Source: a virus
Direction: 5' to 3' (one strand)
Virus record (IMG/VR): IMGVR_UViG_3300040960_001677
Coordinates: 1 to 55,106 of that record
Length of the DNA stretch: 55,106 nucleotides
Part shown: positions 1-55,106 of the stretch, piece after piece
Position numbering within the stretch: the first letter of the stretch is position 1
Layout: every line of letters begins with the position of its first letter
Notes under the pieces: model-generated
What the model was told of the DNA's origin: nothing
The model's database searches: none
The model's input: only the letters and a program-made list of their open reading frames with translations
Translations under genes and position numbers: made by a program

Positions 1-2
1 TA

Positions 3-269
3 AAAAATTTAAGATTGTTGCACGAAGATATTATTGGTTCTAAATCTACCAATGCTAGATATAACTTTGCAAAGAATATTTTATGGTTAGAGGATTTAAG
101 TACAGAATCTTTATCTTTAACATTTGAGTGTGGTGTTAGTGTATCGAATACTACAACAAAAAGTAGATTAAATTATGAGTCTTATTTTTCAACGAAAGAT
201 TTAGATTTTATGAAAAAACAATTTAATACGTACAAAGAAAATGAATTTATATATTATGGATATAAATGA
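3..269 (+). CDS. C-terminal end of a gene cut by the left edge; possibly sulfotransferase-like
   Basis: The frame is open to the left edge of the window, so the first in-frame TTG or ATG need not be the true start and only the last ~88 residues are visible. The tail has the general shape of a sulfotransferase C-terminus: a tryptophan-leucine-glutamate segment, a basic stretch, a tyrosine-rich YESYF segment, then a helix ending in YYGYK. That resemblance is weak and is an inference from pattern only. The gene converges on the nitroreductase gene from the other strand and the two coding ends overlap by about 16 bases, leaving no room for an ordinary terminator between them. Confidence 0.55.
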   Translation, partial: KNLRLLHEDIIGSKSTNARYNFAKNILWLEDLSTESLSLTFECGVSVSNTTTKSRLNYESYFSTKDLDFMKKQFNTYKENEFIYYGYK

Positions 270-1009
270 TTATTGAACCAAACTTTAAGTGATTTATCAA
301 ATGTAGGATGTTTCCAGTATTGTTCATCTGGACCATTTCTATAACGCTCTGGTACATCTTTGTTTTTTACTGTTGCGTGATAACTTCTATCTAATCTTTC
401 GTTTGGATATCCAACACCTACTATAATTCTAGGCTCTGTTTCAGATTGTATAATCGTTTGTAAATGTTTATCTGCTGTAGTCTTGTTTATATTTTGTTCA
501 AATGCACTACAATATCCTGTTTTATAACCTAGTAATGCCGCTGCCATTGTTAATTGTCCTGAAGAAATACCTATTGAAAATGATTTTTGTTCAAATAAAG
601 TTTTTTTTGCAATTGGACTTGCTTCTTTTCTAGCACCTAATATGTGTGTACCACCTCTTAAATTTGCAGTATCATCACACCAAACAAATACAGCATTAGC
701 ATATATTTGAGAATTGGTAACTGTATATTCTTCTTTTGTTTTAAATGAACCATCTTTATCGTCAAATACTTCATCAATATTATCTTCACTAAACATAGCG
801 TATAGTTTAGTTGCTTGATGTATTTTTTCTATAATTGTAGGATCAGTATAAACTCTTAAATTAAAATGAGTTTCATTTTGTTTAGATGGTCCATTTGAAG
901 CTGCATAGATTAATGTTTCTATATCTTCTTGTGGTATTGTTTTTGTTAGATTGTAATTTCTTTGAGCTCTTTGTGTAGTGTTAATAGCATTTTTTATTTG
1001 TTCGTGCAT
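254..1009 (-). CDS. Nitroreductase-family flavoprotein
   Basis: The 251-residue product has the layout of the nitroreductase fold. A basic N-terminal segment (RAQRNYNL) is followed by an AASNGPSKQN segment like the family's FMN-binding 'PSSxNxQPW' region. A central helical part contains GISSGQLTMAAALLGYKTGY, matching the family's conserved glycine-rich helix, and near the end is a PRIIVGVGYPN strand. Family members bind FMN and perform two-electron reductions with NAD(P)H; the substrate here cannot be read. It is the last gene of a five-gene minus-strand operon, 2 bases after a PP-loop ATPase and downstream of radical SAM genes. A flavin reductase could supply electrons to those enzymes or finish their product; this is inference. 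A second nitroreductase-like gene lies in the same kind of context at 31811-32497. Confidence 0.85.
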   Translation of the reverse strand: MHEQIKNAINTTQRAQRNYNLTKTIPQEDIETLIYAASNGPSKQNETHFNLRVYTDPTIIEKIHQATKLYAMFSEDNIDEVFDDKDGSFKTKEEYTVTNSQIYANAVFVWCDDTANLRGGTHILGARKEASPIAKKTLFEQKSFSIGISSGQLTMAAALLGYKTGYCSAFEQNINKTTADKHLQTIIQSETEPRIIVGVGYPNERLDRSYHATVKNKDVPERYRNGPDEQYWKHPTFDKSLKVWFNNHLYP

Positions 1010-1011
1010 AA

Positions 1012-1857
1012 TTAACTTCTTGGTAAATCAAATGCCCAAGCTTTCTCATAACACCAAAAACACTGCCAACACCATTCAGTAAAGTTATTTGTTTGATTTG
1101 CACCACCAACACAACTACGTGTAACAGGATATAACTCTTCCATTAAACCTTCTTGTTTAAATATATCAGCAACAAACTTCTTATCAACATTTACAAAAGG
1201 TTGATATACGTTATAGGTTAATTCAGGTTTGTTAGGATTGTCACGTCTTAACTCTCCTTGTACTCTTTTAATTTCTTTATCTGTAAAATTAAAATTAGGA
1301 TGTGCTTTTTTCATATAATCAGCAAATTTCATTCTTACTTCTATAGGAGGATTAGCTGTCATACCGTCTAATCTTATACAACCTGGCCATTGTTTCATAA
1401 ATTTTTCGTTACCTTCATCTAACTGATTAATCTTTGACATTTGAGTTAGTGTACAAGTTTTATAACGTTTATCATTTTCAATCATATGCTGTGCTTTTGG
1501 ATATGTTGCTTCATCTAAATCATCATACTTATCAATAAAGATGTCATTTAGTTTTGCTTTAGGAAACTTCTTTTGTATAAACTTAACTATTTGTTCAGCA
1601 GCCAAAGCATCCCATTTACAACGTACATCCTGAAACGTTAAAGGATAAACTTCTATATTAGGAAAATGTTTTGCAGTTAAATATAATGCAGACGCAGAGT
1701 CGCAACCACCTGATAAAGAAACAACAATTACTTTTGGCAATCCATTTTCATCAAGGTCTAATCTTTCTTCACATATTTGTCTATATGGTGACTTCTTAAT
1801 TAATTCTGGTATATCTATAAAAAATGGTTTAGTAATATTATTATATGTAATGTTCAT
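1012..1857 (-). CDS. QueC-like PP-loop ATPase (7-cyano-7-deazaguanine synthase superfamily)
   Basis: The product has a P-type PP-loop, SGGCDSA, at residues 49-55, which binds ATP and adenylates a substrate in the N-type ATP pyrophosphatase family. Its C-terminus carries four cysteines in the order C249, C263, C266, C269 (C-x13-C-x2-C-x2-C) after a TRS sequence and before KAWAF. This closely resembles the zinc knuckle of QueC, though the first spacing is longer. The start at 1857 is chosen because it gives an ATGA overlap with the radical SAM gene upstream and sits behind a good AGGGGA ribosome site; a start at 1887 would add ten residues. No QueD, QueE or FolE gene is visible, so preQ0 synthesis is not supported by context. 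A related activation of another carboxylate or amide is equally possible. Confidence 0.8.
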   Translation of the reverse strand: MNITYNNITKPFFIDIPELIKKSPYRQICEERLDLDENGLPKVIVVSLSGGCDSASALYLTAKHFPNIEVYPLTFQDVRCKWDALAAEQIVKFIQKKFPKAKLNDIFIDKYDDLDEATYPKAQHMIENDKRYKTCTLTQMSKINQLDEGNEKFMKQWPGCIRLDGMTANPPIEVRMKFADYMKKAHPNFNFTDKEIKRVQGELRRDNPNKPELTYNVYQPFVNVDKKFVADIFKQEGLMEELYPVTRSCVGGANQTNNFTEWCWQCFWCYEKAWAFDLPRS

Positions 1858-2612
1858 TTCAAATCCCCTTCTCTTACTTTTCTCCAATGTTTTAATTCTG
1901 GTGTTACATTAAAGTATTCTTCACCCTTTACTTTTTTAGCTCTGTGTTTATCACTAGGCACAGCAAACTCCTCATATGCCTTTTGAACATTTTTTCTTAA
2001 ATTTCTACTTTTAGGATCAAAACCTCTATTTGTTTTAATTAGTAATAATGTTATGCCTTCTTTATATGCAATCTCTTTTGCTTTTTCAATTTCATGTTCA
2101 TTGTAACCAAATATTATATATTGCCAAACTATTGGATGACCTGCTTGTACTCCCATTTTCATAGTTTCCCACACCTGTTTAAAGTTAGAACCAATACGAT
2201 ACAATTCCGATTTTTCATCTAAACCATCTACTCCAAAATACCAACAGTTTTCTCCTAGGCCGTAACTATATGCTTTTTCCCACCACTTCTCATTCATTTC
2301 AGCTGTGTTAGTACCATTAGTAGCAATTCTTAAACCTTTACCTAAACCATTCATCATTTCTAAAAATGTTAGAAATTCAGGATGGTAGATTGGATCTGAT
2401 ATTTGACCACAAAAGGTTATTTGATTTTCATAATAGTTTAGTACTTTTCTAAATTCTTTTTGATTAATGTCAAACGATCTTTTAATTCTAGGAAGGCCTT
2501 CTACTTTTTGTCTTAAACATTGTGGGCAACGTAATATACATCTATGAGATAAATCCATATTAGGTGATGAAAAACGCTGATTGCGAATATAGAGGTCTGT
2601 TAGTTCACTCAT
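1854..2612 (-). CDS. Radical SAM protein, partner of a separate half-SPASM protein
   Basis: The radical SAM cluster motif C25-x3-C29-x2-C32 is present (HRCILRCPQCLRQK), so the product should bind a [4Fe-4S] cluster and cleave S-adenosylmethionine. At 252 residues it is about a core radical SAM barrel without room for a C-terminal SPASM domain. The gene just upstream encodes a separate cysteine-rich protein that could supply one. Downstream motifs ITFCGQISDP, a DGLDEKSELYRI segment and WQYIIFGYNEHE recur almost unchanged in the radical SAM proteins at 36568-37224 and 37549-38268, so the three form one family. It overlaps both neighbours by 4 bases. The reaction is unknown. Confidence 0.87.
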   Translation of the reverse strand: MSELTDLYIRNQRFSSPNMDLSHRCILRCPQCLRQKVEGLPRIKRSFDINQKEFRKVLNYYENQITFCGQISDPIYHPEFLTFLEMMNGLGKGLRIATNGTNTAEMNEKWWEKAYSYGLGENCWYFGVDGLDEKSELYRIGSNFKQVWETMKMGVQAGHPIVWQYIIFGYNEHEIEKAKEIAYKEGITLLLIKTNRGFDPKSRNLRKNVQKAYEEFAVPSDKHRAKKVKGEEYFNVTPELKHWRKVREGDLK

Positions 2613-2956
2613 ATTTTATAATTATCTTTTTCTAAATTACCACACTTGTATTGGCATTGTTTCAAAGCACAACTAGGATTATTTATTAGTGTATCAAAAA
2701 AGTGTTCCCACTCTTTAGAGCCATAAATGTCTTCTAACTTTTCATTATTCTTTAATGCAAGGTGTTCATTTTTTAAATGAAACTTCTCCTCTACACCGTG
2801 ATCATTTTTAGGATCATCTAACCAACAACAAGGTAACATAAAACCATCTGATGTATAGGCTGCAGGTTTATGATAACTTTTTGGTTCATAAGTTAAACAA
2901 CGAGGTTTAATTCTTATGTCTTTAGGATCCATATCTTTCATATTATATTTACTCAT
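2609..2956 (-). CDS. Standalone half-SPASM (iron-sulfur) protein paired with radical SAM
   Basis: This 115-residue protein has the cysteine spacing of the auxiliary-cluster part of SPASM/twitch radical SAM enzymes but no radical SAM core. C20 is followed by G38-x4-C43-C44-W, and then C96-x4-C101-x3-C105. In classical SPASM proteins this domain follows the barrel in one chain; here it is a separate gene placed before its barrel gene, with a 4-base overlap that should couple their translation. The same split arrangement occurs twice more at 36204-37224 and 37221-38268. Its role as an electron-relay subunit for the 1854-2612 protein is inference. Confidence 0.75.
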   Translation of the reverse strand: MSKYNMKDMDPKDIRIKPRCLTYEPKSYHKPAAYTSDGFMLPCCWLDDPKNDHGVEEKFHLKNEHLALKNNEKLEDIYGSKEWEHFFDTLINNPSCALKQCQYKCGNLEKDNYKI

Positions 2957-2962
2957 ATTCTA

Positions 2963-4522
2963 TTATAACATATTCATCTCTGCTTCGTCAAGCGCTTCTC
3001 TTACTTTTTTATCCCAATTAGGAAACAGATTTGCTTGTAGATTGTGATCTCTATGTTTTTCTGGTTCATAATACTTTTCTAATTCTGGGAATACATCAAA
3101 TAACTTATGATCCCATTTTGTGCCTTCGTAAAACTTATCTGACTTTAACATATAGTCAAATAAGTTTTGTATATCAAAATCAGGATCAACAGGTCGTTCT
3201 AGTGCTGCTACAATATCAGGCCATTTTTTATACTTTGGTATTAATTCTTTTTTAAGTTCTTCAGGCAAGTTATTGGGTCTAAAGTGTTCAGGTTTATCAA
3301 TCATTGCCCAATTCAATTGATCAATTACTGGATTGTCTTTTACCCAATCTATAATTTCATAAAATCTTAATACACTTAAATTTGTAACAAGACCATTAAA
3401 GTCAACTACAACATTAGGAAATTCTCGGCACTTATTAATATTTTCAACAACTTCATTCCAATCTGTTCTTCTTCTCATATATTCAATAGTTCTACCAATA
3501 CCATCTACTGAAGCAACCATAGATACGTTTTTGAAATGAGGAATATATGTAAATATATTATGTCGACCTTTTTTAGTTTGTGTTAAGTTAGTTTGATATT
3601 TTAAATAGATATGTTTTGCATGGCCACTTTCAATAATTTTTTCTAATAATTCATAATGTTTTTTCATCACTAGTGGTTCTCCGCCAATGATTTTTATACT
3701 TCGTACATAAGGGGCTAATTCAATTACCTGCTCATTTATACCTTTTGTTTTATCTCTCATAACAAGTCTAATATATTCATCTCTTTGTTTACTAGGCTTA
3801 CCATAAACCTTTTCATTCCATACGCCAGCATTAGCAACTTTTTGTCTTGTTGTTGAGTTAGCATGCATACACATAAAACAATCTAAATTACATTCTGAGC
3901 CAAACACCTTTAATTGTATTTCTAATATTCTTTCGTCAAAGGCATATTGACCACTTGCTTTATACAGTTCAACATTTCTTTGAATATTATCCCAAAACTC
4001 TTTATCGTTGGTGTGAATTTTTAAGCAGTTTGTTCTTCTACTTCTTCCATACTTTTCTTCATCACTTCTACATCTTCGGCATATCTCATTAACTGCTTTA
4101 TGATCTGAATTGGGGTCTAACATCTCTTTACGAATACTATTCATATATTCACTATCAACCATCCATTCTTTCAATGTAGTGTTTTCTATTGTGTGTTTTG
4201 TTGATTCTTTACCAAAACAACAAGCACAATACTTACCGTTAATTTCATTATATACTTGTGTAAATGGTATTGTACAAAACCAAATGTCTTTATCTTTTGC
4301 TTGTTGTAAAATAGATTTGTCTTCAGATGGTTGTCCCAGCATTGTTTTACCAGCTTTTCTTTTTGTTTCATCCGATAGATTATTCCATTTCCACCATTCT
4401 TCAGTATTTACATTTCCTGGTGTTGAGCGATCACCTGGACCGCCTTTTGTAAGCATATCTTCGATTTGCTTGTCGTGCATATCATCAATATCTTTCACCA
4501 ACTTCTCATTCATATCAGTCAT
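2963..4522 (-). CDS. Radical SAM protein with N-terminal half-SPASM (twitch-like) region
   Basis: This is the first gene of the minus-strand operon (519 residues). After a helical start carrying LTKGGPGD, a cysteine-rich half-SPASM region is visible: C83, G96-x4-C101-C102 and C148-x2-C151. It is followed by a conserved KYGRSRR and then the radical SAM core with C211-x3-C215-x2-C218 (CNLDCFMC) and an IIGGEPLV strand. The auxiliary region therefore precedes the barrel, the reverse of classical SPASM enzymes. The whole chain is paralogous to the first ~450 residues of the 957-residue fusion at 28931-31804. No Shine-Dalgarno lies before the ATG; a CATAAATA octamer sits six bases upstream, and a sigma70-like promoter lies further out. 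Substrate unknown. Confidence 0.87.
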   Translation of the reverse strand: MTDMNEKLVKDIDDMHDKQIEDMLTKGGPGDRSTPGNVNTEEWWKWNNLSDETKRKAGKTMLGQPSEDKSILQQAKDKDIWFCTIPFTQVYNEINGKYCACCFGKESTKHTIENTTLKEWMVDSEYMNSIRKEMLDPNSDHKAVNEICRRCRSDEEKYGRSRRTNCLKIHTNDKEFWDNIQRNVELYKASGQYAFDERILEIQLKVFGSECNLDCFMCMHANSTTRQKVANAGVWNEKVYGKPSKQRDEYIRLVMRDKTKGINEQVIELAPYVRSIKIIGGEPLVMKKHYELLEKIIESGHAKHIYLKYQTNLTQTKKGRHNIFTYIPHFKNVSMVASVDGIGRTIEYMRRRTDWNEVVENINKCREFPNVVVDFNGLVTNLSVLRFYEIIDWVKDNPVIDQLNWAMIDKPEHFRPNNLPEELKKELIPKYKKWPDIVAALERPVDPDFDIQNLFDYMLKSDKFYEGTKWDHKLFDVFPELEKYYEPEKHRDHNLQANLFPNWDKKVREALDEAEMNML

Positions 4523-4527
4523 ATTTT

Positions 4528-4535
4528 TATTTATG
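4528..4535 (-). promoter_or_regulatory. Late-promoter-like octamer CATAAATA at leaderless spacing
   Basis: On the minus strand CATAAATA (one change from TATAAATA) ends six bases before the A of the ATG at 4522. That is where T4-type late transcription would start. No ribosome site precedes this ATG. Confidence 0.5.
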
Positions 4536-4553
4536 TTGTAATTAAGTTATATT

Positions 4554-4582
4554 ATTTTAACACAATTATTCTAATTTGTCAA
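4554..4582 (-). promoter_or_regulatory. Sigma70-type promoter for the radical SAM operon
   Basis: On the minus strand, TTGACA (4577-4582) and TAAAAT (4554-4559) are separated by exactly 17 bases. The predicted start would give a leader of about 25 bases before the ATG at 4522. The -35 box lies only a few bases from a late-promoter octamer on the other strand. Confidence 0.7.
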
Positions 4583-4589
4583 TAATTAA

Positions 4590-4597
4590 TATAAATA
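4590..4597 (+). promoter_or_regulatory. T4-type late promoter TATAAATA
   Basis: An exact TATAAATA octamer lies about 68 bases before the ATG at 4665, in the divergent gap between the radical SAM operon and two small plus-strand genes. It would drive both small genes late. Confidence 0.7.
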
Positions 4598-4664
4598 CTA
4601 GCACATAATTTTATATTTTATTTCCCGAACATTGTCGATTTAACTTACAAGAGGACTTACACTT

Positions 4665-4922
4665 ATGCCTAAAAAGCCTAAGAAGATTACACTTACGTCT
4701 TTAAAGAAAAAGGCGCCTAAGATACCAGATTTTACCTGTGTATCTATAGATAATGTTGTATCTAAATTAGAAAAGTTAGTTGACCGTAAAAAGGCGTTAG
4801 ATAAAAAACAACTAAAAGATTTAGTTAAACGATTAGAAAAATTAAGAACGGCCAATGAAAACCTACGAGAAGGTGGTATCTATTGGTACGAAAAACTAAA
4901 ACTGTTATTAAAAAATAGATAG
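4665..4922 (+). CDS. Small basic coiled-coil protein, unknown function
   Basis: The 85-residue product is rich in lysine and leucine. Its middle (residues ~35-70) shows heptad-like leucine spacing between KLEKLVDRKK and KRLEKLRTAN, suggesting a coiled coil, and it ends with aromatic and leucine residues. A GAGG ribosome site lies just before the ATG and the late promoter at 4590 lies upstream, so a virion-associated or late assembly role is plausible. No family was recognised. A tiny membrane-peptide gene follows within about ten bases. Confidence 0.75.
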   Translation: MPKKPKKITLTSLKKKAPKIPDFTCVSIDNVVSKLEKLVDRKKALDKKQLKDLVKRLEKLRTANENLREGGIYWYEKLKLLLKNR

Positions 4923-4932
4923 GAGGTTTCCT

Positions 4933-5010
4933 ATGAATTACTATTTTACAGGAACACTTATTATATTATTAGTTGCGTTTGCACTAATTGTTGGACCTTA
5001 TCCATATTAA
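4933..5010 (+). CDS. 25-residue hydrophobic peptide with a strong ribosome site
   Basis: An ATG at 4933 opens a 25-codon frame ending at TAA 5008-5010. The product is almost one transmembrane helix (TGTLIILLVAFALIVG) with a short polar start MNYY and an end PYPY. A full AGGAGG lies eight bases before the ATG, one of the strongest Shine-Dalgarno sites in the window, which argues that this short frame is translated. It follows the 85-residue gene in the same late unit. A small membrane or holin-like accessory role can be imagined but not shown. Confidence 0.6.
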   Translation: MNYYFTGTLIILLVAFALIVGPYPY

Positions 5011-5040
5011 ACTTTTGTAAAACATAAGGATAACTATAAA

Positions 5041-6177
5041 TTATTTTAATTGTAGATAAATTAAACTATGATAGTCGTAATTTCTTTCAACAGAATGAGC
5101 AGTAATAATTCTGTTATTATCAAAATCAATAACTACTTGTTGACCCCAAGCACCATCCATCATTAAAATAGGTCTGTCTTCTAAACCAATAGCATCCCAT
5201 AGAAACTGACCGCCATAAGTTTGTGCTGCTCTATGATTACCTGTAGATGTACTATACGCACCACCATCACCTATATCAACTCTATTTTCATACATTGTTT
5301 TTAAATACTTTCCAACGCAAGTATCATTCTTCCAATGATTCATAATCATGTTAGCAATTCTTACATAATCGTATCTGTCAGCATAAAAAGAATATCTACC
5401 ATACTCACCAGATTTTCTGTTACCTTTATCAGCATTTAAAGTCTTATGAAAATAAACTCTTTTTGCAACTTTAGCGTCTTCTACAAATATCTTATGTAAT
5501 AACTTGTTCCAGTCATCACCAGTTTTGTAAATAACATAGTTCATAATAACATTAGTTGTCATGGCACTATAATTATATTTAAGTTCATTATCGTAACCTC
5601 TTGCTGGTTTAGTATCTTTAAAATATCTTTTCATAGCAGTTTTGATGGGAATAGTATTAATACTTTTACCATCACTATTCATTCTACTGTCCCATCCACC
5701 AAACAAACTACCAAGATAATATTGATCACCTGCTTGCATGTTAAGTAAATTTATTAACTTTTGATTTTCATATAAAGTTCCTTCAACAGTTGGGTAATCT
5801 ATTCTATCAAAAACTGTATGATTGATGTAACCACCACACAAAGCATAACCTGTAACAACAGATACTAAACTTTTGCCTACAGAATGTGAAGGATAAGGTC
5901 CATGATATTTACTTTTTCTATTTTGATCAACTAAAATTTTGTTGTTTTCAAATAAGATGTAAGAAACTAAACCAGTTTTTTTATCTTTAAGTTGTTCTTC
6001 AGCTAATTTAGATAAATCGTTAGTTTGTAAATCAAACTCAAAATCATAGGTTGCATTTTCTTTACCACCTATTTTATATTTGTGGTGACAATTAAAACAA
6101 TATTTCTCACCGGCAAATGTTACGCCGATCGTTAAAATTAAATTTATTATAATAACAATAATCCAAAGTCTAAACAT
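5041..6177 (-). CDS. Exported serine hydrolase, class C beta-lactamase/penicillin-binding fold
   Basis: The 378-residue product starts with a signal peptide or membrane anchor (hydrophobic residues ~4-21, then FAG). The catalytic SxxK is visible as S99-V-G-K102 in a PSHSVGKS context typical of class C beta-lactamase-like hydrolases. The second motif is a variant YSA at 203-205 where family members usually have YxN or YSS, and YGGQFLWDAIG near the C-terminus fits the fold. Just after the signal region lies C27-x2-C30-H31, a CxxCH sequence that could bind haem c or a metal. Family members act on peptidoglycan peptides, esters or amides in the periplasm; the substrate here is unknown. It is the last gene of the minus-strand small-gene operon and abuts the 91-residue gene. 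Confidence 0.82.
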   Translation of the reverse strand: MFRLWIIVIIINLILTIGVTFAGEKYCFNCHHKYKIGGKENATYDFEFDLQTNDLSKLAEEQLKDKKTGLVSYILFENNKILVDQNRKSKYHGPYPSHSVGKSLVSVVTGYALCGGYINHTVFDRIDYPTVEGTLYENQKLINLLNMQAGDQYYLGSLFGGWDSRMNSDGKSINTIPIKTAMKRYFKDTKPARGYDNELKYNYSAMTTNVIMNYVIYKTGDDWNKLLHKIFVEDAKVAKRVYFHKTLNADKGNRKSGEYGRYSFYADRYDYVRIANMIMNHWKNDTCVGKYLKTMYENRVDIGDGGAYSTSTGNHRAAQTYGGQFLWDAIGLEDRPILMMDGAWGQQVVIDFDNNRIITAHSVERNYDYHSLIYLQLK

Positions 6178-6452
6178 TATATTCCTATTCCCTCATGTCT
6201 AAAATCAACGATTGGCATAAAGTCATAAGCATATTCATTATCAGGTAATGTACCTGACATTTGAACATTGCAATCATTTTTCTTTCTATTATCAAAGAAA
6301 GTCTGTAAAGTTGTTTTTAAATTCTTTGCCATCTGTTCATGTATTGAAACATCAAACTTAGCAAATAAAGTACCACAAACGATGGTACATTCGGTAGCAC
6401 TTTCAGCTAACGCAAGTTTCATTATATCTTTTCTTAATTGCTCATTTTTCAT
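6177..6452 (-). CDS. Conserved-looking small protein, unknown function
   Basis: The 91-residue product is mixed helical with two cysteines in a TECTIVCGTLFAKF strand and a C-terminal EYAYDFMPIVDF segment. No family was recognised and no signal or membrane segment is seen. A strong AAAGGAG ribosome site precedes the ATG. Its stop touches the start of the serine hydrolase gene, so the two are co-translated. It belongs to the minus-strand operon running from 7861 to 5041. Confidence 0.7.
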   Translation of the reverse strand: MKNEQLRKDIMKLALAESATECTIVCGTLFAKFDVSIHEQMAKNLKTTLQTFFDNRKKNDCNVQMSGTLPDNEYAYDFMPIVDFRHEGIGI

Positions 6453-6467
6453 AATATAACTCCTTTG

Positions 6468-6641
6468 TTAAAGTTTTTCTTTATATTCAAAATGTGTCCA
6501 AGATTCAGACTTCTCTTTTGAATTGGTTAATATTTTCATATCAGGTCCGTAATCATTATTACAAGCAAAGATAGCAGTATCATAATCATCATTCAACTCT
6601 TTTAATACTTTGCCGTTTTTTGTTACTTGATATTTTATCAT
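6468..6641 (-). CDS. Small 57-residue protein, unknown function
   Basis: A 57-codon frame runs from the ATG at 6641 to the TAA at 6468-6470. It begins one base after the stop of the 120-residue gene and ends 15 bases before the start of the 91-residue gene, filling that gap exactly on the operon strand. The product is polar with a central DTAIFACNNDYGPDMKIL segment and aromatic residues near the end. The tight packing is the main argument that it is real. Function unknown. Confidence 0.65.
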   Translation of the reverse strand: MIKYQVTKNGKVLKELNDDYDTAIFACNNDYGPDMKILTNSKEKSESWTHFEYKEKL

Positions 6642-6642
6642 A

Positions 6643-7005
6643 TTATTTTAAATACAAAGGTCCTGTCCATTGAATTGGATAGTTACCGGTTAATACATTT
6701 CCTCTAGCAGAGTTTAAAGCAGGTGCATTAAAACCAGCGGCTTTCAATATATCACCTTTCTTAAAATGTTTAAAGTCTTCTTTTACAATAAAACAAAACA
6801 CGCCGTTTTCTTGTACAATCTTAATGTACTTTTTACCAGGTCTTACAGATGTTTTAGAATCCCAATTATCAACTTGTTCTTTAGAATAACCAGTAAGTTC
6901 TTTGCCACCCATTGTTGACCATTTTACATAATCAGATTTGGCACCAGCCATTAGATTTGTAATTCCTTCATCAAGTGTTTTTGCAGTTTGTGTTACCATA
7001 GTCAT
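6643..7005 (-). CDS. Small phage protein, unknown function
   Basis: The 120-residue product has a helical first half with GYSKEQVDNWDSK and a compact beta-rich second half starting at RPGKKYIKIV. That half contains FCFIVKEDFKHFKKGDILK, and the chain ends in a QWTGPLYLK segment. The second half reads like a small barrel domain, but no family was recognised. It sits in the minus-strand operon between two very short genes and no membrane segment is seen. Confidence 0.72.
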   Translation of the reverse strand: MTMVTQTAKTLDEGITNLMAGAKSDYVKWSTMGGKELTGYSKEQVDNWDSKTSVRPGKKYIKIVQENGVFCFIVKEDFKHFKKGDILKAAGFNAPALNSARGNVLTGNYPIQWTGPLYLK

Positions 7006-7009
7006 AGTG

Positions 7010-7138
7010 TTATATATCCTTTTTAGTTTTCATTATTTGTATTACTTGAAATAAAGATTTTGTTTTAAGTAATTTGTTTCCATAAGCAAGTCTTTTTTCA
7101 AGTTTCTTAATTGCATTTTTTAATTGTTTATTATTCAT
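7010..7138 (-). CDS. Small 42-residue basic protein
   Basis: A 42-codon frame from the ATG at 7138 to the TAA at 7010-7012 fills the gap between two longer genes on the same strand. Its ATG overlaps the stop of the upstream gene as TAATG, a common coupling arrangement in this genome. The product is lysine-rich and helical (KNAIKKLEKRLAYGNKLLK). Function unknown. Confidence 0.6.
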   Translation of the reverse strand: MNNKQLKNAIKKLEKRLAYGNKLLKTKSLFQVIQIMKTKKDI

Positions 7139-7389
7139 TATGCAGCCTCCAACATAGTCATTGGTACCCTATAAGTTGTAATATTACATTGTACTAAACA
7201 TTTTGATTGCATAATCTTTTTAATTACACCAGGTGTTTTTTTAGTTTTTTGTACAATGTTAACTTTTTGTCCAACAACCATAGAATTTTTAACTTTGTCT
7301 TTTATAACATTGTTAATCATATTTTTCATACTATTTAAATCCTTAATAGTCATTGTACTCATCATTTCGTTAAATTTAGTTATATTCAT
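7138..7389 (-). CDS. Small phage protein with KOW-like half, unknown function
   Basis: The 83-residue product has a helical first half with many methionines and a beta-rich second half, VVGQKVNIVQKTKKT followed by GVIKKIMQSKCLVQC and TYRVPMTMLEAA. This resembles the small SH3/KOW-like barrels that phages use for nucleic acid or protein binding. The resemblance is by eye. A GGAG ribosome site precedes the start. Confidence 0.7.
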   Translation of the reverse strand: MNITKFNEMMSTMTIKDLNSMKNMINNVIKDKVKNSMVVGQKVNIVQKTKKTPGVIKKIMQSKCLVQCNITTYRVPMTMLEAA

Positions 7390-7400
7390 AATGTTTTCTC

Positions 7401-7637
7401 CTATTTGTTTTGTAATGCGATTGATATTAAACCAGTTACTATTCCTGTTAAGGCCATTATGGCACCTATCATAAAGTTATTTTCTTCTACAGCGCCAGCA
7501 CATCCTATCATACTGAATAGAAAAATAACAAACATAACTGCTGATGTATGTTCTTTTATTTTTTTCATAGTTTCTTCTTTGTATCTTAACTGATTATAAG
7601 CCTCAATTTGATTAAGTGCATTTTTTTGTAGTGTCAT
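7401..7637 (-). CDS. Small membrane protein with two transmembrane helices
   Basis: The product shows two hydrophobic segments near its C-terminus, AVMFVIFLFSMIGCAGAV and FMIGAIMALTGIVTGLISIAL, joined by a short acidic loop, with a charged helical N-terminus. The start at 7637 is preferred because AAGGGAAA, a good ribosome site, lies just before it. An in-frame ATG at 7652 would add five residues and overlap the previous stop as TAATG, so it cannot be excluded. The topology fits a small inner-membrane protein; a lysis or superinfection role is possible but unproven. Confidence 0.7.
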   Translation of the reverse strand: MTLQKNALNQIEAYNQLRYKEETMKKIKEHTSAVMFVIFLFSMIGCAGAVEENNFMIGAIMALTGIVTGLISIALQNK

Positions 7638-7651
7638 AGTGTTTCCCTTCA

Positions 7652-7861
7652 TTATTTTACTTTTATTATACCAGTTTCTTCGTATGCCTTATAGTCGTTA
7701 ATGATTTTATTAATAGCATTTTTCATATTAATGTCAATCATCTTTAAAAGAGTGTTATCAACTTCAATAACTTCTTTTACGTTTTTGTTTATCTTACTGA
7801 TTTGTCTATATGCAATGTTTCTAACAATTGCCATATTCATATTTGTGTTTTTGTTTTTCAT
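7652..7861 (-). CDS. Small first gene of the minus-strand operon, unknown function
   Basis: The 69-residue product is charged and helical (KINKNVKEVIEVDNTLLKMID, then a second amphipathic helix). It is the promoter-proximal gene of an eight-gene operon. A sigma70-like -10 box lies nine bases before its ATG and there is no Shine-Dalgarno, so the message would be leaderless or nearly so. Internal methionines at residues 8 and 10 are alternative starts. Confidence 0.65.
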   Translation of the reverse strand: MKNKNTNMNMAIVRNIAYRQISKINKNVKEVIEVDNTLLKMIDINMKNAINKIINDYKAYEETGIIKVK

Positions 7862-7869
7862 ATACTACT

Positions 7870-7898
7870 AATATACCGTATTTTTATGTAAAAATCAA
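7870..7898 (-). promoter_or_regulatory. Sigma70-type promoter for the small-gene operon
   Basis: On the minus strand, TTGATT (7893-7898) and TATATT (7870-7875) are 17 bases apart, directly before the ATG at 7861. The rest of this 157-base divergent gap holds a more GC-rich stretch around 7920-7960 of unknown role and the late promoter at 7982. Confidence 0.6.
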
Positions 7899-7981
7899 CA
7901 AAAAAATGGAATAATTGTCCGATTCTTCCGTAGCTAGTCGGTATTCTGGCACATAAAGAACAAAAGTAGAACAAAAATCGT

Positions 7982-7989
7982 TATAAATA
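7982..7989 (+). promoter_or_regulatory. T4-type late promoter TATAAATA
   Basis: An exact octamer lies 30 bases before the ATG at 8019, whose ribosome site (GAGG) falls in the predicted leader. It opens the baseplate gene block. Confidence 0.8.
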
Positions 7990-8018
7990 GTAGAAATTAA
8001 CTAAAAATTGAGGAAATT

Positions 8019-8225
8019 ATGGCAAAAATGCGTGAATTTCTGTTCTGGAACGAATCAGGACAAGAAGAAAAAAAAGAAGATACAAGTTTTAAGAAGGCTG
8101 TTAAGTCAGTCCAAGGGAATTTTAAGAATCAACTGATTGGATTTGAATATATTAGTAAAAAAGGCAAAAAAATCGTGTCTTCTATACAATTACCACTTGG
8201 TAGAAAGAAAAAGATAGGTAGATAA
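8019..8225 (+). CDS. Small basic protein heading the baseplate block, unknown function
   Basis: The 68-residue product begins MAKMREFLFWNESG, continues through a lysine/glutamate-rich linker and ends in a very basic LPLGRKKKIGR tail. It has a clear GAGG ribosome site and lies behind a late promoter. It overlaps the next small basic gene as TAATG, and the pair precede the PAAR gene. A virion or nucleic-acid-binding role is suggested only by charge and location. Confidence 0.7.
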   Translation: MAKMREFLFWNESGQEEKKEDTSFKKAVKSVQGNFKNQLIGFEYISKKGKKIVSSIQLPLGRKKKIGR

Positions 8226-8374
8226 TGGCAAAATTAAGTAAAACCTTCGTTGCAAGGGAAAAAAACTATAAAAAATCATCACTAGGTAAGAAAAAACGAA
8301 GTGTTAAGTTTTCATCAATGAATAAATCTAAAAAACGTAGTTGGAAAGCGTATAACGGGCAAGGAAAAGGTTAA
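8225..8374 (+). CDS. 49-residue strongly basic protein
   Basis: A 49-codon frame starts at an ATG overlapping the previous stop (TAATG) and ends two bases before the PAAR gene. About a third of the residues are lysine or arginine (for example SSLGKKKRSVKFSS and NKSKKRSWKAY), and there is almost no acidic residue. It fills the gap exactly on the coding strand and is co-translated with its neighbours. It could bind nucleic acid or serve as a small late structural component; neither is shown. Confidence 0.65.
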   Translation: MAKLSKTFVAREKNYKKSSLGKKKRSVKFSSMNKSKKRSWKAYNGQGKG

Positions 8375-8375
8375 T

Positions 8376-8675
8376 ATGGCCGTAAGAGAGGGAGATTCTT
8401 TAACTACAGGCCATGCTTGTACTGGAATTACCAATTTAGCGATTTCTTTAGTAAGAACAGTAAAGGCAAACGGTATTGTGGGTGCTGTACAAGGCACTCC
8501 TACAGTAGGACACCCAGCTCCACCTACTCCTATCTGTCCTGCTCACGTAGCTGCATTAAACAAAGGATCAACAAATGTTAGAATAGGTGGTATTCCTTGG
8601 GGTCGTATAGGTGATAGTGCTGACGCAGGTGCAATGATTTCAGGATCCTTAAACGTTTTAGTAAACGGCAGATAA
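8376..8675 (+). CDS. PAAR-motif baseplate spike-tip protein (T4 gp5.4-like)
   Basis: The 99-residue chain is the length of a single PAAR domain and is rich in glycine and short strands. Candidate metal ligands are H13, C15, H46, C54 and H57, in TTGHACTG and HPAPPTPICPAH. The segment GSTNVRIGGIPWGRIGD is typical of PAAR repeats. PAAR proteins cap the trimeric spike with a metal-stabilised cone and sharpen the tip for membrane puncture. The genes immediately downstream encode the wedge proteins gp25 and gp6. Confidence 0.88.
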   Translation: MAVREGDSLTTGHACTGITNLAISLVRTVKANGIVGAVQGTPTVGHPAPPTPICPAHVAALNKGSTNVRIGGIPWGRIGDSADAGAMISGSLNVLVNGR

Positions 8676-8679
8676 TTCA

Positions 8680-8687
8680 TATAAATA
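8680..8687 (+). promoter_or_regulatory. T4-type late promoter TATAAATA at leaderless spacing
   Basis: The octamer ends six bases before the A of the gp25 start codon at 8693, so the late start site should coincide with the ATG. No Shine-Dalgarno lies before that ATG. Confidence 0.7.
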
Positions 8688-8692
8688 TTGAT

Positions 8693-9124
8693 ATGGCCTT
8701 TTCAAACTATGACGCAACAACAACAAATAAAAGTAAAAGATCAAATCGAATCTATAGTGATTTAAATTTGAGTTTTACTAAAAATCCTGCTACAAAGGAT
8801 GTTGCAAAATTATTTGATGTACAGGCAATTAAAAGAGCTGTTAAAAATATAATTTTAACAAATAAGTATGAAAGACCTTTTAATTCTGACTTTGGATGTA
8901 ACCTAAGAGGATTCTTATTTGAAAATATAACTGAACCATTATTAGTTATTATTAAAGATAGAGTTGCTATGGCAATTGAAAAATATGAACCAAGAGTTTC
9001 GGTAGAGGATGTTGTGGTTCAAAATGATGAAGAAAATAATGGATTAAATATTATGGTTTCATTCTTAATTAACGGCACAGAAGCACCAGTTTCAGTATCA
9101 ACATTTTTACAAAGAGTAAGATAA
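8693..9124 (+). CDS. gp25: Baseplate wedge protein, T4 gp25-like
   Basis: The 143-residue product matches the gp25 family. After a variable N-terminus comes NPATKDVAKLFDVQAIKRAV, then TNKYERPFNSDFGCNLR, then the diagnostic EPR at residues 99-101 within KYEPRVSVEDV. It ends in a beta-sheet with a FLINGTEAPVSV strand. In T4, gp25 holds the wedge core between gp6, gp7 and gp53 and the EPR motif is part of that core bundle. The gene is followed one base after its stop by gp6. A late promoter sits directly before the ATG with no ribosome site, so it may be read from a leaderless message as well as from upstream read-through. Confidence 0.92.
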   Translation: MAFSNYDATTTNKSKRSNRIYSDLNLSFTKNPATKDVAKLFDVQAIKRAVKNIILTNKYERPFNSDFGCNLRGFLFENITEPLLVIIKDRVAMAIEKYEPRVSVEDVVVQNDEENNGLNIMVSFLINGTEAPVSVSTFLQRVR

Positions 9125-9125
9125 T

Positions 9126-10982
9126 ATGAGTTCACACAGACTAGACATATCAGAATTAGATTTTGAAAATATAAAAGGTTCACTTAAAAGATTTTTATCA
9201 AATCAAAACGAATTTAAAGATTATGATTTTGAAGGAAGTTCTCTTTCAATCTTATTAGACTTACTTGCCTATAATACACACTATTTGGCTTACAATGCTA
9301 ACTTTGTTGCCAATGAAATGTTTTTAGATACAGCACAGTTAAGATCAAGTGTTGCATCGTTGGCTAAATTAGTTGGATATACTCCAAACTCTGCTAGAGC
9401 ACCAATCGCTGATTTAAAATTAGTAATCAATGATGGTACAGGATCAATAATTACAATTCCAGCAGGTACAAAATTTACATCATCAATAGATGATCTTACG
9501 TATTCATTCGTTACAGTTGCTGATAAAACAGTTCAACCTGTTGACGGAGTTTATACTGCACAAAGTTTAAATGTTTATGAAGGAACTTATGTAAGTTATA
9601 ATTACACTTATGATGAACAAGACATTGATCAAAGGTTTTTAATATCAAGTGATAGAGTTGATACAACTACAATTAAAGTTGTAATTCAAAATAGTGCTTC
9701 AGATGTTACTACAAATGTTTATACGAAAGCAACCTCAATTACAGAATTGAATGGCACATCAAAAGTTTTCTTTTTACAAGAAGCAGAGGATGGTCAATAC
9801 GAAATTTATTTTGGTGATGGTGTAATTGGTAAAAAATTAGATGATGGAAACATTATAAATGTAAGTTATGTTGTAACTAATAAAACAGAAGCAAACGGTG
9901 CTACGGCATTTACTCTTGCAGGTTCTATTTCAGGTTTTACAGACATTACTGTTACAGTAAATTCGTCAGCACAAGGCGGTGCTGAACCAGAGTCATTACA
10001 AAGTATAAAAAGAAATACTCCTGATTTTTATTCATCACAAGACAGAGCTGTAACAATAGAAGATTATAAATCAAAAGTAAAACAACTTTACGCTAACACA
10101 CAAGCAGTTTCTGCTTGGGGTGGTGAAGATGCTGAAACACCTTTTTATGGTAGAGTTTATATTTCTATTTTACCAACCAGTGGTTCTAATCTTACAGATT
10201 CTACAAAGGCAAGAATAGTAACAGACTTAAAAAAATATTCAGTTGCTTCAGTAACACCTGTAATTGTTGATCCAGAAACTACAAATGTACTTTTAACATC
10301 AACAATTAAATTTGATGAAAAAGTTACAACAAAAACTAGTGACACTTTAAAATCAAACATTATAACTACAATTACAAATTACAACACAAACACCCTACAA
10401 TCTTTTGATACAATTTTTAGACACTCAAAACTTACAGGATTAATTGATGATACAGATGAAAGTATTTTATCAAATATAACTACTGTAAGATTAAGAAAGT
10501 CTTTTATACCTACAATTGGCAGTTCAACAAAATATACAATTAATTTTGCAAACGCATTATACAATCCACATTCTGGTCACGCTTCTGTTGAGGGTGGTAT
10601 TTTATCTTCAACAGGATTTAAAATAGATGGTGATACAACAAATATTTGGTTCTTGGATGATGATGGACAAGGAAATGTTAGAAGATATAGAATGGATGGT
10701 TCAGTAAGATCATATGGTAATAGTACACAAGGTACAATAGATTACTCAACAGGTAAAGTTGAAGTAAACTCTTTAAATGTTTCAAACATAGAAAATGTAA
10801 GAGGTGCAGCTTCAACAGTTATCGAAGTAACAGTAAAACCAAATTCAAATGATTTAGTTCCTATAAGAAATCAAATATTAGAAATAGATGTTGCAAATAG
10901 TTCAGTCACAGTAGAGGCTGATACACTAGTAGGAGGCTCAGCAAACGCTGGTATTGGATATACCACGACTAGTAGTTATTAG
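9126..10982 (+). CDS. gp6: Baseplate wedge protein, T4 gp6-like (baseplate J family)
   Basis: The 618-residue product begins with DISELDFENIKGSLKRFLSN and a region containing LLDLLAYNTHYLAYNANFVA and LGYTP-like VGYTPNSARAP, the hallmark of gp6/baseplate J proteins. These form the dimeric ring of the wedges. A middle beta-rich part and a segment with RNTPDFYSSQDRAVTIEDYK follow, which is also conserved in baseplate J proteins. The C-terminus is beta-rich. It lies directly after gp25 and six bases before the next wedge-type gene. Confidence 0.92.
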   Translation: MSSHRLDISELDFENIKGSLKRFLSNQNEFKDYDFEGSSLSILLDLLAYNTHYLAYNANFVANEMFLDTAQLRSSVASLAKLVGYTPNSARAPIADLKLVINDGTGSIITIPAGTKFTSSIDDLTYSFVTVADKTVQPVDGVYTAQSLNVYEGTYVSYNYTYDEQDIDQRFLISSDRVDTTTIKVVIQNSASDVTTNVYTKATSITELNGTSKVFFLQEAEDGQYEIYFGDGVIGKKLDDGNIINVSYVVTNKTEANGATAFTLAGSISGFTDITVTVNSSAQGGAEPESLQSIKRNTPDFYSSQDRAVTIEDYKSKVKQLYANTQAVSAWGGEDAETPFYGRVYISILPTSGSNLTDSTKARIVTDLKKYSVASVTPVIVDPETTNVLLTSTIKFDEKVTTKTSDTLKSNIITTITNYNTNTLQSFDTIFRHSKLTGLIDDTDESILSNITTVRLRKSFIPTIGSSTKYTINFANALYNPHSGHASVEGGILSSTGFKIDGDTTNIWFLDDDGQGNVRRYRMDGSVRSYGNSTQGTIDYSTGKVEVNSLNVSNIENVRGAASTVIEVTVKPNSNDLVPIRNQILEIDVANSSVTVEADTLVGGSANAGIGYTTTSSY

Positions 10983-10987
10983 ATGAA

Positions 10988-13600
10988 ATGGCCGACTTTA
11001 AAGATAAAATATCAAACCTTTTAAATTCACAAGTACCTGATTTTGTACTTGAAGATCATCCGTTATTTTTAGACTTTATAAAAGCGTATTATCAGTTGAT
11101 GGAATCAGCTGAGATTAAATTAACAAATATTGGAGATCCAGATCATCTTCAATTAGATAGTTCAGCTAATGTAAATAATTTTTTATTATTAGATGGTACA
11201 AATGTAAACAAAGATGATTCTACAGATAGAATACTTTTAGAAGATACATCATATGGTGATTTTATAAATGGTGAAACAATTACAGGCGCTACTTCAGGTG
11301 CAACTGCTACTGTTTTAGTAGAAGATGTTGACGCAGGTTCTCGTTTATTTGTTACACATCAAAATAAATTTATAGAAGGTGAATTAATTACAGGCACATC
11401 TTCAGGTGCTCAAGCAAACATTGGTAAGTATAGAGCCAATCCAGTTCAAAACATACAACAACTTTTAGATTACGCTGATGTGGATAAAACTATATCAGGA
11501 TTCTTAACTAAATTTAGAAATTCATTTTTAACTTCTATACCTGATACATTAGATGGTGATGTTAACAAAAGAAATCTAATTAAAAATATTAAATCACTTT
11601 ATCAAGCAAAAGGTACAAAACGTGCAAGTGAAATATTTTTTAAACTATTATTTAATGAAGATGCTGAGATAAGATATCCAAAAGATAATATTTTAAGAGT
11701 ATCAGATGGTAAATGGGATACAAAAAAAATATTGCGTTGTATTGAGGTTGGCAGTTTTGATGCTAGTAATCTTATTGGACAAACTATAACGCAAGCAAAT
11801 AATTTAACAGATCCATCTATTAATGAGGCAACAGCTATTGTTGAAGATGTGTTTAAATTTATTATAGGCGGACAAGAAGTTGTAGAATTAGTTTTAGGAG
11901 ATAGTTCAGTAAATGGTACGTTTGTTTCAGGACAAACAATAACTGGAACAAGCAATATTGATTTAGACGTAACCATATCTGTTACAGTTACAGGTATTAT
12001 TAATAATAAAGTTATAACAAATGACGGTGCATTATATAGTGAAGGTGATAGTGTATCGTTAACTGCTGGTGGAACAGGAGCATCTTTAAAACTTGGACCA
12101 GTCGGTTCTGGCTCAATACAAGAAATTGTTATAGATGATGGTGGTACAAATTATGAAGTTGGTGATGTTGTTAATTTTAGTTTTGGTAATGCATCAGCTA
12201 AAGTTTCTGTTGTTAATGGAGGTGTTACATTAGAAGATGGTACAGGTTCAGGTCAACTTATTTTAGAAGATGAAACAATGGCTGATGACTCATATTTTGG
12301 AAATAAAGTTGTACAAGAAGTTGGTGGTAATGTAGGAGATATAACAGACATTCGTTTAATATCTAATGGTAATGGATTTACATCTTTACCTACACTTACA
12401 GTTACATCTAGTTTAGGAACAGGTGCAAAAGTTTTAGCATACGGTTCTGAAATAGGAAGAGCATTAACAATAAATGTTGTTGAAGCTGGATACAATTATC
12501 AAGCCTCTCCTGCTCCAACAATAATTTTACCAACATATCTTTTAGTAACCAATGTTTCAGGAACGTTTACAGTAGGTGAAACTGTTTCTGGATTAGGTTC
12601 AGATGGTTCATCTGTTATAACTGCTACAGTAGTTTCATTTAATACAGACACAAACATATTAAAATTATCAGATACGACAGGAGTGTATGGAACAAATATT
12701 ACTATTACAAGTTCTGGTGGTGCAACAGCGACTGTTAGTAAATTAGAACAAGCGACAGGTACTACAGATGTAGCTGGTGTAATTACAACCGATGGTGCTT
12801 TTTTAAATGAAGACGGTTGGGTATCTGAAGATACAATGAAAATACAAGACAGTTTATTGTATCAGGATTACTCATACATTATTAGAGTTGGAAGATCAAT
12901 CAATGAATGGAGAGATAGTTATATTAAAACACTTCACTCTGCTGGTTTTTATTTTCAAGGTGAAATTACAATTGAAACTCAACTAGATGCTCAGATTAAG
13001 AGAGTGACAGGAATAAATTCTGGTGTATCAGAAATTTTAAGATCAGTAATAACAAGACTATATTCATTTGTAGTTGGAAGAAGATTAGGTACTGAAACGG
13101 ATGGTACTACATTAAGAGTAAATGCTAAATTAGGTGTATCGGCTGATTTAGATGATGGCACAATTACTCAATTTGATAAAACAACAAGAGATGTTACTTT
13201 AAAAACACAACCAATTAATATTGATTATGTAAGTAGAGTTAGAAGAAATTTATCTGATACATCAGGCGATTTAGTAAATGTAAGACAAGGATTTGCATAC
13301 GCTGGGCCAAGATTTGGTGTTTTAAACAAATTTATTAATACAGCTTTTGGAGTTACTGCAAACAATTCATTCAGTAGTAGTGGTATTACTTTTGCAATAT
13401 TAAATGATATAAAAGTTCAAGGTACAAGAACATCTTTAGACGGTTCAAATGCAATCTTTTTAATGACTTCAAGTGCTGAAGGAAGAAAACTTAAAACAAA
13501 TTTTACAATTCCTGCACAAATAGGTGATGTATCAGGTAATACTATGGATGAAACAACAACAACATTTGATGATACTAATATTACAATGGATGTAGGATAA
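10988..13600 (+). CDS. Large baseplate wedge/virion structural protein (gp7 position)
   Basis: The 870-residue product starts with a helical region containing LNSQVPDFVLEDHPLFLDF and IKAYYQLME, seen in structural proteins of T4-like marine phages downstream of gp6. A helical LYQAKGTKRASEIFFKLLF segment follows near residue 200-220. The middle is made of glycine/threonine-rich beta repeats such as GETITGATSGATATV and GELITGTSSGAQANI. The C-terminal part has RNLSDTSGDLVNVRQGFAYA. Its position between gp6 and gp8 is where T4 carries gp7, but sequence alone does not prove equivalence. It is not preceded by its own late promoter and is read with gp6. Confidence 0.8.
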   Translation: MADFKDKISNLLNSQVPDFVLEDHPLFLDFIKAYYQLMESAEIKLTNIGDPDHLQLDSSANVNNFLLLDGTNVNKDDSTDRILLEDTSYGDFINGETITGATSGATATVLVEDVDAGSRLFVTHQNKFIEGELITGTSSGAQANIGKYRANPVQNIQQLLDYADVDKTISGFLTKFRNSFLTSIPDTLDGDVNKRNLIKNIKSLYQAKGTKRASEIFFKLLFNEDAEIRYPKDNILRVSDGKWDTKKILRCIEVGSFDASNLIGQTITQANNLTDPSINEATAIVEDVFKFIIGGQEVVELVLGDSSVNGTFVSGQTITGTSNIDLDVTISVTVTGIINNKVITNDGALYSEGDSVSLTAGGTGASLKLGPVGSGSIQEIVIDDGGTNYEVGDVVNFSFGNASAKVSVVNGGVTLEDGTGSGQLILEDETMADDSYFGNKVVQEVGGNVGDITDIRLISNGNGFTSLPTLTVTSSLGTGAKVLAYGSEIGRALTINVVEAGYNYQASPAPTIILPTYLLVTNVSGTFTVGETVSGLGSDGSSVITATVVSFNTDTNILKLSDTTGVYGTNITITSSGGATATVSKLEQATGTTDVAGVITTDGAFLNEDGWVSEDTMKIQDSLLYQDYSYIIRVGRSINEWRDSYIKTLHSAGFYFQGEITIETQLDAQIKRVTGINSGVSEILRSVITRLYSFVVGRRLGTETDGTTLRVNAKLGVSADLDDGTITQFDKTTRDVTLKTQPINIDYVSRVRRNLSDTSGDLVNVRQGFAYAGPRFGVLNKFINTAFGVTANNSFSSSGITFAILNDIKVQGTRTSLDGSNAIFLMTSSAEGRKLKTNFTIPAQIGDVSGNTMDETTTTFDDTNITMDVG

Positions 13601-13602
13601 CA

Positions 13603-13610
13603 TATAAATA
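13603..13610 (+). promoter_or_regulatory. T4-type late promoter TATAAATA
   Basis: The exact octamer lies just after the stop of the upstream wedge gene and 14 bases before the ATG at 13624, with a short purine-rich GAGAGAGA ribosome site between. Confidence 0.75.
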
Positions 13611-13623
13611 GTAAGAGAGAGAT

Positions 13624-15273
13624 ATGGCAAAACAAACAATAAACATCGGATCAATCGCAAATGACGGCACAGGTTCAACACTTCGAGCCGCTGGTGATTT
13701 AGTCAACGACAACTTTAATGAAATCTATTCATCTATTGGAGATGGTACAACTTTAACAAATATATTAGCTGCTGGATATATTACAACTTCATCAACAGAT
13801 ACTTTAACGAATAAATCTATAAGTTTAACAGACAATACAGTAAGTGGTACAACTGCTGAATTTAATAGTGCTTTAAGTGATGGTTCTTTTGCTACATTAG
13901 CAGGAACAGAAACGTTAACGAATAAAACTTTAACAGATGCTGTTGTAGTAACCAATTCAGATACAGGTGAAGTTATACCAGGTAAACAAGCTGACACTAA
14001 CTTTCCAAACTCTTTAATAATTGGTCACTCAACTACTGGAACTTTAAGTGGTAATGCGACTACTCAAGGTAAAAATACAGCAGTTGGTTTAAATTCAATG
14101 ACAGCACTTACTTCTGGATTTCAAAACACTATATTAGGAGCTTTTGCTGGTCAACAGTTAACTACAGGTGTTAATAATTTATTTGTAGGAGCAGTTGCTG
14201 GTCAAAACGGTACAACCCACAACTCCAATACCTACGTTGGTACTAATGCTGGAACTAATGCTACAGGAAGTAGTGGTGTTGCATTAGGTTATGGAGCTCT
14301 TATTAATTCAACAGGCTCTCAAAATATTGCAATAGGTCAATCTGCTGGAGATAATATTACAAGTGGTGCTGGTAATGTAATTATTGGAACTACAATAGAC
14401 GCACCATCAGCAACAGGCGACAGACAATTAGTAATTGCTGGTTATGATGGTACAACAACTACAACTTGGATTAGTGGAGATAGCTCTGGAAATGTAACAA
14501 TCGGTGGTGCTTTAACAGGTACAACATTAACAGGTACAACAATTGATGCTAGTAACAATACAATTTCAAATATTGAAGTTGCTAACTTAGCGTCTGGTGT
14601 ATTAGACACAGATTTAAATTCAGTTGCAGGTACAGATACTACACTTGCATCAGCAAAAGCAATTAAAACTTATGTAGATACAATTGCAGCTGCAGGTATT
14701 CATTACCATGATCCTGTAAGGGTAGAATCTCCTATAAACTTAAATGCAGCTTACGATAATGGAACTGCTGGTGTAGGTGCAACATTAACAAATTCAGGTA
14801 CTTTAGCAGCCATTTCGATTGATGGTGTTGCTTTATCTTTAAATGATAGAGCTTTAATTTACAATCAAACAAATGCAGCTCACAATGGTATATATTATGT
14901 ATCAACTGTTGGTGATGGTGCGACTGCTTGGGTATTAACAAGAACAACAGATACAGACAGTTATGGTGCTTCTGATCCAGATTCTTTAGGAGAAGGTGAT
15001 GCATTTTTCGTAAGAGAAGGTGCTACAGGTGCTGGTGAGTTATATGTAATGACTACAAGTGGTACAATTACATTTGGTACTACAAATATTACATTTTCTG
15101 TAATTGCTGAAACAGCAGTATATTCAGCAGGTCAATCTTTAACATTATCAGGCACAGAATTTTCAGTAACATCAGGTTCTATAAGTTCAACACAACTAAC
15201 AAGTGCTGTTCAACTACAAATATTAGACAGTTCTGGATCAGTAGTTAAATCACTATATGGTTCAGGATCGTAA
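13624..15273 (+). CDS. Tail-fibre-like protein with YadA-like head repeats
   Basis: The 549-residue product opens with NIGSIANDGTGSTLRAAGDL and NDNFNEIYSS, a common start of phage tail-fibre proteins. It then has DTLTNKSI-type repeats shared with the large fibre genes at the right of the window. In the middle are about eight short repeats of the trimeric-autotransporter head type (NTAVGLNSM, NLFVGAVAGQN, GVALGYGAL, NIAIGQSAG), which fold as left-handed parallel beta-rolls. A segment with SLNDRALIYNQTNAAHNGIYY and TTNITF follows, also found in the 798-residue fibre protein. The last residues, LQILDSSGSVVKSLYGSGS, closely match the end of the 23145-23963 product. Likely a trimeric host-contacting fibre or fibre base. 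Confidence 0.8.
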   Translation: MAKQTINIGSIANDGTGSTLRAAGDLVNDNFNEIYSSIGDGTTLTNILAAGYITTSSTDTLTNKSISLTDNTVSGTTAEFNSALSDGSFATLAGTETLTNKTLTDAVVVTNSDTGEVIPGKQADTNFPNSLIIGHSTTGTLSGNATTQGKNTAVGLNSMTALTSGFQNTILGAFAGQQLTTGVNNLFVGAVAGQNGTTHNSNTYVGTNAGTNATGSSGVALGYGALINSTGSQNIAIGQSAGDNITSGAGNVIIGTTIDAPSATGDRQLVIAGYDGTTTTTWISGDSSGNVTIGGALTGTTLTGTTIDASNNTISNIEVANLASGVLDTDLNSVAGTDTTLASAKAIKTYVDTIAAAGIHYHDPVRVESPINLNAAYDNGTAGVGATLTNSGTLAAISIDGVALSLNDRALIYNQTNAAHNGIYYVSTVGDGATAWVLTRTTDTDSYGASDPDSLGEGDAFFVREGATGAGELYVMTTSGTITFGTTNITFSVIAETAVYSAGQSLTLSGTEFSVTSGSISSTQLTSAVQLQILDSSGSVVKSLYGSGS

Positions 15274-15282
15274 TAAAATGAT

Positions 15283-15290
15283 TATAAATA
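15283..15290 (+). promoter_or_regulatory. T4-type late promoter TATAAATA
   Basis: The exact octamer lies 18 bases before the gp8 ATG at 15308; a GAGGAA ribosome site falls in the short leader. Confidence 0.78.
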
Positions 15291-15307
15291 TAAATGAGGA
15301 ATAAGAA

Positions 15308-16804
15308 ATGCCAGCAATTATAACAAACAAATTTAGAATGAACAATGCGGAACAGTTTTCAGAATCGTTTTCTGAGGCTACTCCAACAGTTTACTATCTA
15401 GGAATAGGTAGAGCACAAGAATTTGGTACTTTAACAAGACCAGACGGAAGAACAGACTACGAAGGAACTGAAACTGCACCTATTACACCAGGTGATAGTG
15501 TATTAAACGAATTTAAAAACTTTGACGATTTATTAGCTGCTAAGAAAATTACAGCTTCAGATGTGTCTTTTGTAATACCAAGAAGAAACTGGACGTCTGG
15601 CACAGTTTATGATATTTACAGACACGACTATGAAGAATATGTAACAGGCAGTACGTCAACAAGAGTAACTTCAAATAGTGGTGCAACTACTTTATTTGAT
15701 TCAACTTTTTATGTTTTAACTTCAGATAGAAACGTTTACAAATGTTTAGATAATAATGGCGGTGGAACATCAACAGATCAACCATCTGGTACTTCTACTT
15801 CAGTTATTACAACTTCAGACGATTATAAGTGGAAATATATGTACACTTTATCGGCGTCACAACAAGCAAATTTCTTATCTACAGATTTTATGGGAGTTTC
15901 AACAGACTCAACTGTAAGTTCAGCTGCTGTTGATGGTGCCTTAGATGTAATTAAAATTAAAACTGCAGGATCAAGTTATACAGTTTCAGGTGGTGCAACA
16001 TCAGGAACAATAACTGCTGTACCAATAAAAGGTGATGGTACTGGTGGAGTTTGTTCAATTACTTTAACTTCAGGTGCAATTACAGCTGTTACAGTTACAA
16101 CAAGAGGTACAGGATATACATCAGGCTATATTAGAAACGCTGATATACTTACAGCAACAAACGCTGGTGGTGCTGGTTCAGGTGCCGAACTAGATGTTAT
16201 TATTCCACCAAAAGGTGGTCACGGATTTAATGCTGTAGAAGAATTAGGTGGATTTTTTGTAATGTTAAATACAACACTAGAAGGAACTGAAAGTACAAAT
16301 TCAGGAGACTTTACAGCTGCAAACGACTTTAGAAAAATTACTTTAATTAAAGATCCAAACAACGCAAGTGGAACAGCTGCTTCAGCTGCAACATTAAGAG
16401 GAACATATGCAGTTAAAATTGCAAGTTCTCCAACACCAGGAACATTTACTGCTGATGAAGAAATTAATCAAGCAACAACAGGTGCTGTTGGTAAAGTTGT
16501 TGAATGGGATTCTGTAAACGGTATTTTATATTACATTCAGACAAGGCATAATGACGCTGGGGCTGATAGTGATGGAAATGTAACTGCCTTTTCAGGTGCA
16601 AATGTAATTACTGGTCAAGGCTCAAGTGCAACTGGTACACCAGACACTTCAACTCAAACAGTTGATCAAGTTGTATTTACTTCTGGATATGCTGCTCCAG
16701 AATTACAACATGACTCAGGTGAAATTTTATATGTAGAGAACAGAACCAAAATTACTAGAGCAACCGATCAAACTGAAAACATCAAACTCATTATTGAGTT
16801 TTAA
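15308..16804 (+). CDS. gp8: Baseplate wedge protein, T4 gp8-like
   Basis: The 498-residue product begins PAIITNKFRMNNAEQFSESF, the typical start of gp8 homologues in marine T4-like phages, with YYLGIGRAQEF soon after. Further gp8-like landmarks are SDVSFVIPRRNWTSGTVYD, VLTSDRNVYKCLDNN and DDYKWKYMYTLS. The second half is beta-rich with glycine/threonine repeats, and the chain ends NRTKITRATDQTENIKLIIEF, another conserved block. gp8 dimers link the wedge arms and help trigger the hexagon-to-star transition in T4. It has its own late promoter and a good ribosome site and is followed by the DUF4815 giant. Confidence 0.9.
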   Translation: MPAIITNKFRMNNAEQFSESFSEATPTVYYLGIGRAQEFGTLTRPDGRTDYEGTETAPITPGDSVLNEFKNFDDLLAAKKITASDVSFVIPRRNWTSGTVYDIYRHDYEEYVTGSTSTRVTSNSGATTLFDSTFYVLTSDRNVYKCLDNNGGGTSTDQPSGTSTSVITTSDDYKWKYMYTLSASQQANFLSTDFMGVSTDSTVSSAAVDGALDVIKIKTAGSSYTVSGGATSGTITAVPIKGDGTGGVCSITLTSGAITAVTVTTRGTGYTSGYIRNADILTATNAGGAGSGAELDVIIPPKGGHGFNAVEELGGFFVMLNTTLEGTESTNSGDFTAANDFRKITLIKDPNNASGTAASAATLRGTYAVKIASSPTPGTFTADEEINQATTGAVGKVVEWDSVNGILYYIQTRHNDAGADSDGNVTAFSGANVITGQGSSATGTPDTSTQTVDQVVFTSGYAAPELQHDSGEILYVENRTKITRATDQTENIKLIIEF

Positions 16805-16820
16805 TAGGGGAAAATAGATA

Positions 16821-19800
16821 ATGCCAAGTTCAACTGATTTTAATGTCAGTCCTTACTATGACGATTTTACAGAGTCAAAAAAGTTTCACAGAATACTTTT
16901 TAGACCTGCTTTTGCTGTTCAGGCTAGAGAATTAACTCAATCACAAACTCAATTACAAAATCAAATAGAAAGATTATCGGATCACCTTTTCGACAAAGGT
17001 GCAATGATTATTCCAGGTGAAATTGGATATGACTTAAAATATTATGCTGTTAAGTTAACATCTAAATCTGCTTCAAATTTAACAGATTATGTTGGAACAA
17101 CTTTAACAGGCAATACTTCAGGCGTTACTGCAAAAGTAGTTAATTCTGTTGCAACTGATGGAACTGATCCAGATACATTATTTGTAAAATATTTTAATAC
17201 AAATAGTACTGACAATACAACAATTACCTTTTCAGATGGTGAAACCTTAACATCTGATGGTTCAGGCAATCCAACTGTAGTTGTTAATACTACGGCAACA
17301 GGTTCAGCTGCACAAATACAAGAAGGTGTTTATTATATAAATGGATACCATGTACAAGTTTCAGGACAAACTTTAATATTAGAAAAATATTCAAGTACAC
17401 CATCATATAGAGTTGGTTTAACAGTTACAGAGTCTTTTGTAACTTCGGGTGATGATTCATCTTTAAATGATAATGCACAAGGTGTTTCTAATACAAATGC
17501 ACCAGGTGCCCACAGATTTAAAATTCTTCTTACACTAACTAAAAAGGCATTAGCAAGTACTGAAGATAACAACTTTTATGAATTATTAAGATTATCTAGT
17601 GGTACACTACAAAATCAAGTAAGATCAACTGAATATGCTGTATTAGAAGACACACTTGCTCGTAGAACATATGACGAGTCTGGTGATTACGTTGTAAAAC
17701 CATTTGATATAGATATAAGAGAACATTTAATTTCAGGAAACAATAGAGGTATTTACACTTCAGGTAATGGTGGTGATGCTACTAAACTTGCAGTAGGTTT
17801 CTCTCCAGGAAAAGCATATGTTAAAGGATATGAAATTGATACTATAGCAACAACATATGTTGATGTTGACAAGGCTAGAGATTTTGCAACACAAAATAAT
17901 TTTAATACAAGATTCGATATAGGTAACTTTGTAAATGTAACCAATGTTTATGGTTCTCCAGATATTGCTTCTACTTCAGGTGTTGAACCTTTTAAAGGTT
18001 TAACTTTACATAATGTGGCTACAAGTTCACGTGGTACTGTAAATACAGGATCAGAATCTTCCATAACACAAATAGGAAGAGCAAAAAGTAGAGGTTTTGA
18101 ATATTCGTCTGGTACTGCGTCAGCAAATATTTTTTCAAGTTCAAGTTTAACAAGTGCTATTTACAAACATTATCTTTTTGATATTGTTTTGTTTACTCAT
18201 TTAAATATTAGAACAGCTCAATCATTTACAACTGGAGAAGTTGTAACTGGTGGAACTTCAGGTGCAACTGGTGTTGTACAAACACATTCTACAACTGAAA
18301 GTGCTACAATTACAGGTATTAGTCAAGCTGATCCTGCTGTAGTTACAGCAAACAATAATTTTAAAGAAGGTCAACAAGTTACAATTTCAAGTGTATCTGG
18401 TATGACTGAAGTTAATGGTAATGTTTATACAGTTAGAAACCCATCAGGTACAACATTTGAATTATATGACACAGACGGAACAACATCTATAGATTCATCA
18501 GCATTCACTGGTTATAGTTCAGGTGGAACAGCTGCACATGGAGTTGTTGTAATTTCAAATGTACAAGGTGTATTTGTTACTGAAGAAACTATTACAGGTG
18601 GTACTTCAAGTAACACAGCTGTTATTCAATCAGATGCTGTAGGTTTAAAAGGCGTTACTGCATTTGATTTACCATCAGTTAAACAAATTGCAATGGCTGG
18701 TAGTCCAACGTTTACTGCTGATACAGCATTAGATGCTACAAATGGTGATAATTTTGTTTTAACTGGATCAATTGACGTTGGTTCAGGTTCTGCTGATGTA
18801 CAAGGTATTAATACAAGATTTACTGAAGAATTAAAAGTTGGTGACTCAATTTCATTTACAAATGATAGTGGAAATATAGAAACAAAAATAGTAGAAGCTA
18901 TTATTTCAAATTCAAGTTTAACATTATCAAGTGTAACTTCAGCTGCTTCTACAAAAACAATTGTAACAAGAAGACGTGCAAAATCACAATCACCTGAAAA
19001 AAATGTTTCTATATTTAAATTACCTTACAGTAATATTAAAACATTAAAAACAACTTCTAACAGTAATGCTTCAGATACAACATATACTTTTAGAAAACAT
19101 GAAATTACATCTTTAACAGGAGATGGTATCGCAACTTTCTCAGCAGGTGTAAATGAAACGTTTGCTGATTTAACAGAAAGTGATTTCACATGTTCAATTA
19201 CAAGTTTAGGTTCTGGTGGAACAGGTGCTGTAGGAGACATTTTAAGTCTTTCTGGAAATAACCACGAAGGTACAGTAATATTTTCATTAAATGTTGCTAA
19301 AACTATTTTAACAATTGATTTCGGTGCTAACTATGCTTCACATGATATAAAAATTTTATTAACTTTAAATAAAACTGTTGGAACTTCCAAATCTAAATCA
19401 TTAAGTTCAGGTGCAACAGTTTCTATTTCAGATCAAACAACAATTGAAAGTGGAACAATAGGTTTAGCTAAGGCTGATGTTTATCAAATAAATGCAATTT
19501 ATATGGCTGCTGATTTTAGTACAGTTGCAACTTCAAGTGATACAAATATTACAGACAGATTTGATTTAGATAATGGTCAAAGAGATAACTTCTATGACAT
19601 TGGTAGAATTAAATTAAAAGATGGTGAAGTAACACCAACAGGTAGACTATTGATTGACTTTGATTATTTCACTCACAGTTCTGGTGATTACTTTGATGTT
19701 GACTCATATTCAGGAGTTATTGATTATGAAAATATTCCATCTTATACTTCTTCAGCAACAGGTGTAAGATATGAGTTAAGAGATAGTTTAGATTTTAGAC

Positions 19801-22800
19801 CTAGAGTTGATGACGATTCAACTATAGACTCTGGTAACCAAGATAGATCATTTGATGGTACTGGTAATTCAGTTGTAAATCCTATCAAATTTAATTCAGA
19901 TATAAGATCAGATTTTGAATATTACTTAGGAAGAGTAGATAAAATATTTTTAGATAAAGATGGTAATTTTAAAGTTTTAAAAGGCGCAAGTTCAATTAAT
20001 CCTAGAGTTCCTGGTACTTTAGATAATGCAATGCATTTATACACATTGTACATACCGTCATATACTTTAGACACTTCGGAAGTTGGAATAGAACACGTTG
20101 ATAATAAACGATATACAATGAGAGATATTGGTCGTATAGAAAGTAGAATTGATACTGTAGAGTATTATACTCAACTTTCATTATTAGAAACAGCTGCACA
20201 AAATTTACAAATACAAGACTCAAATGGTTTTGATAGATTTAAAAATGGTTTCGTAGTAGATAACTTTACAGGTCACAATATTGGAGATATAGGAAATAAA
20301 GATTATAAAGTTTCTATTGACTATGCAAAGGGTGAAATGCGACCTACATTCCACGAAGATGCTATACAGTTAATTGAAAGAGATGATGACGGTACAGAAA
20401 TTACTGCAGCTGATAGAACAACATCAAATTATCAAAAGACTGGTGACTTAATAACTTTACCATATACAGAAGCAACTTTAATAGATCAACCTTATGCAAG
20501 TAAGGCTATCAACGTCAATCCGTTTGGTGTATTTACATGGATAGGTTCAATAGAATTAACACCTCCAGGAGATGAATGGAAAGAAACAGAAAGAGCACCA
20601 GAACTTGTTATTAATAATCCTAATGGTAGTTGGGATAACCTAACAAGACAAACTGGTAATAGTGGACAGTTATCTGAATTTCCTATGTCAACAGTTTGGA
20701 ATTCATGGCAAGATACATGGACAGGAAGACCTATAGAAACTGAAAGAAGACGAGTTGGTACATACGAAAAAAGAGGTGGTCATGGTTGGAGAGTAATTGC
20801 AAAAGAAGAAGTAACTACTGCTCAACAAGTATCGCAAACAAGAACAGGAATTAGAGCAGTTGCAATACCAGAAACAGTAAGAACATCAATTGGTGATAGA
20901 GTTGTTTCTGTTGCATTTGTTCCTTTTATTAGAAGTAGAACATTAACATTTGTTGCAACAAGACTAAAACCAAATACAAAGGTTTATCCATTCTTTGATA
21001 ATGTTGATATATCTTCATATGTAACACCTGATGGTGGTTCATTGGGTGGTAATTTAATTACAGATTCAAATGGTAGAGTTGAAGGTACTTTTGCAATACC
21101 TGATCCTAAAACTAGTTCAAATCCTAGATGGAGAACAGGTCAAAGATTATTCAGATTAACAAGTTCTTCTTCAAATAGTTTAACAAATGCAAACGTAGAA
21201 ACAGCTGCAAACGTTGAGTATGTTGCAAGAGGTTTATTAGAAACTGTAAGAGAAACTATTTTATCAAGTAGAGAAGCTCGTGTTGAAATGAGAAGTGTTA
21301 CCGAAACACAGTCTATTACAAGAACATCTACAAGAACGGAAGAAAGACAAGTTGGTTACCACGATCCTTTAGCACAAACATTTTTAATTGATGATGAGGG
21401 TGGAGTATTCTTAACCTCAATTGATATATTCTTTAGTACGAAAGATAGTGCTATACCAGTTACAGTTCAAGTTAGAGATGTTGTTAATGGTTATCCAGGA
21501 CAAAAAATATTACCATTCTCGGAAGTAACTTTAAATCCTAGTGATGTAAATACAAGTACAGATGGTACTGTTGCAACTAAATTTACATTTTCAAGTCCAG
21601 TGTATATACAAAACAACGTAGAGTATTGTTTTGTTGTAATGGCTAACTCACAAGATTACAATGCTTACGTAGCAAGAATAGGTGAAACATCATTAGATTC
21701 AAATAGAACAATATCGGCTCAACCTTATGCTGGTGTATTATTTAAATCTCAAAATGGTATGACATGGTCTGCTGAACAAAATGAAGATATGAAATTCAAA
21801 TTGAGAAGAGCAGAATTTAGTCAAGTTACAGGTACAGTCACATTAACAAACGACACTTTATCTACAAGAACACTTAAAAATAATCCTTTAAGAACAACAA
21901 ATGGCTCGTCAGTTATTAGAGTATTCCATCCAAATCACGGTATGCACGGAACTGATAACAATGTTACGATTGCTGGTATACCAAGCGGAACTTATAATGG
22001 TATTGATACTACTACAGATCCAATTAATGGAACATATACAAGCATTTCAAATGTAACTTTAGACAGTTATGATATAACTTTAGGTTCTGGTACAGCAACT
22101 GCAACAGGTGATATTGGTGGTGCTACAGTTACAGCAACTCAAAATAGAACATTTGATGTTTTAAATTTAGGTGGTATTCAAACAATGAATGTACCTGGCA
22201 CAACTATAGATTATTTTGTAAGAACATCTACAGGTAAATCAGTACACGGATCAGAAACACAATTTACATTGACATCAGCTGCAAATAAACTTGCCGTTGT
22301 ACATAATGATAACTTATTTTTCACATCACCTCAAATGGTTGCAAGTGAAATAAATGAGTCAGGAGATACTGTATTAGGTGTTGCAGCAAAAGGTGTTGGC
22401 AAATCTTTCTATACAATATTAGAAATGACAACTACAAATACTAAACTTTCTCCTGTATTAGATACTCAAAGAATGAGTGCGTTTACAATTTCAAATAGAT
22501 TAAATAGCCCTACTTCAAGCAATACTCCAGATTATCTTGCTGATACAAATAATTTAGGAACATCATCAGCTGCTGTGTATTGTACTAAACCAGTTATTTT
22601 AGAAAACAACTCTAAAGCATTAGACATAAGATTGACTGCAAACATTAGAGCAACATCTGAAGTAGAGATGTATTTTAGAGTTTCAGGACCAGATGAAGAA
22701 AGACAACTTGACGATATAAGTTGGACACCATTTAACACAGACGGAAGTCCTGACGTATCAATAACACCTGCTGAGGATGATAGTACGTTTAGAGAATACA

Positions 22801-22922
22801 AATATTCAGCAACCGATATACACGACTTTACATCATTCCAACTTAAAATAGTAATGAAAGGAACCAATTCATCATATCCACCTGTATTAAGAGATATGAG
22901 AGGAATTGCATTGGCTATCTAA
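16821..22922 (+). CDS. Giant DUF4815-type structural protein of baseplate/tail-fibre junction
   Basis: This 2033-residue protein starts with FNVSPYYDDFTESKKFHRIL and FRPAFAVQARELTQSQTQLQNQ, the hallmark of the DUF4815 family in T4-like marine phages. Long beta-rich stretches follow, with adhesin-like repeats such as EVVTGGTSGATGVV and ETITGGTSSNTAVI. A helical part around residues 1050-1250 includes RDIGRIESRIDTVEYYTQLS. A later region has YHDPLAQTFLIDDEGGVFL, again a family landmark. It is probably a large peripheral baseplate component that connects to fibres. A GGGG ribosome site precedes the ATG. The next gene starts two bases after its stop. Confidence 0.85.
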   Translation: MPSSTDFNVSPYYDDFTESKKFHRILFRPAFAVQARELTQSQTQLQNQIERLSDHLFDKGAMIIPGEIGYDLKYYAVKLTSKSASNLTDYVGTTLTGNTSGVTAKVVNSVATDGTDPDTLFVKYFNTNSTDNTTITFSDGETLTSDGSGNPTVVVNTTATGSAAQIQEGVYYINGYHVQVSGQTLILEKYSSTPSYRVGLTVTESFVTSGDDSSLNDNAQGVSNTNAPGAHRFKILLTLTKKALASTEDNNFYELLRLSSGTLQNQVRSTEYAVLEDTLARRTYDESGDYVVKPFDIDIREHLISGNNRGIYTSGNGGDATKLAVGFSPGKAYVKGYEIDTIATTYVDVDKARDFATQNNFNTRFDIGNFVNVTNVYGSPDIASTSGVEPFKGLTLHNVATSSRGTVNTGSESSITQIGRAKSRGFEYSSGTASANIFSSSSLTSAIYKHYLFDIVLFTHLNIRTAQSFTTGEVVTGGTSGATGVVQTHSTTESATITGISQADPAVVTANNNFKEGQQVTISSVSGMTEVNGNVYTVRNPSGTTFELYDTDGTTSIDSSAFTGYSSGGTAAHGVVVISNVQGVFVTEETITGGTSSNTAVIQSDAVGLKGVTAFDLPSVKQIAMAGSPTFTADTALDATNGDNFVLTGSIDVGSGSADVQGINTRFTEELKVGDSISFTNDSGNIETKIVEAIISNSSLTLSSVTSAASTKTIVTRRRAKSQSPEKNVSIFKLPYSNIKTLKTTSNSNASDTTYTFRKHEITSLTGDGIATFSAGVNETFADLTESDFTCSITSLGSGGTGAVGDILSLSGNNHEGTVIFSLNVAKTILTIDFGANYASHDIKILLTLNKTVGTSKSKSLSSGATVSISDQTTIESGTIGLAKADVYQINAIYMAADFSTVATSSDTNITDRFDLDNGQRDNFYDIGRIKLKDGEVTPTGRLLIDFDYFTHSSGDYFDVDSYSGVIDYENIPSYTSSATGVRYELRDSLDFRPRVDDDSTIDSGNQDRSFDGTGNSVVNPIKFNSDIRSDFEYYLGRVDKIFLDKDGNFKVLKGASSINPRVPGTLDNAMHLYTLYIPSYTLDTSEVGIEHVDNKRYTMRDIGRIESRIDTVEYYTQLSLLETAAQNLQIQDSNGFDRFKNGFVVDNFTGHNIGDIGNKDYKVSIDYAKGEMRPTFHEDAIQLIERDDDGTEITAADRTTSNYQKTGDLITLPYTEATLIDQPYASKAINVNPFGVFTWIGSIELTPPGDEWKETERAPELVINNPNGSWDNLTRQTGNSGQLSEFPMSTVWNSWQDTWTGRPIETERRRVGTYEKRGGHGWRVIAKEEVTTAQQVSQTRTGIRAVAIPETVRTSIGDRVVSVAFVPFIRSRTLTFVATRLKPNTKVYPFFDNVDISSYVTPDGGSLGGNLITDSNGRVEGTFAIPDPKTSSNPRWRTGQRLFRLTSSSSNSLTNANVETAANVEYVARGLLETVRETILSSREARVEMRSVTETQSITRTSTRTEERQVGYHDPLAQTFLIDDEGGVFLTSIDIFFSTKDSAIPVTVQVRDVVNGYPGQKILPFSEVTLNPSDVNTSTDGTVATKFTFSSPVYIQNNVEYCFVVMANSQDYNAYVARIGETSLDSNRTISAQPYAGVLFKSQNGMTWSAEQNEDMKFKLRRAEFSQVTGTVTLTNDTLSTRTLKNNPLRTTNGSSVIRVFHPNHGMHGTDNNVTIAGIPSGTYNGIDTTTDPINGTYTSISNVTLDSYDITLGSGTATATGDIGGATVTATQNRTFDVLNLGGIQTMNVPGTTIDYFVRTSTGKSVHGSETQFTLTSAANKLAVVHNDNLFFTSPQMVASEINESGDTVLGVAAKGVGKSFYTILEMTTTNTKLSPVLDTQRMSAFTISNRLNSPTSSNTPDYLADTNNLGTSSAAVYCTKPVILENNSKALDIRLTANIRATSEVEMYFRVSGPDEERQLDDISWTPFNTDGSPDVSITPAEDDSTFREYKYSATDIHDFTSFQLKIVMKGTNSSYPPVLRDMRGIALAI

Positions 22923-22923
22923 T

Positions 22924-23145
22924 ATGACAAAATTACAAGTTGAAGGGTTTGCAAGTTTAGTTAGAGATACAAGTTCTAACGCAATTGTAAATGTAAATAA
23001 ATCTGATTATCAAATTTATATGAGTCGTTATAAAGGTAGAGAAAAACAAAATGATGTTTTAAGAGATACAGTAAAAGAGATAAATAATTTAAAAAGTGAA
23101 TTATTTGAAATTAAAAAATTATTAAAAGAGGTAATTAAAAAATAA
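22924..23145 (+). CDS. Small coiled-coil protein between structural genes
   Basis: From the ATG at 22924 the product is 73 residues; an in-frame ATG at 22906 lies inside the previous gene and is less likely. It opens TKLQVEGFASLVRDTSSNAI and ends in a charged helix of heptad type (NNLKSELFEIKKLLKEVIKK) that looks like a coiled coil. Its stop overlaps the next start as TAATG. Small proteins in this position in related phages are uncharacterised; an assembly factor or short fibre base is possible. Confidence 0.72.
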   Translation: MTKLQVEGFASLVRDTSSNAIVNVNKSDYQIYMSRYKGREKQNDVLRDTVKEINNLKSELFEIKKLLKEVIKK

Positions 23146-23963
23146 TGGCTGCAAGAACAATATCAGCAACACAAACACTCGAAGAATTTAGAACCGAGTT
23201 TAATGCTTTATCTGAAACAGATTTTGGAGATATAGCAACACTTGATTCTGGTATTAGTGCAACATCAGTAATTGGTGCTGTAAATGAGTTATATACTTCT
23301 ATTTCTGGAAGTTTAGGTTTCGATATTACTGACGGCTCAAATACTGAAACAGTTTCTAATACTCAAACAATTACTTTTGCAAGTACAGCTAATCAAGTTA
23401 CAGCTACAGTTTCAGCTACAGATACAGTTACATTTTCACTACCTAATGATGTTACAATTTCTGGCAATTTTATTGCAAATGGTTCAGGTACACATAAATT
23501 AGGCACTATTGATGTTTCTGGTAATACAATTAGTTCATCAGATAGTTCATCAGTTACAGTAAATGACGGATTAACAGTTAATGGAACTATTACAACTAGT
23601 ACAATAAACAGTACATCTGGAGAAGTTAATTTTGGAAGTAACAATATCATAACAACTGGTTACATATATACATCTACTGTAATTGCTTTTGAGGGGTCTA
23701 CAGCAGATGATTTTGAAACAACATTAGGAGTTGTTGATCCAACAGCAGATAGAGTTATTACTTTACCAGATGAAACTGGTACTGTAGTTACTACAGGTAG
23801 TACTGGTGTTATAACTGGAACAATGATTGCTTCAGATACTATAGCCGAAGCAAATATGGCAGATGATGCTATTGGGCAAGATCAGTTAAAAAATGTAGTA
23901 ACTTTGCAGATTTTAAACTCAACTGGAACAGTTGTAAAAACAATTTACGGCGCAGGAGCATAG
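23145..23963 (+). CDS. Short tail-fibre-like protein
   Basis: The 272-residue product starts with a helical TLEEFRTEFNALSETDFGDI segment and SVIGAVNELYTS. Beta-rich repeats typical of this phage's fibres follow, including TADRVITLPDETGTVV, which recurs in the giant fibre gene at the right edge. It ends VTLQILNSTGTVVKTIYGAGA, nearly the same C-terminal tag as the 13624-15273 product. It overlaps the preceding small coiled-coil gene by one base, so the two may assemble together. Likely a short fibre or fibre connector. Confidence 0.75.
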   Translation: MAARTISATQTLEEFRTEFNALSETDFGDIATLDSGISATSVIGAVNELYTSISGSLGFDITDGSNTETVSNTQTITFASTANQVTATVSATDTVTFSLPNDVTISGNFIANGSGTHKLGTIDVSGNTISSSDSSSVTVNDGLTVNGTITTSTINSTSGEVNFGSNNIITTGYIYTSTVIAFEGSTADDFETTLGVVDPTADRVITLPDETGTVVTTGSTGVITGTMIASDTIAEANMADDAIGQDQLKNVVTLQILNSTGTVVKTIYGAGA

Positions 23964-23966
23964 AGT

Positions 23967-23982
23967 TATAAATATATAAATA
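23967..23982 (+). promoter_or_regulatory. Two tandem T4-type late promoter octamers
   Basis: TATAAATA occurs twice head to tail without a gap (23967-23974 and 23975-23982), starting four bases after the upstream stop and about 60 bases before the ATG at 24041. The leader contains a weak GGTAC/GTACC inverted pair and a GGAG ribosome site. Confidence 0.75.
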
Positions 23983-24040
23983 AGTAATAAGAGGTACTTA
24001 CTGAAATGAAAGTGGTACCAAGAATAAAAATGGAGAAATT

Positions 24041-24982
24041 ATGGCAGTAAGAAAACCTTTATATGAAGTAAGTGGAAACTTACGAGAGATGGACACTACT
24101 ATGGTCGATGCAATCGTAGCTAGAGCAGTTTATCAATATTCATTAAGTCCTAGTGTTACTTTATCTGTTGTAGGTTCTGGTGGTAACATCGGAAGTATTA
24201 CAGATACAAGAAAGCAAGCGGGTGCTCAATCAACAAGTACAACTTCAACACCTAGTGAAGCTACAACAGCAGAACCTAGTACAGTTACAGTAACATATGA
24301 TAAAATTAGTTCAAGTAACGCTTCAGTAACACCTACAAGTGATACTGGTAAAACTTGGCCTGTGTACTATAACGCAAGTGGTCAAATCCAAGCAATGACT
24401 TTGGCAGATGTAAAAGATACATTTTTACATCCTGCAATTGACTTATTAGCTTCAGGTTCGTTAACATCATCACAAGCTGGAACATATCATATTTCAACTT
24501 CAGCTTCTGTCGCAGGTTCAACTGAAGTATCAGGATCATCAACACCAATCTTTTCAGATACAAGAGCAGATACAGGTGCTTATTCAGCAGATTCAATTCC
24601 TGAAACACTTGACCAACCAACAACAGTTACAAACTATTATTTACATAGAATTGATGGTGTAAGTGCTACATATACTGAACCGTTCTTTTTAGATGGTTCT
24701 AATAACGTTAAAGAATATACAACGGCTGCATTTGACTCATTACTACAAGAATGGACTAGATATACAGCTGCTTCATCTACTGACGGTTATGCTTTAAGTT
24801 ACACGTTAGGAACTACAGCAACAGGTAATACAAGAGGTTCTGGTATTGCAGATACTATTTTAAATGGTTCTGGTAACTATCAAACTCGTTTTGTAAACAT
24901 TGATGATTATAGAGCACAAGAGTTTCCTGATGGTTCAGCAGTAACAGCTAACACATATTATTTACGAATTATAAAATCTTAA
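24041..24982 (+). CDS. Virion structural protein of T4-like marine phage type
   Basis: The 313-residue product begins MAVRKPLYEVSGNLREMDTT followed by VDAIVARAVYQYSLSPSVTL and VVGSGGNIGSITDTRKQAG, a start that recurs in structural proteins of marine T4-like phages. The rest is serine/threonine-rich beta structure with TNYYLHRIDG and a conserved-looking end ANTYYLRIIKS. It has its own doubled late promoter and a GGAG ribosome site, consistent with high late expression. The exact place in the particle is unknown. It is the last structural gene before the accessory island. Confidence 0.75.
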   Translation: MAVRKPLYEVSGNLREMDTTMVDAIVARAVYQYSLSPSVTLSVVGSGGNIGSITDTRKQAGAQSTSTTSTPSEATTAEPSTVTVTYDKISSSNASVTPTSDTGKTWPVYYNASGQIQAMTLADVKDTFLHPAIDLLASGSLTSSQAGTYHISTSASVAGSTEVSGSSTPIFSDTRADTGAYSADSIPETLDQPTTVTNYYLHRIDGVSATYTEPFFLDGSNNVKEYTTAAFDSLLQEWTRYTAASSTDGYALSYTLGTTATGNTRGSGIADTILNGSGNYQTRFVNIDDYRAQEFPDGSAVTANTYYLRIIKS

Positions 24983-25012
24983 TAAATAGATTTAAAAACT
25001 ATATTATGAATT

Positions 25013-25741
25013 ATGAATATATTATTAACTGGTAGTGAAGGCTTTATAGGCCAACACCTATTCAACTTTTTAAAAATTAATCACAAAGTAATTTGTCTGG
25101 ATAAACAAACAGGCAATGATCTGCTTACTTGCGACTTAAAATATAACGTAGATTTAGTTATACATCTTGCTGGCCTTTCTGGTGTACGAGATAGTTTAGA
25201 TAGACCTACAGAATATTGGGAACAAAATGTAATCGCAGGTCAAAGACTTTTTGATTATTTCAAAGATACAAGAATCTTATACGCAAGTTCATCAACAGCA
25301 CACGAGCCTTGGAAAAATCCATATGCTATGAGTAAATATAGCCTTGAGCAAATTGCTCCAGAGAATAGTGTTGGTATGAGATTTACAACCGTGTATGGTC
25401 CTAACGCTAGAGATACAATGTTAATACCAAGAATATTACGAAATGATGTTCCTTATATTAACACAAATCATAGTAGGGATTTTATACACGTTGACGATTT
25501 AGTGAGAGCGATAGACAGTTTGATTAAATCAAACTTAAAGGGTATTACAGACATAGGTTCAGGAAGAACAAACAACCTTATAGAGTTGGTTGATTATTTT
25601 AAAATTGATTGTAAACGTGTTGTGGGAAATACGTTTGAACGATTAGATAACCTTGCTGATAATACCCTACTAAATACAATTGGATGGTCACCAAAAATTG
25701 ACTTATATAATTATATAAAGGAGAACCGAAATGATAACTGA
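25013..25741 (+). CDS. NAD-dependent epimerase/dehydratase (extended SDR) for nucleotide sugars
   Basis: The 242-residue product has the extended-SDR signature: the nucleotide-binding G7-S-E-G10-FIG13 loop, an acidic residue D30 at the end of strand two suited to NAD, HLAGLSGV, and the catalytic Y104-x3-K108 (NPYAMSK) preceded by ASSST. A GMRFTTVYGPNARDT segment and HSRDFIHVDDLVRAID match sugar epimerases and dehydratases. It is shorter than the usual ~310 residues. It probably converts an NDP-sugar for the glycosyltransferases in the operon downstream. An AATAAATA octamer, one base off the late promoter, lies about 30 bases upstream. Confidence 0.87.
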   Translation: MNILLTGSEGFIGQHLFNFLKINHKVICLDKQTGNDLLTCDLKYNVDLVIHLAGLSGVRDSLDRPTEYWEQNVIAGQRLFDYFKDTRILYASSSTAHEPWKNPYAMSKYSLEQIAPENSVGMRFTTVYGPNARDTMLIPRILRNDVPYINTNHSRDFIHVDDLVRAIDSLIKSNLKGITDIGSGRTNNLIELVDYFKIDCKRVVGNTFERLDNLADNTLLNTIGWSPKIDLYNYIKENRNDN

Positions 25742-26225
25742 AGAATATTTAAAAGATAATTTTTTAACTGCATATTTTATAGATAGTGAAAGACAAAATA
25801 TAGAAGTGCAAACAACAACTGAAGATAAGAAAAAAGTTTTTACTACTATTATTCCATATGATGAAAATGGAGAGCAGTTTAAAGCTCTGTCAAAATTTAT
25901 GAACCTTGATCAGTTGCACGAATCGACTTATCAAAAACATAAAAATGAAAGAAAATTATTTGAAGAATCTGTGATAAGAATTGCACAAAAAACTGGTCTT
26001 ATTATGGATAGTGAAAAAATTGATACTAAATTTTATCCAACTTTAGTAACTTCTTTGTTTGAGGATCAGGATGACGCCGATCACGTTTTTGCTTTAAAAC
26101 TTGCTTTATTTGAATTAGACTCTATAAAAGATTCTACAAATGAGGATGCTAAAAAAGAATTAAGAAAAGCTAAAAATAAATTAGATATTCTTTCAGCGGC
26201 TATTCAATGTATGGGTAAGAAATAA
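25731..26225 (+). CDS. Phage protein of unknown function
   Basis: The 164-residue product has a short beta-rich first part (TAYFIDSERQNIEVQTT) and a mostly helical remainder ending in KAKNKLDILSAAIQCMGKK. It overlaps the end of the epimerase gene by 11 bases and has a good AAGGAG ribosome site. Its end overlaps the convergent glycosyltransferase gene by 22 bases. No family was recognised. Being charged and helical without signal or membrane segments, it is probably cytoplasmic or a minor virion component. Confidence 0.72.
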   Translation: MITEEYLKDNFLTAYFIDSERQNIEVQTTTEDKKKVFTTIIPYDENGEQFKALSKFMNLDQLHESTYQKHKNERKLFEESVIRIAQKTGLIMDSEKIDTKFYPTLVTSLFEDQDDADHVFALKLALFELDSIKDSTNEDAKKELRKAKNKLDILSAAIQCMGKK

Positions 26226-26776
26226 TTAGAATACCAACCTGTCCATCCTTTTTCTTGTAGATGGTGCATTTGACCTAACGTACATACACTAAATTGAGAT
26301 GGTTGTTGGTAGATATAATCTTTAATTGAAGGACATACTTTATCGTATGTTTCATATTTAATATTTTTATAATACCATTCATCACTACCTCTAGTATATG
26401 TACTAACAAAAAATTCATCATTTTTCTTAAATTTATCCCATATGTAGGATACATCACCTGTCCAAGATACTATTGATGAGTTTAAAGGTGTATGAGCTGG
26501 TTCTCTCCACCACGTATCATCTAATAATGTAAAGTTTTTTCTTATAAGATTAGGAAGTTTATCATAGATCACTAAATCTAAATCAAAATATAGATTTTCA
26601 TCATCTCTAAATCTGTCATACATTTGAAGCTTATTGAACCAATTGCCATATAGATCATTTTCTATAACTTCAAAACTATCATACTTTAGACCAGAGTATT
26701 CATCTATCATATGTTTTAAGTTGTCAACGTGCCATTGAGTAAACTTTTCACCAAATCTACAACAAATAATTCTCAT
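26204..26776 (-). CDS. GT-A-fold glycosyltransferase-like protein (last gene of the island operon)
   Basis: The 190-residue product shows a DxD-type motif in NLYFDLDLVIYDKLP (D65 and D67), preceded by a helical KLQMYDRF segment. This is the arrangement of GT-A enzymes that hold a nucleotide-sugar through a metal ion. Later aromatic-rich segments (WWREPAHTPLNSSIVSW, DEWYYKN) fit acceptor-site loops. It is short for a glycosyltransferase, so it could be a minimal or regulatory form. It is the last of sixteen coupled genes and overlaps the gene before it by 20 bases. Confidence 0.72.
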   Translation of the reverse strand: MRIICCRFGEKFTQWHVDNLKHMIDEYSGLKYDSFEVIENDLYGNWFNKLQMYDRFRDDENLYFDLDLVIYDKLPNLIRKNFTLLDDTWWREPAHTPLNSSIVSWTGDVSYIWDKFKKNDEFFVSTYTRGSDEWYYKNIKYETYDKVCPSIKDYIYQQPSQFSVCTLGQMHHLQEKGWTGWYSNYFLPIH

Positions 26777-27476
26777 TTATTTTTCTTCCTACACCTGTAA
26801 AGTGTATAACTTTTAGTTTGTCATTTACTTGTTTATCTAATATCATATAATCAGTATTAAACTTTTGCATATACATTTTATTTAGCTTTAAATTTTCTTT
26901 ATAATCATCTGTGTATTTAGCAATCCATTCACTAGGTGTTTTAGTTAGTTTTGCCTTATGTTCTAATATCTTCCACTTGACATAATTTTGTTCACCATAA
27001 TACTTCTTATGTACGGTGCCTTCCTTATAGAAATGTAATTGCCAGTATTCAGGATTGAGTGCAAAATCATCCCATACAAATTTTAAACTACCTGATTTAA
27101 ACTTATAAAAACCACCATTGATACCTAGTTTATTTTCCCACCATTGGCCATATGTAACTAACTCGTTTTCTTTCACTGGATAATTAAGTAAATCATCTAT
27201 ATTATTAACAATAACTTGATCTATATCCATAATAATAATATCATCGCCTGGATTTTGATATGCAAATTGAGGGCTGAAAAATTTTAGTTTATGCCAATGT
27301 TTTACTATATTACTATTGTGATTGTAAGGTAAAACTAAATCTGCTTTGACATCTGTATCACTTAAACATACAAATTGAAAATCTACCGTTGAGTTTTTTC
27401 TTAAGCTATCGTGCAATCTAGTAATGTAATCTGGTGAATAGAAACCGTCAAAATATACTGTACATATTTTAAGCAT
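26757..27476 (-). CDS. GT-A-fold glycosyltransferase-like protein
   Basis: The 239-residue product begins LKICTVYFDGFYSPDYITRL and has a clear DxD in DDIIIMDIDQVIVNNID (D84 and D86), preceded by HWHKLKFFSPQFA, as in GT8-like transferases. GINGGFYKFKSGS fits the substrate loop of the same fold. The C-terminal part has KVIHFTGVGRK, resembling the HFxGxxKPW-type histidine motif near the end of GT8 enzymes. It overlaps both neighbours on the same strand. Donor and acceptor are unknown. Confidence 0.78.
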   Translation of the reverse strand: MLKICTVYFDGFYSPDYITRLHDSLRKNSTVDFQFVCLSDTDVKADLVLPYNHNSNIVKHWHKLKFFSPQFAYQNPGDDIIIMDIDQVIVNNIDDLLNYPVKENELVTYGQWWENKLGINGGFYKFKSGSLKFVWDDFALNPEYWQLHFYKEGTVHKKYYGEQNYVKWKILEHKAKLTKTPSEWIAKYTDDYKENLKLNKMYMQKFNTDYMILDKQVNDKLKVIHFTGVGRKINENYLL

Positions 27477-28332
27477 TTAATTTTTTCCAAACAATATCAA
27501 ATCTTTTATTAATTGTATGACACATTATAACTTCATCTGGTACCCAAAGTTGTTTAGAGAAAAAGAAATGCCATTTAGAATCTAACCATAATACAGGTAT
27601 ATTATTCTCCTTTAATTTAACTGAAAATAATGTTTCATTATCCCATCCAAAGTAGTGTGTTATTTTTTTCGGCCACATATCGTGTCCATTTTTTAAACTA
27701 CTCATTAAAGATAGATTGTTATCGAAATCATCAAAGTATTTTAATTTAACAATATGTTCTTTATTTGCCCCAATTATGCCTGTGTTTATGACATTATTAC
27801 GAGGACTTAAACCTTTTTCAAATAACATAGCTTGAGCGTTATAATATTTTGCTGTTGGACTTCTTATTGTTGTTGATGTTTCTGTAACCGATTCAATTTT
27901 TGATACCGCATCCGAATTATCTAATACTGCTATACCTTTTGTTAAATCCCAATGTTCAAAGAAATTTACAAATTTCATAGGAACAACGTCAAAATCTAAA
28001 TAGAGTATTTCGTCATAGTTTTTTGCTAACTCATACATCAAATGTATTTTATAAAAATTAATTACATTATAGGTTGTTAAGTATGGATACTTTGTTTGTA
28101 ATTTTTTTTGATAATTAATATAGTTTGAATCAAACTCAAACATTTTAAATTCAATATTATTAGCGAAAGCGTAAGCTTGTTTGCACGCCACTAAATCATC
28201 ATAATTATCTTTAAATTGACTTTTTGTTACATAGTTTATAGGAGGATCACCTTCTTTTAAAACATTTTTATCAAATATATCAAGCTCTTCTTTTGGAATG
28301 TCAATATACAAACTATAAATTACTCTTTTCAT
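27469..28332 (-). CDS. GT-A-fold glycosyltransferase-like protein
   Basis: The 287-residue product has the DxD motif in YDEILYLDFDVVPMKFVNF (D113 and D115), preceded by NVINFYKIHLMYELAKN, a helix typical before the DxD of capsular and LPS glycosyltransferases. NVINTGIIGANKEHI resembles the acceptor loop of this class, and MCHTINKRFD near the end provides a late histidine. It overlaps the methyltransferase gene by 4 bases and the next transferase gene by 8. It is the third DxD protein in a row, suggesting a multi-sugar product. Confidence 0.78.
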   Translation of the reverse strand: MKRVIYSLYIDIPKEELDIFDKNVLKEGDPPINYVTKSQFKDNYDDLVACKQAYAFANNIEFKMFEFDSNYINYQKKLQTKYPYLTTYNVINFYKIHLMYELAKNYDEILYLDFDVVPMKFVNFFEHWDLTKGIAVLDNSDAVSKIESVTETSTTIRSPTAKYYNAQAMLFEKGLSPRNNVINTGIIGANKEHIVKLKYFDDFDNNLSLMSSLKNGHDMWPKKITHYFGWDNETLFSVKLKENNIPVLWLDSKWHFFFSKQLWVPDEVIMCHTINKRFDIVWKKLNA

Positions 28333-28934
28333 TTAAACTTTCCTATCAGTAAAAATCTAATACCACGCTCATCTTTAATTTGATCTTCTATCATAACTTC
28401 AGCATTATCAGGTAATTGTTTTTTAAATTCTTCTATATTCTTAGCGCAATTAATATGACCTTCTATATCAAACATATTATTTGAGGTAAATGCAAAGTAT
28501 GGTTTGTTCTTTCTACATATCCATTCCCACATAGGCCATTCTTTCATAGGTGCCATATGCTCGCAAGATGTGTTTATAAAAAGATTAGCACTTCTATATT
28601 CATTTAGTTTTAAATCATCAAATATATCCTGACATCTAAATTGCACATTTTTATAATCATAGAACAATCTATTTGTAGCAATATTAATAACTTCTTTATC
28701 TTTATCAATAAGTGTAATTTTCTTTATATGTTTATAAGCAGGTACAAATATACTGCCATACCAACTACCCATAATTACAATTTCATCTATTTTAGCATTT
28801 AGCATTTCAACATATTCTATTATTGCTCCTTTTGCTCTAAATTGATTTACACTATATGAGTCTAGTATATCAGGATTATGCCTGCCTTCTTGTATTATTC
28901 TTTTAAATAAATCTAAATCTATTTTATCAATCAT
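28329..28934 (-). CDS. SAM-dependent methyltransferase, class I-like
   Basis: The 201-residue product shows a Rossmann-type SAM site: IDEIVIMGSWYGSIFVP (residues ~50-65) as motif I, then KKITLIDKDKEVINIA with an acidic end of strand two (D77/D79), and VQFRCQDIFDDL as the following acidic strand. ANLFINTSCEHMAPMKEWP fits motif IV. Its place between the carbamoyltransferase fusion and the glycosyltransferases suggests it methylates a sugar or the group being built. It overlaps each neighbour by 4 bases. Confidence 0.78.
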   Translation of the reverse strand: MIDKIDLDLFKRIIQEGRHNPDILDSYSVNQFRAKGAIIEYVEMLNAKIDEIVIMGSWYGSIFVPAYKHIKKITLIDKDKEVINIATNRLFYDYKNVQFRCQDIFDDLKLNEYRSANLFINTSCEHMAPMKEWPMWEWICRKNKPYFAFTSNNMFDIEGHINCAKNIEEFKKQLPDNAEVMIEDQIKDERGIRFLLIGKFK

Positions 28935-31804
28935 TTTCTTATTATATAATCATTAATAACTAACAAATCTAATGCTGTTTTTTTAAATGTTCTTATTGCT
29001 TGTTCAGGTGTTTCTACTATAGGTTCTTGGCAATTAAAACTTGTATTTAATAACATAGGTATACCTGTTATTTTGTAAAATTCATTTATGATATTGTAAA
29101 ACTTTTCATTAAATTTTTTATTAACTGTTTGTATTCTGGCTGTACCATCAACGTGTGTAATACCTGGCACTTTATCTGATTTAACTTTACATATTCTACT
29201 CATATATGGGCTAGGAAATTTTGTATCAAAATATTGTTTGTAATGTTCTTCTAATACAGCTGGTGCAAATGGTCTAAAGTCTTCTCTCATTTTAATTGTA
29301 CTATTAATAATATCTTTAATATCTGGATTACGTGGATCTGCAAGTATTGATCTATTACCTAATGCACGATTGCCACTTTCTGATTTGCCTTGAAACCATC
29401 CTACTATTTTACCATCAGCGATGGCCTGTGCTACTTCTTTGTAATCAACTTTTTCATTACCAATATAGTCATATTCTTTACCAGCAAATGTTTTTGATTT
29501 ATGTATATTATTGTTTAGTGTATAGTTAGCGTGTTGATATGTGCCTATTGACTGTCCTTCATCACCTACAGCTGGTGGTACAAATACGTTTTCATAATGT
29601 TTAGTAAATTCTTCATTCATATATCCGTTATAAGCAACACCACCTGCAATACAAAGATTATTGCAAGATTTTAATGGATAAACGTGTTCTTTTATTTTAT
29701 CTATAGTAAATTTTTGTAGGGTATATGCAAGGTCTTCGATACTATTTAATCTAATTTCTTTAAAGTGTTCTTGTTTTTTTTCGGTTATCTCACCTGCAAG
29801 TATTGTTTCAAATACATTATAATAATACTCACTATATTTTCCATATCCTACTTTACCCATAAGTTTACTTGCACCAAGTGTACCAAAGCCTGTTAAGTTT
29901 GACATATGATTCCATAGCCAACCAATAGGCAATTTATCAGATAAATCAATTAAGTTTTTATTTTTATCAAAAAACACACATCTATATTTTGATCCTATAC
30001 CATCAATTGCTAGTATATCTGATTGTTCAAAACCTGAATTAAGAAAGGCATATGCGGCGTGTGATTGATGGTGATCTATAAAGTAAAGATCATCTTTTAA
30101 ATAATAGTCCCATAGTTTCTTCGGGTCATAATCAAATATATCTTGTGGTAACTTATCTTTGCATTTTCTTATGCCGCCAAACGTATATGTAAATGCTAGA
30201 ATGCCATTTGTACCATCTCTTTTATTTGTATCCCAATATTCTTCAATAAACTCATCATTTAATCTGTAATCGCTAGAATTTAATATATCTGATTGATGAG
30301 CATATGCTTCAGCGTGATAAGGTAAATTATGTTTAAATCTAGTAAATCTTTCTCTTTGATTATGAAACACACCATCATAGGTATTGTGGTCGTGTAAATT
30401 AAGTGCTACGGAATATATTTTTTTCACTCTTTTTTCTCCATTATATTTTTTCAGTTCAGGATAGACATCAAATAAGCTTGCTTCCCATTTAGTGCCTTCA
30501 TAATATTTATCTATTTTTAAAAGATAGTCAATTGTATCCAAATAAGACAGGCCACCATTATCTTCTTTTAAAATATTTTGAATATCAGGAAAGTTTTCGT
30601 ACTTGTCTATAAGTACTTTCTTTAAATCATCTGGCAATACATTTGCACATAACTTTGCTGGTCCTCTTATATTAGACCAGTTAATTTGTTTAAATAGTTT
30701 TTTGTTTTCATCAAACCAGTTTATAAGTTCATAAAATCTTAATACACTTAAAAAAGATATTGTGCCATTTACATTTATTTGAACATTAGGATATTGCTTT
30801 ACCGTTTTTATATTTTTAACTATATCTTCCCAATTTGATCTACGCCTAATATATTCATCTGTTTTACCTATACCATCAAGTGATACCGTAAATTCAAATA
30901 ACTGAAAGTGTCTTATATAATCTGTAATCCTATATTTACCTTGTCCTAAAACAGACATATTAGTTTGAAATTTTAGTTTCATATGAGGAGCATGGCCTGT
31001 CTTTATAATTGCGTCAAGTAATTGATAAAATTGTTTCATAACTAGTGGTTCACCACCAATCAATTTAAGATTATAAATGTATGGTGCAAATTCAACTATC
31101 TGACCTATAATATCTTTTATCTGGCCTTTAAAAGGATTAAGTTTAACATCATTACCGTGTTTAAGAGTCCATACATTCATAACCGTTTGACCTTCTAATT
31201 CTTTTGAGTTCAATGTTGTAGTTCTTGTAGAAGAGTCGTAAGTGTGGCACATATAACAATCTAAATTACATTGATTACCAAATGCTTTTATTTGCACTTC
31301 AAAAATTCTATCTTTTATGTGACCTGTTTTTGTTTCTTTATAACGATTAACTGCCTTTCTTATACCTGCCCATATACCATCATCATTAGATTGTATCTTT
31401 AATGAGGCCTGTCGTCTGGATCTGCCATATTGTTTTTCTTGTTTAATACACGATACACACGATTTTTTTGTTAACTTTAAATCAGAGCCTGGTGTTGTCA
31501 TTTCTTTTCGTAATTGATTTAGTTTAGGATCATTTTCAAACCAATCTCTTATAGATGTATCTCTTATATTAGGACCAAATTCAGATGATCTAGCCCACGA
31601 GCATGGTGCATAATTACCTTGTATATCTGTAAATAATAATTGAAAGGGTGCACCACAGAAAAATATATCTTGGTCTTTAATACTTTTATCTAATTCATCT
31701 AATATACAATTTTTAAACCATTCAGATGTATCTAATTTTCCATTGCCCAAATACTGATCACCTGGTCCTCCTTTAGTCAGATGTTTAGGTAACTTTTTAC
31801 TCAT
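28931..31804 (-). CDS. Fusion: half-SPASM/radical SAM protein with C-terminal NodU/TobZ-type carbamoyltransferase
   Basis: This 957-residue chain joins two enzymes. Residues 1-~450 are paralogous to the 519-residue protein at 2963-4522: LTKGGPGD, C50, G63-x4-C68, C116-x2-C119, QYGRSRR, the radical SAM cluster C179-x3-C183-x2-C186 and KLIGGEPLV. Residues ~462-957 are a carbamoyltransferase. Visible landmarks are H578-H579-x2-H582 (HHQSHAA), IDGIGS at 600-605, AGGVAYN at 720-726, AVGDEGQSIG and GNRALGNRSILADPR at 811-825. Such enzymes use carbamoyl phosphate and ATP to carbamoylate a hydroxyl group, usually on a sugar. The join falls just after the point where the paralogue ends. The usual GPRALG is GNRALG here. 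I do not know a described enzyme with this architecture. Confidence 0.88.
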   Translation of the reverse strand: MSKKLPKHLTKGGPGDQYLGNGKLDTSEWFKNCILDELDKSIKDQDIFFCGAPFQLLFTDIQGNYAPCSWARSSEFGPNIRDTSIRDWFENDPKLNQLRKEMTTPGSDLKLTKKSCVSCIKQEKQYGRSRRQASLKIQSNDDGIWAGIRKAVNRYKETKTGHIKDRIFEVQIKAFGNQCNLDCYMCHTYDSSTRTTTLNSKELEGQTVMNVWTLKHGNDVKLNPFKGQIKDIIGQIVEFAPYIYNLKLIGGEPLVMKQFYQLLDAIIKTGHAPHMKLKFQTNMSVLGQGKYRITDYIRHFQLFEFTVSLDGIGKTDEYIRRRSNWEDIVKNIKTVKQYPNVQINVNGTISFLSVLRFYELINWFDENKKLFKQINWSNIRGPAKLCANVLPDDLKKVLIDKYENFPDIQNILKEDNGGLSYLDTIDYLLKIDKYYEGTKWEASLFDVYPELKKYNGEKRVKKIYSVALNLHDHNTYDGVFHNQRERFTRFKHNLPYHAEAYAHQSDILNSSDYRLNDEFIEEYWDTNKRDGTNGILAFTYTFGGIRKCKDKLPQDIFDYDPKKLWDYYLKDDLYFIDHHQSHAAYAFLNSGFEQSDILAIDGIGSKYRCVFFDKNKNLIDLSDKLPIGWLWNHMSNLTGFGTLGASKLMGKVGYGKYSEYYYNVFETILAGEITEKKQEHFKEIRLNSIEDLAYTLQKFTIDKIKEHVYPLKSCNNLCIAGGVAYNGYMNEEFTKHYENVFVPPAVGDEGQSIGTYQHANYTLNNNIHKSKTFAGKEYDYIGNEKVDYKEVAQAIADGKIVGWFQGKSESGNRALGNRSILADPRNPDIKDIINSTIKMREDFRPFAPAVLEEHYKQYFDTKFPSPYMSRICKVKSDKVPGITHVDGTARIQTVNKKFNEKFYNIINEFYKITGIPMLLNTSFNCQEPIVETPEQAIRTFKKTALDLLVINDYIIRK

Positions 31805-31810
31805 AAGTTT

Positions 31811-32497
31811 TTACTCGTCATCCTCAAATGAAAAGATGTCCTCAAAAGGTGGACAAGTATCTTTTTTTAAACTTTCTGGTTTCATATTTTGCCACTTATA
31901 CAATTCTGCTTTACCTATTGTTTGTATTAGATATGGTGTGTACTTAATAAACTTAAAATGATTTTCTTTTGTTCTCCATTTTTGTAAGTTTTTTGGAAAA
32001 CAAATATTATATGAAGTATCCCAACCTTTATCTAAAACAGCTCCTGTGATCGTTTTGGCAATCATTCCAACTTCTATAGCCCAACTTTCTCTTCCATGTG
32101 GTATAAACCATTCTTCACCCATTTCCCATCTAGTGCCTGTTTTTGCACATTGCTCTCTAGCAAACTGATTACCTGGAGCAACTCTTGGTGTGAATATTAA
32201 CGTCCAAGGTGCTGTTGCTATATGAAATAGATTAGGGTTTGCTTGATATGTAAATCCTTTTTTCTGTACATCACCATCAAAACTTATTTTATTGCCTTCA
32301 CATAGGTCATATAAAATTTTACTTCTTTCTGCATTTGGTCCTAACACATACGCTTTGTAAGGAAAGGCTTTTTGTTTTGATGTTGCTAATGGATATCCTA
32401 TTCTCAATATCTCCTCTATTTGTAATCTAGTAGGAATAATATCTTTTTTATAATGAACAACGTGGGCTCTTTTTTTTAATGAATCAGTTATACTCAT
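31811..32497 (-). CDS. Nitroreductase-like flavoprotein
   Basis: The 228-residue product starts with KKRAHVVHYKKDIIP and IEEILRIGYPLATSKQKA, laid out like the FMN-binding start of nitroreductases (basic segment, then SKQ). KAYVLGPNAER follows, and a later hydrophobic-alternating AIEVGMIAKTITGAVLDKG helix matches the central helix of the fold. The C-terminal half diverges from standard members. It parallels the nitroreductase at 254-1009, which also accompanies radical SAM genes. Substrate unknown; an alternative reading is a flavin-free relative of the fold. Confidence 0.68.
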   Translation of the reverse strand: MSITDSLKKRAHVVHYKKDIIPTRLQIEEILRIGYPLATSKQKAFPYKAYVLGPNAERSKILYDLCEGNKISFDGDVQKKGFTYQANPNLFHIATAPWTLIFTPRVAPGNQFAREQCAKTGTRWEMGEEWFIPHGRESWAIEVGMIAKTITGAVLDKGWDTSYNICFPKNLQKWRTKENHFKFIKYTPYLIQTIGKAELYKWQNMKPESLKKDTCPPFEDIFSFEDDE

Positions 32498-33342
32498 AAT
32501 ACCCTCGCATATTTTGATACTGGAAAATGACCTTTAGGTTCAACCCATTCCATACAATTTTTACAATAATTTTCATACTTAAATAATCTAAAATTCATCA
32601 TCTTGTCTATATTCTCCTGTGTTATGTCAAATGTTTTTGAATGTATAATATTATTAGCAAATTTCTTACTACAATGTACAATCTTTCTTGTTTCAAAGTT
32701 GATAACAGGCACCATAGGAAAAGCTGCACACATCTTACGATCTATTTCTGCAGCCTGAGTATGTACTGCCAATACATCATCTTTATTAGGTGTTCTACCA
32801 TTAAATGATTTCCACATTGTATTTTTGTGATCTAACTGTTTCATTTCTTCTGGAAAGTTATCTTTGTATTTAAAATAATTAGGTGTCTTTACGCATAGAT
32901 TGTAATTATTGTATTCATTTGGTTGTATGAAACCGTAAGGTGGTAGTAAATCTAAACTACCAAGTTTTTTAATTTCGTTTTCATAAAAATCTAATATATT
33001 ATGTTCAATATAAAGTATATCAGAATCTTTTAGTATATGTGGATATCTTTTACGTACAAAGGAGTTTGATAGTACTGAACATACGTGATTAGGTCTACTT
33101 TTAACTTCAGCAATAACATCATCTAAATTTTTAATTAGGCCTGGCTCACCACCTAGAAGACAAACACGTATCTTATAATTTTTTAAATAGTCTAGTGTTT
33201 GTTTTAGGAAATCCATATCAACTGTCAAGTTTCTCATTTCTAAAGTATAGCTTGTACAGTAATGGCAATCTTTATTACAAGACATAGACATAAAAAAATC
33301 TATGGCTAAATAGTTTTCTTGTATTTCTTTTAATGTTTTCAT
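32494..33342 (-). CDS. Radical SAM protein with C-terminal cysteine region
   Basis: The 282-residue product has C22-x3-C26-x2-C29 (SCNKDCHYC) and a LLGGEPGL strand with GGEP at 64-67, the SAM-binding element. The C-terminal third has further cysteines (a C in KMCAAFP, C in KIVHCSKKF, and YCKNC near the end) that could hold an auxiliary cluster, making it SPASM-like in a single chain. It differs in sequence from the split-pair family nearby. It overlaps both neighbours by 4 bases. Reaction unknown. Confidence 0.86.
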   Translation of the reverse strand: MKTLKEIQENYLAIDFFMSMSCNKDCHYCTSYTLEMRNLTVDMDFLKQTLDYLKNYKIRVCLLGGEPGLIKNLDDVIAEVKSRPNHVCSVLSNSFVRKRYPHILKDSDILYIEHNILDFYENEIKKLGSLDLLPPYGFIQPNEYNNYNLCVKTPNYFKYKDNFPEEMKQLDHKNTMWKSFNGRTPNKDDVLAVHTQAAEIDRKMCAAFPMVPVINFETRKIVHCSKKFANNIIHSKTFDITQENIDKMMNFRLFKYENYCKNCMEWVEPKGHFPVSKYARVL

Positions 33343-33656
33343 ATTGTAAACTTATCAAAAAAGAATTTATTTAATGCTACTAATAGTTTTTGTTTGGCTT
33401 GATCTTTGAAATTTAATTCTTCAAATATATAATCTGGCCTTTCGTAGGCCTTTTCTATTATATAATGATAGATGTCCTCAATGTCATCTGCTATCAAAGA
33501 CTTATCAAGCACTATATCATTACCAAAAATATATTTCATTTTTTTAATTAACTCTAAAAGTCTAAAAGGTATTTTATCTGTTATGTCAATCATATTATTG
33601 TTACTATCAAAATAACAGAAAGTTTTAAAAGATGGACTAATTATTATTTCATTCAT
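33339..33656 (-). CDS. Small protein of unknown function in the island operon
   Basis: The 105-residue product begins with short strands, contains CYFDSNNNMIDITDKIP at residues ~14-30, and continues with helices. That segment resembles residues ~609-626 of the carbamoyltransferase part of the neighbouring fusion (FFDKNKNLIDLSDKLP), which may be chance or a shared element. No catalytic motif is seen. It is coupled by 4-base overlaps to the aminotransferase upstream and the radical SAM gene downstream. Confidence 0.65.
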   Translation of the reverse strand: MNEIIISPSFKTFCYFDSNNNMIDITDKIPFRLLELIKKMKYIFGNDIVLDKSLIADDIEDIYHYIIEKAYERPDYIFEELNFKDQAKQKLLVALNKFFFDKFTI

Positions 33657-34705
33657 ACTGTTGCCATAATTATATTACAAGTATTATCTATTTCATCATT
33701 TGTTAAATATGGATGAATAGGTAATGTTAGTATTGTATCACATATTTGTTGACTATTCAAGCAGCTATCTTTTCTATGTATAATAGAATTATACATTACA
33801 TTTTCCGATATAGGATTAGGATAGTGTACAGCTGCACCTAGTCTTTTCTTTAAGGTTTCTCTTATTTCTTTATTTTTAACTCTAATAACATATTTGTGAT
33901 AACAATGATTAACACCTTCATCAATTTTTTGAAGGGTAACTATATCTTTTAAATTATTATCATATCTTTTAGCTATTCTAAATCTCTTATCTTGCCATTC
34001 GTGCATTTTGTCTATTCTAAAATTAATAAATTCAGCATTGATTGCTAACATTTTAGAGTTAAATCCTAATACTTCATTATTACCGTGTCTTCTTAATTTT
34101 CTAATAAAGTCTGCTTGAGTTTTGTTGTCTAATAAAACAGCACCACCACCTGCAATCCCAGCAACAGGCTTATTTGCGTTAAAACTTAATGTTGCAATGT
34201 CACCATATGTTCCTGCATATTGACCATTTCTGTTTGCACCAAATGATTGACAAGCATCCTCTATTAGTTTTATATTTTTTTCTTCACAAAAGTTTTGTAT
34301 TTCTGTCATATCAGATATGTTGCCAAACAGGTGTGGGTACACTATTGCCTTTACTTTATCAGAATACATACGTTTAATACTATCAATTGACATATGATAA
34401 GTTTCTAAATCAACATCACAAAATACAGGTGTTGCACCTACCATCGTTATACAAGAGGCTGTAGATATCCAAGAAAAGTTTGTAGTCATTATCTCATCGC
34501 CAGGTCCTAGATTAAGTGCCATTAGAGCAAAACGTAGAGCGTCTGTGCCACTAGCACACGTTACAGCATATTTTCTATTAATAATTTTTAAAATATGTTT
34601 TTCTAAAAATTCAACGTTTCTTTCGTTTTCTTTTTGCATAACATTATCAAAAAGCTTTAAGTATTCATCTTTGTTTGCTATATAATCTTTATACCAACTA
34701 TCCAT
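33653..34705 (-). CDS. DegT/DnrJ/EryC1/StrS-type PLP aminotransferase of sugar biosynthesis
   Basis: The 350-residue product is a full-length member of the sugar aminotransferase family. Visible landmarks are CASGTDALRFALMAL, GPGDEIMTTNFSWISTA, the PLP-pyridine aspartate D150 in LIEDACQSFGA, and the catalytic lysine K179 in LSFNANKPVAGIAGGGAV. C-terminal HCYHKYVIRVKN and VHYPNPI are also typical. The family transfers an amino group from glutamate to a keto-sugar nucleotide, or dehydrates in some cases. With the epimerase at 25013 it argues for an unusual amino sugar as product or intermediate. It overlaps both neighbours. Confidence 0.9.
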   Translation of the reverse strand: MDSWYKDYIANKDEYLKLFDNVMQKENERNVEFLEKHILKIINRKYAVTCASGTDALRFALMALNLGPGDEIMTTNFSWISTASCITMVGATPVFCDVDLETYHMSIDSIKRMYSDKVKAIVYPHLFGNISDMTEIQNFCEEKNIKLIEDACQSFGANRNGQYAGTYGDIATLSFNANKPVAGIAGGGAVLLDNKTQADFIRKLRRHGNNEVLGFNSKMLAINAEFINFRIDKMHEWQDKRFRIAKRYDNNLKDIVTLQKIDEGVNHCYHKYVIRVKNKEIRETLKKRLGAAVHYPNPISENVMYNSIIHRKDSCLNSQQICDTILTLPIHPYLTNDEIDNTCNIIMATV

Positions 34706-35480
34706 TATCTTTACCTATTATGTTATAATCTTTTAATAACTTATTTATTTTATTACTAATAGCTATATGTCCTAGTTTATTTGGGTGATTGTCAATTACG
34801 GATACTCTTTGTGGTGATTTTTTATTTTCCCATAGATCAAGTTTATCTTTAAATCTCCATCCTCCAAGTTTTTGTACAGGAGGCCATCCCATAAATTTAG
34901 ATGTATCTAATTTGTTTTCATAGTCCATTATAGATTTTAATATAATTGATTCGTCTTTTGTTTTATTTCCTGGATATTTACTTTGAGTATTAGGATCCGC
35001 TCCAAAATGAACATCATTTTGACTTGGCTTAATACCTTCTAAATAATGTTCAAAAAGTTCTATCATTTGAAATTGAACATAAGGTATATTATATCTCTCA
35101 CATAGTATTTGAAAATCTAAATAATGTCCTAAAGACTTTTCAACCCACCACGGTAGGTTACCATGTGTATCAATTCTCAAATTTTTCCAATTTGACCTCA
35201 TAATAGTATCTTCTTTATAATCCTTTCTTGGAGCTTGTGACCAAGCAGCAATAACTAAACCAATTTGACTTTTATCGTCTATCTTAACTATTTCATCTCG
35301 TAAAGTCGTATAGATAAATTCATTGCCTTGTCCCGACCTAGCCATGTTGATAACTTTCATACCTAATTTTTCTGATAATAATTCAGGCCATTTTTTGTAA
35401 CTAAAATCCATATCTGGATGAGATATAGAATCAAAGTCATCTGTTGTATTACTATCGCCACTAACTATCAGATACTTCAT
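34698..35480 (-). CDS. SGNH/GDSL-type hydrolase, first of a tandem pair in coordinates
   Basis: From the ATG at 35480 the product is 260 residues and starts MKYLIVSGDSNT, with the block I serine at S10. MARSGQGNEFIY fits block II, and DNHPNKLGHIA near the C-terminus supplies the block V aspartate-histidine pair. SGNH enzymes add or remove acyl or acetyl groups on sugars. An in-frame ATG at 35495 would add five residues; the later start is preferred since it aligns with the paralogue and has AAGAG upstream. The gene is a diverged duplicate of 35461-36207, which it overlaps. Confidence 0.78.
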   Translation of the reverse strand: MKYLIVSGDSNTTDDFDSISHPDMDFSYKKWPELLSEKLGMKVINMARSGQGNEFIYTTLRDEIVKIDDKSQIGLVIAAWSQAPRKDYKEDTIMRSNWKNLRIDTHGNLPWWVEKSLGHYLDFQILCERYNIPYVQFQMIELFEHYLEGIKPSQNDVHFGADPNTQSKYPGNKTKDESIILKSIMDYENKLDTSKFMGWPPVQKLGGWRFKDKLDLWENKKSPQRVSVIDNHPNKLGHIAISNKINKLLKDYNIIGKDNG

Positions 35481-36207
35481 TGAATGCTCTTTCATATATG
35501 AATTCAGCTATTTTTTGTTGTCCAGCTGCATTAGGATGCCTATCTAATTCTGATATTTTATGTTCTTCTTTTAACACACTAAACTCTAAACTAAATCCTC
35601 CTAATTCTTCATCAGTTGGCCAATTAAGGTGTTTATCATTAAATTTGTATTTTGTGCTTTTTAGGGTTTCAAGTGTTTCATTTTTTAATTTTTTATATAA
35701 AGGACCTAAAACTATATTATTAGTATTTAATTTTAAATCTTTACTGTTGTTTTTTTCATATTGTTGTTTGTTTATTTCCCACAAATGTCCTCTATATAAA
35801 CTTATCATTTGAAAATGTATGTAAGGAAGTTTTTCTTGTTTTAAAAGATTTTGAAAGGCATATTGATACCTAATGCTTCTATTTATCCAATAAATTAAAT
35901 CACCTTTCACATCTTGTCTGTCATTTGTCCACTTATTCTTTACTTGAAAACAACGTCTAGGTGCTGTAGACCAAGCAGCTATAACTATACCAATTTCATC
36001 TTTAGGTGTGCTTTGTATATAATCTGATATAGATGAATAAATATACTCTTGTCCTGCACCACATTTACAAAGATTAACACACTCCATGTTTAGTTTTTCT
36101 GCCAACAGTTCTGGCCATTTAGGCCAATCACAATCCATTTCAGGATGAAATGATGAAATAAAGTTTTTATCTCCCCAACTACATCCACTAACTATTAATT
36201 TTTTCAT
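35461..36207 (-). CDS. SGNH-type hydrolase paralogue with GCSW in block I
   Basis: The 248-residue product starts MKKLIVSGCSWGDKNF; the serine at S10 takes the catalytic position although the usual GDS is GCS. CKCGAGQEYIYSSI is the block II region, IGIVIAAWSTAPRR corresponds to the same strand in the paralogue, and LDRHPNAAGQQKIAEFI carries the C-terminal D-x2-H. Both members share SFHPEMD/SHPDMD, WPKWPELLAEKL and IAAWS, so this is a tandem duplication. A sugar O-acetyl hydrolase or transferase role is inferred from the fold. Confidence 0.78.
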   Translation of the reverse strand: MKKLIVSGCSWGDKNFISSFHPEMDCDWPKWPELLAEKLNMECVNLCKCGAGQEYIYSSISDYIQSTPKDEIGIVIAAWSTAPRRCFQVKNKWTNDRQDVKGDLIYWINRSIRYQYAFQNLLKQEKLPYIHFQMISLYRGHLWEINKQQYEKNNSKDLKLNTNNIVLGPLYKKLKNETLETLKSTKYKFNDKHLNWPTDEELGGFSLEFSVLKEEHKISELDRHPNAAGQQKIAEFIYERAFNEVSDS

Positions 36208-36578
36208 ACTTTGTTTTTTACTATTGATTTACCTTTTTCGTCTAAATGATGTTCTATTTTTATATTATCGTTTGGTCTAACTAGACAATGATATAAACAG
36301 TTTCTAGGCACTCTACTATGGTCACCTGCCTCACCTTCTTTCATTATTTTTTCAAATTCTCTCCATTCATCTGATAATACTATTTCATCTATGTTTTCTA
36401 CATCACTTACTTTACTAACCTTTAACATTTTTTGAAATAAAGGTGTATTTAATGTCCATTCTTGGTCGCACCAACAACAAGGTAATAAATGACCTCTATT
36501 ACTCATAGCCATTTGCATTTTACCATTCATACATTGAGCAACAAATTTACCTTCTAATTTATCTTTTTTATCTTTCAT
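36204..36578 (-). CDS. Standalone half-SPASM protein, partner of the 36568-37224 radical SAM
   Basis: The 124-residue protein has C16, then G29-x4-C34-C35 with a further C37 (LLPCCWC), and C94-x3-C98 (NCLYHC). The layout is that of the half-SPASM protein at 2609-2956 with fewer C-terminal cysteines. Two extra landmarks are shared with the 37221-37562 protein: AMSNRGHLLPCC versus AIDNRGRLLPCC, and a SDEW helix before the last cysteine pair. It follows its radical SAM partner in the operon with an 11-base overlap. Likely holds an auxiliary iron-sulfur cluster; inference. Confidence 0.73.
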   Translation of the reverse strand: MKDKKDKLEGKFVAQCMNGKMQMAMSNRGHLLPCCWCDQEWTLNTPLFQKMLKVSKVSDVENIDEIVLSDEWREFEKIMKEGEAGDHSRVPRNCLYHCLVRPNDNIKIEHHLDEKGKSIVKNKV

Positions 36579-37224
36579 AAGGTCTAATATATCCTTTATA
36601 TCCTAAATTATATTCTTTTTCCTTTGGTCTTAATGGATCATCTTCTCCCATCCAACGTGATGAATGTAAAATAATAAACATTAAACCATTATCTTTAGCC
36701 ATTTGTTTTGCCTTTTCTAAATTGTGTTCGTTATAACTAAACACTATAAACTGCCATGATGGCGTTTGTTGTAAATGTTTCTTTGCCTCTAACATAACCT
36801 CATATAACTTTTGACCATCTTGGTTGATACGATACATATTACTTTCTTCGGGTAAACCATCTATTGCAAATATCCATTTTGCTTTAGTATGGGCTTTAAA
36901 TGCTTTTATATACCAGTCTTTAGGCTTTTGTGATGAGGCATTATGTACTGTAACTTGTGTTCCTTTTTTATAAAGATATTCTAATATTTCAACAAATTTA
37001 GGATGATGTACAGGATCAGATAATTGACCACAGAAATTAAATGATGAAAAATAATCAGATAACTTTTTAATTTCATCCATCGTAGCATCCCGACCATAAA
37101 CTTTTCTGCCTTCAAGTGTAAAGTTGGTCTGTCTTTGACATCTCATACACTCTAGTGGACACCTATTACTTATGTCAATGTTTATACCTTTTTTTGATCT
37201 TCTATAAAATGATATATCGCTCAT
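36568..37224 (-). CDS. Radical SAM protein of the split-SPASM family
   Basis: The 218-residue product has C22-x3-C26-x2-C29 (NRCPLECMRC). Family landmarks shared with 1854-2612 and 37549-38268 are FNFCGQLSDPVHHPKF, IFAIDGLPEESNMYRI and WQFIVFSYNEHNLEKA. The chain is only a barrel and carries no auxiliary cysteine domain of its own. The adjacent half-SPASM genes on either side overlap it by 4 and 11 bases. Substrate unknown. Confidence 0.85.
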   Translation of the reverse strand: MSDISFYRRSKKGINIDISNRCPLECMRCQRQTNFTLEGRKVYGRDATMDEIKKLSDYFSSFNFCGQLSDPVHHPKFVEILEYLYKKGTQVTVHNASSQKPKDWYIKAFKAHTKAKWIFAIDGLPEESNMYRINQDGQKLYEVMLEAKKHLQQTPSWQFIVFSYNEHNLEKAKQMAKDNGLMFIILHSSRWMGEDDPLRPKEKEYNLGYKGYIRPYER

Positions 37225-37562
37225 TTACCTTTTCTTTCAAACATATTACCAGATGGATCAAACCATTCTTCTATTTTTAGTTTATCTTCACCATCATCTA
37301 AACAATGATGTTTACATACTGCAGGTATTTTGTCTAAATCACCTTCTTTTAAAGTATTATAAAACTCTTTCCATTCATCTGAAGTTATTATATCTTTTAA
37401 ACTTTTATTTTTACTTATGTCACTAACATTTAATAACTTTTTAATTTCAGGATATTCAATCCATTTAGGTGTATCAATATAACAACAAGGTAATAATCTA
37501 CCTCTATTATCTATAGCCATTTGTGTAGTTGATGATAAACATTTAGGCCTAAACTTTGTCAT
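37221..37562 (-). CDS. Standalone half-SPASM protein, partner of the 37549-38268 radical SAM
   Basis: The 113-residue protein shows C8, G21-x4-C26-C27 (NRGRLLPCC) and C83-x3-C87 (VCKHHC). It is clearly paralogous to the 36204-36578 protein in spacing and sequence, including the SDEWKEF helix. It overlaps the radical SAM gene upstream by 14 bases and the next radical SAM gene by 4, so it could serve either. A role as auxiliary cluster subunit is inferred from the cysteine pattern. Confidence 0.73.
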   Translation of the reverse strand: MTKFRPKCLSSTTQMAIDNRGRLLPCCYIDTPKWIEYPEIKKLLNVSDISKNKSLKDIITSDEWKEFYNTLKEGDLDKIPAVCKHHCLDDGEDKLKIEEWFDPSGNMFERKGK

Positions 37563-38268
37563 AACCTTTATCCTTATATTGCTCTGACCATATACTGTAA
37601 TCTTTGTTTCTAGGTCTTAGCAGATCATCTTCAGAAAACCATTTTGATGAATAGGTTAAATTAAAATTTAGACCATTTTTTTTTGCTAATTCTCTTGCCT
37701 CATCTATATCATTTTCATTGTATCTGAATATAATGTATTGCCAACAAGGCGTAGTATTTAAATGTTTTTTTGACTCAATCATTATATTAAAAAGTTTTTC
37801 ACCATCTTGGTTAATTCTATATAAACAACTGTCTTCAGGCAGACCATCTATACCAAATATCCATCTCATATCAGGATGTGATTTGAAAGCTTCTATGTAC
37901 CATTCTTTAGATTTTAACGAAGACGCATTGTGAATTGTGCCACCTACGTTTTTCATTTTACATAATTTTAATATATCAATAAAATATTCGTTGTGAACAG
38001 GATCAGATAATTGGCCACAAAAATTAATTGTTTTAAACATATCAGTTATTTTAATGAAGTCATCTACTGTTAAATCGTGGCCAGGTATATCTTTGTTATT
38101 TGCATAGTAAGTTTGTCTTTGACATCTAGGACATTCTAATCCACATCTAGCTGATAAATCAACATTAACACCAGGATTTTCTCCGACATCTCTTGTAAAG
38201 AATTGTTGGTGGAAGAATGATGATAATTGTGGTTTTATTTTGTTTATGAATTTTTCATTGTTATACAT
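37549..38268 (-). CDS. Radical SAM protein of the split-SPASM family
   Basis: The 239-residue product has C42-x3-C46-x2-C49 (ARCGLECPRC) after an N-terminal extension of about 20 residues relative to its paralogue at 36568-37224. Shared segments are INFCGQLSDPVHNEYF, IFGIDGLPEDSCLYRI and WQYIIFRYNENDIDEA. The two radical SAM genes and two half-SPASM genes form a tandem duplicate of a two-gene unit. Start overlaps the preceding gene by 25 bases. Function unknown. Confidence 0.85.
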   Translation of the reverse strand: MYNNEKFINKIKPQLSSFFHQQFFTRDVGENPGVNVDLSARCGLECPRCQRQTYYANNKDIPGHDLTVDDFIKITDMFKTINFCGQLSDPVHNEYFIDILKLCKMKNVGGTIHNASSLKSKEWYIEAFKSHPDMRWIFGIDGLPEDSCLYRINQDGEKLFNIMIESKKHLNTTPCWQYIIFRYNENDIDEARELAKKNGLNFNLTYSSKWFSEDDLLRPRNKDYSIWSEQYKDKGYDKV

Positions 38269-39119
38269 TTTATTAAATTATCAATTTTATTTTGTTGTTT
38301 TGTCAAACAGATTGCAGGCCTATTCCAATAAACACTACCTCCATCTTTTTTATATTTATCCCTTAAATAAATGACCTCTTTTTTGAGCCATCTAAACTCC
38401 ATGAATAGTCTAGGTGCAGGATCAAAGTTAGGTTTTGTATAGACATATGTTTCAAACTTACCTAATACATTTGTGATTGGCACCATTAGATTGTTTAGTT
38501 TAGGGTTTATAAATTTGTCATTGTATGTTATAATACCGTGATCAGGATAATTGTGTATGTGTTTTTCTACTTCTCTATAATATATTTCATTTGTGCCTAA
38601 AAACAAATACTTAAATTGTATATCTTCTTTTACAGGTTTGTATATACTAAAGTTTATTATCTTTTCAAATTGTTCTCCCATACCATTAACATATACATCA
38701 TGGTCGCATAAGTCATAAACTTTTTTAGGTTTGAAATATTGTAACGCAATAGGATATTCTTTAACATGATTTTCAGAATATACAGATATAAGATTGCCAC
38801 TAAACAATAAATGTAAAGTTAGAAGTTGATCATTATTGTAAGTATGTTTATTTAAGTATGCTAAAGTCAGCTGACTTCTTCCCATAATCAATGTTATATC
38901 GTTTGATGTGGGTGTGTAAAAATCAAATATTACATTTTCATATTTGACATAACATTCATTTAGAGCATTGATGTAAGATTGTTCAGAAAATCTATGGTCT
39001 CTTATAATTATTAGTTTTGCTTTTATACCTAAATCATTCAGAAAACAACAATGTTCATAACTATAATGTAGAAGACCATCACCAGGTTTAGTTGTACATA
39101 CTATATTTACATTTTTCAT
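38244..39119 (-). CDS. Putative GT-B-like glycosyltransferase, first gene of the island operon
   Basis: The 291-residue product begins NVNIVCTTKPGDGLLHYSYE and CCFLNDLGIKAKLIIIRD, the shape of a GT-B N-terminal domain (strand, glycine loop, helix, strand). The second half has KYLFLGTNEIYYREVEKHIH and FDPAPRLFMEFRWLKKEVIYL, resembling the donor-binding half of GT-B enzymes. No family motif is decisive, so the call is tentative. A near-consensus sigma70 promoter ends a few bases before its ATG, with no Shine-Dalgarno, implying a leaderless start for the operon. Confidence 0.6.
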   Translation of the reverse strand: MKNVNIVCTTKPGDGLLHYSYEHCCFLNDLGIKAKLIIIRDHRFSEQSYINALNECYVKYENVIFDFYTPTSNDITLIMGRSQLTLAYLNKHTYNNDQLLTLHLLFSGNLISVYSENHVKEYPIALQYFKPKKVYDLCDHDVYVNGMGEQFEKIINFSIYKPVKEDIQFKYLFLGTNEIYYREVEKHIHNYPDHGIITYNDKFINPKLNNLMVPITNVLGKFETYVYTKPNFDPAPRLFMEFRWLKKEVIYLRDKYKKDGGSVYWNRPAICLTKQQNKIDNLIKCITMKNS

Positions 39120-39124
39120 ACTAT

Positions 39125-39153
39125 ATTATAACACATTTTATAAAAACCGTCAA
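39125..39153 (-). promoter_or_regulatory. Near-consensus sigma70 promoter for the sixteen-gene island operon
   Basis: On the minus strand, TTGACG (39148-39153) and TATAAT (39125-39130) are 17 bases apart. The -10 ends six positions before the A of the ATG at 39119, so transcription should begin at or next to the start codon. Confidence 0.8.
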
Positions 39154-39163
39154 GTATTTATCG

Positions 39164-39171
39164 TCTAAATA
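39164..39171 (+). promoter_or_regulatory. Late-promoter-like octamer TCTAAATA at leaderless spacing
   Basis: TCTAAATA, one base off the late octamer, ends six bases before the A of the ATG at 39177. The same spacing is seen at 8693 and 43870. No Shine-Dalgarno precedes the ATG. Confidence 0.5.
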
Positions 39172-39176
39172 ACTAT

Positions 39177-39794
39177 ATGAGTTACAGTAGATTATTGACA
39201 TATGGTGATGTTATACCTTTAAGATTCAAGTGTAATCCAGATAAGTTATTTGAAGAGGTTAAAGACTTTAAATTCCATCAATATAATCCTAGAAAAGACA
39301 TACCGAGAAACGGTTTAAGTATTACAAGTTTAAACGGTGAATTAGATGGTATTGATTTAGACTCAATACCTGAATATAATAAAGAAAACAATGTACATTA
39401 TACTGAGGCTGATTTTAATACTGTAACAGACGTATATCATAAAAGTGAAGAAGTACAAAAAATAGTTGATCCTTGGAAGAGATATATTTGCAGATCACAC
39501 ATATTACATTTACCAGAAGGTGGTTATTTTCCACCTCATAGAGATTTGCCTGTTTTTAGTGATCAACAAAAAAGTATGAGAATATTGATTCCTCTGAAAG
39601 AGTGTAATCCACCATTTATGTATTTTATACATGATGGTAAGACATTAAATTTTGAACATGGTAGAGCATATTTTGTTAATACTAATAAAATGCATAGTCT
39701 ATTTTCATTTAGAGATAGTTATATGATAGTGTTAAATGTACAAAGTAATGACATTACATATAAAATCATAGGTGACAACTTTTTACATTCATAA
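39177..39794 (+). CDS. Putative Fe(II)/2-oxoglutarate-type oxygenase
   Basis: The 205-residue product shows an iron-binding triad pattern: H121-R-D123 in FPPHRDLP and a distal H173 in TNKMHSLFSFRD, with R179 suited to bind the 2-oxoglutarate carboxylate. The intervening MRILIPL and a final IVLNV strand fit a double-stranded beta-helix. It is the first of five proteins with this pattern between 39177 and 43843. The family hydroxylates proteins, nucleic acids or small molecules; the substrate here is unknown. It is divergent from the island operon. Confidence 0.72.
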   Translation: MSYSRLLTYGDVIPLRFKCNPDKLFEEVKDFKFHQYNPRKDIPRNGLSITSLNGELDGIDLDSIPEYNKENNVHYTEADFNTVTDVYHKSEEVQKIVDPWKRYICRSHILHLPEGGYFPPHRDLPVFSDQQKSMRILIPLKECNPPFMYFIHDGKTLNFEHGRAYFVNTNKMHSLFSFRDSYMIVLNVQSNDITYKIIGDNFLHS

Positions 39795-39798
39795 ATAT

Positions 39799-39806
39799 TA
39801 TAAATA
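39799..39806 (+). promoter_or_regulatory. T4-type late promoter TATAAATA
   Basis: The exact octamer lies about 77 bases before the ATG at 39883. A CATAAATA at 39790-39797 abuts it upstream, and TATAAATT at 39856-39863 lies nearer the gene, so several start sites are possible. The ATG has an AAGGA ribosome site. Confidence 0.68.
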
Positions 39807-39882
39807 GTAAATATTATAATGCCTCAAAAGGTGAAAATGCACTTGACGGCAATTATATAAATTAATAATAAAGGAAAATAAC

Positions 39883-40185
39883 ATGAGTACAACTTTTAAA
39901 TTAGTACAGACAAGACCTACAACTGATGTTCAGTTTTGGGAAATAACTGACTCTGCCGTTTTAGCTAAATTTGAAGAATATAAAACTAGTGGAGATATAA
40001 TTAGTTATGATTTTACAGGAACAACTACTGCTGATGGATTAACAAATACAAAACATGTTGTAGTTAAAGATGGTATTTCGATCTCAAGTTTAATAGCAAA
40101 CGATCCAGTACTATCTCCATTTACAGCAAAACGTGAGCAACATTGTATTAACAATAATATATCATATAGTTTAGAATCAGAGTAA
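39883..40185 (+). CDS. Small protein of unknown function, possibly virion-associated
   Basis: The 100-residue product begins STTFKLVQTRPTTDVQFWEI, has a polar beta-rich middle (YDFTGTTTADGLTNTKHVVV) and ends in a short helical region. It has an AAGGA ribosome site and late promoter(s) upstream, which suggests late expression. No family was recognised and no membrane or signal segment is seen. The desaturase gene begins six bases after its stop. Confidence 0.68.
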   Translation: MSTTFKLVQTRPTTDVQFWEITDSAVLAKFEEYKTSGDIISYDFTGTTTADGLTNTKHVVVKDGISISSLIANDPVLSPFTAKREQHCINNNISYSLESE

Positions 40186-40191
40186 TATATT

Positions 40192-40821
40192 ATGGAATAT
40201 TTTATTATGTTATTGGTGGGTTTTATATGGTATCAGTTTATTGCTATGTTTGGTCTGTCAATAGGCCTACATAGAAAATTTGCCCACAAACAATTTGAAA
40301 CACCTAAATGGTTTGAGGCAGCTGTTTTATATCTTGCTATGTTAGCAGGTAGTAGATCACCACTAGGTTGGGTAGGCGCTCACAGAATACACCACAGACA
40401 TTCAGATACGGAAGAAGATCCACATAGTCCATTACATAAAGGTTTTTGGAATGTGTTGGTAAATAACTGGAGAGTAAAACAAATACCTAGGCATTATGTA
40501 AGGGATCTATATAAGAATCCTCGTATAATGTTTTTTCATAAACATTGGTTAAAACTGCATATTGCAACAGCAGTTATAACGCTATTAATAAGTGTACCAT
40601 TGTTTATTATGTTTGTTCTATCACCTTTAGTGTTAGGTTTCGTAAGTTACGGAATCTTTAATGCGTTAGGACATAATGATGGTAAACCAGTATATAACTG
40701 GTTGATAGGAATTTTATCTGCAGGTGAAGGACACCATGATGTTCATCACGCAAATCCTGGGCAGGTACAATTAAGTAAATACGATTTTGCAGGATTAGTT
40801 GCTAAAAAACTTTTTATATAA
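40192..40821 (+). CDS. Membrane fatty acid desaturase (delta-9 type)
   Basis: The 209-residue product carries the three histidine boxes of membrane di-iron desaturases: HRKFAH at 27-32, HRIHH at 64-68 and HHDVHH at 181-186. Hydrophobic segments near 5-22, 43-55 and 124-155 would span the membrane. These enzymes insert a double bond in a fatty acyl chain using O2 and an electron donor. It is clearly shorter than the usual ~300 residues, so the spacer regions are trimmed, but all boxes are intact. It probably modifies host membrane lipids during infection. It overlaps the next gene by one base. Confidence 0.9.
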   Translation: MEYFIMLLVGFIWYQFIAMFGLSIGLHRKFAHKQFETPKWFEAAVLYLAMLAGSRSPLGWVGAHRIHHRHSDTEEDPHSPLHKGFWNVLVNNWRVKQIPRHYVRDLYKNPRIMFFHKHWLKLHIATAVITLLISVPLFIMFVLSPLVLGFVSYGIFNALGHNDGKPVYNWLIGILSAGEGHHDVHHANPGQVQLSKYDFAGLVAKKLFI

Positions 40822-41402
40822 TGACCTTTGATAGAAATAGTAGTACAGAATGGGTGTCCATGGACTTTAATGTTCCTTGTGATACCATATTAGAAGAATA
40901 CAATTCAATAAAAGATAATTTAATAATTCATAGACCAGAAGATGGTCACAAAGATTGGTTCGCTGTAACTCTTTATGGTTTTGGCTCTGATAAGACAAAT
41001 AGTCATTGGGAGTATAGACAAAAAGGATTAAAACCTTTTACTACAGATATAGGTGAAAAATGCACTAATACTATGAATTGGGTAAAAAGTTTACCATACT
41101 CACGTATAGATGATGTAAGATTTTTGGTAATAAAACCTAAAGGTTATATTGCAAAACATATTGATATACCTGAACAAAATTGGCTTGAACCTTTAAATAT
41201 AAGTATTACCTATCCAGAAGGTAACAAGTTTATTTTAAATAACAAAGAATTGAAATATGAGCCTGGTATGAGTGTAGTTTTAAATATACATTATGAGCAT
41301 TATGTTGAAAATAATTCGGATGAAGAACGAATACACTTATTAGTGCATGGCAAAAAAACGAAAGAATTTTATAATTATGTTAAAACCTTTGCACAGCCAT
41401 AA
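40821..41402 (+). CDS. Putative Fe(II)/2-oxoglutarate oxygenase, Asp/Asn beta-hydroxylase-like
   Basis: The 193-residue product has H113-I-D115 in YIAKHIDIPE, a distal H160 in NIHYEHYVEN, and R170 in EERIHLLVHG, the order expected of this fold. VRFLVIKPKGYI before and PLNISITYP after the first histidine fit the beta-helix strands and resemble aspartyl/asparaginyl beta-hydroxylases. The start overlaps the desaturase stop as TAATG. Substrate unknown; it could act with the desaturase only if the two share a pathway, which is not shown. Confidence 0.75.
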   Translation: MTFDRNSSTEWVSMDFNVPCDTILEEYNSIKDNLIIHRPEDGHKDWFAVTLYGFGSDKTNSHWEYRQKGLKPFTTDIGEKCTNTMNWVKSLPYSRIDDVRFLVIKPKGYIAKHIDIPEQNWLEPLNISITYPEGNKFILNNKELKYEPGMSVVLNIHYEHYVENNSDEERIHLLVHGKKTKEFYNYVKTFAQP

Positions 41403-41892
41403 ACCAGCTACAAGTATTACTTTTATACCTAAAGACAGACCTGATATAATTCAACAGTTAAGTAAAATAACTTTTGATAGTAAGGATAAGCTTTATAAAA
41501 ATTATGTGGATATGAATTGGTTATCTTTTGAAGCAATTAGTATATACACAATGAAAGATGAGATTGTAGGATTTTCAACTATATTAAAGAGAGATAAATA
41601 CTTTGATAAAAATGAAGTGAGAATATTAAATAGATACTATGAAATGCCTAAAATGAGAAGAACATCAAAAATTATAGCAGACGACCACGTTTGCGAAATG
41701 GTTTTACAACAAATAGATATAGCAAAAAAACTAGGCTATTCCAAAATCTTTATTAGTAGAGAGAAGTCTTTACGATACTTTAAAAAGTTTATATATAACT
41801 TAGGACAAAAAACAAATACTATTTGGAATGTATCTGATATAAAGATACAAGTTTCACATGGTAGTGAGCAATACAAGGCAAGATTATGTTAA
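41347..41892 (+). CDS. GNAT-like acetyltransferase-type protein
   Basis: The 181-residue product looks like a GNAT fold: strands SFEAISIYTMKDEIVGFSTI with the typical V-G-F turn, then EMVLQQIDIAKKLGYSKIFI like the CoA-binding helix and following strand. The diagnostic Q/RxxGxG/A loop is not clear, so enzymatic activity is uncertain. The start at 41347 overlaps the previous gene by 56 bases; a start at 41377 (ten residues shorter) would reduce this to 26. It sits among the oxygenase genes. Confidence 0.62.
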   Translation: MAKKRKNFIIMLKPLHSHKPATSITFIPKDRPDIIQQLSKITFDSKDKLYKNYVDMNWLSFEAISIYTMKDEIVGFSTILKRDKYFDKNEVRILNRYYEMPKMRRTSKIIADDHVCEMVLQQIDIAKKLGYSKIFISREKSLRYFKKFIYNLGQKTNTIWNVSDIKIQVSHGSEQYKARLC

Positions 41893-42713
41893 AAAGAGAA
41901 CAATTACCAGCATTTAAAAAACTATCATATACATTTGATTATGAACGTATCAATGAAGTTGTTAGAAATATGCCAGTTGAACAAGAAGATGATTTGAAAG
42001 TTAAAGAAGGATACGGTGACCTTGTGGGTGGCAAAACAGCAAAACTACAAAAAGCATTTGGTTTAAAATTTACTTCAATAGAAGACGCATATCAATTTTT
42101 AGTTAATAATGATGTGGCTGAATCTGAATTATATAAAAACGAAAGTCAAATAACTAAAGCATTAGGTGGTAAGAGAATGGCTTGGGATTATAGAAGTTAT
42201 GTTAAGCCTTATGAAAATTATATTGTAAAAGACAAAGATGGAAAGTATGAAGTTAATGGTTCTCCATATAAACAAATAGCACTTACAGAATATAATCCTG
42301 AAATGGAAGATCGTGTTTATGATAAAAAAATACCTAAAACACGATTAGATGAACGACACTATAATAAAGTAAAAGATTGGGTAAGAGGAACATACCTTGA
42401 AGAAGTATTAAAAAGTTTTAAAGCTGAACATACAAGAGCAAGAATTGCTGTTATGGATCCAGGTGCATTTATTGGTGATCATATTGATTATAATACTGAC
42501 TATTCTGTACGTTATCATATACCTTTAACAACAAATGAAGATTGTGGCTTTCACGTTATTGATAGAAATGGTGTAAAACACGAACAAAAAATGTTACCAG
42601 GAGAGTGTTGGTTTTTAAATCAAGGTCTTAAACATAGTGCTTGGAATAAAGGAACAACTACAAGAGCTCATATTATTATTTCGTTTTTGACACAAGAGGA
42701 TTTAGATGTCTAA
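41886..42713 (+). CDS. Putative Fe(II)/2-oxoglutarate oxygenase, Asp/Asn beta-hydroxylase-like
   Basis: The 275-residue product has a helical N-terminal half followed by an oxygenase domain with H199-I-D201 (FIGDHIDYNTD), distal H250 in NQGLKHSAWN and R260 in TTRAHIIISF. SVRYHIPLTTNEDCGFHV gives the central strands. The first ~150 residues, including GYGDLVGGKTAKLQ, have no recognised match. It overlaps its neighbours by 7 and 8 bases. Substrate unknown. Confidence 0.78.
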   Translation: MLKREQLPAFKKLSYTFDYERINEVVRNMPVEQEDDLKVKEGYGDLVGGKTAKLQKAFGLKFTSIEDAYQFLVNNDVAESELYKNESQITKALGGKRMAWDYRSYVKPYENYIVKDKDGKYEVNGSPYKQIALTEYNPEMEDRVYDKKIPKTRLDERHYNKVKDWVRGTYLEEVLKSFKAEHTRARIAVMDPGAFIGDHIDYNTDYSVRYHIPLTTNEDCGFHVIDRNGVKHEQKMLPGECWFLNQGLKHSAWNKGTTTRAHIIISFLTQEDLDV

Positions 42714-43182
42714 TTATATTGAAACTAATTACAATACTGACAAAAAGTTTTTTAAATCATATATTAATAATAAGTGGGAAGATAGTAATGTTTTATATAA
42801 AGAGTATATGTCCTGGGAGAATAATAAATTTTTTGTACAAGAAATAAAAGATTTTGATAGGCCTTTATTAAGAGAAATAAAAAAAATATGGAATTATTTA
42901 GGAATAAGACCTAAAGAATGGAGATGTAATTTTTTTAGAGTTCTTCCTGGTGGTGAATTACCTTTACACGTTGATGTATTGAGTAAAAGTTCAGTTGTTA
43001 TTCCAGTAACGGAAATGACGGGACCTTTATATTTTGGCGACGGCACGGAAGTGTTATATCAAAATATGACAGTAATTAATACAAAAGTAGCTCACGGTGT
43101 AAAAGCACCTACAGTTGAAAGAATAGTCTTTCATATGGGATTGCATGACATACCTTTTGAAGATATAAAAACAAATGATTAA
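42706..43182 (+). CDS. Putative Fe(II)/2-oxoglutarate oxygenase
   Basis: The 158-residue product has H88-V-D90 (ELPLHVDVLS), distal H130 in TKVAHGVKAP and R139 in VERIVFHMG, with SVVIPVTEMTGPLYF between, the strand pattern of a compact double-stranded beta-helix. It is short but complete for the core. It overlaps the genes on both sides by 8 bases, so it is part of one coupled unit of oxygenases. Confidence 0.74.
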   Translation: MSNYIETNYNTDKKFFKSYINNKWEDSNVLYKEYMSWENNKFFVQEIKDFDRPLLREIKKIWNYLGIRPKEWRCNFFRVLPGGELPLHVDVLSKSSVVIPVTEMTGPLYFGDGTEVLYQNMTVINTKVAHGVKAPTVERIVFHMGLHDIPFEDIKTND

Positions 43183-43843
43183 TGACTTAGCATTTTTATA
43201 TTTGGATTTACCTAAATTTAATACTACCGTTTCTCTTATTGAAAGATTAGAAAGAATAGTAGATGAAAATAGTTTTGATGATAAATTTAGAAACTGTCGC
43301 CACATACCAATCTATGTAAGTGGTGGCAATACTTTAGAAAATAAAACTACAAAACAATGGTCGTCAGAAAGTGATCAATTACCTGAAATTAGATCATACA
43401 TAGAAAAGTATGTACAACCATGGGCAGGTGATTTAGGGCGTATCGTAGTTATTTGTACATTACCTAAGGAAGCTAATCCAACACATATAGATTGTAGCCG
43501 TAAAAACTTTGCGAACAATACACTAGAACATAAATTTAGAGTAGTTATAAGAGGTCAAACAGACAATCTATATTTTAATGGGCAAGAAGAAAACTATCAT
43601 ATAAATGAAAATCTATTACAACACCCTTTTATGATGTCAGGTTATTGGCCTCACACTATGGTTAATAATGATAATACTATGAAATTTACACTAGCAATGG
43701 GATCTCCTTGGGATGCTGATGACTCAAATAAAGAGTATAAAGATTTAATATCTGATTCATATATAAAGTATAAAAATTCATATATATCAAAAAAGGATAT
43801 GAAAATGCCTAAATATATTGATGATTATTTTTCAAAAAAATAA
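43175..43843 (+). CDS. Putative Fe(II)/2-oxoglutarate oxygenase with Lys in place of the usual Arg
   Basis: The 222-residue product has H104-I-D106 (NPTHIDCSRK), distal H160 in SGYWPHTMVN and, where the family normally has arginine for 2-oxoglutarate, K170 in TMKFTLAMG. KFRVVIRGQTDNLYF supplies the central strands. Lysine occurs at this position in some members, so activity is possible. It is the last of the oxygenase run and is followed by a late promoter and a structural gene. Confidence 0.72.
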   Translation: MINDLAFLYLDLPKFNTTVSLIERLERIVDENSFDDKFRNCRHIPIYVSGGNTLENKTTKQWSSESDQLPEIRSYIEKYVQPWAGDLGRIVVICTLPKEANPTHIDCSRKNFANNTLEHKFRVVIRGQTDNLYFNGQEENYHINENLLQHPFMMSGYWPHTMVNNDNTMKFTLAMGSPWDADDSNKEYKDLISDSYIKYKNSYISKKDMKMPKYIDDYFSKK

Positions 43844-43856
43844 AGTAAAAAACAAG

Positions 43857-43864
43857 TATAAATA
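43857..43864 (+). promoter_or_regulatory. T4-type late promoter TATAAATA at leaderless spacing
   Basis: The exact octamer ends six bases before the A of the ATG at 43870. No Shine-Dalgarno lies before that ATG. Confidence 0.72.
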
Positions 43865-43869
43865 GTATT

Positions 43870-44205
43870 ATGGCAGCAGTAGCAAATTATGTAATACATC
43901 AAGGAACTACGTTCAGTTCAGCAGTAACCGTAAGGGACGCTTCAGGAAACCCACTAAACTTAGATGGATATACTGCAAGTGCAAAGATGGCCTTAGGTTA
44001 TGCTTCAACAAGAACAAGAACCACTATTACAACAACTTTTGATGCCGATAGAACAACAGGTGTTATAACACTTTCTTTAACTGCAGCTCAAACTGCAGCT
44101 TTAGACGCACCAGCACGTTATGTTTACGATTTAGATATAACGGCAAGTGACAGTACTGTAACAAAAATAATTGAAGGTTTAATCACCGTTAAACCAAACG
44201 TTTAA
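43870..44205 (+). CDS. Virion structural protein with Ig/BppU-like domain
   Basis: The 111-residue product has ANYVIHQGTTFSSAVTVRD, then LDGYTASAKMALGY, TGVITLSLTAAQTAAL and YVYDLDITAS, ending ITVKPNV. This is the repeating strand pattern of a small beta-sandwich domain found in phage baseplate and upper-fibre proteins. It restarts the structural genes after the island. A late promoter sits directly before its ATG. A fibre-attachment role is inferred from the domain type. Confidence 0.75.
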   Translation: MAAVANYVIHQGTTFSSAVTVRDASGNPLNLDGYTASAKMALGYASTRTRTTITTTFDADRTTGVITLSLTAAQTAALDAPARYVYDLDITASDSTVTKIIEGLITVKPNV

Positions 44206-44220
44206 TAATAGGAGAATAAA

Positions 44221-44472
44221 ATGAGTAGTGAATTGAATACACAAACAGATGTGAATAAAGAACAAACTTTTACAATTGATGGTAAAGACTATAAAAGAAG
44301 TGAGTTAAATACAAAAACTTTAAATAGTATTATCATTAGACAAGACCTACAAGCAACTAGAGTTAAGTTGTCTTTAGAGTTAGAAAAAGTTGCTATTTTA
44401 CAAAAACACTATGATGATATTATTGCCACTGAATTGGGCATTGATACATCAAAAGAAGCTGAAAAAAAGTAG
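44221..44472 (+). CDS. Small helical phage protein, unknown function
   Basis: The 83-residue product has TFTIDGKDYKRSELNTKTLN followed by a long helix (LQATRVKLSLELEKVAILQKHYDDI). The initial strand-turn-helix with FTIDGKDY is reminiscent of short uncharacterised proteins beside fibre genes in marine T4-like phages. A strong AGGAG ribosome site precedes the ATG. It may be a small chaperone or connector; not shown. Confidence 0.68.
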   Translation: MSSELNTQTDVNKEQTFTIDGKDYKRSELNTKTLNSIIIRQDLQATRVKLSLELEKVAILQKHYDDIIATELGIDTSKEAEKK

Positions 44473-44490
44473 TTATTAACTAGTTTTACA

Positions 44491-44536
44491 TTACCTTATT
44501 ATTATAAATATTATAAACTTACTAGTAATAAGGTAA
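44491..44536. repeat. 11-bp perfect inverted repeat enclosing a late promoter
   Basis: TTACCTTATTA (44491-44501) and TAATAAGGTAA (44526-44536) are exact inverted copies with a 24-base spacer. The spacer contains the late octamer at 44503-44510. The right arm carries the AAGG ribosome site of the gene starting at 44538. Confidence 0.75.
44503..44510 (+). promoter_or_regulatory. T4-type late promoter TATAAATA
   Basis: The exact octamer lies 28 bases before the ATG at 44538, between the two arms of an inverted repeat. A message starting here would lack the left arm, while read-through from upstream would include both and could fold over the ribosome site. Confidence 0.72.
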
Positions 44537-44537
44537 T

Positions 44538-44768
44538 ATGTCAGACAGAATAACAGCTACAATTAATAATAATACTTCGGGACCGAGAAACGTTTCCGTT
44601 ACTGTTCCATCAGCTTCAACTAGACTTAATGCTCTAGGTGATGTTAATGTATCAACATTAAATGATGGTGCAATGCTTCAATATGATAATACTTCTAAAA
44701 AATGGACAAGTCGAAATGATATAAAAACTGAAAGTGGAAATTTAATATTAAACGGTGGCACATTTTAA
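44538..44768 (+). CDS. Small fibre-associated protein
   Basis: The 76-residue product contains LNALGDVNVSTLNDGAMLQY and SKKWTSRNDIKTESGNLILN, segments of the type used in phage fibre proteins to mark domain ends (a 'LGDV...L.DG..L.Y....KW' pattern). It ends with GNLILNGGTF. Its AAGG ribosome site is in the arm of an inverted repeat. It directly precedes the 798-residue fibre gene and may form its base or attachment cap. Confidence 0.7.
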   Translation: MSDRITATINNNTSGPRNVSVTVPSASTRLNALGDVNVSTLNDGAMLQYDNTSKKWTSRNDIKTESGNLILNGGTF

Positions 44769-44788
44769 AAAATAGGGAGAGATTTTAA

Positions 44789-47185
44789 ATGGCAACAATA
44801 ATCAAAATTAAACGAACCACTGGTGCTAATGCACCCAGCGGCCTTAACCAAGGGGAACTAGCTTATGTCTATGATACTTCAGCAACCGATAATGGTGCTG
44901 GTGGTAATGGTTATAGGTTATTCATTGGTGATCCAACATCTTCATCTAATTCAGCAATAGAAATTGGTGGTAGATATTACACACAACTTTTAGACCACAC
45001 ACCAGGAACGCTAACTGCGTCTTCTGGTTTAGTAGTAGATTCTAATAAAGCAATTGATGAATTGCTTATTGGTAATAATGCTACCACAGGTGGTACAATA
45101 AAATTAAACGAAGGTACTAATAACGGCGCACATTTTGTAGCTCTTAAATCTCCCAACTCATTAGCTTCAGACGTTACTTATACTCTTCCAGGTACTTACT
45201 CAAATGGTCAATTCTTAACAGTTGACGGTTCTGGTAATTTAAGTTTTGCTGCTATTCCATCAGGTTCATTTACAATTGCTGGTGATAGTGGTACTGACAC
45301 ATTTACTACTGGTCAAACTTTAACGTTTACTGGTGATACAGGAATTACTACATCTATTACAGATAACGAAGTTACAATAGACTTAGATGACACTGCTGTA
45401 ACTCCAGGTAGTTATGGTTCTTCAACTGCAATTCCAACATTTACTGTTGACCAACAAGGTCGTTTAACAGCGGCTGGTACGGCTACAATATCAACAACTT
45501 TAGATATTGCTGCTGATAGTGGTACAGACGATGGTGTTGCATTAGGTTCAGACACATTAACATTTACTGGTGGTACAAATATTGATACTTCAGTTTCAGG
45601 TGATACAATTACAATCAGCACACACGCTGACGTACTAACAGCTTCATCAACACACACTTTAACAAATAAAACATTTGACGCAAATGGAACTGGTAACTCA
45701 ATTTCAAATATTGAAGTTGCTGACTTAGCGTCTGGTGTTGTTGAAACTGATTTATCCGTATCTTTAACTACAGATGACAGCACTCTTGCTTCTGCTAAAG
45801 CAATTAAAACTTATGTTGATAATCAAGTTACAGCACAAGATTTAGATATAAGTGCTGATACAGGTAGTGCTTCAATTGATTTAGATAGTGAGTCATTATC
45901 ATTTGTTGGTGGAACTGGTATTAATACAACAACTGATAACTTAACTAAAGAATTAACAATAGATATAGACAGTACTGTTGCTACGTTAACAGGAAATCAA
46001 ACTTTACAAAACAAAGTAATTGATAGTGCAAACAACACTTTAACATTAGATTTATCTGAAGGTACTTTAACAGGTACTATTGCTGAATTTAATAGTGCAT
46101 TGTCTGATGGTTCTTTTGCTACATTAGCAGGAACAGAAACACTATCAAATAAAACACTTACAGCACCTAAATTTGCTGACGCTGGTTATCTTGCTGACGC
46201 AAATGGTAACGAGTTAATTCTATTAAGAACAACTGCAAGTGCTGTTAATGAATTACAAGTTAGTAACGCAGCTACTGGTGATGGTGTAGAGATTGCTACA
46301 ACAGGTAGTGATACTAACATTGACCTGGTATTAAATCCAAAAGGTTCTGGTTCAGTTGATGTTAACAACAGTAGAATTACAAACGTTAGTGATCCATCTT
46401 CAGACCAAGACGCTGCTACAAAAGCATACGTTGATAGTGTTGCAAATGGTTTAGATGTAAAAGATAGTGTTAGAGTTGCTACAACTTCTACAGTTTCTGG
46501 TACTTATGATAACGGTGCAGGAACAATTACTGCTGGTTCAAATGGTGCTATTGCAATTGACGGTGTTACTTTAAGTCAAGGTGATAGAGTATTATTAAAA
46601 GATCAAACTGACAACACACAAAACGGTATCTATACAGTTACTACAACAGGTGATGGTTCAAGTGCATACGTATTAACAAGAAGTCCAGATGCTGATACAG
46701 CTTCAGAATTAACTGGTGGTACTTTCTTCTTTGCTGAACAAGGTTCTACAAATGCTGACAATGGTTATGTTGCTACACATAACGGCACACCAACATTTGG
46801 TACTACAAATATTACATTTTCTCAATTCTCTGGTGCTGGTCAAATTAGTGCTGGTGATGGTTTAACAAAAACTGGTAATCAAATAGATGTTGCTGTTGAC
46901 GACAGTACGATTGAAATATCATCTGACGCATTACAGATTAAATCAACTTATGCTGGTCAAACATCAATTACAACATTAGGAACTATTAGTCAAGGTACTT
47001 GGAATGCTGATGTTATTGGTGAAGTATATGGTGGTACTGGACAGAGTTCATATACTACTGGTGATATTTTATACGCTAGTGGTTCAAACACACTTGATAA
47101 GTTAACACTTGGTGCAAGTGGTAAAATTTTACAATCAGACGGTAGTAATATTACGTACGGCGATTTAGACGGCGGAACTTACTAA
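44789..47185 (+). CDS. Large tail-fibre protein with repeat cassettes
   Basis: The 798-residue product starts TIIKIKRTTGANAPSGLNQG and ELAYVYDTS, the standard start of many phage fibre proteins. The body is made of beta cassettes of the LTNKT type, including [16 protein letters not shown] and a [18 protein letters not shown] segment followed by [12 protein letters not shown]. Near residues 560-680 is DRVLLKDQTDNTQNGIYTV, a widespread fibre domain also present in the 13624-15273 product. A GGGAG ribosome site precedes the ATG. Long stretches match the giant gene to the right, sometimes for tens of bases without change. Confidence 0.82.
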   Translation: MATIIKIKRTTGANAPSGLNQGELAYVYDTSATDNGAGGNGYRLFIGDPTSSSNSAIEIGGRYYTQLLDHTPGTLTASSGLVVDSNKAIDELLIGNNATTGGTIKLNEGTNNGAHFVALKSPNSLASDVTYTLPGTYSNGQFLTVDGSGNLSFAAIPSGSFTIAGDSGTDTFTTGQTLTFTGDTGITTSITDNEVTIDLDDTAVTPGSYGSSTAIPTFTVDQQGRLTAAGTATISTTLDIAADSGTDDGVALGSDTLTFTGGTNIDTSVSGDTITISTHADVLTASSTHTLTNKTFDANGTGNSISNIEVADLASGVVETDLSVSLTTDDSTLASAKAIKTYVDNQVTAQDLDISADTGSASIDLDSESLSFVGGTGINTTTDNLTKELTIDIDSTVATLTGNQTLQNKVIDSANNTLTLDLSEGTLTGTIAEFNSALSDGSFATLAGTETLSNKTLTAPKFADAGYLADANGNELILLRTTASAVNELQVSNAATGDGVEIATTGSDTNIDLVLNPKGSGSVDVNNSRITNVSDPSSDQDAATKAYVDSVANGLDVKDSVRVATTSTVSGTYDNGAGTITAGSNGAIAIDGVTLSQGDRVLLKDQTDNTQNGIYTVTTTGDGSSAYVLTRSPDADTASELTGGTFFFAEQGSTNADNGYVATHNGTPTFGTTNITFSQFSGAGQISAGDGLTKTGNQIDVAVDDSTIEISSDALQIKSTYAGQTSITTLGTISQGTWNADVIGEVYGGTGQSSYTTGDILYASGSNTLDKLTLGASGKILQSDGSNITYGDLDGGTY

Positions 47186-47210
47186 TCGTCATTAAGTAGG
47201 AAATATATTA

Positions 47211-47669
47211 ATGGCGACAGTTATTAAACTTAAAAGAGGTACGGGCACTCCAACTATAAGTGATCTTGTAAGTGGAGAGGTTGCGATTGATACTTCAAAT
47301 CAAAAGTTTTTTATCAATGACGCTGGTGTTATAAAAGAAATAGGTGGTGCGGCTGCTGCTGGTAATGGTGCATTAGTTGATTTAACTGATACAAATTTCA
47401 CAACTCAACTACCTAGTCAAATTTTAAATTATAATGGTAGTGAATGGAAAAATGATTTTCAACATAATGTTGGCAAAAGAGTGCCATTTACAAAAACAGA
47501 TGGAACTGAAACTACTCTTGCTCTTGTAAATAATAAAGATATGACTACAGTTAATGGATTTTTGGACCACGTTGTTGTACAATCATATTATTTACCATTC
47601 ACAACTGCAAATGGAACATCAATACAAACAATTAGACCAGGCCATATGCCAACAATGGAAGGAATATAA
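47211..47669 (+). CDS. Short fibre-related protein with fibre N-terminal motif
   Basis: The 152-residue product begins ATVIKLKRGTGTPTISDLVS and GEVAIDTSNQKFFINDAG, the same kind of N-terminal domain as the 798-residue fibre. It has LTDTNFTTQLPSQILNYNGS like the LGDV-type segment, then a unique C-terminal domain (KRVPFTKTDGTETTLALVNN and HVVVQSYYLPF). It has an AGGA ribosome site. It may be a small fibre, or a fibre cap using the same attachment site. Confidence 0.72.
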   Translation: MATVIKLKRGTGTPTISDLVSGEVAIDTSNQKFFINDAGVIKEIGGAAAAGNGALVDLTDTNFTTQLPSQILNYNGSEWKNDFQHNVGKRVPFTKTDGTETTLALVNNKDMTTVNGFLDHVVVQSYYLPFTTANGTSIQTIRPGHMPTMEGI

Positions 47670-47674
47670 AGTAA

Positions 47675-50600
47675 ATGAGTGCTAAAACTCCAATACGAGC
47701 AACGTTTAATGGATCTGAAGTATCAGGTCTTGCCGAATATCAATCAGGTGAATTTATTGATCTATCGCACGGAGGTCTTGGTGCCTCTTTATCTATTGGT
47801 ACTACAGGTCAGGTTATAAAAGTCAACTCTGCTGGTACAGCTTTAGAATTTGGTAACGTTGAGGCTATTGTAAATATTGATAATGCTACTGATCTAACAA
47901 GTTCAACACTTGCGGCTAGTGATCAAATTTTATTATCAGATGGTGGAACTGAAGGTAGAGTTACATTATCACAATTAGATACTTTATTTTCTGGCACTAC
48001 ACAAACTTTAACAAACAAAACTTTAACTGATCCTATTATTTCAAATACAATTATATTTGAAGGTTCTACAGATGATGACTATGAAACAACTTTAGAAGTT
48101 ACAGATCCAACTGCCGATAGAACAATTACTTTTCAAAATGCTAGTGGTACAGTTGCTTTCTTATCAGATGTATCTGGTGGTGGTTCACCTGGTGCATTTA
48201 CAACATTAACAATTGATAACAACATTGTTTTTGAAGGTGCAACAGCTGACGCAAACGAATTAACTTTATCTGTTACTGATCCAACAGCAGATAGAACAGT
48301 TAATATACCTGACGCTTCAGGCACAATTGTATTAAAAGATACAACAGATACATTAACTAATAAATCAATTAGTTTAACAAATAACACATTAACAGGTACA
48401 TTGGCAGAATTTAATTCTGCTTTATCAGATGGTTCTTTTGCTTCATTAGCAGGAACAGAAACACTTACAAATAAAACTATTGATAGTGCTAATAATACAA
48501 TTACTTTAGATTTATCTGAAGGCACTTTAACTGGTACTTTATCAGAATTTAACTCTGCTTTATCAGATGGCTCATTTGCTTCTTTAGCAGGAACAGAAAC
48601 GTTAACTAATAAAACGTTAACATCACCAGTTATTTCTACAATCAGTAACACAGGTACATTGACGCTACCTACATCAACTGATACATTAGTTGGTAGAGCT
48701 ACAACAGACACGTTAACAAATAAAACAATTGACGCTTCTAGTAATACTTTAAGTAACATTGCTAATACGTCTTTAACTAATTCTACAATTACACTTGTTG
48801 GTGACTCAGGTTCACAAGCAATAGATTTAGGTGACACTTTAACAATTGAAGGTACATCAAACGAAATAGAAACATCACAATCAGGTGATACATTAACTAT
48901 TGGTTTGCCAGATGATGTAACAATAGGACAAGATTTAAGCGTAAGTAGAAATTTAACAGTTACAGGTAACTTAACTGTAAATGGAACTACTACAACAGTT
49001 AATACTACAAACACAACTGTTTCAGACTCAATATTAGAGTTAGCAACTGGTACAACAGGAACACCTGCTAATGACGCTGGTATCGTAATTGAAAGAGGAG
49101 ATAGTAATAACGCATTTATCGGATTTGATGAAAGTACAGATAAATTTACAGTTGGTACTGGTACATTTACTGGTGCAACATCTGGTGATTTAACAATTAC
49201 AACAGGAACGTTAGTTGCAAATTTAGAAGCTACAACTGCTACATTAGGTGGCAGTGATGTTATATCAACTGATAACACTAAAACTTTAACTAATAAAACT
49301 ATTAATCTTTCAGGTAATACTTTAACAGGTACAACTGCTGAATTTAATAGTGCTTTAAGTGATGGAACATTTGTTGAGATTGATGCTTCACAAACACTTA
49401 CAAATAAAACTTTAACTACTCCTGTTATTTCATCTATTTCAAATACAGGAACATTAACACTTCCTACAAGTTCAGATACATTAGTTGGAAGAGCTACATC
49501 GGATACTTTAACTAATAAAACAATTAGTGGTTCAAGTAATACTTTATCTAATATTGATAACTCATCTTTAAGTAATTCTACAATTACTATTCAAGGAAGT
49601 GATTCAAGTTCAGACGCTGTTGCTCTTGGAGAAACATTAATAATTGCAAACGGTGAAGGTATTACTACAGAAATTGCTTCAAATACTTTAACAATTACTG
49701 GAGAAGACGCTACAGATACAAACAAAGGTTTGGCTTCATTTAATGCTACAGACTTTTCAGTATCTTCAGGAAATGTTACTTTACAAACAGAAAGAATACA
49801 AGATATTGCTGGTGCAATGTTCAGTTCAAATACTGAAACATTAATTACAGCAACTTACCAAGATGCTGACGGTACAATAGATTTAGTTGTAGATAGTAAT
49901 TTAGCAAACTATGATAACTCATCTTCTGGTTTCATAACAGCTTCATCTACATCAACACTTACTAATAAAACTTTTGACGCAAATGGTACAGGTAACTCAA
50001 TTTCAAATATTGAAGTTGCTGACTTAGCGTCTGGTGTATTAGATACAACTTTTTCAAGTGTATCTGTAAGTGATAACACACTTGCTTCAGCAAAAGCAAT
50101 TAAGGCTTATGTTGACGCTCAAGTAACTGCTAGTGGATTAGCAATTGCTGGTGATAGTGGTACTGGTTCAATAGATTTAGACACAGAAACTTTTTCAGTT
50201 TTAGGTGGGACAGGATTAACAAGTGCAAGTAGTGGAAATGCTATTACACTTAACATAGACAATGGTGGAGTTGATACTTTACAATTAGCAGACTCTGCTG
50301 TTGAAACAAATAAAATAAATAATCTTGCTGTAACTACTGCTAAAATAAATAATTTGGCTGTAACTAATGCTAAATTAGGTGCTGACTCAGTTGATGGAAC
50401 AAAAATTGCTGATGACAGTATAAATTCAGAGCATTACGTAGATGGTTCAATTGATACTCAACACATTGGCAATGACCAAGTTACAACAGCTAAAATTGCT
50501 AACTTAAATGTAACTGAAGGTAAAATTGCAAACAACGCTGTTACTGTTGCTAAATTAGCAACTACTTTAGATTTATCATCTAATACAGTAACGTTACCAA

Positions 50601-53600
50601 GTTCATTTGTAACTACAACAGGCACACAAACACTTACAAATAAAACAATAAGTGGTGCTTCAAATACTTTAACAAGTATCGGTAATGCTTCATTAACAAA
50701 TTCTACAATTACACTTTCGGGTGATAGTGGTACAAATGCTATAGATTTAGGCGATACAATTACAGTTTCAGGAACTACAAACGAAATAGAAACAAGTGTA
50801 TCTGGTGATACTTTAACAATTGGTTTACCAGATGATGTTACAATTGGAAACAATTTATCTGTAACAGGTGACACTACAATTACAGGAAATTTAACAGTTA
50901 ATGGTACTACAACTACAGTTAACTCAACAGCAGTTAATATTCAAAACGCATTTGTATTTGAAGGTGCAAGTGCTGACGCATACGAAACAACTTTAACAAC
51001 TGTTGATCCTACTGCTGATAATACAATTAATTTACCAAACGCTTCTGGTACAATTGTATTAAGAGATACAACTGAAACATTAACTAACAAAACAATAAGT
51101 GGTGCTTCAAATACTTTAACAAATATTGGAAACAGCTCGTTAACAAATAGTAAGATCACAATTTCTGATGGTTCAAATACACAAGATTTAGATTTAGGTA
51201 ACACATTAACTATTACTTCAGGTGAAGGAATTGACGCTGTTGTATCTGCAACAGACACTTTAACAATTTCTGCTGAAGAAGCTACTTCATCTAATAAAGG
51301 TGTTGCTTCATTTAATTCTACAGACTTTACAGTAACATCTGGTGCTGTAACTCTAAACGCTGAAAGAGTACAAGACATTGCTGGTGCAATGTTTAGTAGT
51401 AACACAGAAACACTTATTACTGCTACATACCAAGACGCTGATGGAACAATTGATTTAGTTGTTGATAATGATTTAGCAAATTACGATAATACTAATTCTG
51501 CTTTCATTACTGCTTCATCTACAGATACTTTAACAAATAAAACATTTGACGCAAATGGAACTGGTAACTCAATTACAAATATTGAAGTGGCAGATTTTGC
51601 TGCTGGTGTTTTAGATACTGATTTAGCTTCGGTATCTGCTAGTGATAATACCGTGGCTTCTGCTAAAGCAATTAAAGCTTATGTTGACGCTCAAGTTACT
51701 GCTAGTGGCCTAGACTTTCAAGCAGATACAGGTGGTTCATTAGCAATAGATTTAGATACTGAAACGTTATCATTTATTGGTGGAACTGGTATTGATACAG
51801 TTGGTTCAGGAAACAATGTAACGTTTAATATTGATTCAACTGTTGCGACATTAACAGGATCACAAACGTTAACAAACAAAACTTTAACAAATCCAGTAAT
51901 TGCTACAATTTCAAATACAGGAACTATTACTTTACCAACATCTACGGACACATTGGTTGGTAGAAACACTACAGATACATTAACTAATAAAACTATTGAT
52001 ACTGCTAACAACACAATTACTGTTGTTGAGGCAGATATATCTGATTTACAATCTTACATACTTACTGACAGTACTGATACATTACAAAACAAAACAATTA
52101 ACTTATCAGATAATACTTTAACAGGTACAACAGCACAATTTAATAGTGCTTTATCAGATGGTTCATTTGCTACATTGGCTGGTACTGAAACATTAACAGG
52201 TAAAACAATCAATACTGCAAGTAACACAATTACTGTTGTTGAAGCTGATATTTCAGATTTACAATCGTACATTTTAGCGGACTCTGCTAATACTTTAGAA
52301 AACAAAACTATTGCTTTAGGAAGTAATACAATTTCTGGTTCACTTGCTGAGTTTAATAGTGCATTGTCTGACGGTTCATTTGCTTCATTAGCAGGAACAG
52401 AAACATTAACAAACAAAACTTTAACAAGTCCAGTAATTGACACAATTACAAACGTAGGAACATTAACATTACCTACTTCAACTGATACATTAGTTGGTAG
52501 AGCTACAACAGACACGTTAACAAACAAAACTTTTGACGCTAATGGAACAGGTAACTCTATATCTAATATAGAAGTTGCTGATTTTGCTTCTAGTGTTGTT
52601 GAAACTGATTTATCTGTATCTTTAACTACAGATGATAGTACTCTTGCTTCTGCGAAAGCTATTAAAACATATGTAGATGACCAAGTCACAGCACAAGATT
52701 TTGACTTAACAGCTGATACAGGTTCAGCTTCTATTGATTTAGATAGTGAGTCATTACAAGTTACTGGCGGAACTGGTATTGACACAACAGTTGATAACTT
52801 AACTAAACAATTAACAATAGATATTGATAGTACAGTTACAACAAACTCTGGAACTCAAACATTAACAAACAAAACTATAGATAGTGCTAATAACACAATT
52901 ACAATTACCGAGTCTGATATTTCTGACTTAGGTGCTTATATCACTGCTTCAAGTACAGATACATTAACCAATAAATCAGGTAACATATCACAATGGACTA
53001 ACGATAGTAGTTATTTAACTACTGAAACTAATGATTTAACTGCTTCTGTTACTTGGGCAAACGTACCCGATGCTAACATTACAGAATCAAGTGTAACACA
53101 ACACGAGGCTGCATTAAGTATTACTGAATCACAAATTTCTGATTTAGGTTCTTACATAACAGCTTCAAGTACAGATACTTTAACAAATAAAACACTTACT
53201 AGTCCAAACATAAACGAAGCAGTTGCGTTGACTGCTACTGCTACGGAACTTAACTATTTGGATGGTGTTACTGGTATTACACTAGGTTCTGCTAACGAAT
53301 TACTTGTTGTTGGTGGAGATGGTTCTAGTATTGTAAGCGACAGCACTTTAGCAGTTGATGCTAGTAATAATAGATTAGGTATCAATCAATCCTCACCTGA
53401 AGTAACATTACATATGACAGGCGAAGGTGCTCAAACAGCACAAATTCGTATGGAGCAGTACAATGATAGTGCTGACGCTCCAGATGTAAGAACAAGAAGA
53501 TACAGAGGTACAATTGCCTCACCAAGTGCTATACAATCAGGTGATTATCTATTTAGAAGTAACCACGAATACTATAATGGTTCAGCACTTATTGTTGGTG

Positions 53601-55106
53601 GACAGTTTGCTTTTGACAACAGCAATGATGCTGAGAGAACACAGTTTACGGTTGCGGTTACCACAGACGGTACATCAGTTGATGCCAGTAATTTGAGTGA
53701 TGTGCAATTTAAGATTGATGGTAACGATAGTGGTGCTATTACATTTAACAACGCATACAAGTTTCCAACCAGCGATGGTAGTGCCAACCAAGTATTACAA
53801 ACAGATGGCTCTGGTGCTTTAAGTTTTGCCACTATTACAGATCAATCACTATCAACTACAGATAATGTAACGTTTAATAATATGACTGTTTCTGGTAATT
53901 TGACAGTAAGTGGTACAACAACAACAGTAAATACAGAAACTATAAATCTTGCTGATAACACTATTACTTTAAATAGTAATGCTACAGGTTCTGCAACAGA
54001 AAATGGTGGTATTGAAATAGAACGTGGTGATGATACAAATAAAACATTATTATGGAACGAAACATCAGATAAATGGACTGTTGGTTCTGAAACATTTGTT
54101 GCTGGTACATTTGAAGGTGCTTTAACAGGTGATGTTACAGGTAATGCTGATACAGCAACTGCATTAGAAACTGCTAGAACAATTGGTGGTGTATCATTTG
54201 ACGGAAGCGCTAATATTAATTTACCAGGCGTTAATACTTCTGGTAACCAAGATACTTCAGGAAATGCTGCTACAGCTACTGCATTAGAAACAGCTAGAAC
54301 AATTGCTGGTCAATCATTTGATGGTAGTGCTAATATAACAATTGCAAGTACAGATTTATCTAATACATCAAATATAACTTTAAATGACGCAACACAAACG
54401 TTAACTAATAAAACTTTAACTAGTCCAGTAATTGCTACAATTTCAAATACAGGTACTTTGACATTACCAACAAGTACAGGTACAGTAGCACTTACAAGTG
54501 ATATTCCTACAAATAATAATCAGTTAACAAATGGTGCAAGTTATATTACTGCTTCAAGTACAGATACATTAACAAATAAATCTGGTAATATATCACAATG
54601 GACAAATGATGCTGGTTACTTAACTTCGTTTACAGAAACAAACGACTTGACATCTTCAGTAACTTGGGCTAATGTTCCTGACGCAAATATAACTGAAAGT
54701 TCAGTAACACAACACCAGGCAGCATTAAGTGTAACAGAATCTCAAATTAGTGATCTACAGTCTTATATTACTGCCTCATCAACTGATACTTTAACAAACA
54801 AAACACTTACAACACCAGATGTTAATACATCATTGAAAATGGTTAGTAGTGGACAATTACAATTCAGAGATAATCAATCGTATATTTCAGAAAATGGTGG
54901 AATTATGTTATTTAACGCCGCGGCAGGACGTGGAGTTAGAATGTTCTCTGCCGGTGCTGAAAGAGTTGCTGTATCATATGCTGGTGACTTAGAATTAAAA
55001 GCAGGTACAGATATAATCTTTGAAGGATCAACAGCAAACGATTTTGAAACAACACTAACGGTTACTGACCCAACAGCAGACAGAAATATAACATTACCTG
55101 ACTCAA
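47675..55106 (+). CDS. Giant repeat-rich tail-fibre protein, cut by the right edge
   Basis: An ATG at 47675 opens a frame that runs without a stop to the right edge, at least 2477 codons. I checked the frame at several points (near 49800, 52140, 53400 and 54600) and at the end, and it stays open. The protein starts [20 protein letters not shown], then becomes dozens of beta cassettes with LTNKT(L/I), ALSDGSFA(T/S)LAGTETL, FEG(S/A)TADD.ETTL..TDPTADR.I and [13 protein letters not shown] block from about 49540 to 50210 is repeated at about 51100 to 51780 with moderate change. A non-repeat part around 53400-53800 ([16 protein letters not shown]) resembles chaperone-adjacent fibre domains. Probably a very long trimeric adhesin. 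Confidence 0.85.
49540..51780 (+). repeat. Large internal duplication within the giant fibre gene
   Basis: Two copies of a ~670-base unit lie about 1570 bases apart (about 49540-50210 and 51110-51780). Both encode, in order: SSL.NS.ITI, L.ITSGEGI-like, K(G)(L/V)ASFN(A/S)[49 protein letters not shown](S/T)NIEVAD and [18 protein letters not shown]. Boundaries are approximate because smaller repeats continue on both sides. Confidence 0.75.

Follow-up and report, generated by a model that had tools for sequence, protein, structure and literature searches.

A QueC-fold PP-loop family encoded beside twitch radical SAM enzymes in marine phages lacks the preQ0-site motifs of QueC

QueC (Pfam PF06508; cluster 1 of PMC13329287) has a Rossmann PP-loop with an SGGxDS motif, a C-terminal lysine and a TxSC...CxxCxxC knuckle, and the essential residues of the E. 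coli enzyme lie in YxQxHxxE (Y35), VPxRN (R99) and YPDC (Y131, which binds the base), to which the zinc region adds Y189 (PMC13329287). The defence proteins Cap9 (type IV CBASS) and QatC (qatABCD) have retained the QueC fold in a changed pathway, and in QatC the Tyr/Asp residues of nucleobase recognition have been replaced as well (PMC13279940). The N-acetyl sugar amidotransferases (NASATs; WbpG, WbuX and LpNASAT; PF06508 cluster 5) are PP-loop enzymes with a zinc tetracysteine that act in surface-sugar biosynthesis, and amidation of LPS sugars by such enzymes has been described (NASAT/WbpG, PMC10607449). As for the phages, one report locates radical SAM cassettes to what it calls the host recognition cluster in pelagimyophages, the genome region considered here (PMC7029224), and another counts up to 12 radical SAM genes in T4-like marine genomes (PMC5332604). 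In marine viral surveys, queC is among the conserved auxiliary genes and has been taken as evidence of preQ0 (PMC9301287).

The window, the whole stretch of DNA that was analysed (55,106 bases), is a virus record from a T4-like marine phage of the SAR11 type, whose baseplate protein shares 59% identity with its counterpart in Pelagibacter phage Mosig EXVC030M and 54% with the one in HTVC008M. The cassette runs from 4522 to 254 on the minus strand as a tight operon, its reading frames overlapping or abutting, and the start of the QueC-like gene overlaps the stop of the radical SAM core gene (ATGA junction). In the order of transcription, the five genes are as follows.

2963-4522, minus strand: N-twitch radical SAM enzyme, 519 aa (NF033640, E = 1e-88)
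2609-2956, minus strand: stand-alone twitch/auxiliary Fe-S domain, 115 aa (TIGR04317 positions 247-319)
1854-2612, minus strand: radical SAM core protein, 252 aa, with CxxxCxxC (PF04055, E = 4.9e-8)
1012-1857, minus strand: QueC-fold PP-loop protein, 281 aa (ATG at 1857; the stop ends at 1012)
254-1009, minus strand: flavoprotein of the nitroreductase family, 251 aa, with which the cassette ends (PF00881, E = 4.7e-7)

Relatives of the 281-aa protein were collected from IMG/VR (in the widest scan, the best 80 of 214 confirmed matches were kept), and all retrieved loci were pooled into 54 non-redundant domains (< 90% identity), which with the window protein itself gave 55 aligned rows. The window protein has SGGCDS at residues 49-54 and the knuckle C249-x13-C263-x2-C266-x2-C269. 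S49, G51, D53, S54, K142, K226, T246, S248 and the four knuckle cysteines were 100% conserved in the 54 non-redundant members; thus, the combination of PP-loop and knuckle is not a chance pattern. The SGGxDS phosphate-binding loop was present in 54 of the 55 rows and CxxCxxC near the C-terminus in all of them, and the knuckle spacing was x13 in 50 of the 55 (x7-x17 among the canonical QueCs compared). In seven of eight family pairs dN/dS was 0.05-0.32, and in the eighth it was 0.49 on a dS of 0.02. The family was found solely in uncultivated viral contigs: no QueC-like relative was detected in cultured phages and plasmids by single-sequence tblastn, which could miss remote relatives, nor in GTDB genomes by two peptide-pattern scans with short patterns of limited reach. 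Some phages have two or three QueC-like paralogues per cluster (L073 8541-9347, L064 9234-10007, L060 2-646), and some paralogues are without the NPP of the T-x-NPP motif, a hint of several substrates.

A first-pass annotation, made from the sequence alone, had recognised a QueC relative by the PP-loop and the knuckle, and the reading frame, the motifs, PF06508, the fold and the profile-profile comparison agree with this. PF06508 matched the window protein over residues 44-92 (the P-loop) only, at 22.9 bits with a cut-off of 22 (E = 7e-5), and was matched at E ≤ 0.01 by 28 of 29 aligned relatives (best, 6.8e-8). The AlphaFold2 model had a pLDDT of 92.4; in a Foldseek search of the PDB, the highest target-normalised TM scores among the matches listed were those of QueC 3bl5 (0.59) and Cap9 9nto (0.57), the query-normalised score to 3bl5 being 0.44, a modest fold match, and the best match among viral models was a phage QueC. 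With hhalign, the family profile was aligned end to end with ten canonical QueCs (that of E. coli and nine encoded by phages or archaeal viruses) at 96% probability over 196-215 columns including the knuckle. The match to NadE was as strong, over 64-164 columns of the P-loop half, ending before the knuckle, and that to CysH reached 6-14% over 36-37 columns (two CysH sequences only). A PDB sequence search with the family gave only P-loop relatives.

A PAPS reductase-like placement, named beforehand as the result that would speak against a QueC relationship, was not shown, though the trees leave it some probability. In the first tree (MAFFT auto), the family grouped with CysH (98/92), whereas in the second, with a better alignment, it grouped weakly with QueC (84/65); under topology tests both CysH and NadE stayed acceptable as the sister group, and neither tree was decisive. 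In both, the marine family formed one group and canonical QueC another. The CysH profile match was low, as given above, none of the 29 aligned relatives matched Pfam PAPS_reduct at E ≤ 0.01, and PHROG 424 was weakly matched by seven of the 29. Since the predicted fold and the end-to-end profile alignment match QueC and the preQ0 motifs are absent (see below), the protein is assigned to the QueC superfamily but not to canonical QueC; its fold, as modelled, is well supported.

The family shares with QueC the PP-loop, an equivalent C-terminal lysine and the TxSC...CxxCxxC knuckle. Unlike QueC, it has D77, D83, K142 and a T-x-NPP motif with a knuckle spacing of mostly x13, and it lacks queD, queE-type and folE neighbours. 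A comparison of active-site residues with QueC had been proposed at the first pass: YxQxHxxE, VPxRN and YPDC were each found in 0 of the 55 rows, as against eight, ten and nine, respectively, of the ten canonical QueCs, and the first knuckle cysteine is followed by V, T, I or A in place of the tyrosine of QueC (Y189). The alignment gives good support for a lost preQ0 site. The absence of QueD and FolE noted earlier for the window was confirmed and extends to 14 related records; in these 15 records (up to 171 kb, possibly fragments; the controls worked), PTPS/QueD (PF01242), GTP cyclohydrolase/FolE (PF01227) and TGT/DpdA (PF01702) were all absent.

The radical SAM neighbour had been described as resembling MoaA/SPASM types and not QueE. 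The cassette radical SAM proteins are of the twitch type and gave no match to QueE models at E ≤ 1, but there are two such neighbours instead of one, and one of them is split. The 519-aa enzyme scored 298 bits against NF033640 (curated cut-off, 170), which makes it an N-twitch radical SAM protein; its auxiliary cysteines are C83, C101, C148 and C151 and its radical SAM cysteines C211, C215 and C218, and the four N-terminal cysteines and CxxxCxxC were invariant in 26 aligned sequences. The second enzyme is apparently divided into a core and an auxiliary-cluster domain, because TIGR04317 positions 9-182 match the 252-aa reading frame and positions 247-319 the adjacent 115-aa one; the 115-aa twitch protein is presumed to be the partner of the 252-aa core protein. 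In the PDB sequence search, the 519-aa enzyme had no match and the 252-aa protein one weak match to a 4Fe-4S protein. A PADLOC scan of the five cassette proteins gave weak QueC, viperin-like and other matches only; for QatB, the operon partner expected of a QatC-type ligase, Pfam has no model.

Among the 54 non-redundant members, 50 had a gene for a radical SAM or twitch protein in the same orientation and no more than 6 kb away; nitroreductase-type genes were neighbours of 35, DegT aminotransferase genes of 31 and carbamoyltransferase genes of 29. Eight members were fusion proteins (six with N-twitch radical SAM, one with the core type, and one with p105), a radical SAM fusion being encoded at L060 4901-7171, and DegT was present in all 11 QueC-positive records longer than 50 kb. 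Note that p105 is a small unknown domain that stands alone in the window (33339-33656, minus strand), is joined to DegT in L011/L012 and forms the fusion with the QueC-like protein in L064. A distance of 22 kb separates the cassette of the window from the DegT/glycosyltransferase cluster given below, inside which the QueC-like gene sits in other phages.

26204-39119, minus strand: second cluster, with radical SAM/twitch paralogues, DegT, carbamoyltransferase, methyltransferase, glycosyltransferase-like (GT8-like) and SGNH-like proteins
28931-31804, minus strand: N-twitch radical SAM-carbamoyltransferase fusion, 957 aa (PF16861, 2e-67; PF02543, 7e-18; PF04055, 8e-11)
32494-33342, minus strand: radical SAM protein, 282 aa (PF04055, 7.9e-10)
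33653-34705, minus strand: DegT/DnrJ/EryC1 sugar aminotransferase, 350 aa (PF01041, 3e-80)
36204-38268, minus strand: two pairs of twitch and radical SAM core proteins (36204-36578/36568-37224 and 37221-37562/37549-38268), paralogous to the cassette pair

The radical SAM half of the 957-aa protein was 41% identical to the 519-aa enzyme of the cassette (blastp, 7.5e-120). The cores of the two pairs matched the cassette core with 30-33% identity (blastp, 1.7e-34 and 3e-29), and the second-cluster twitch proteins matched the cassette twitch protein at 2.7e-9 and 4e-5.

The cultured phage Mosig has a sister cluster without the QueC-like gene, bordered at one end by VrlC and baseplate genes and at the other by those for the tail fibre. 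The phage group, the abundance of radical SAM genes and the genome region are thus those of the cassettes reported for pelagimyophages and T4-like marine genomes (PMC7029224, PMC5332604), as far as the available parts of these reports go, and a QueC-fold partner is not mentioned in those parts; a literature search likewise found no description of such a partner of radical SAM cassettes. A PP-loop protein of HTVC008M annotated as NadE (L174 13424-14197), which adjoins a carbamoyltransferase in a different pelagiphage cluster and weakly matched the QueC-like profile (5e-5), was considered as a family member and rejected; because it has no cysteine knuckle, it was taken as a NadE relative.

The first-pass annotation had offered two readings, a part of a phage 7-deazaguanine DNA modification route and a QueC-fold enzyme recruited to another pathway. 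The second is supported by the conserved cassette, the radical SAM fusions and the DegT/carbamoyltransferase/glycosyltransferase cluster. We somewhat favour a QueC-superfamily ATP-dependent ligase or amidating enzyme of the phage that would act on a radical SAM product in a phage surface-sugar pathway. The protein would be an active ligase and its product an amide or a similar group; we infer a sugar substrate because the neighbours are sugar-type enzymes, and given DegT, the carbamoyltransferase, the methyltransferase, the GT8-like protein and the radical SAM enzymes, the simplest substrate would be a sugar or cyclitol acid. In the proposed mechanism, the ATP-cleaving loop and a C-terminal four-cysteine putative metal knuckle would be kept and the 7-deazaguanine site replaced; a small molecule would most likely be activated with ATP at its carboxylate (or amide), releasing AMP and PPi, and the activated group would be joined to ammonia or an amine, as happens in the sugar amidotransferases and in QueC. 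The analogy with QueC and NASAT extends to the nitrogen nucleophile, which would be delivered by a PP-loop enzyme that has a metal knuckle but lacks a glutaminase domain. The likeness to NASAT has a limit in the cysteines, since CxxC(x)6CxC was found in 0 of the 55 rows and those of the family form a C-terminal QueC-type knuckle. The twitch radical SAM enzymes and the nitroreductase-type flavoprotein encoded alongside would probably produce the substrate or modify it further, and the pathway product may be an unusual amino sugar or cyclitol-like group placed by the cluster transferases on the virion or host surface. Only tentatively do we go further and suggest a phage-only QueC-fold family, fused or translationally coupled to twitch radical SAM enzymes, that builds an amidated (or nitrile/amidine) sugar or cyclitol surface group, a non-nucleobase branch with chemistry not previously described in viruses.

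The substrate may also be a protein or peptide, because the structure model of the 519-aa N-twitch enzyme (pLDDT, 84) resembles, by Foldseek, the peptide modifiers CteB and SuiB, its top PDB matches, as well as the sugar-nucleoside enzyme BlsE. A ligase that, with the radical SAM enzymes, modifies a phage protein or peptide like Cap9/QatC or a RiPP-like system would also suit the rank of Cap9 9nto, second by target coverage among the matches listed, and the base-recognition pair lost in the family as in QatC. We nevertheless hold it unlikely: no precursor-peptide gene was recognised among the inspected reading frames of the cassette, the stable companions recognised for the family are sugar-type (DegT, carbamoyltransferase and GT8-like) and not CD-NTase or QatB, and Cap9 retains a YPDC-type motif that is absent in the phage family. 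Unlike Cap9 and QatC, the family stands in a phage biosynthetic neighbourhood, with no CD-NTase seen in the cassette, and has radical SAM fusions.

A sulfur-transfer enzyme like NcsA, TtuA or LarE, with a [4Fe-4S] cluster or sulfur on its four cysteines and a thioamide or thiocarboxylate group in its product, appears rather improbable. Several other Fe-S enzymes are encoded in the genome, and NcsA and LarE were the first PDB matches by E-value; however, their target-normalised TM scores were 0.28-0.43, below those of QueC and Cap9, and the C-terminal SC-x13-CxxCxxC is the arrangement of the QueC knuckle, where the QueC profile alignment places the cysteines.

It is very unlikely that the cassette and the carbamoyltransferase cluster hypermodify phage DNA otherwise than with 7-deazaguanine, for example by carbamoylation or glycosylation of a base. 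5-Hydroxymethylcytosine can serve as a substrate for phage carbamoyltransferases, but that type co-occurs with thymidylate-synthase domains in modified contigs (PMC8670742), and the thymidylate-synthase domain PF00303 was found in one of the 15 records; moreover, the cluster adjoins tail-fibre genes and carries DegT and GT8-like enzymes.

A true QueC preQ0 synthase of a 7-deazaguanine DNA modification route, the remaining genes of which would lie beyond the window or come from the host, is scarcely credible. It was rejected because the three motifs were found in none of the 55 rows and FolE, QueD and TGT/DpdA were absent from the 15 records (up to 171 kb, possibly fragments); the replacement of Y189 and the lack of QueE matches also stand against it. 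In its favour are the PF06508 score just above the cut-off, the Zn-knuckle architecture and the radical SAM enzyme next door, QueE often being a neighbour of QueC.

Thus, a PF06508 match in a SAR11-type phage can be something other than a preQ0 synthase, and the genes counted as queC should therefore be examined for the YPDC/VPxRN signature. Should the surface-sugar reading be true, these phages encode several enzymes of a radical SAM pathway that makes a surface group, and one more use of the QueC fold joins those in QatC, Cap9, LarE and WbpG. With the seven radical SAM fusions, the enzyme pair is directly testable from single genes.

Two other regions of the window are recorded here. At 5041-6177 (minus strand), a 378-aa protein without a Pfam match has a signal-like start and an SxxK motif (SVGKS) as in beta-lactamase/D,D-peptidase-like serine hydrolases, and is conserved near gp25 in relatives. 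At 39177-43843 (plus strand) lies a run of small proteins, several of which resemble by eye Asp/Arg hydroxylase or Fe/2OG oxygenases, with a fatty-acid-desaturase-like protein among them (40192-40821, plus strand); genes annotated like those of this run lie near the sister cluster of Mosig.
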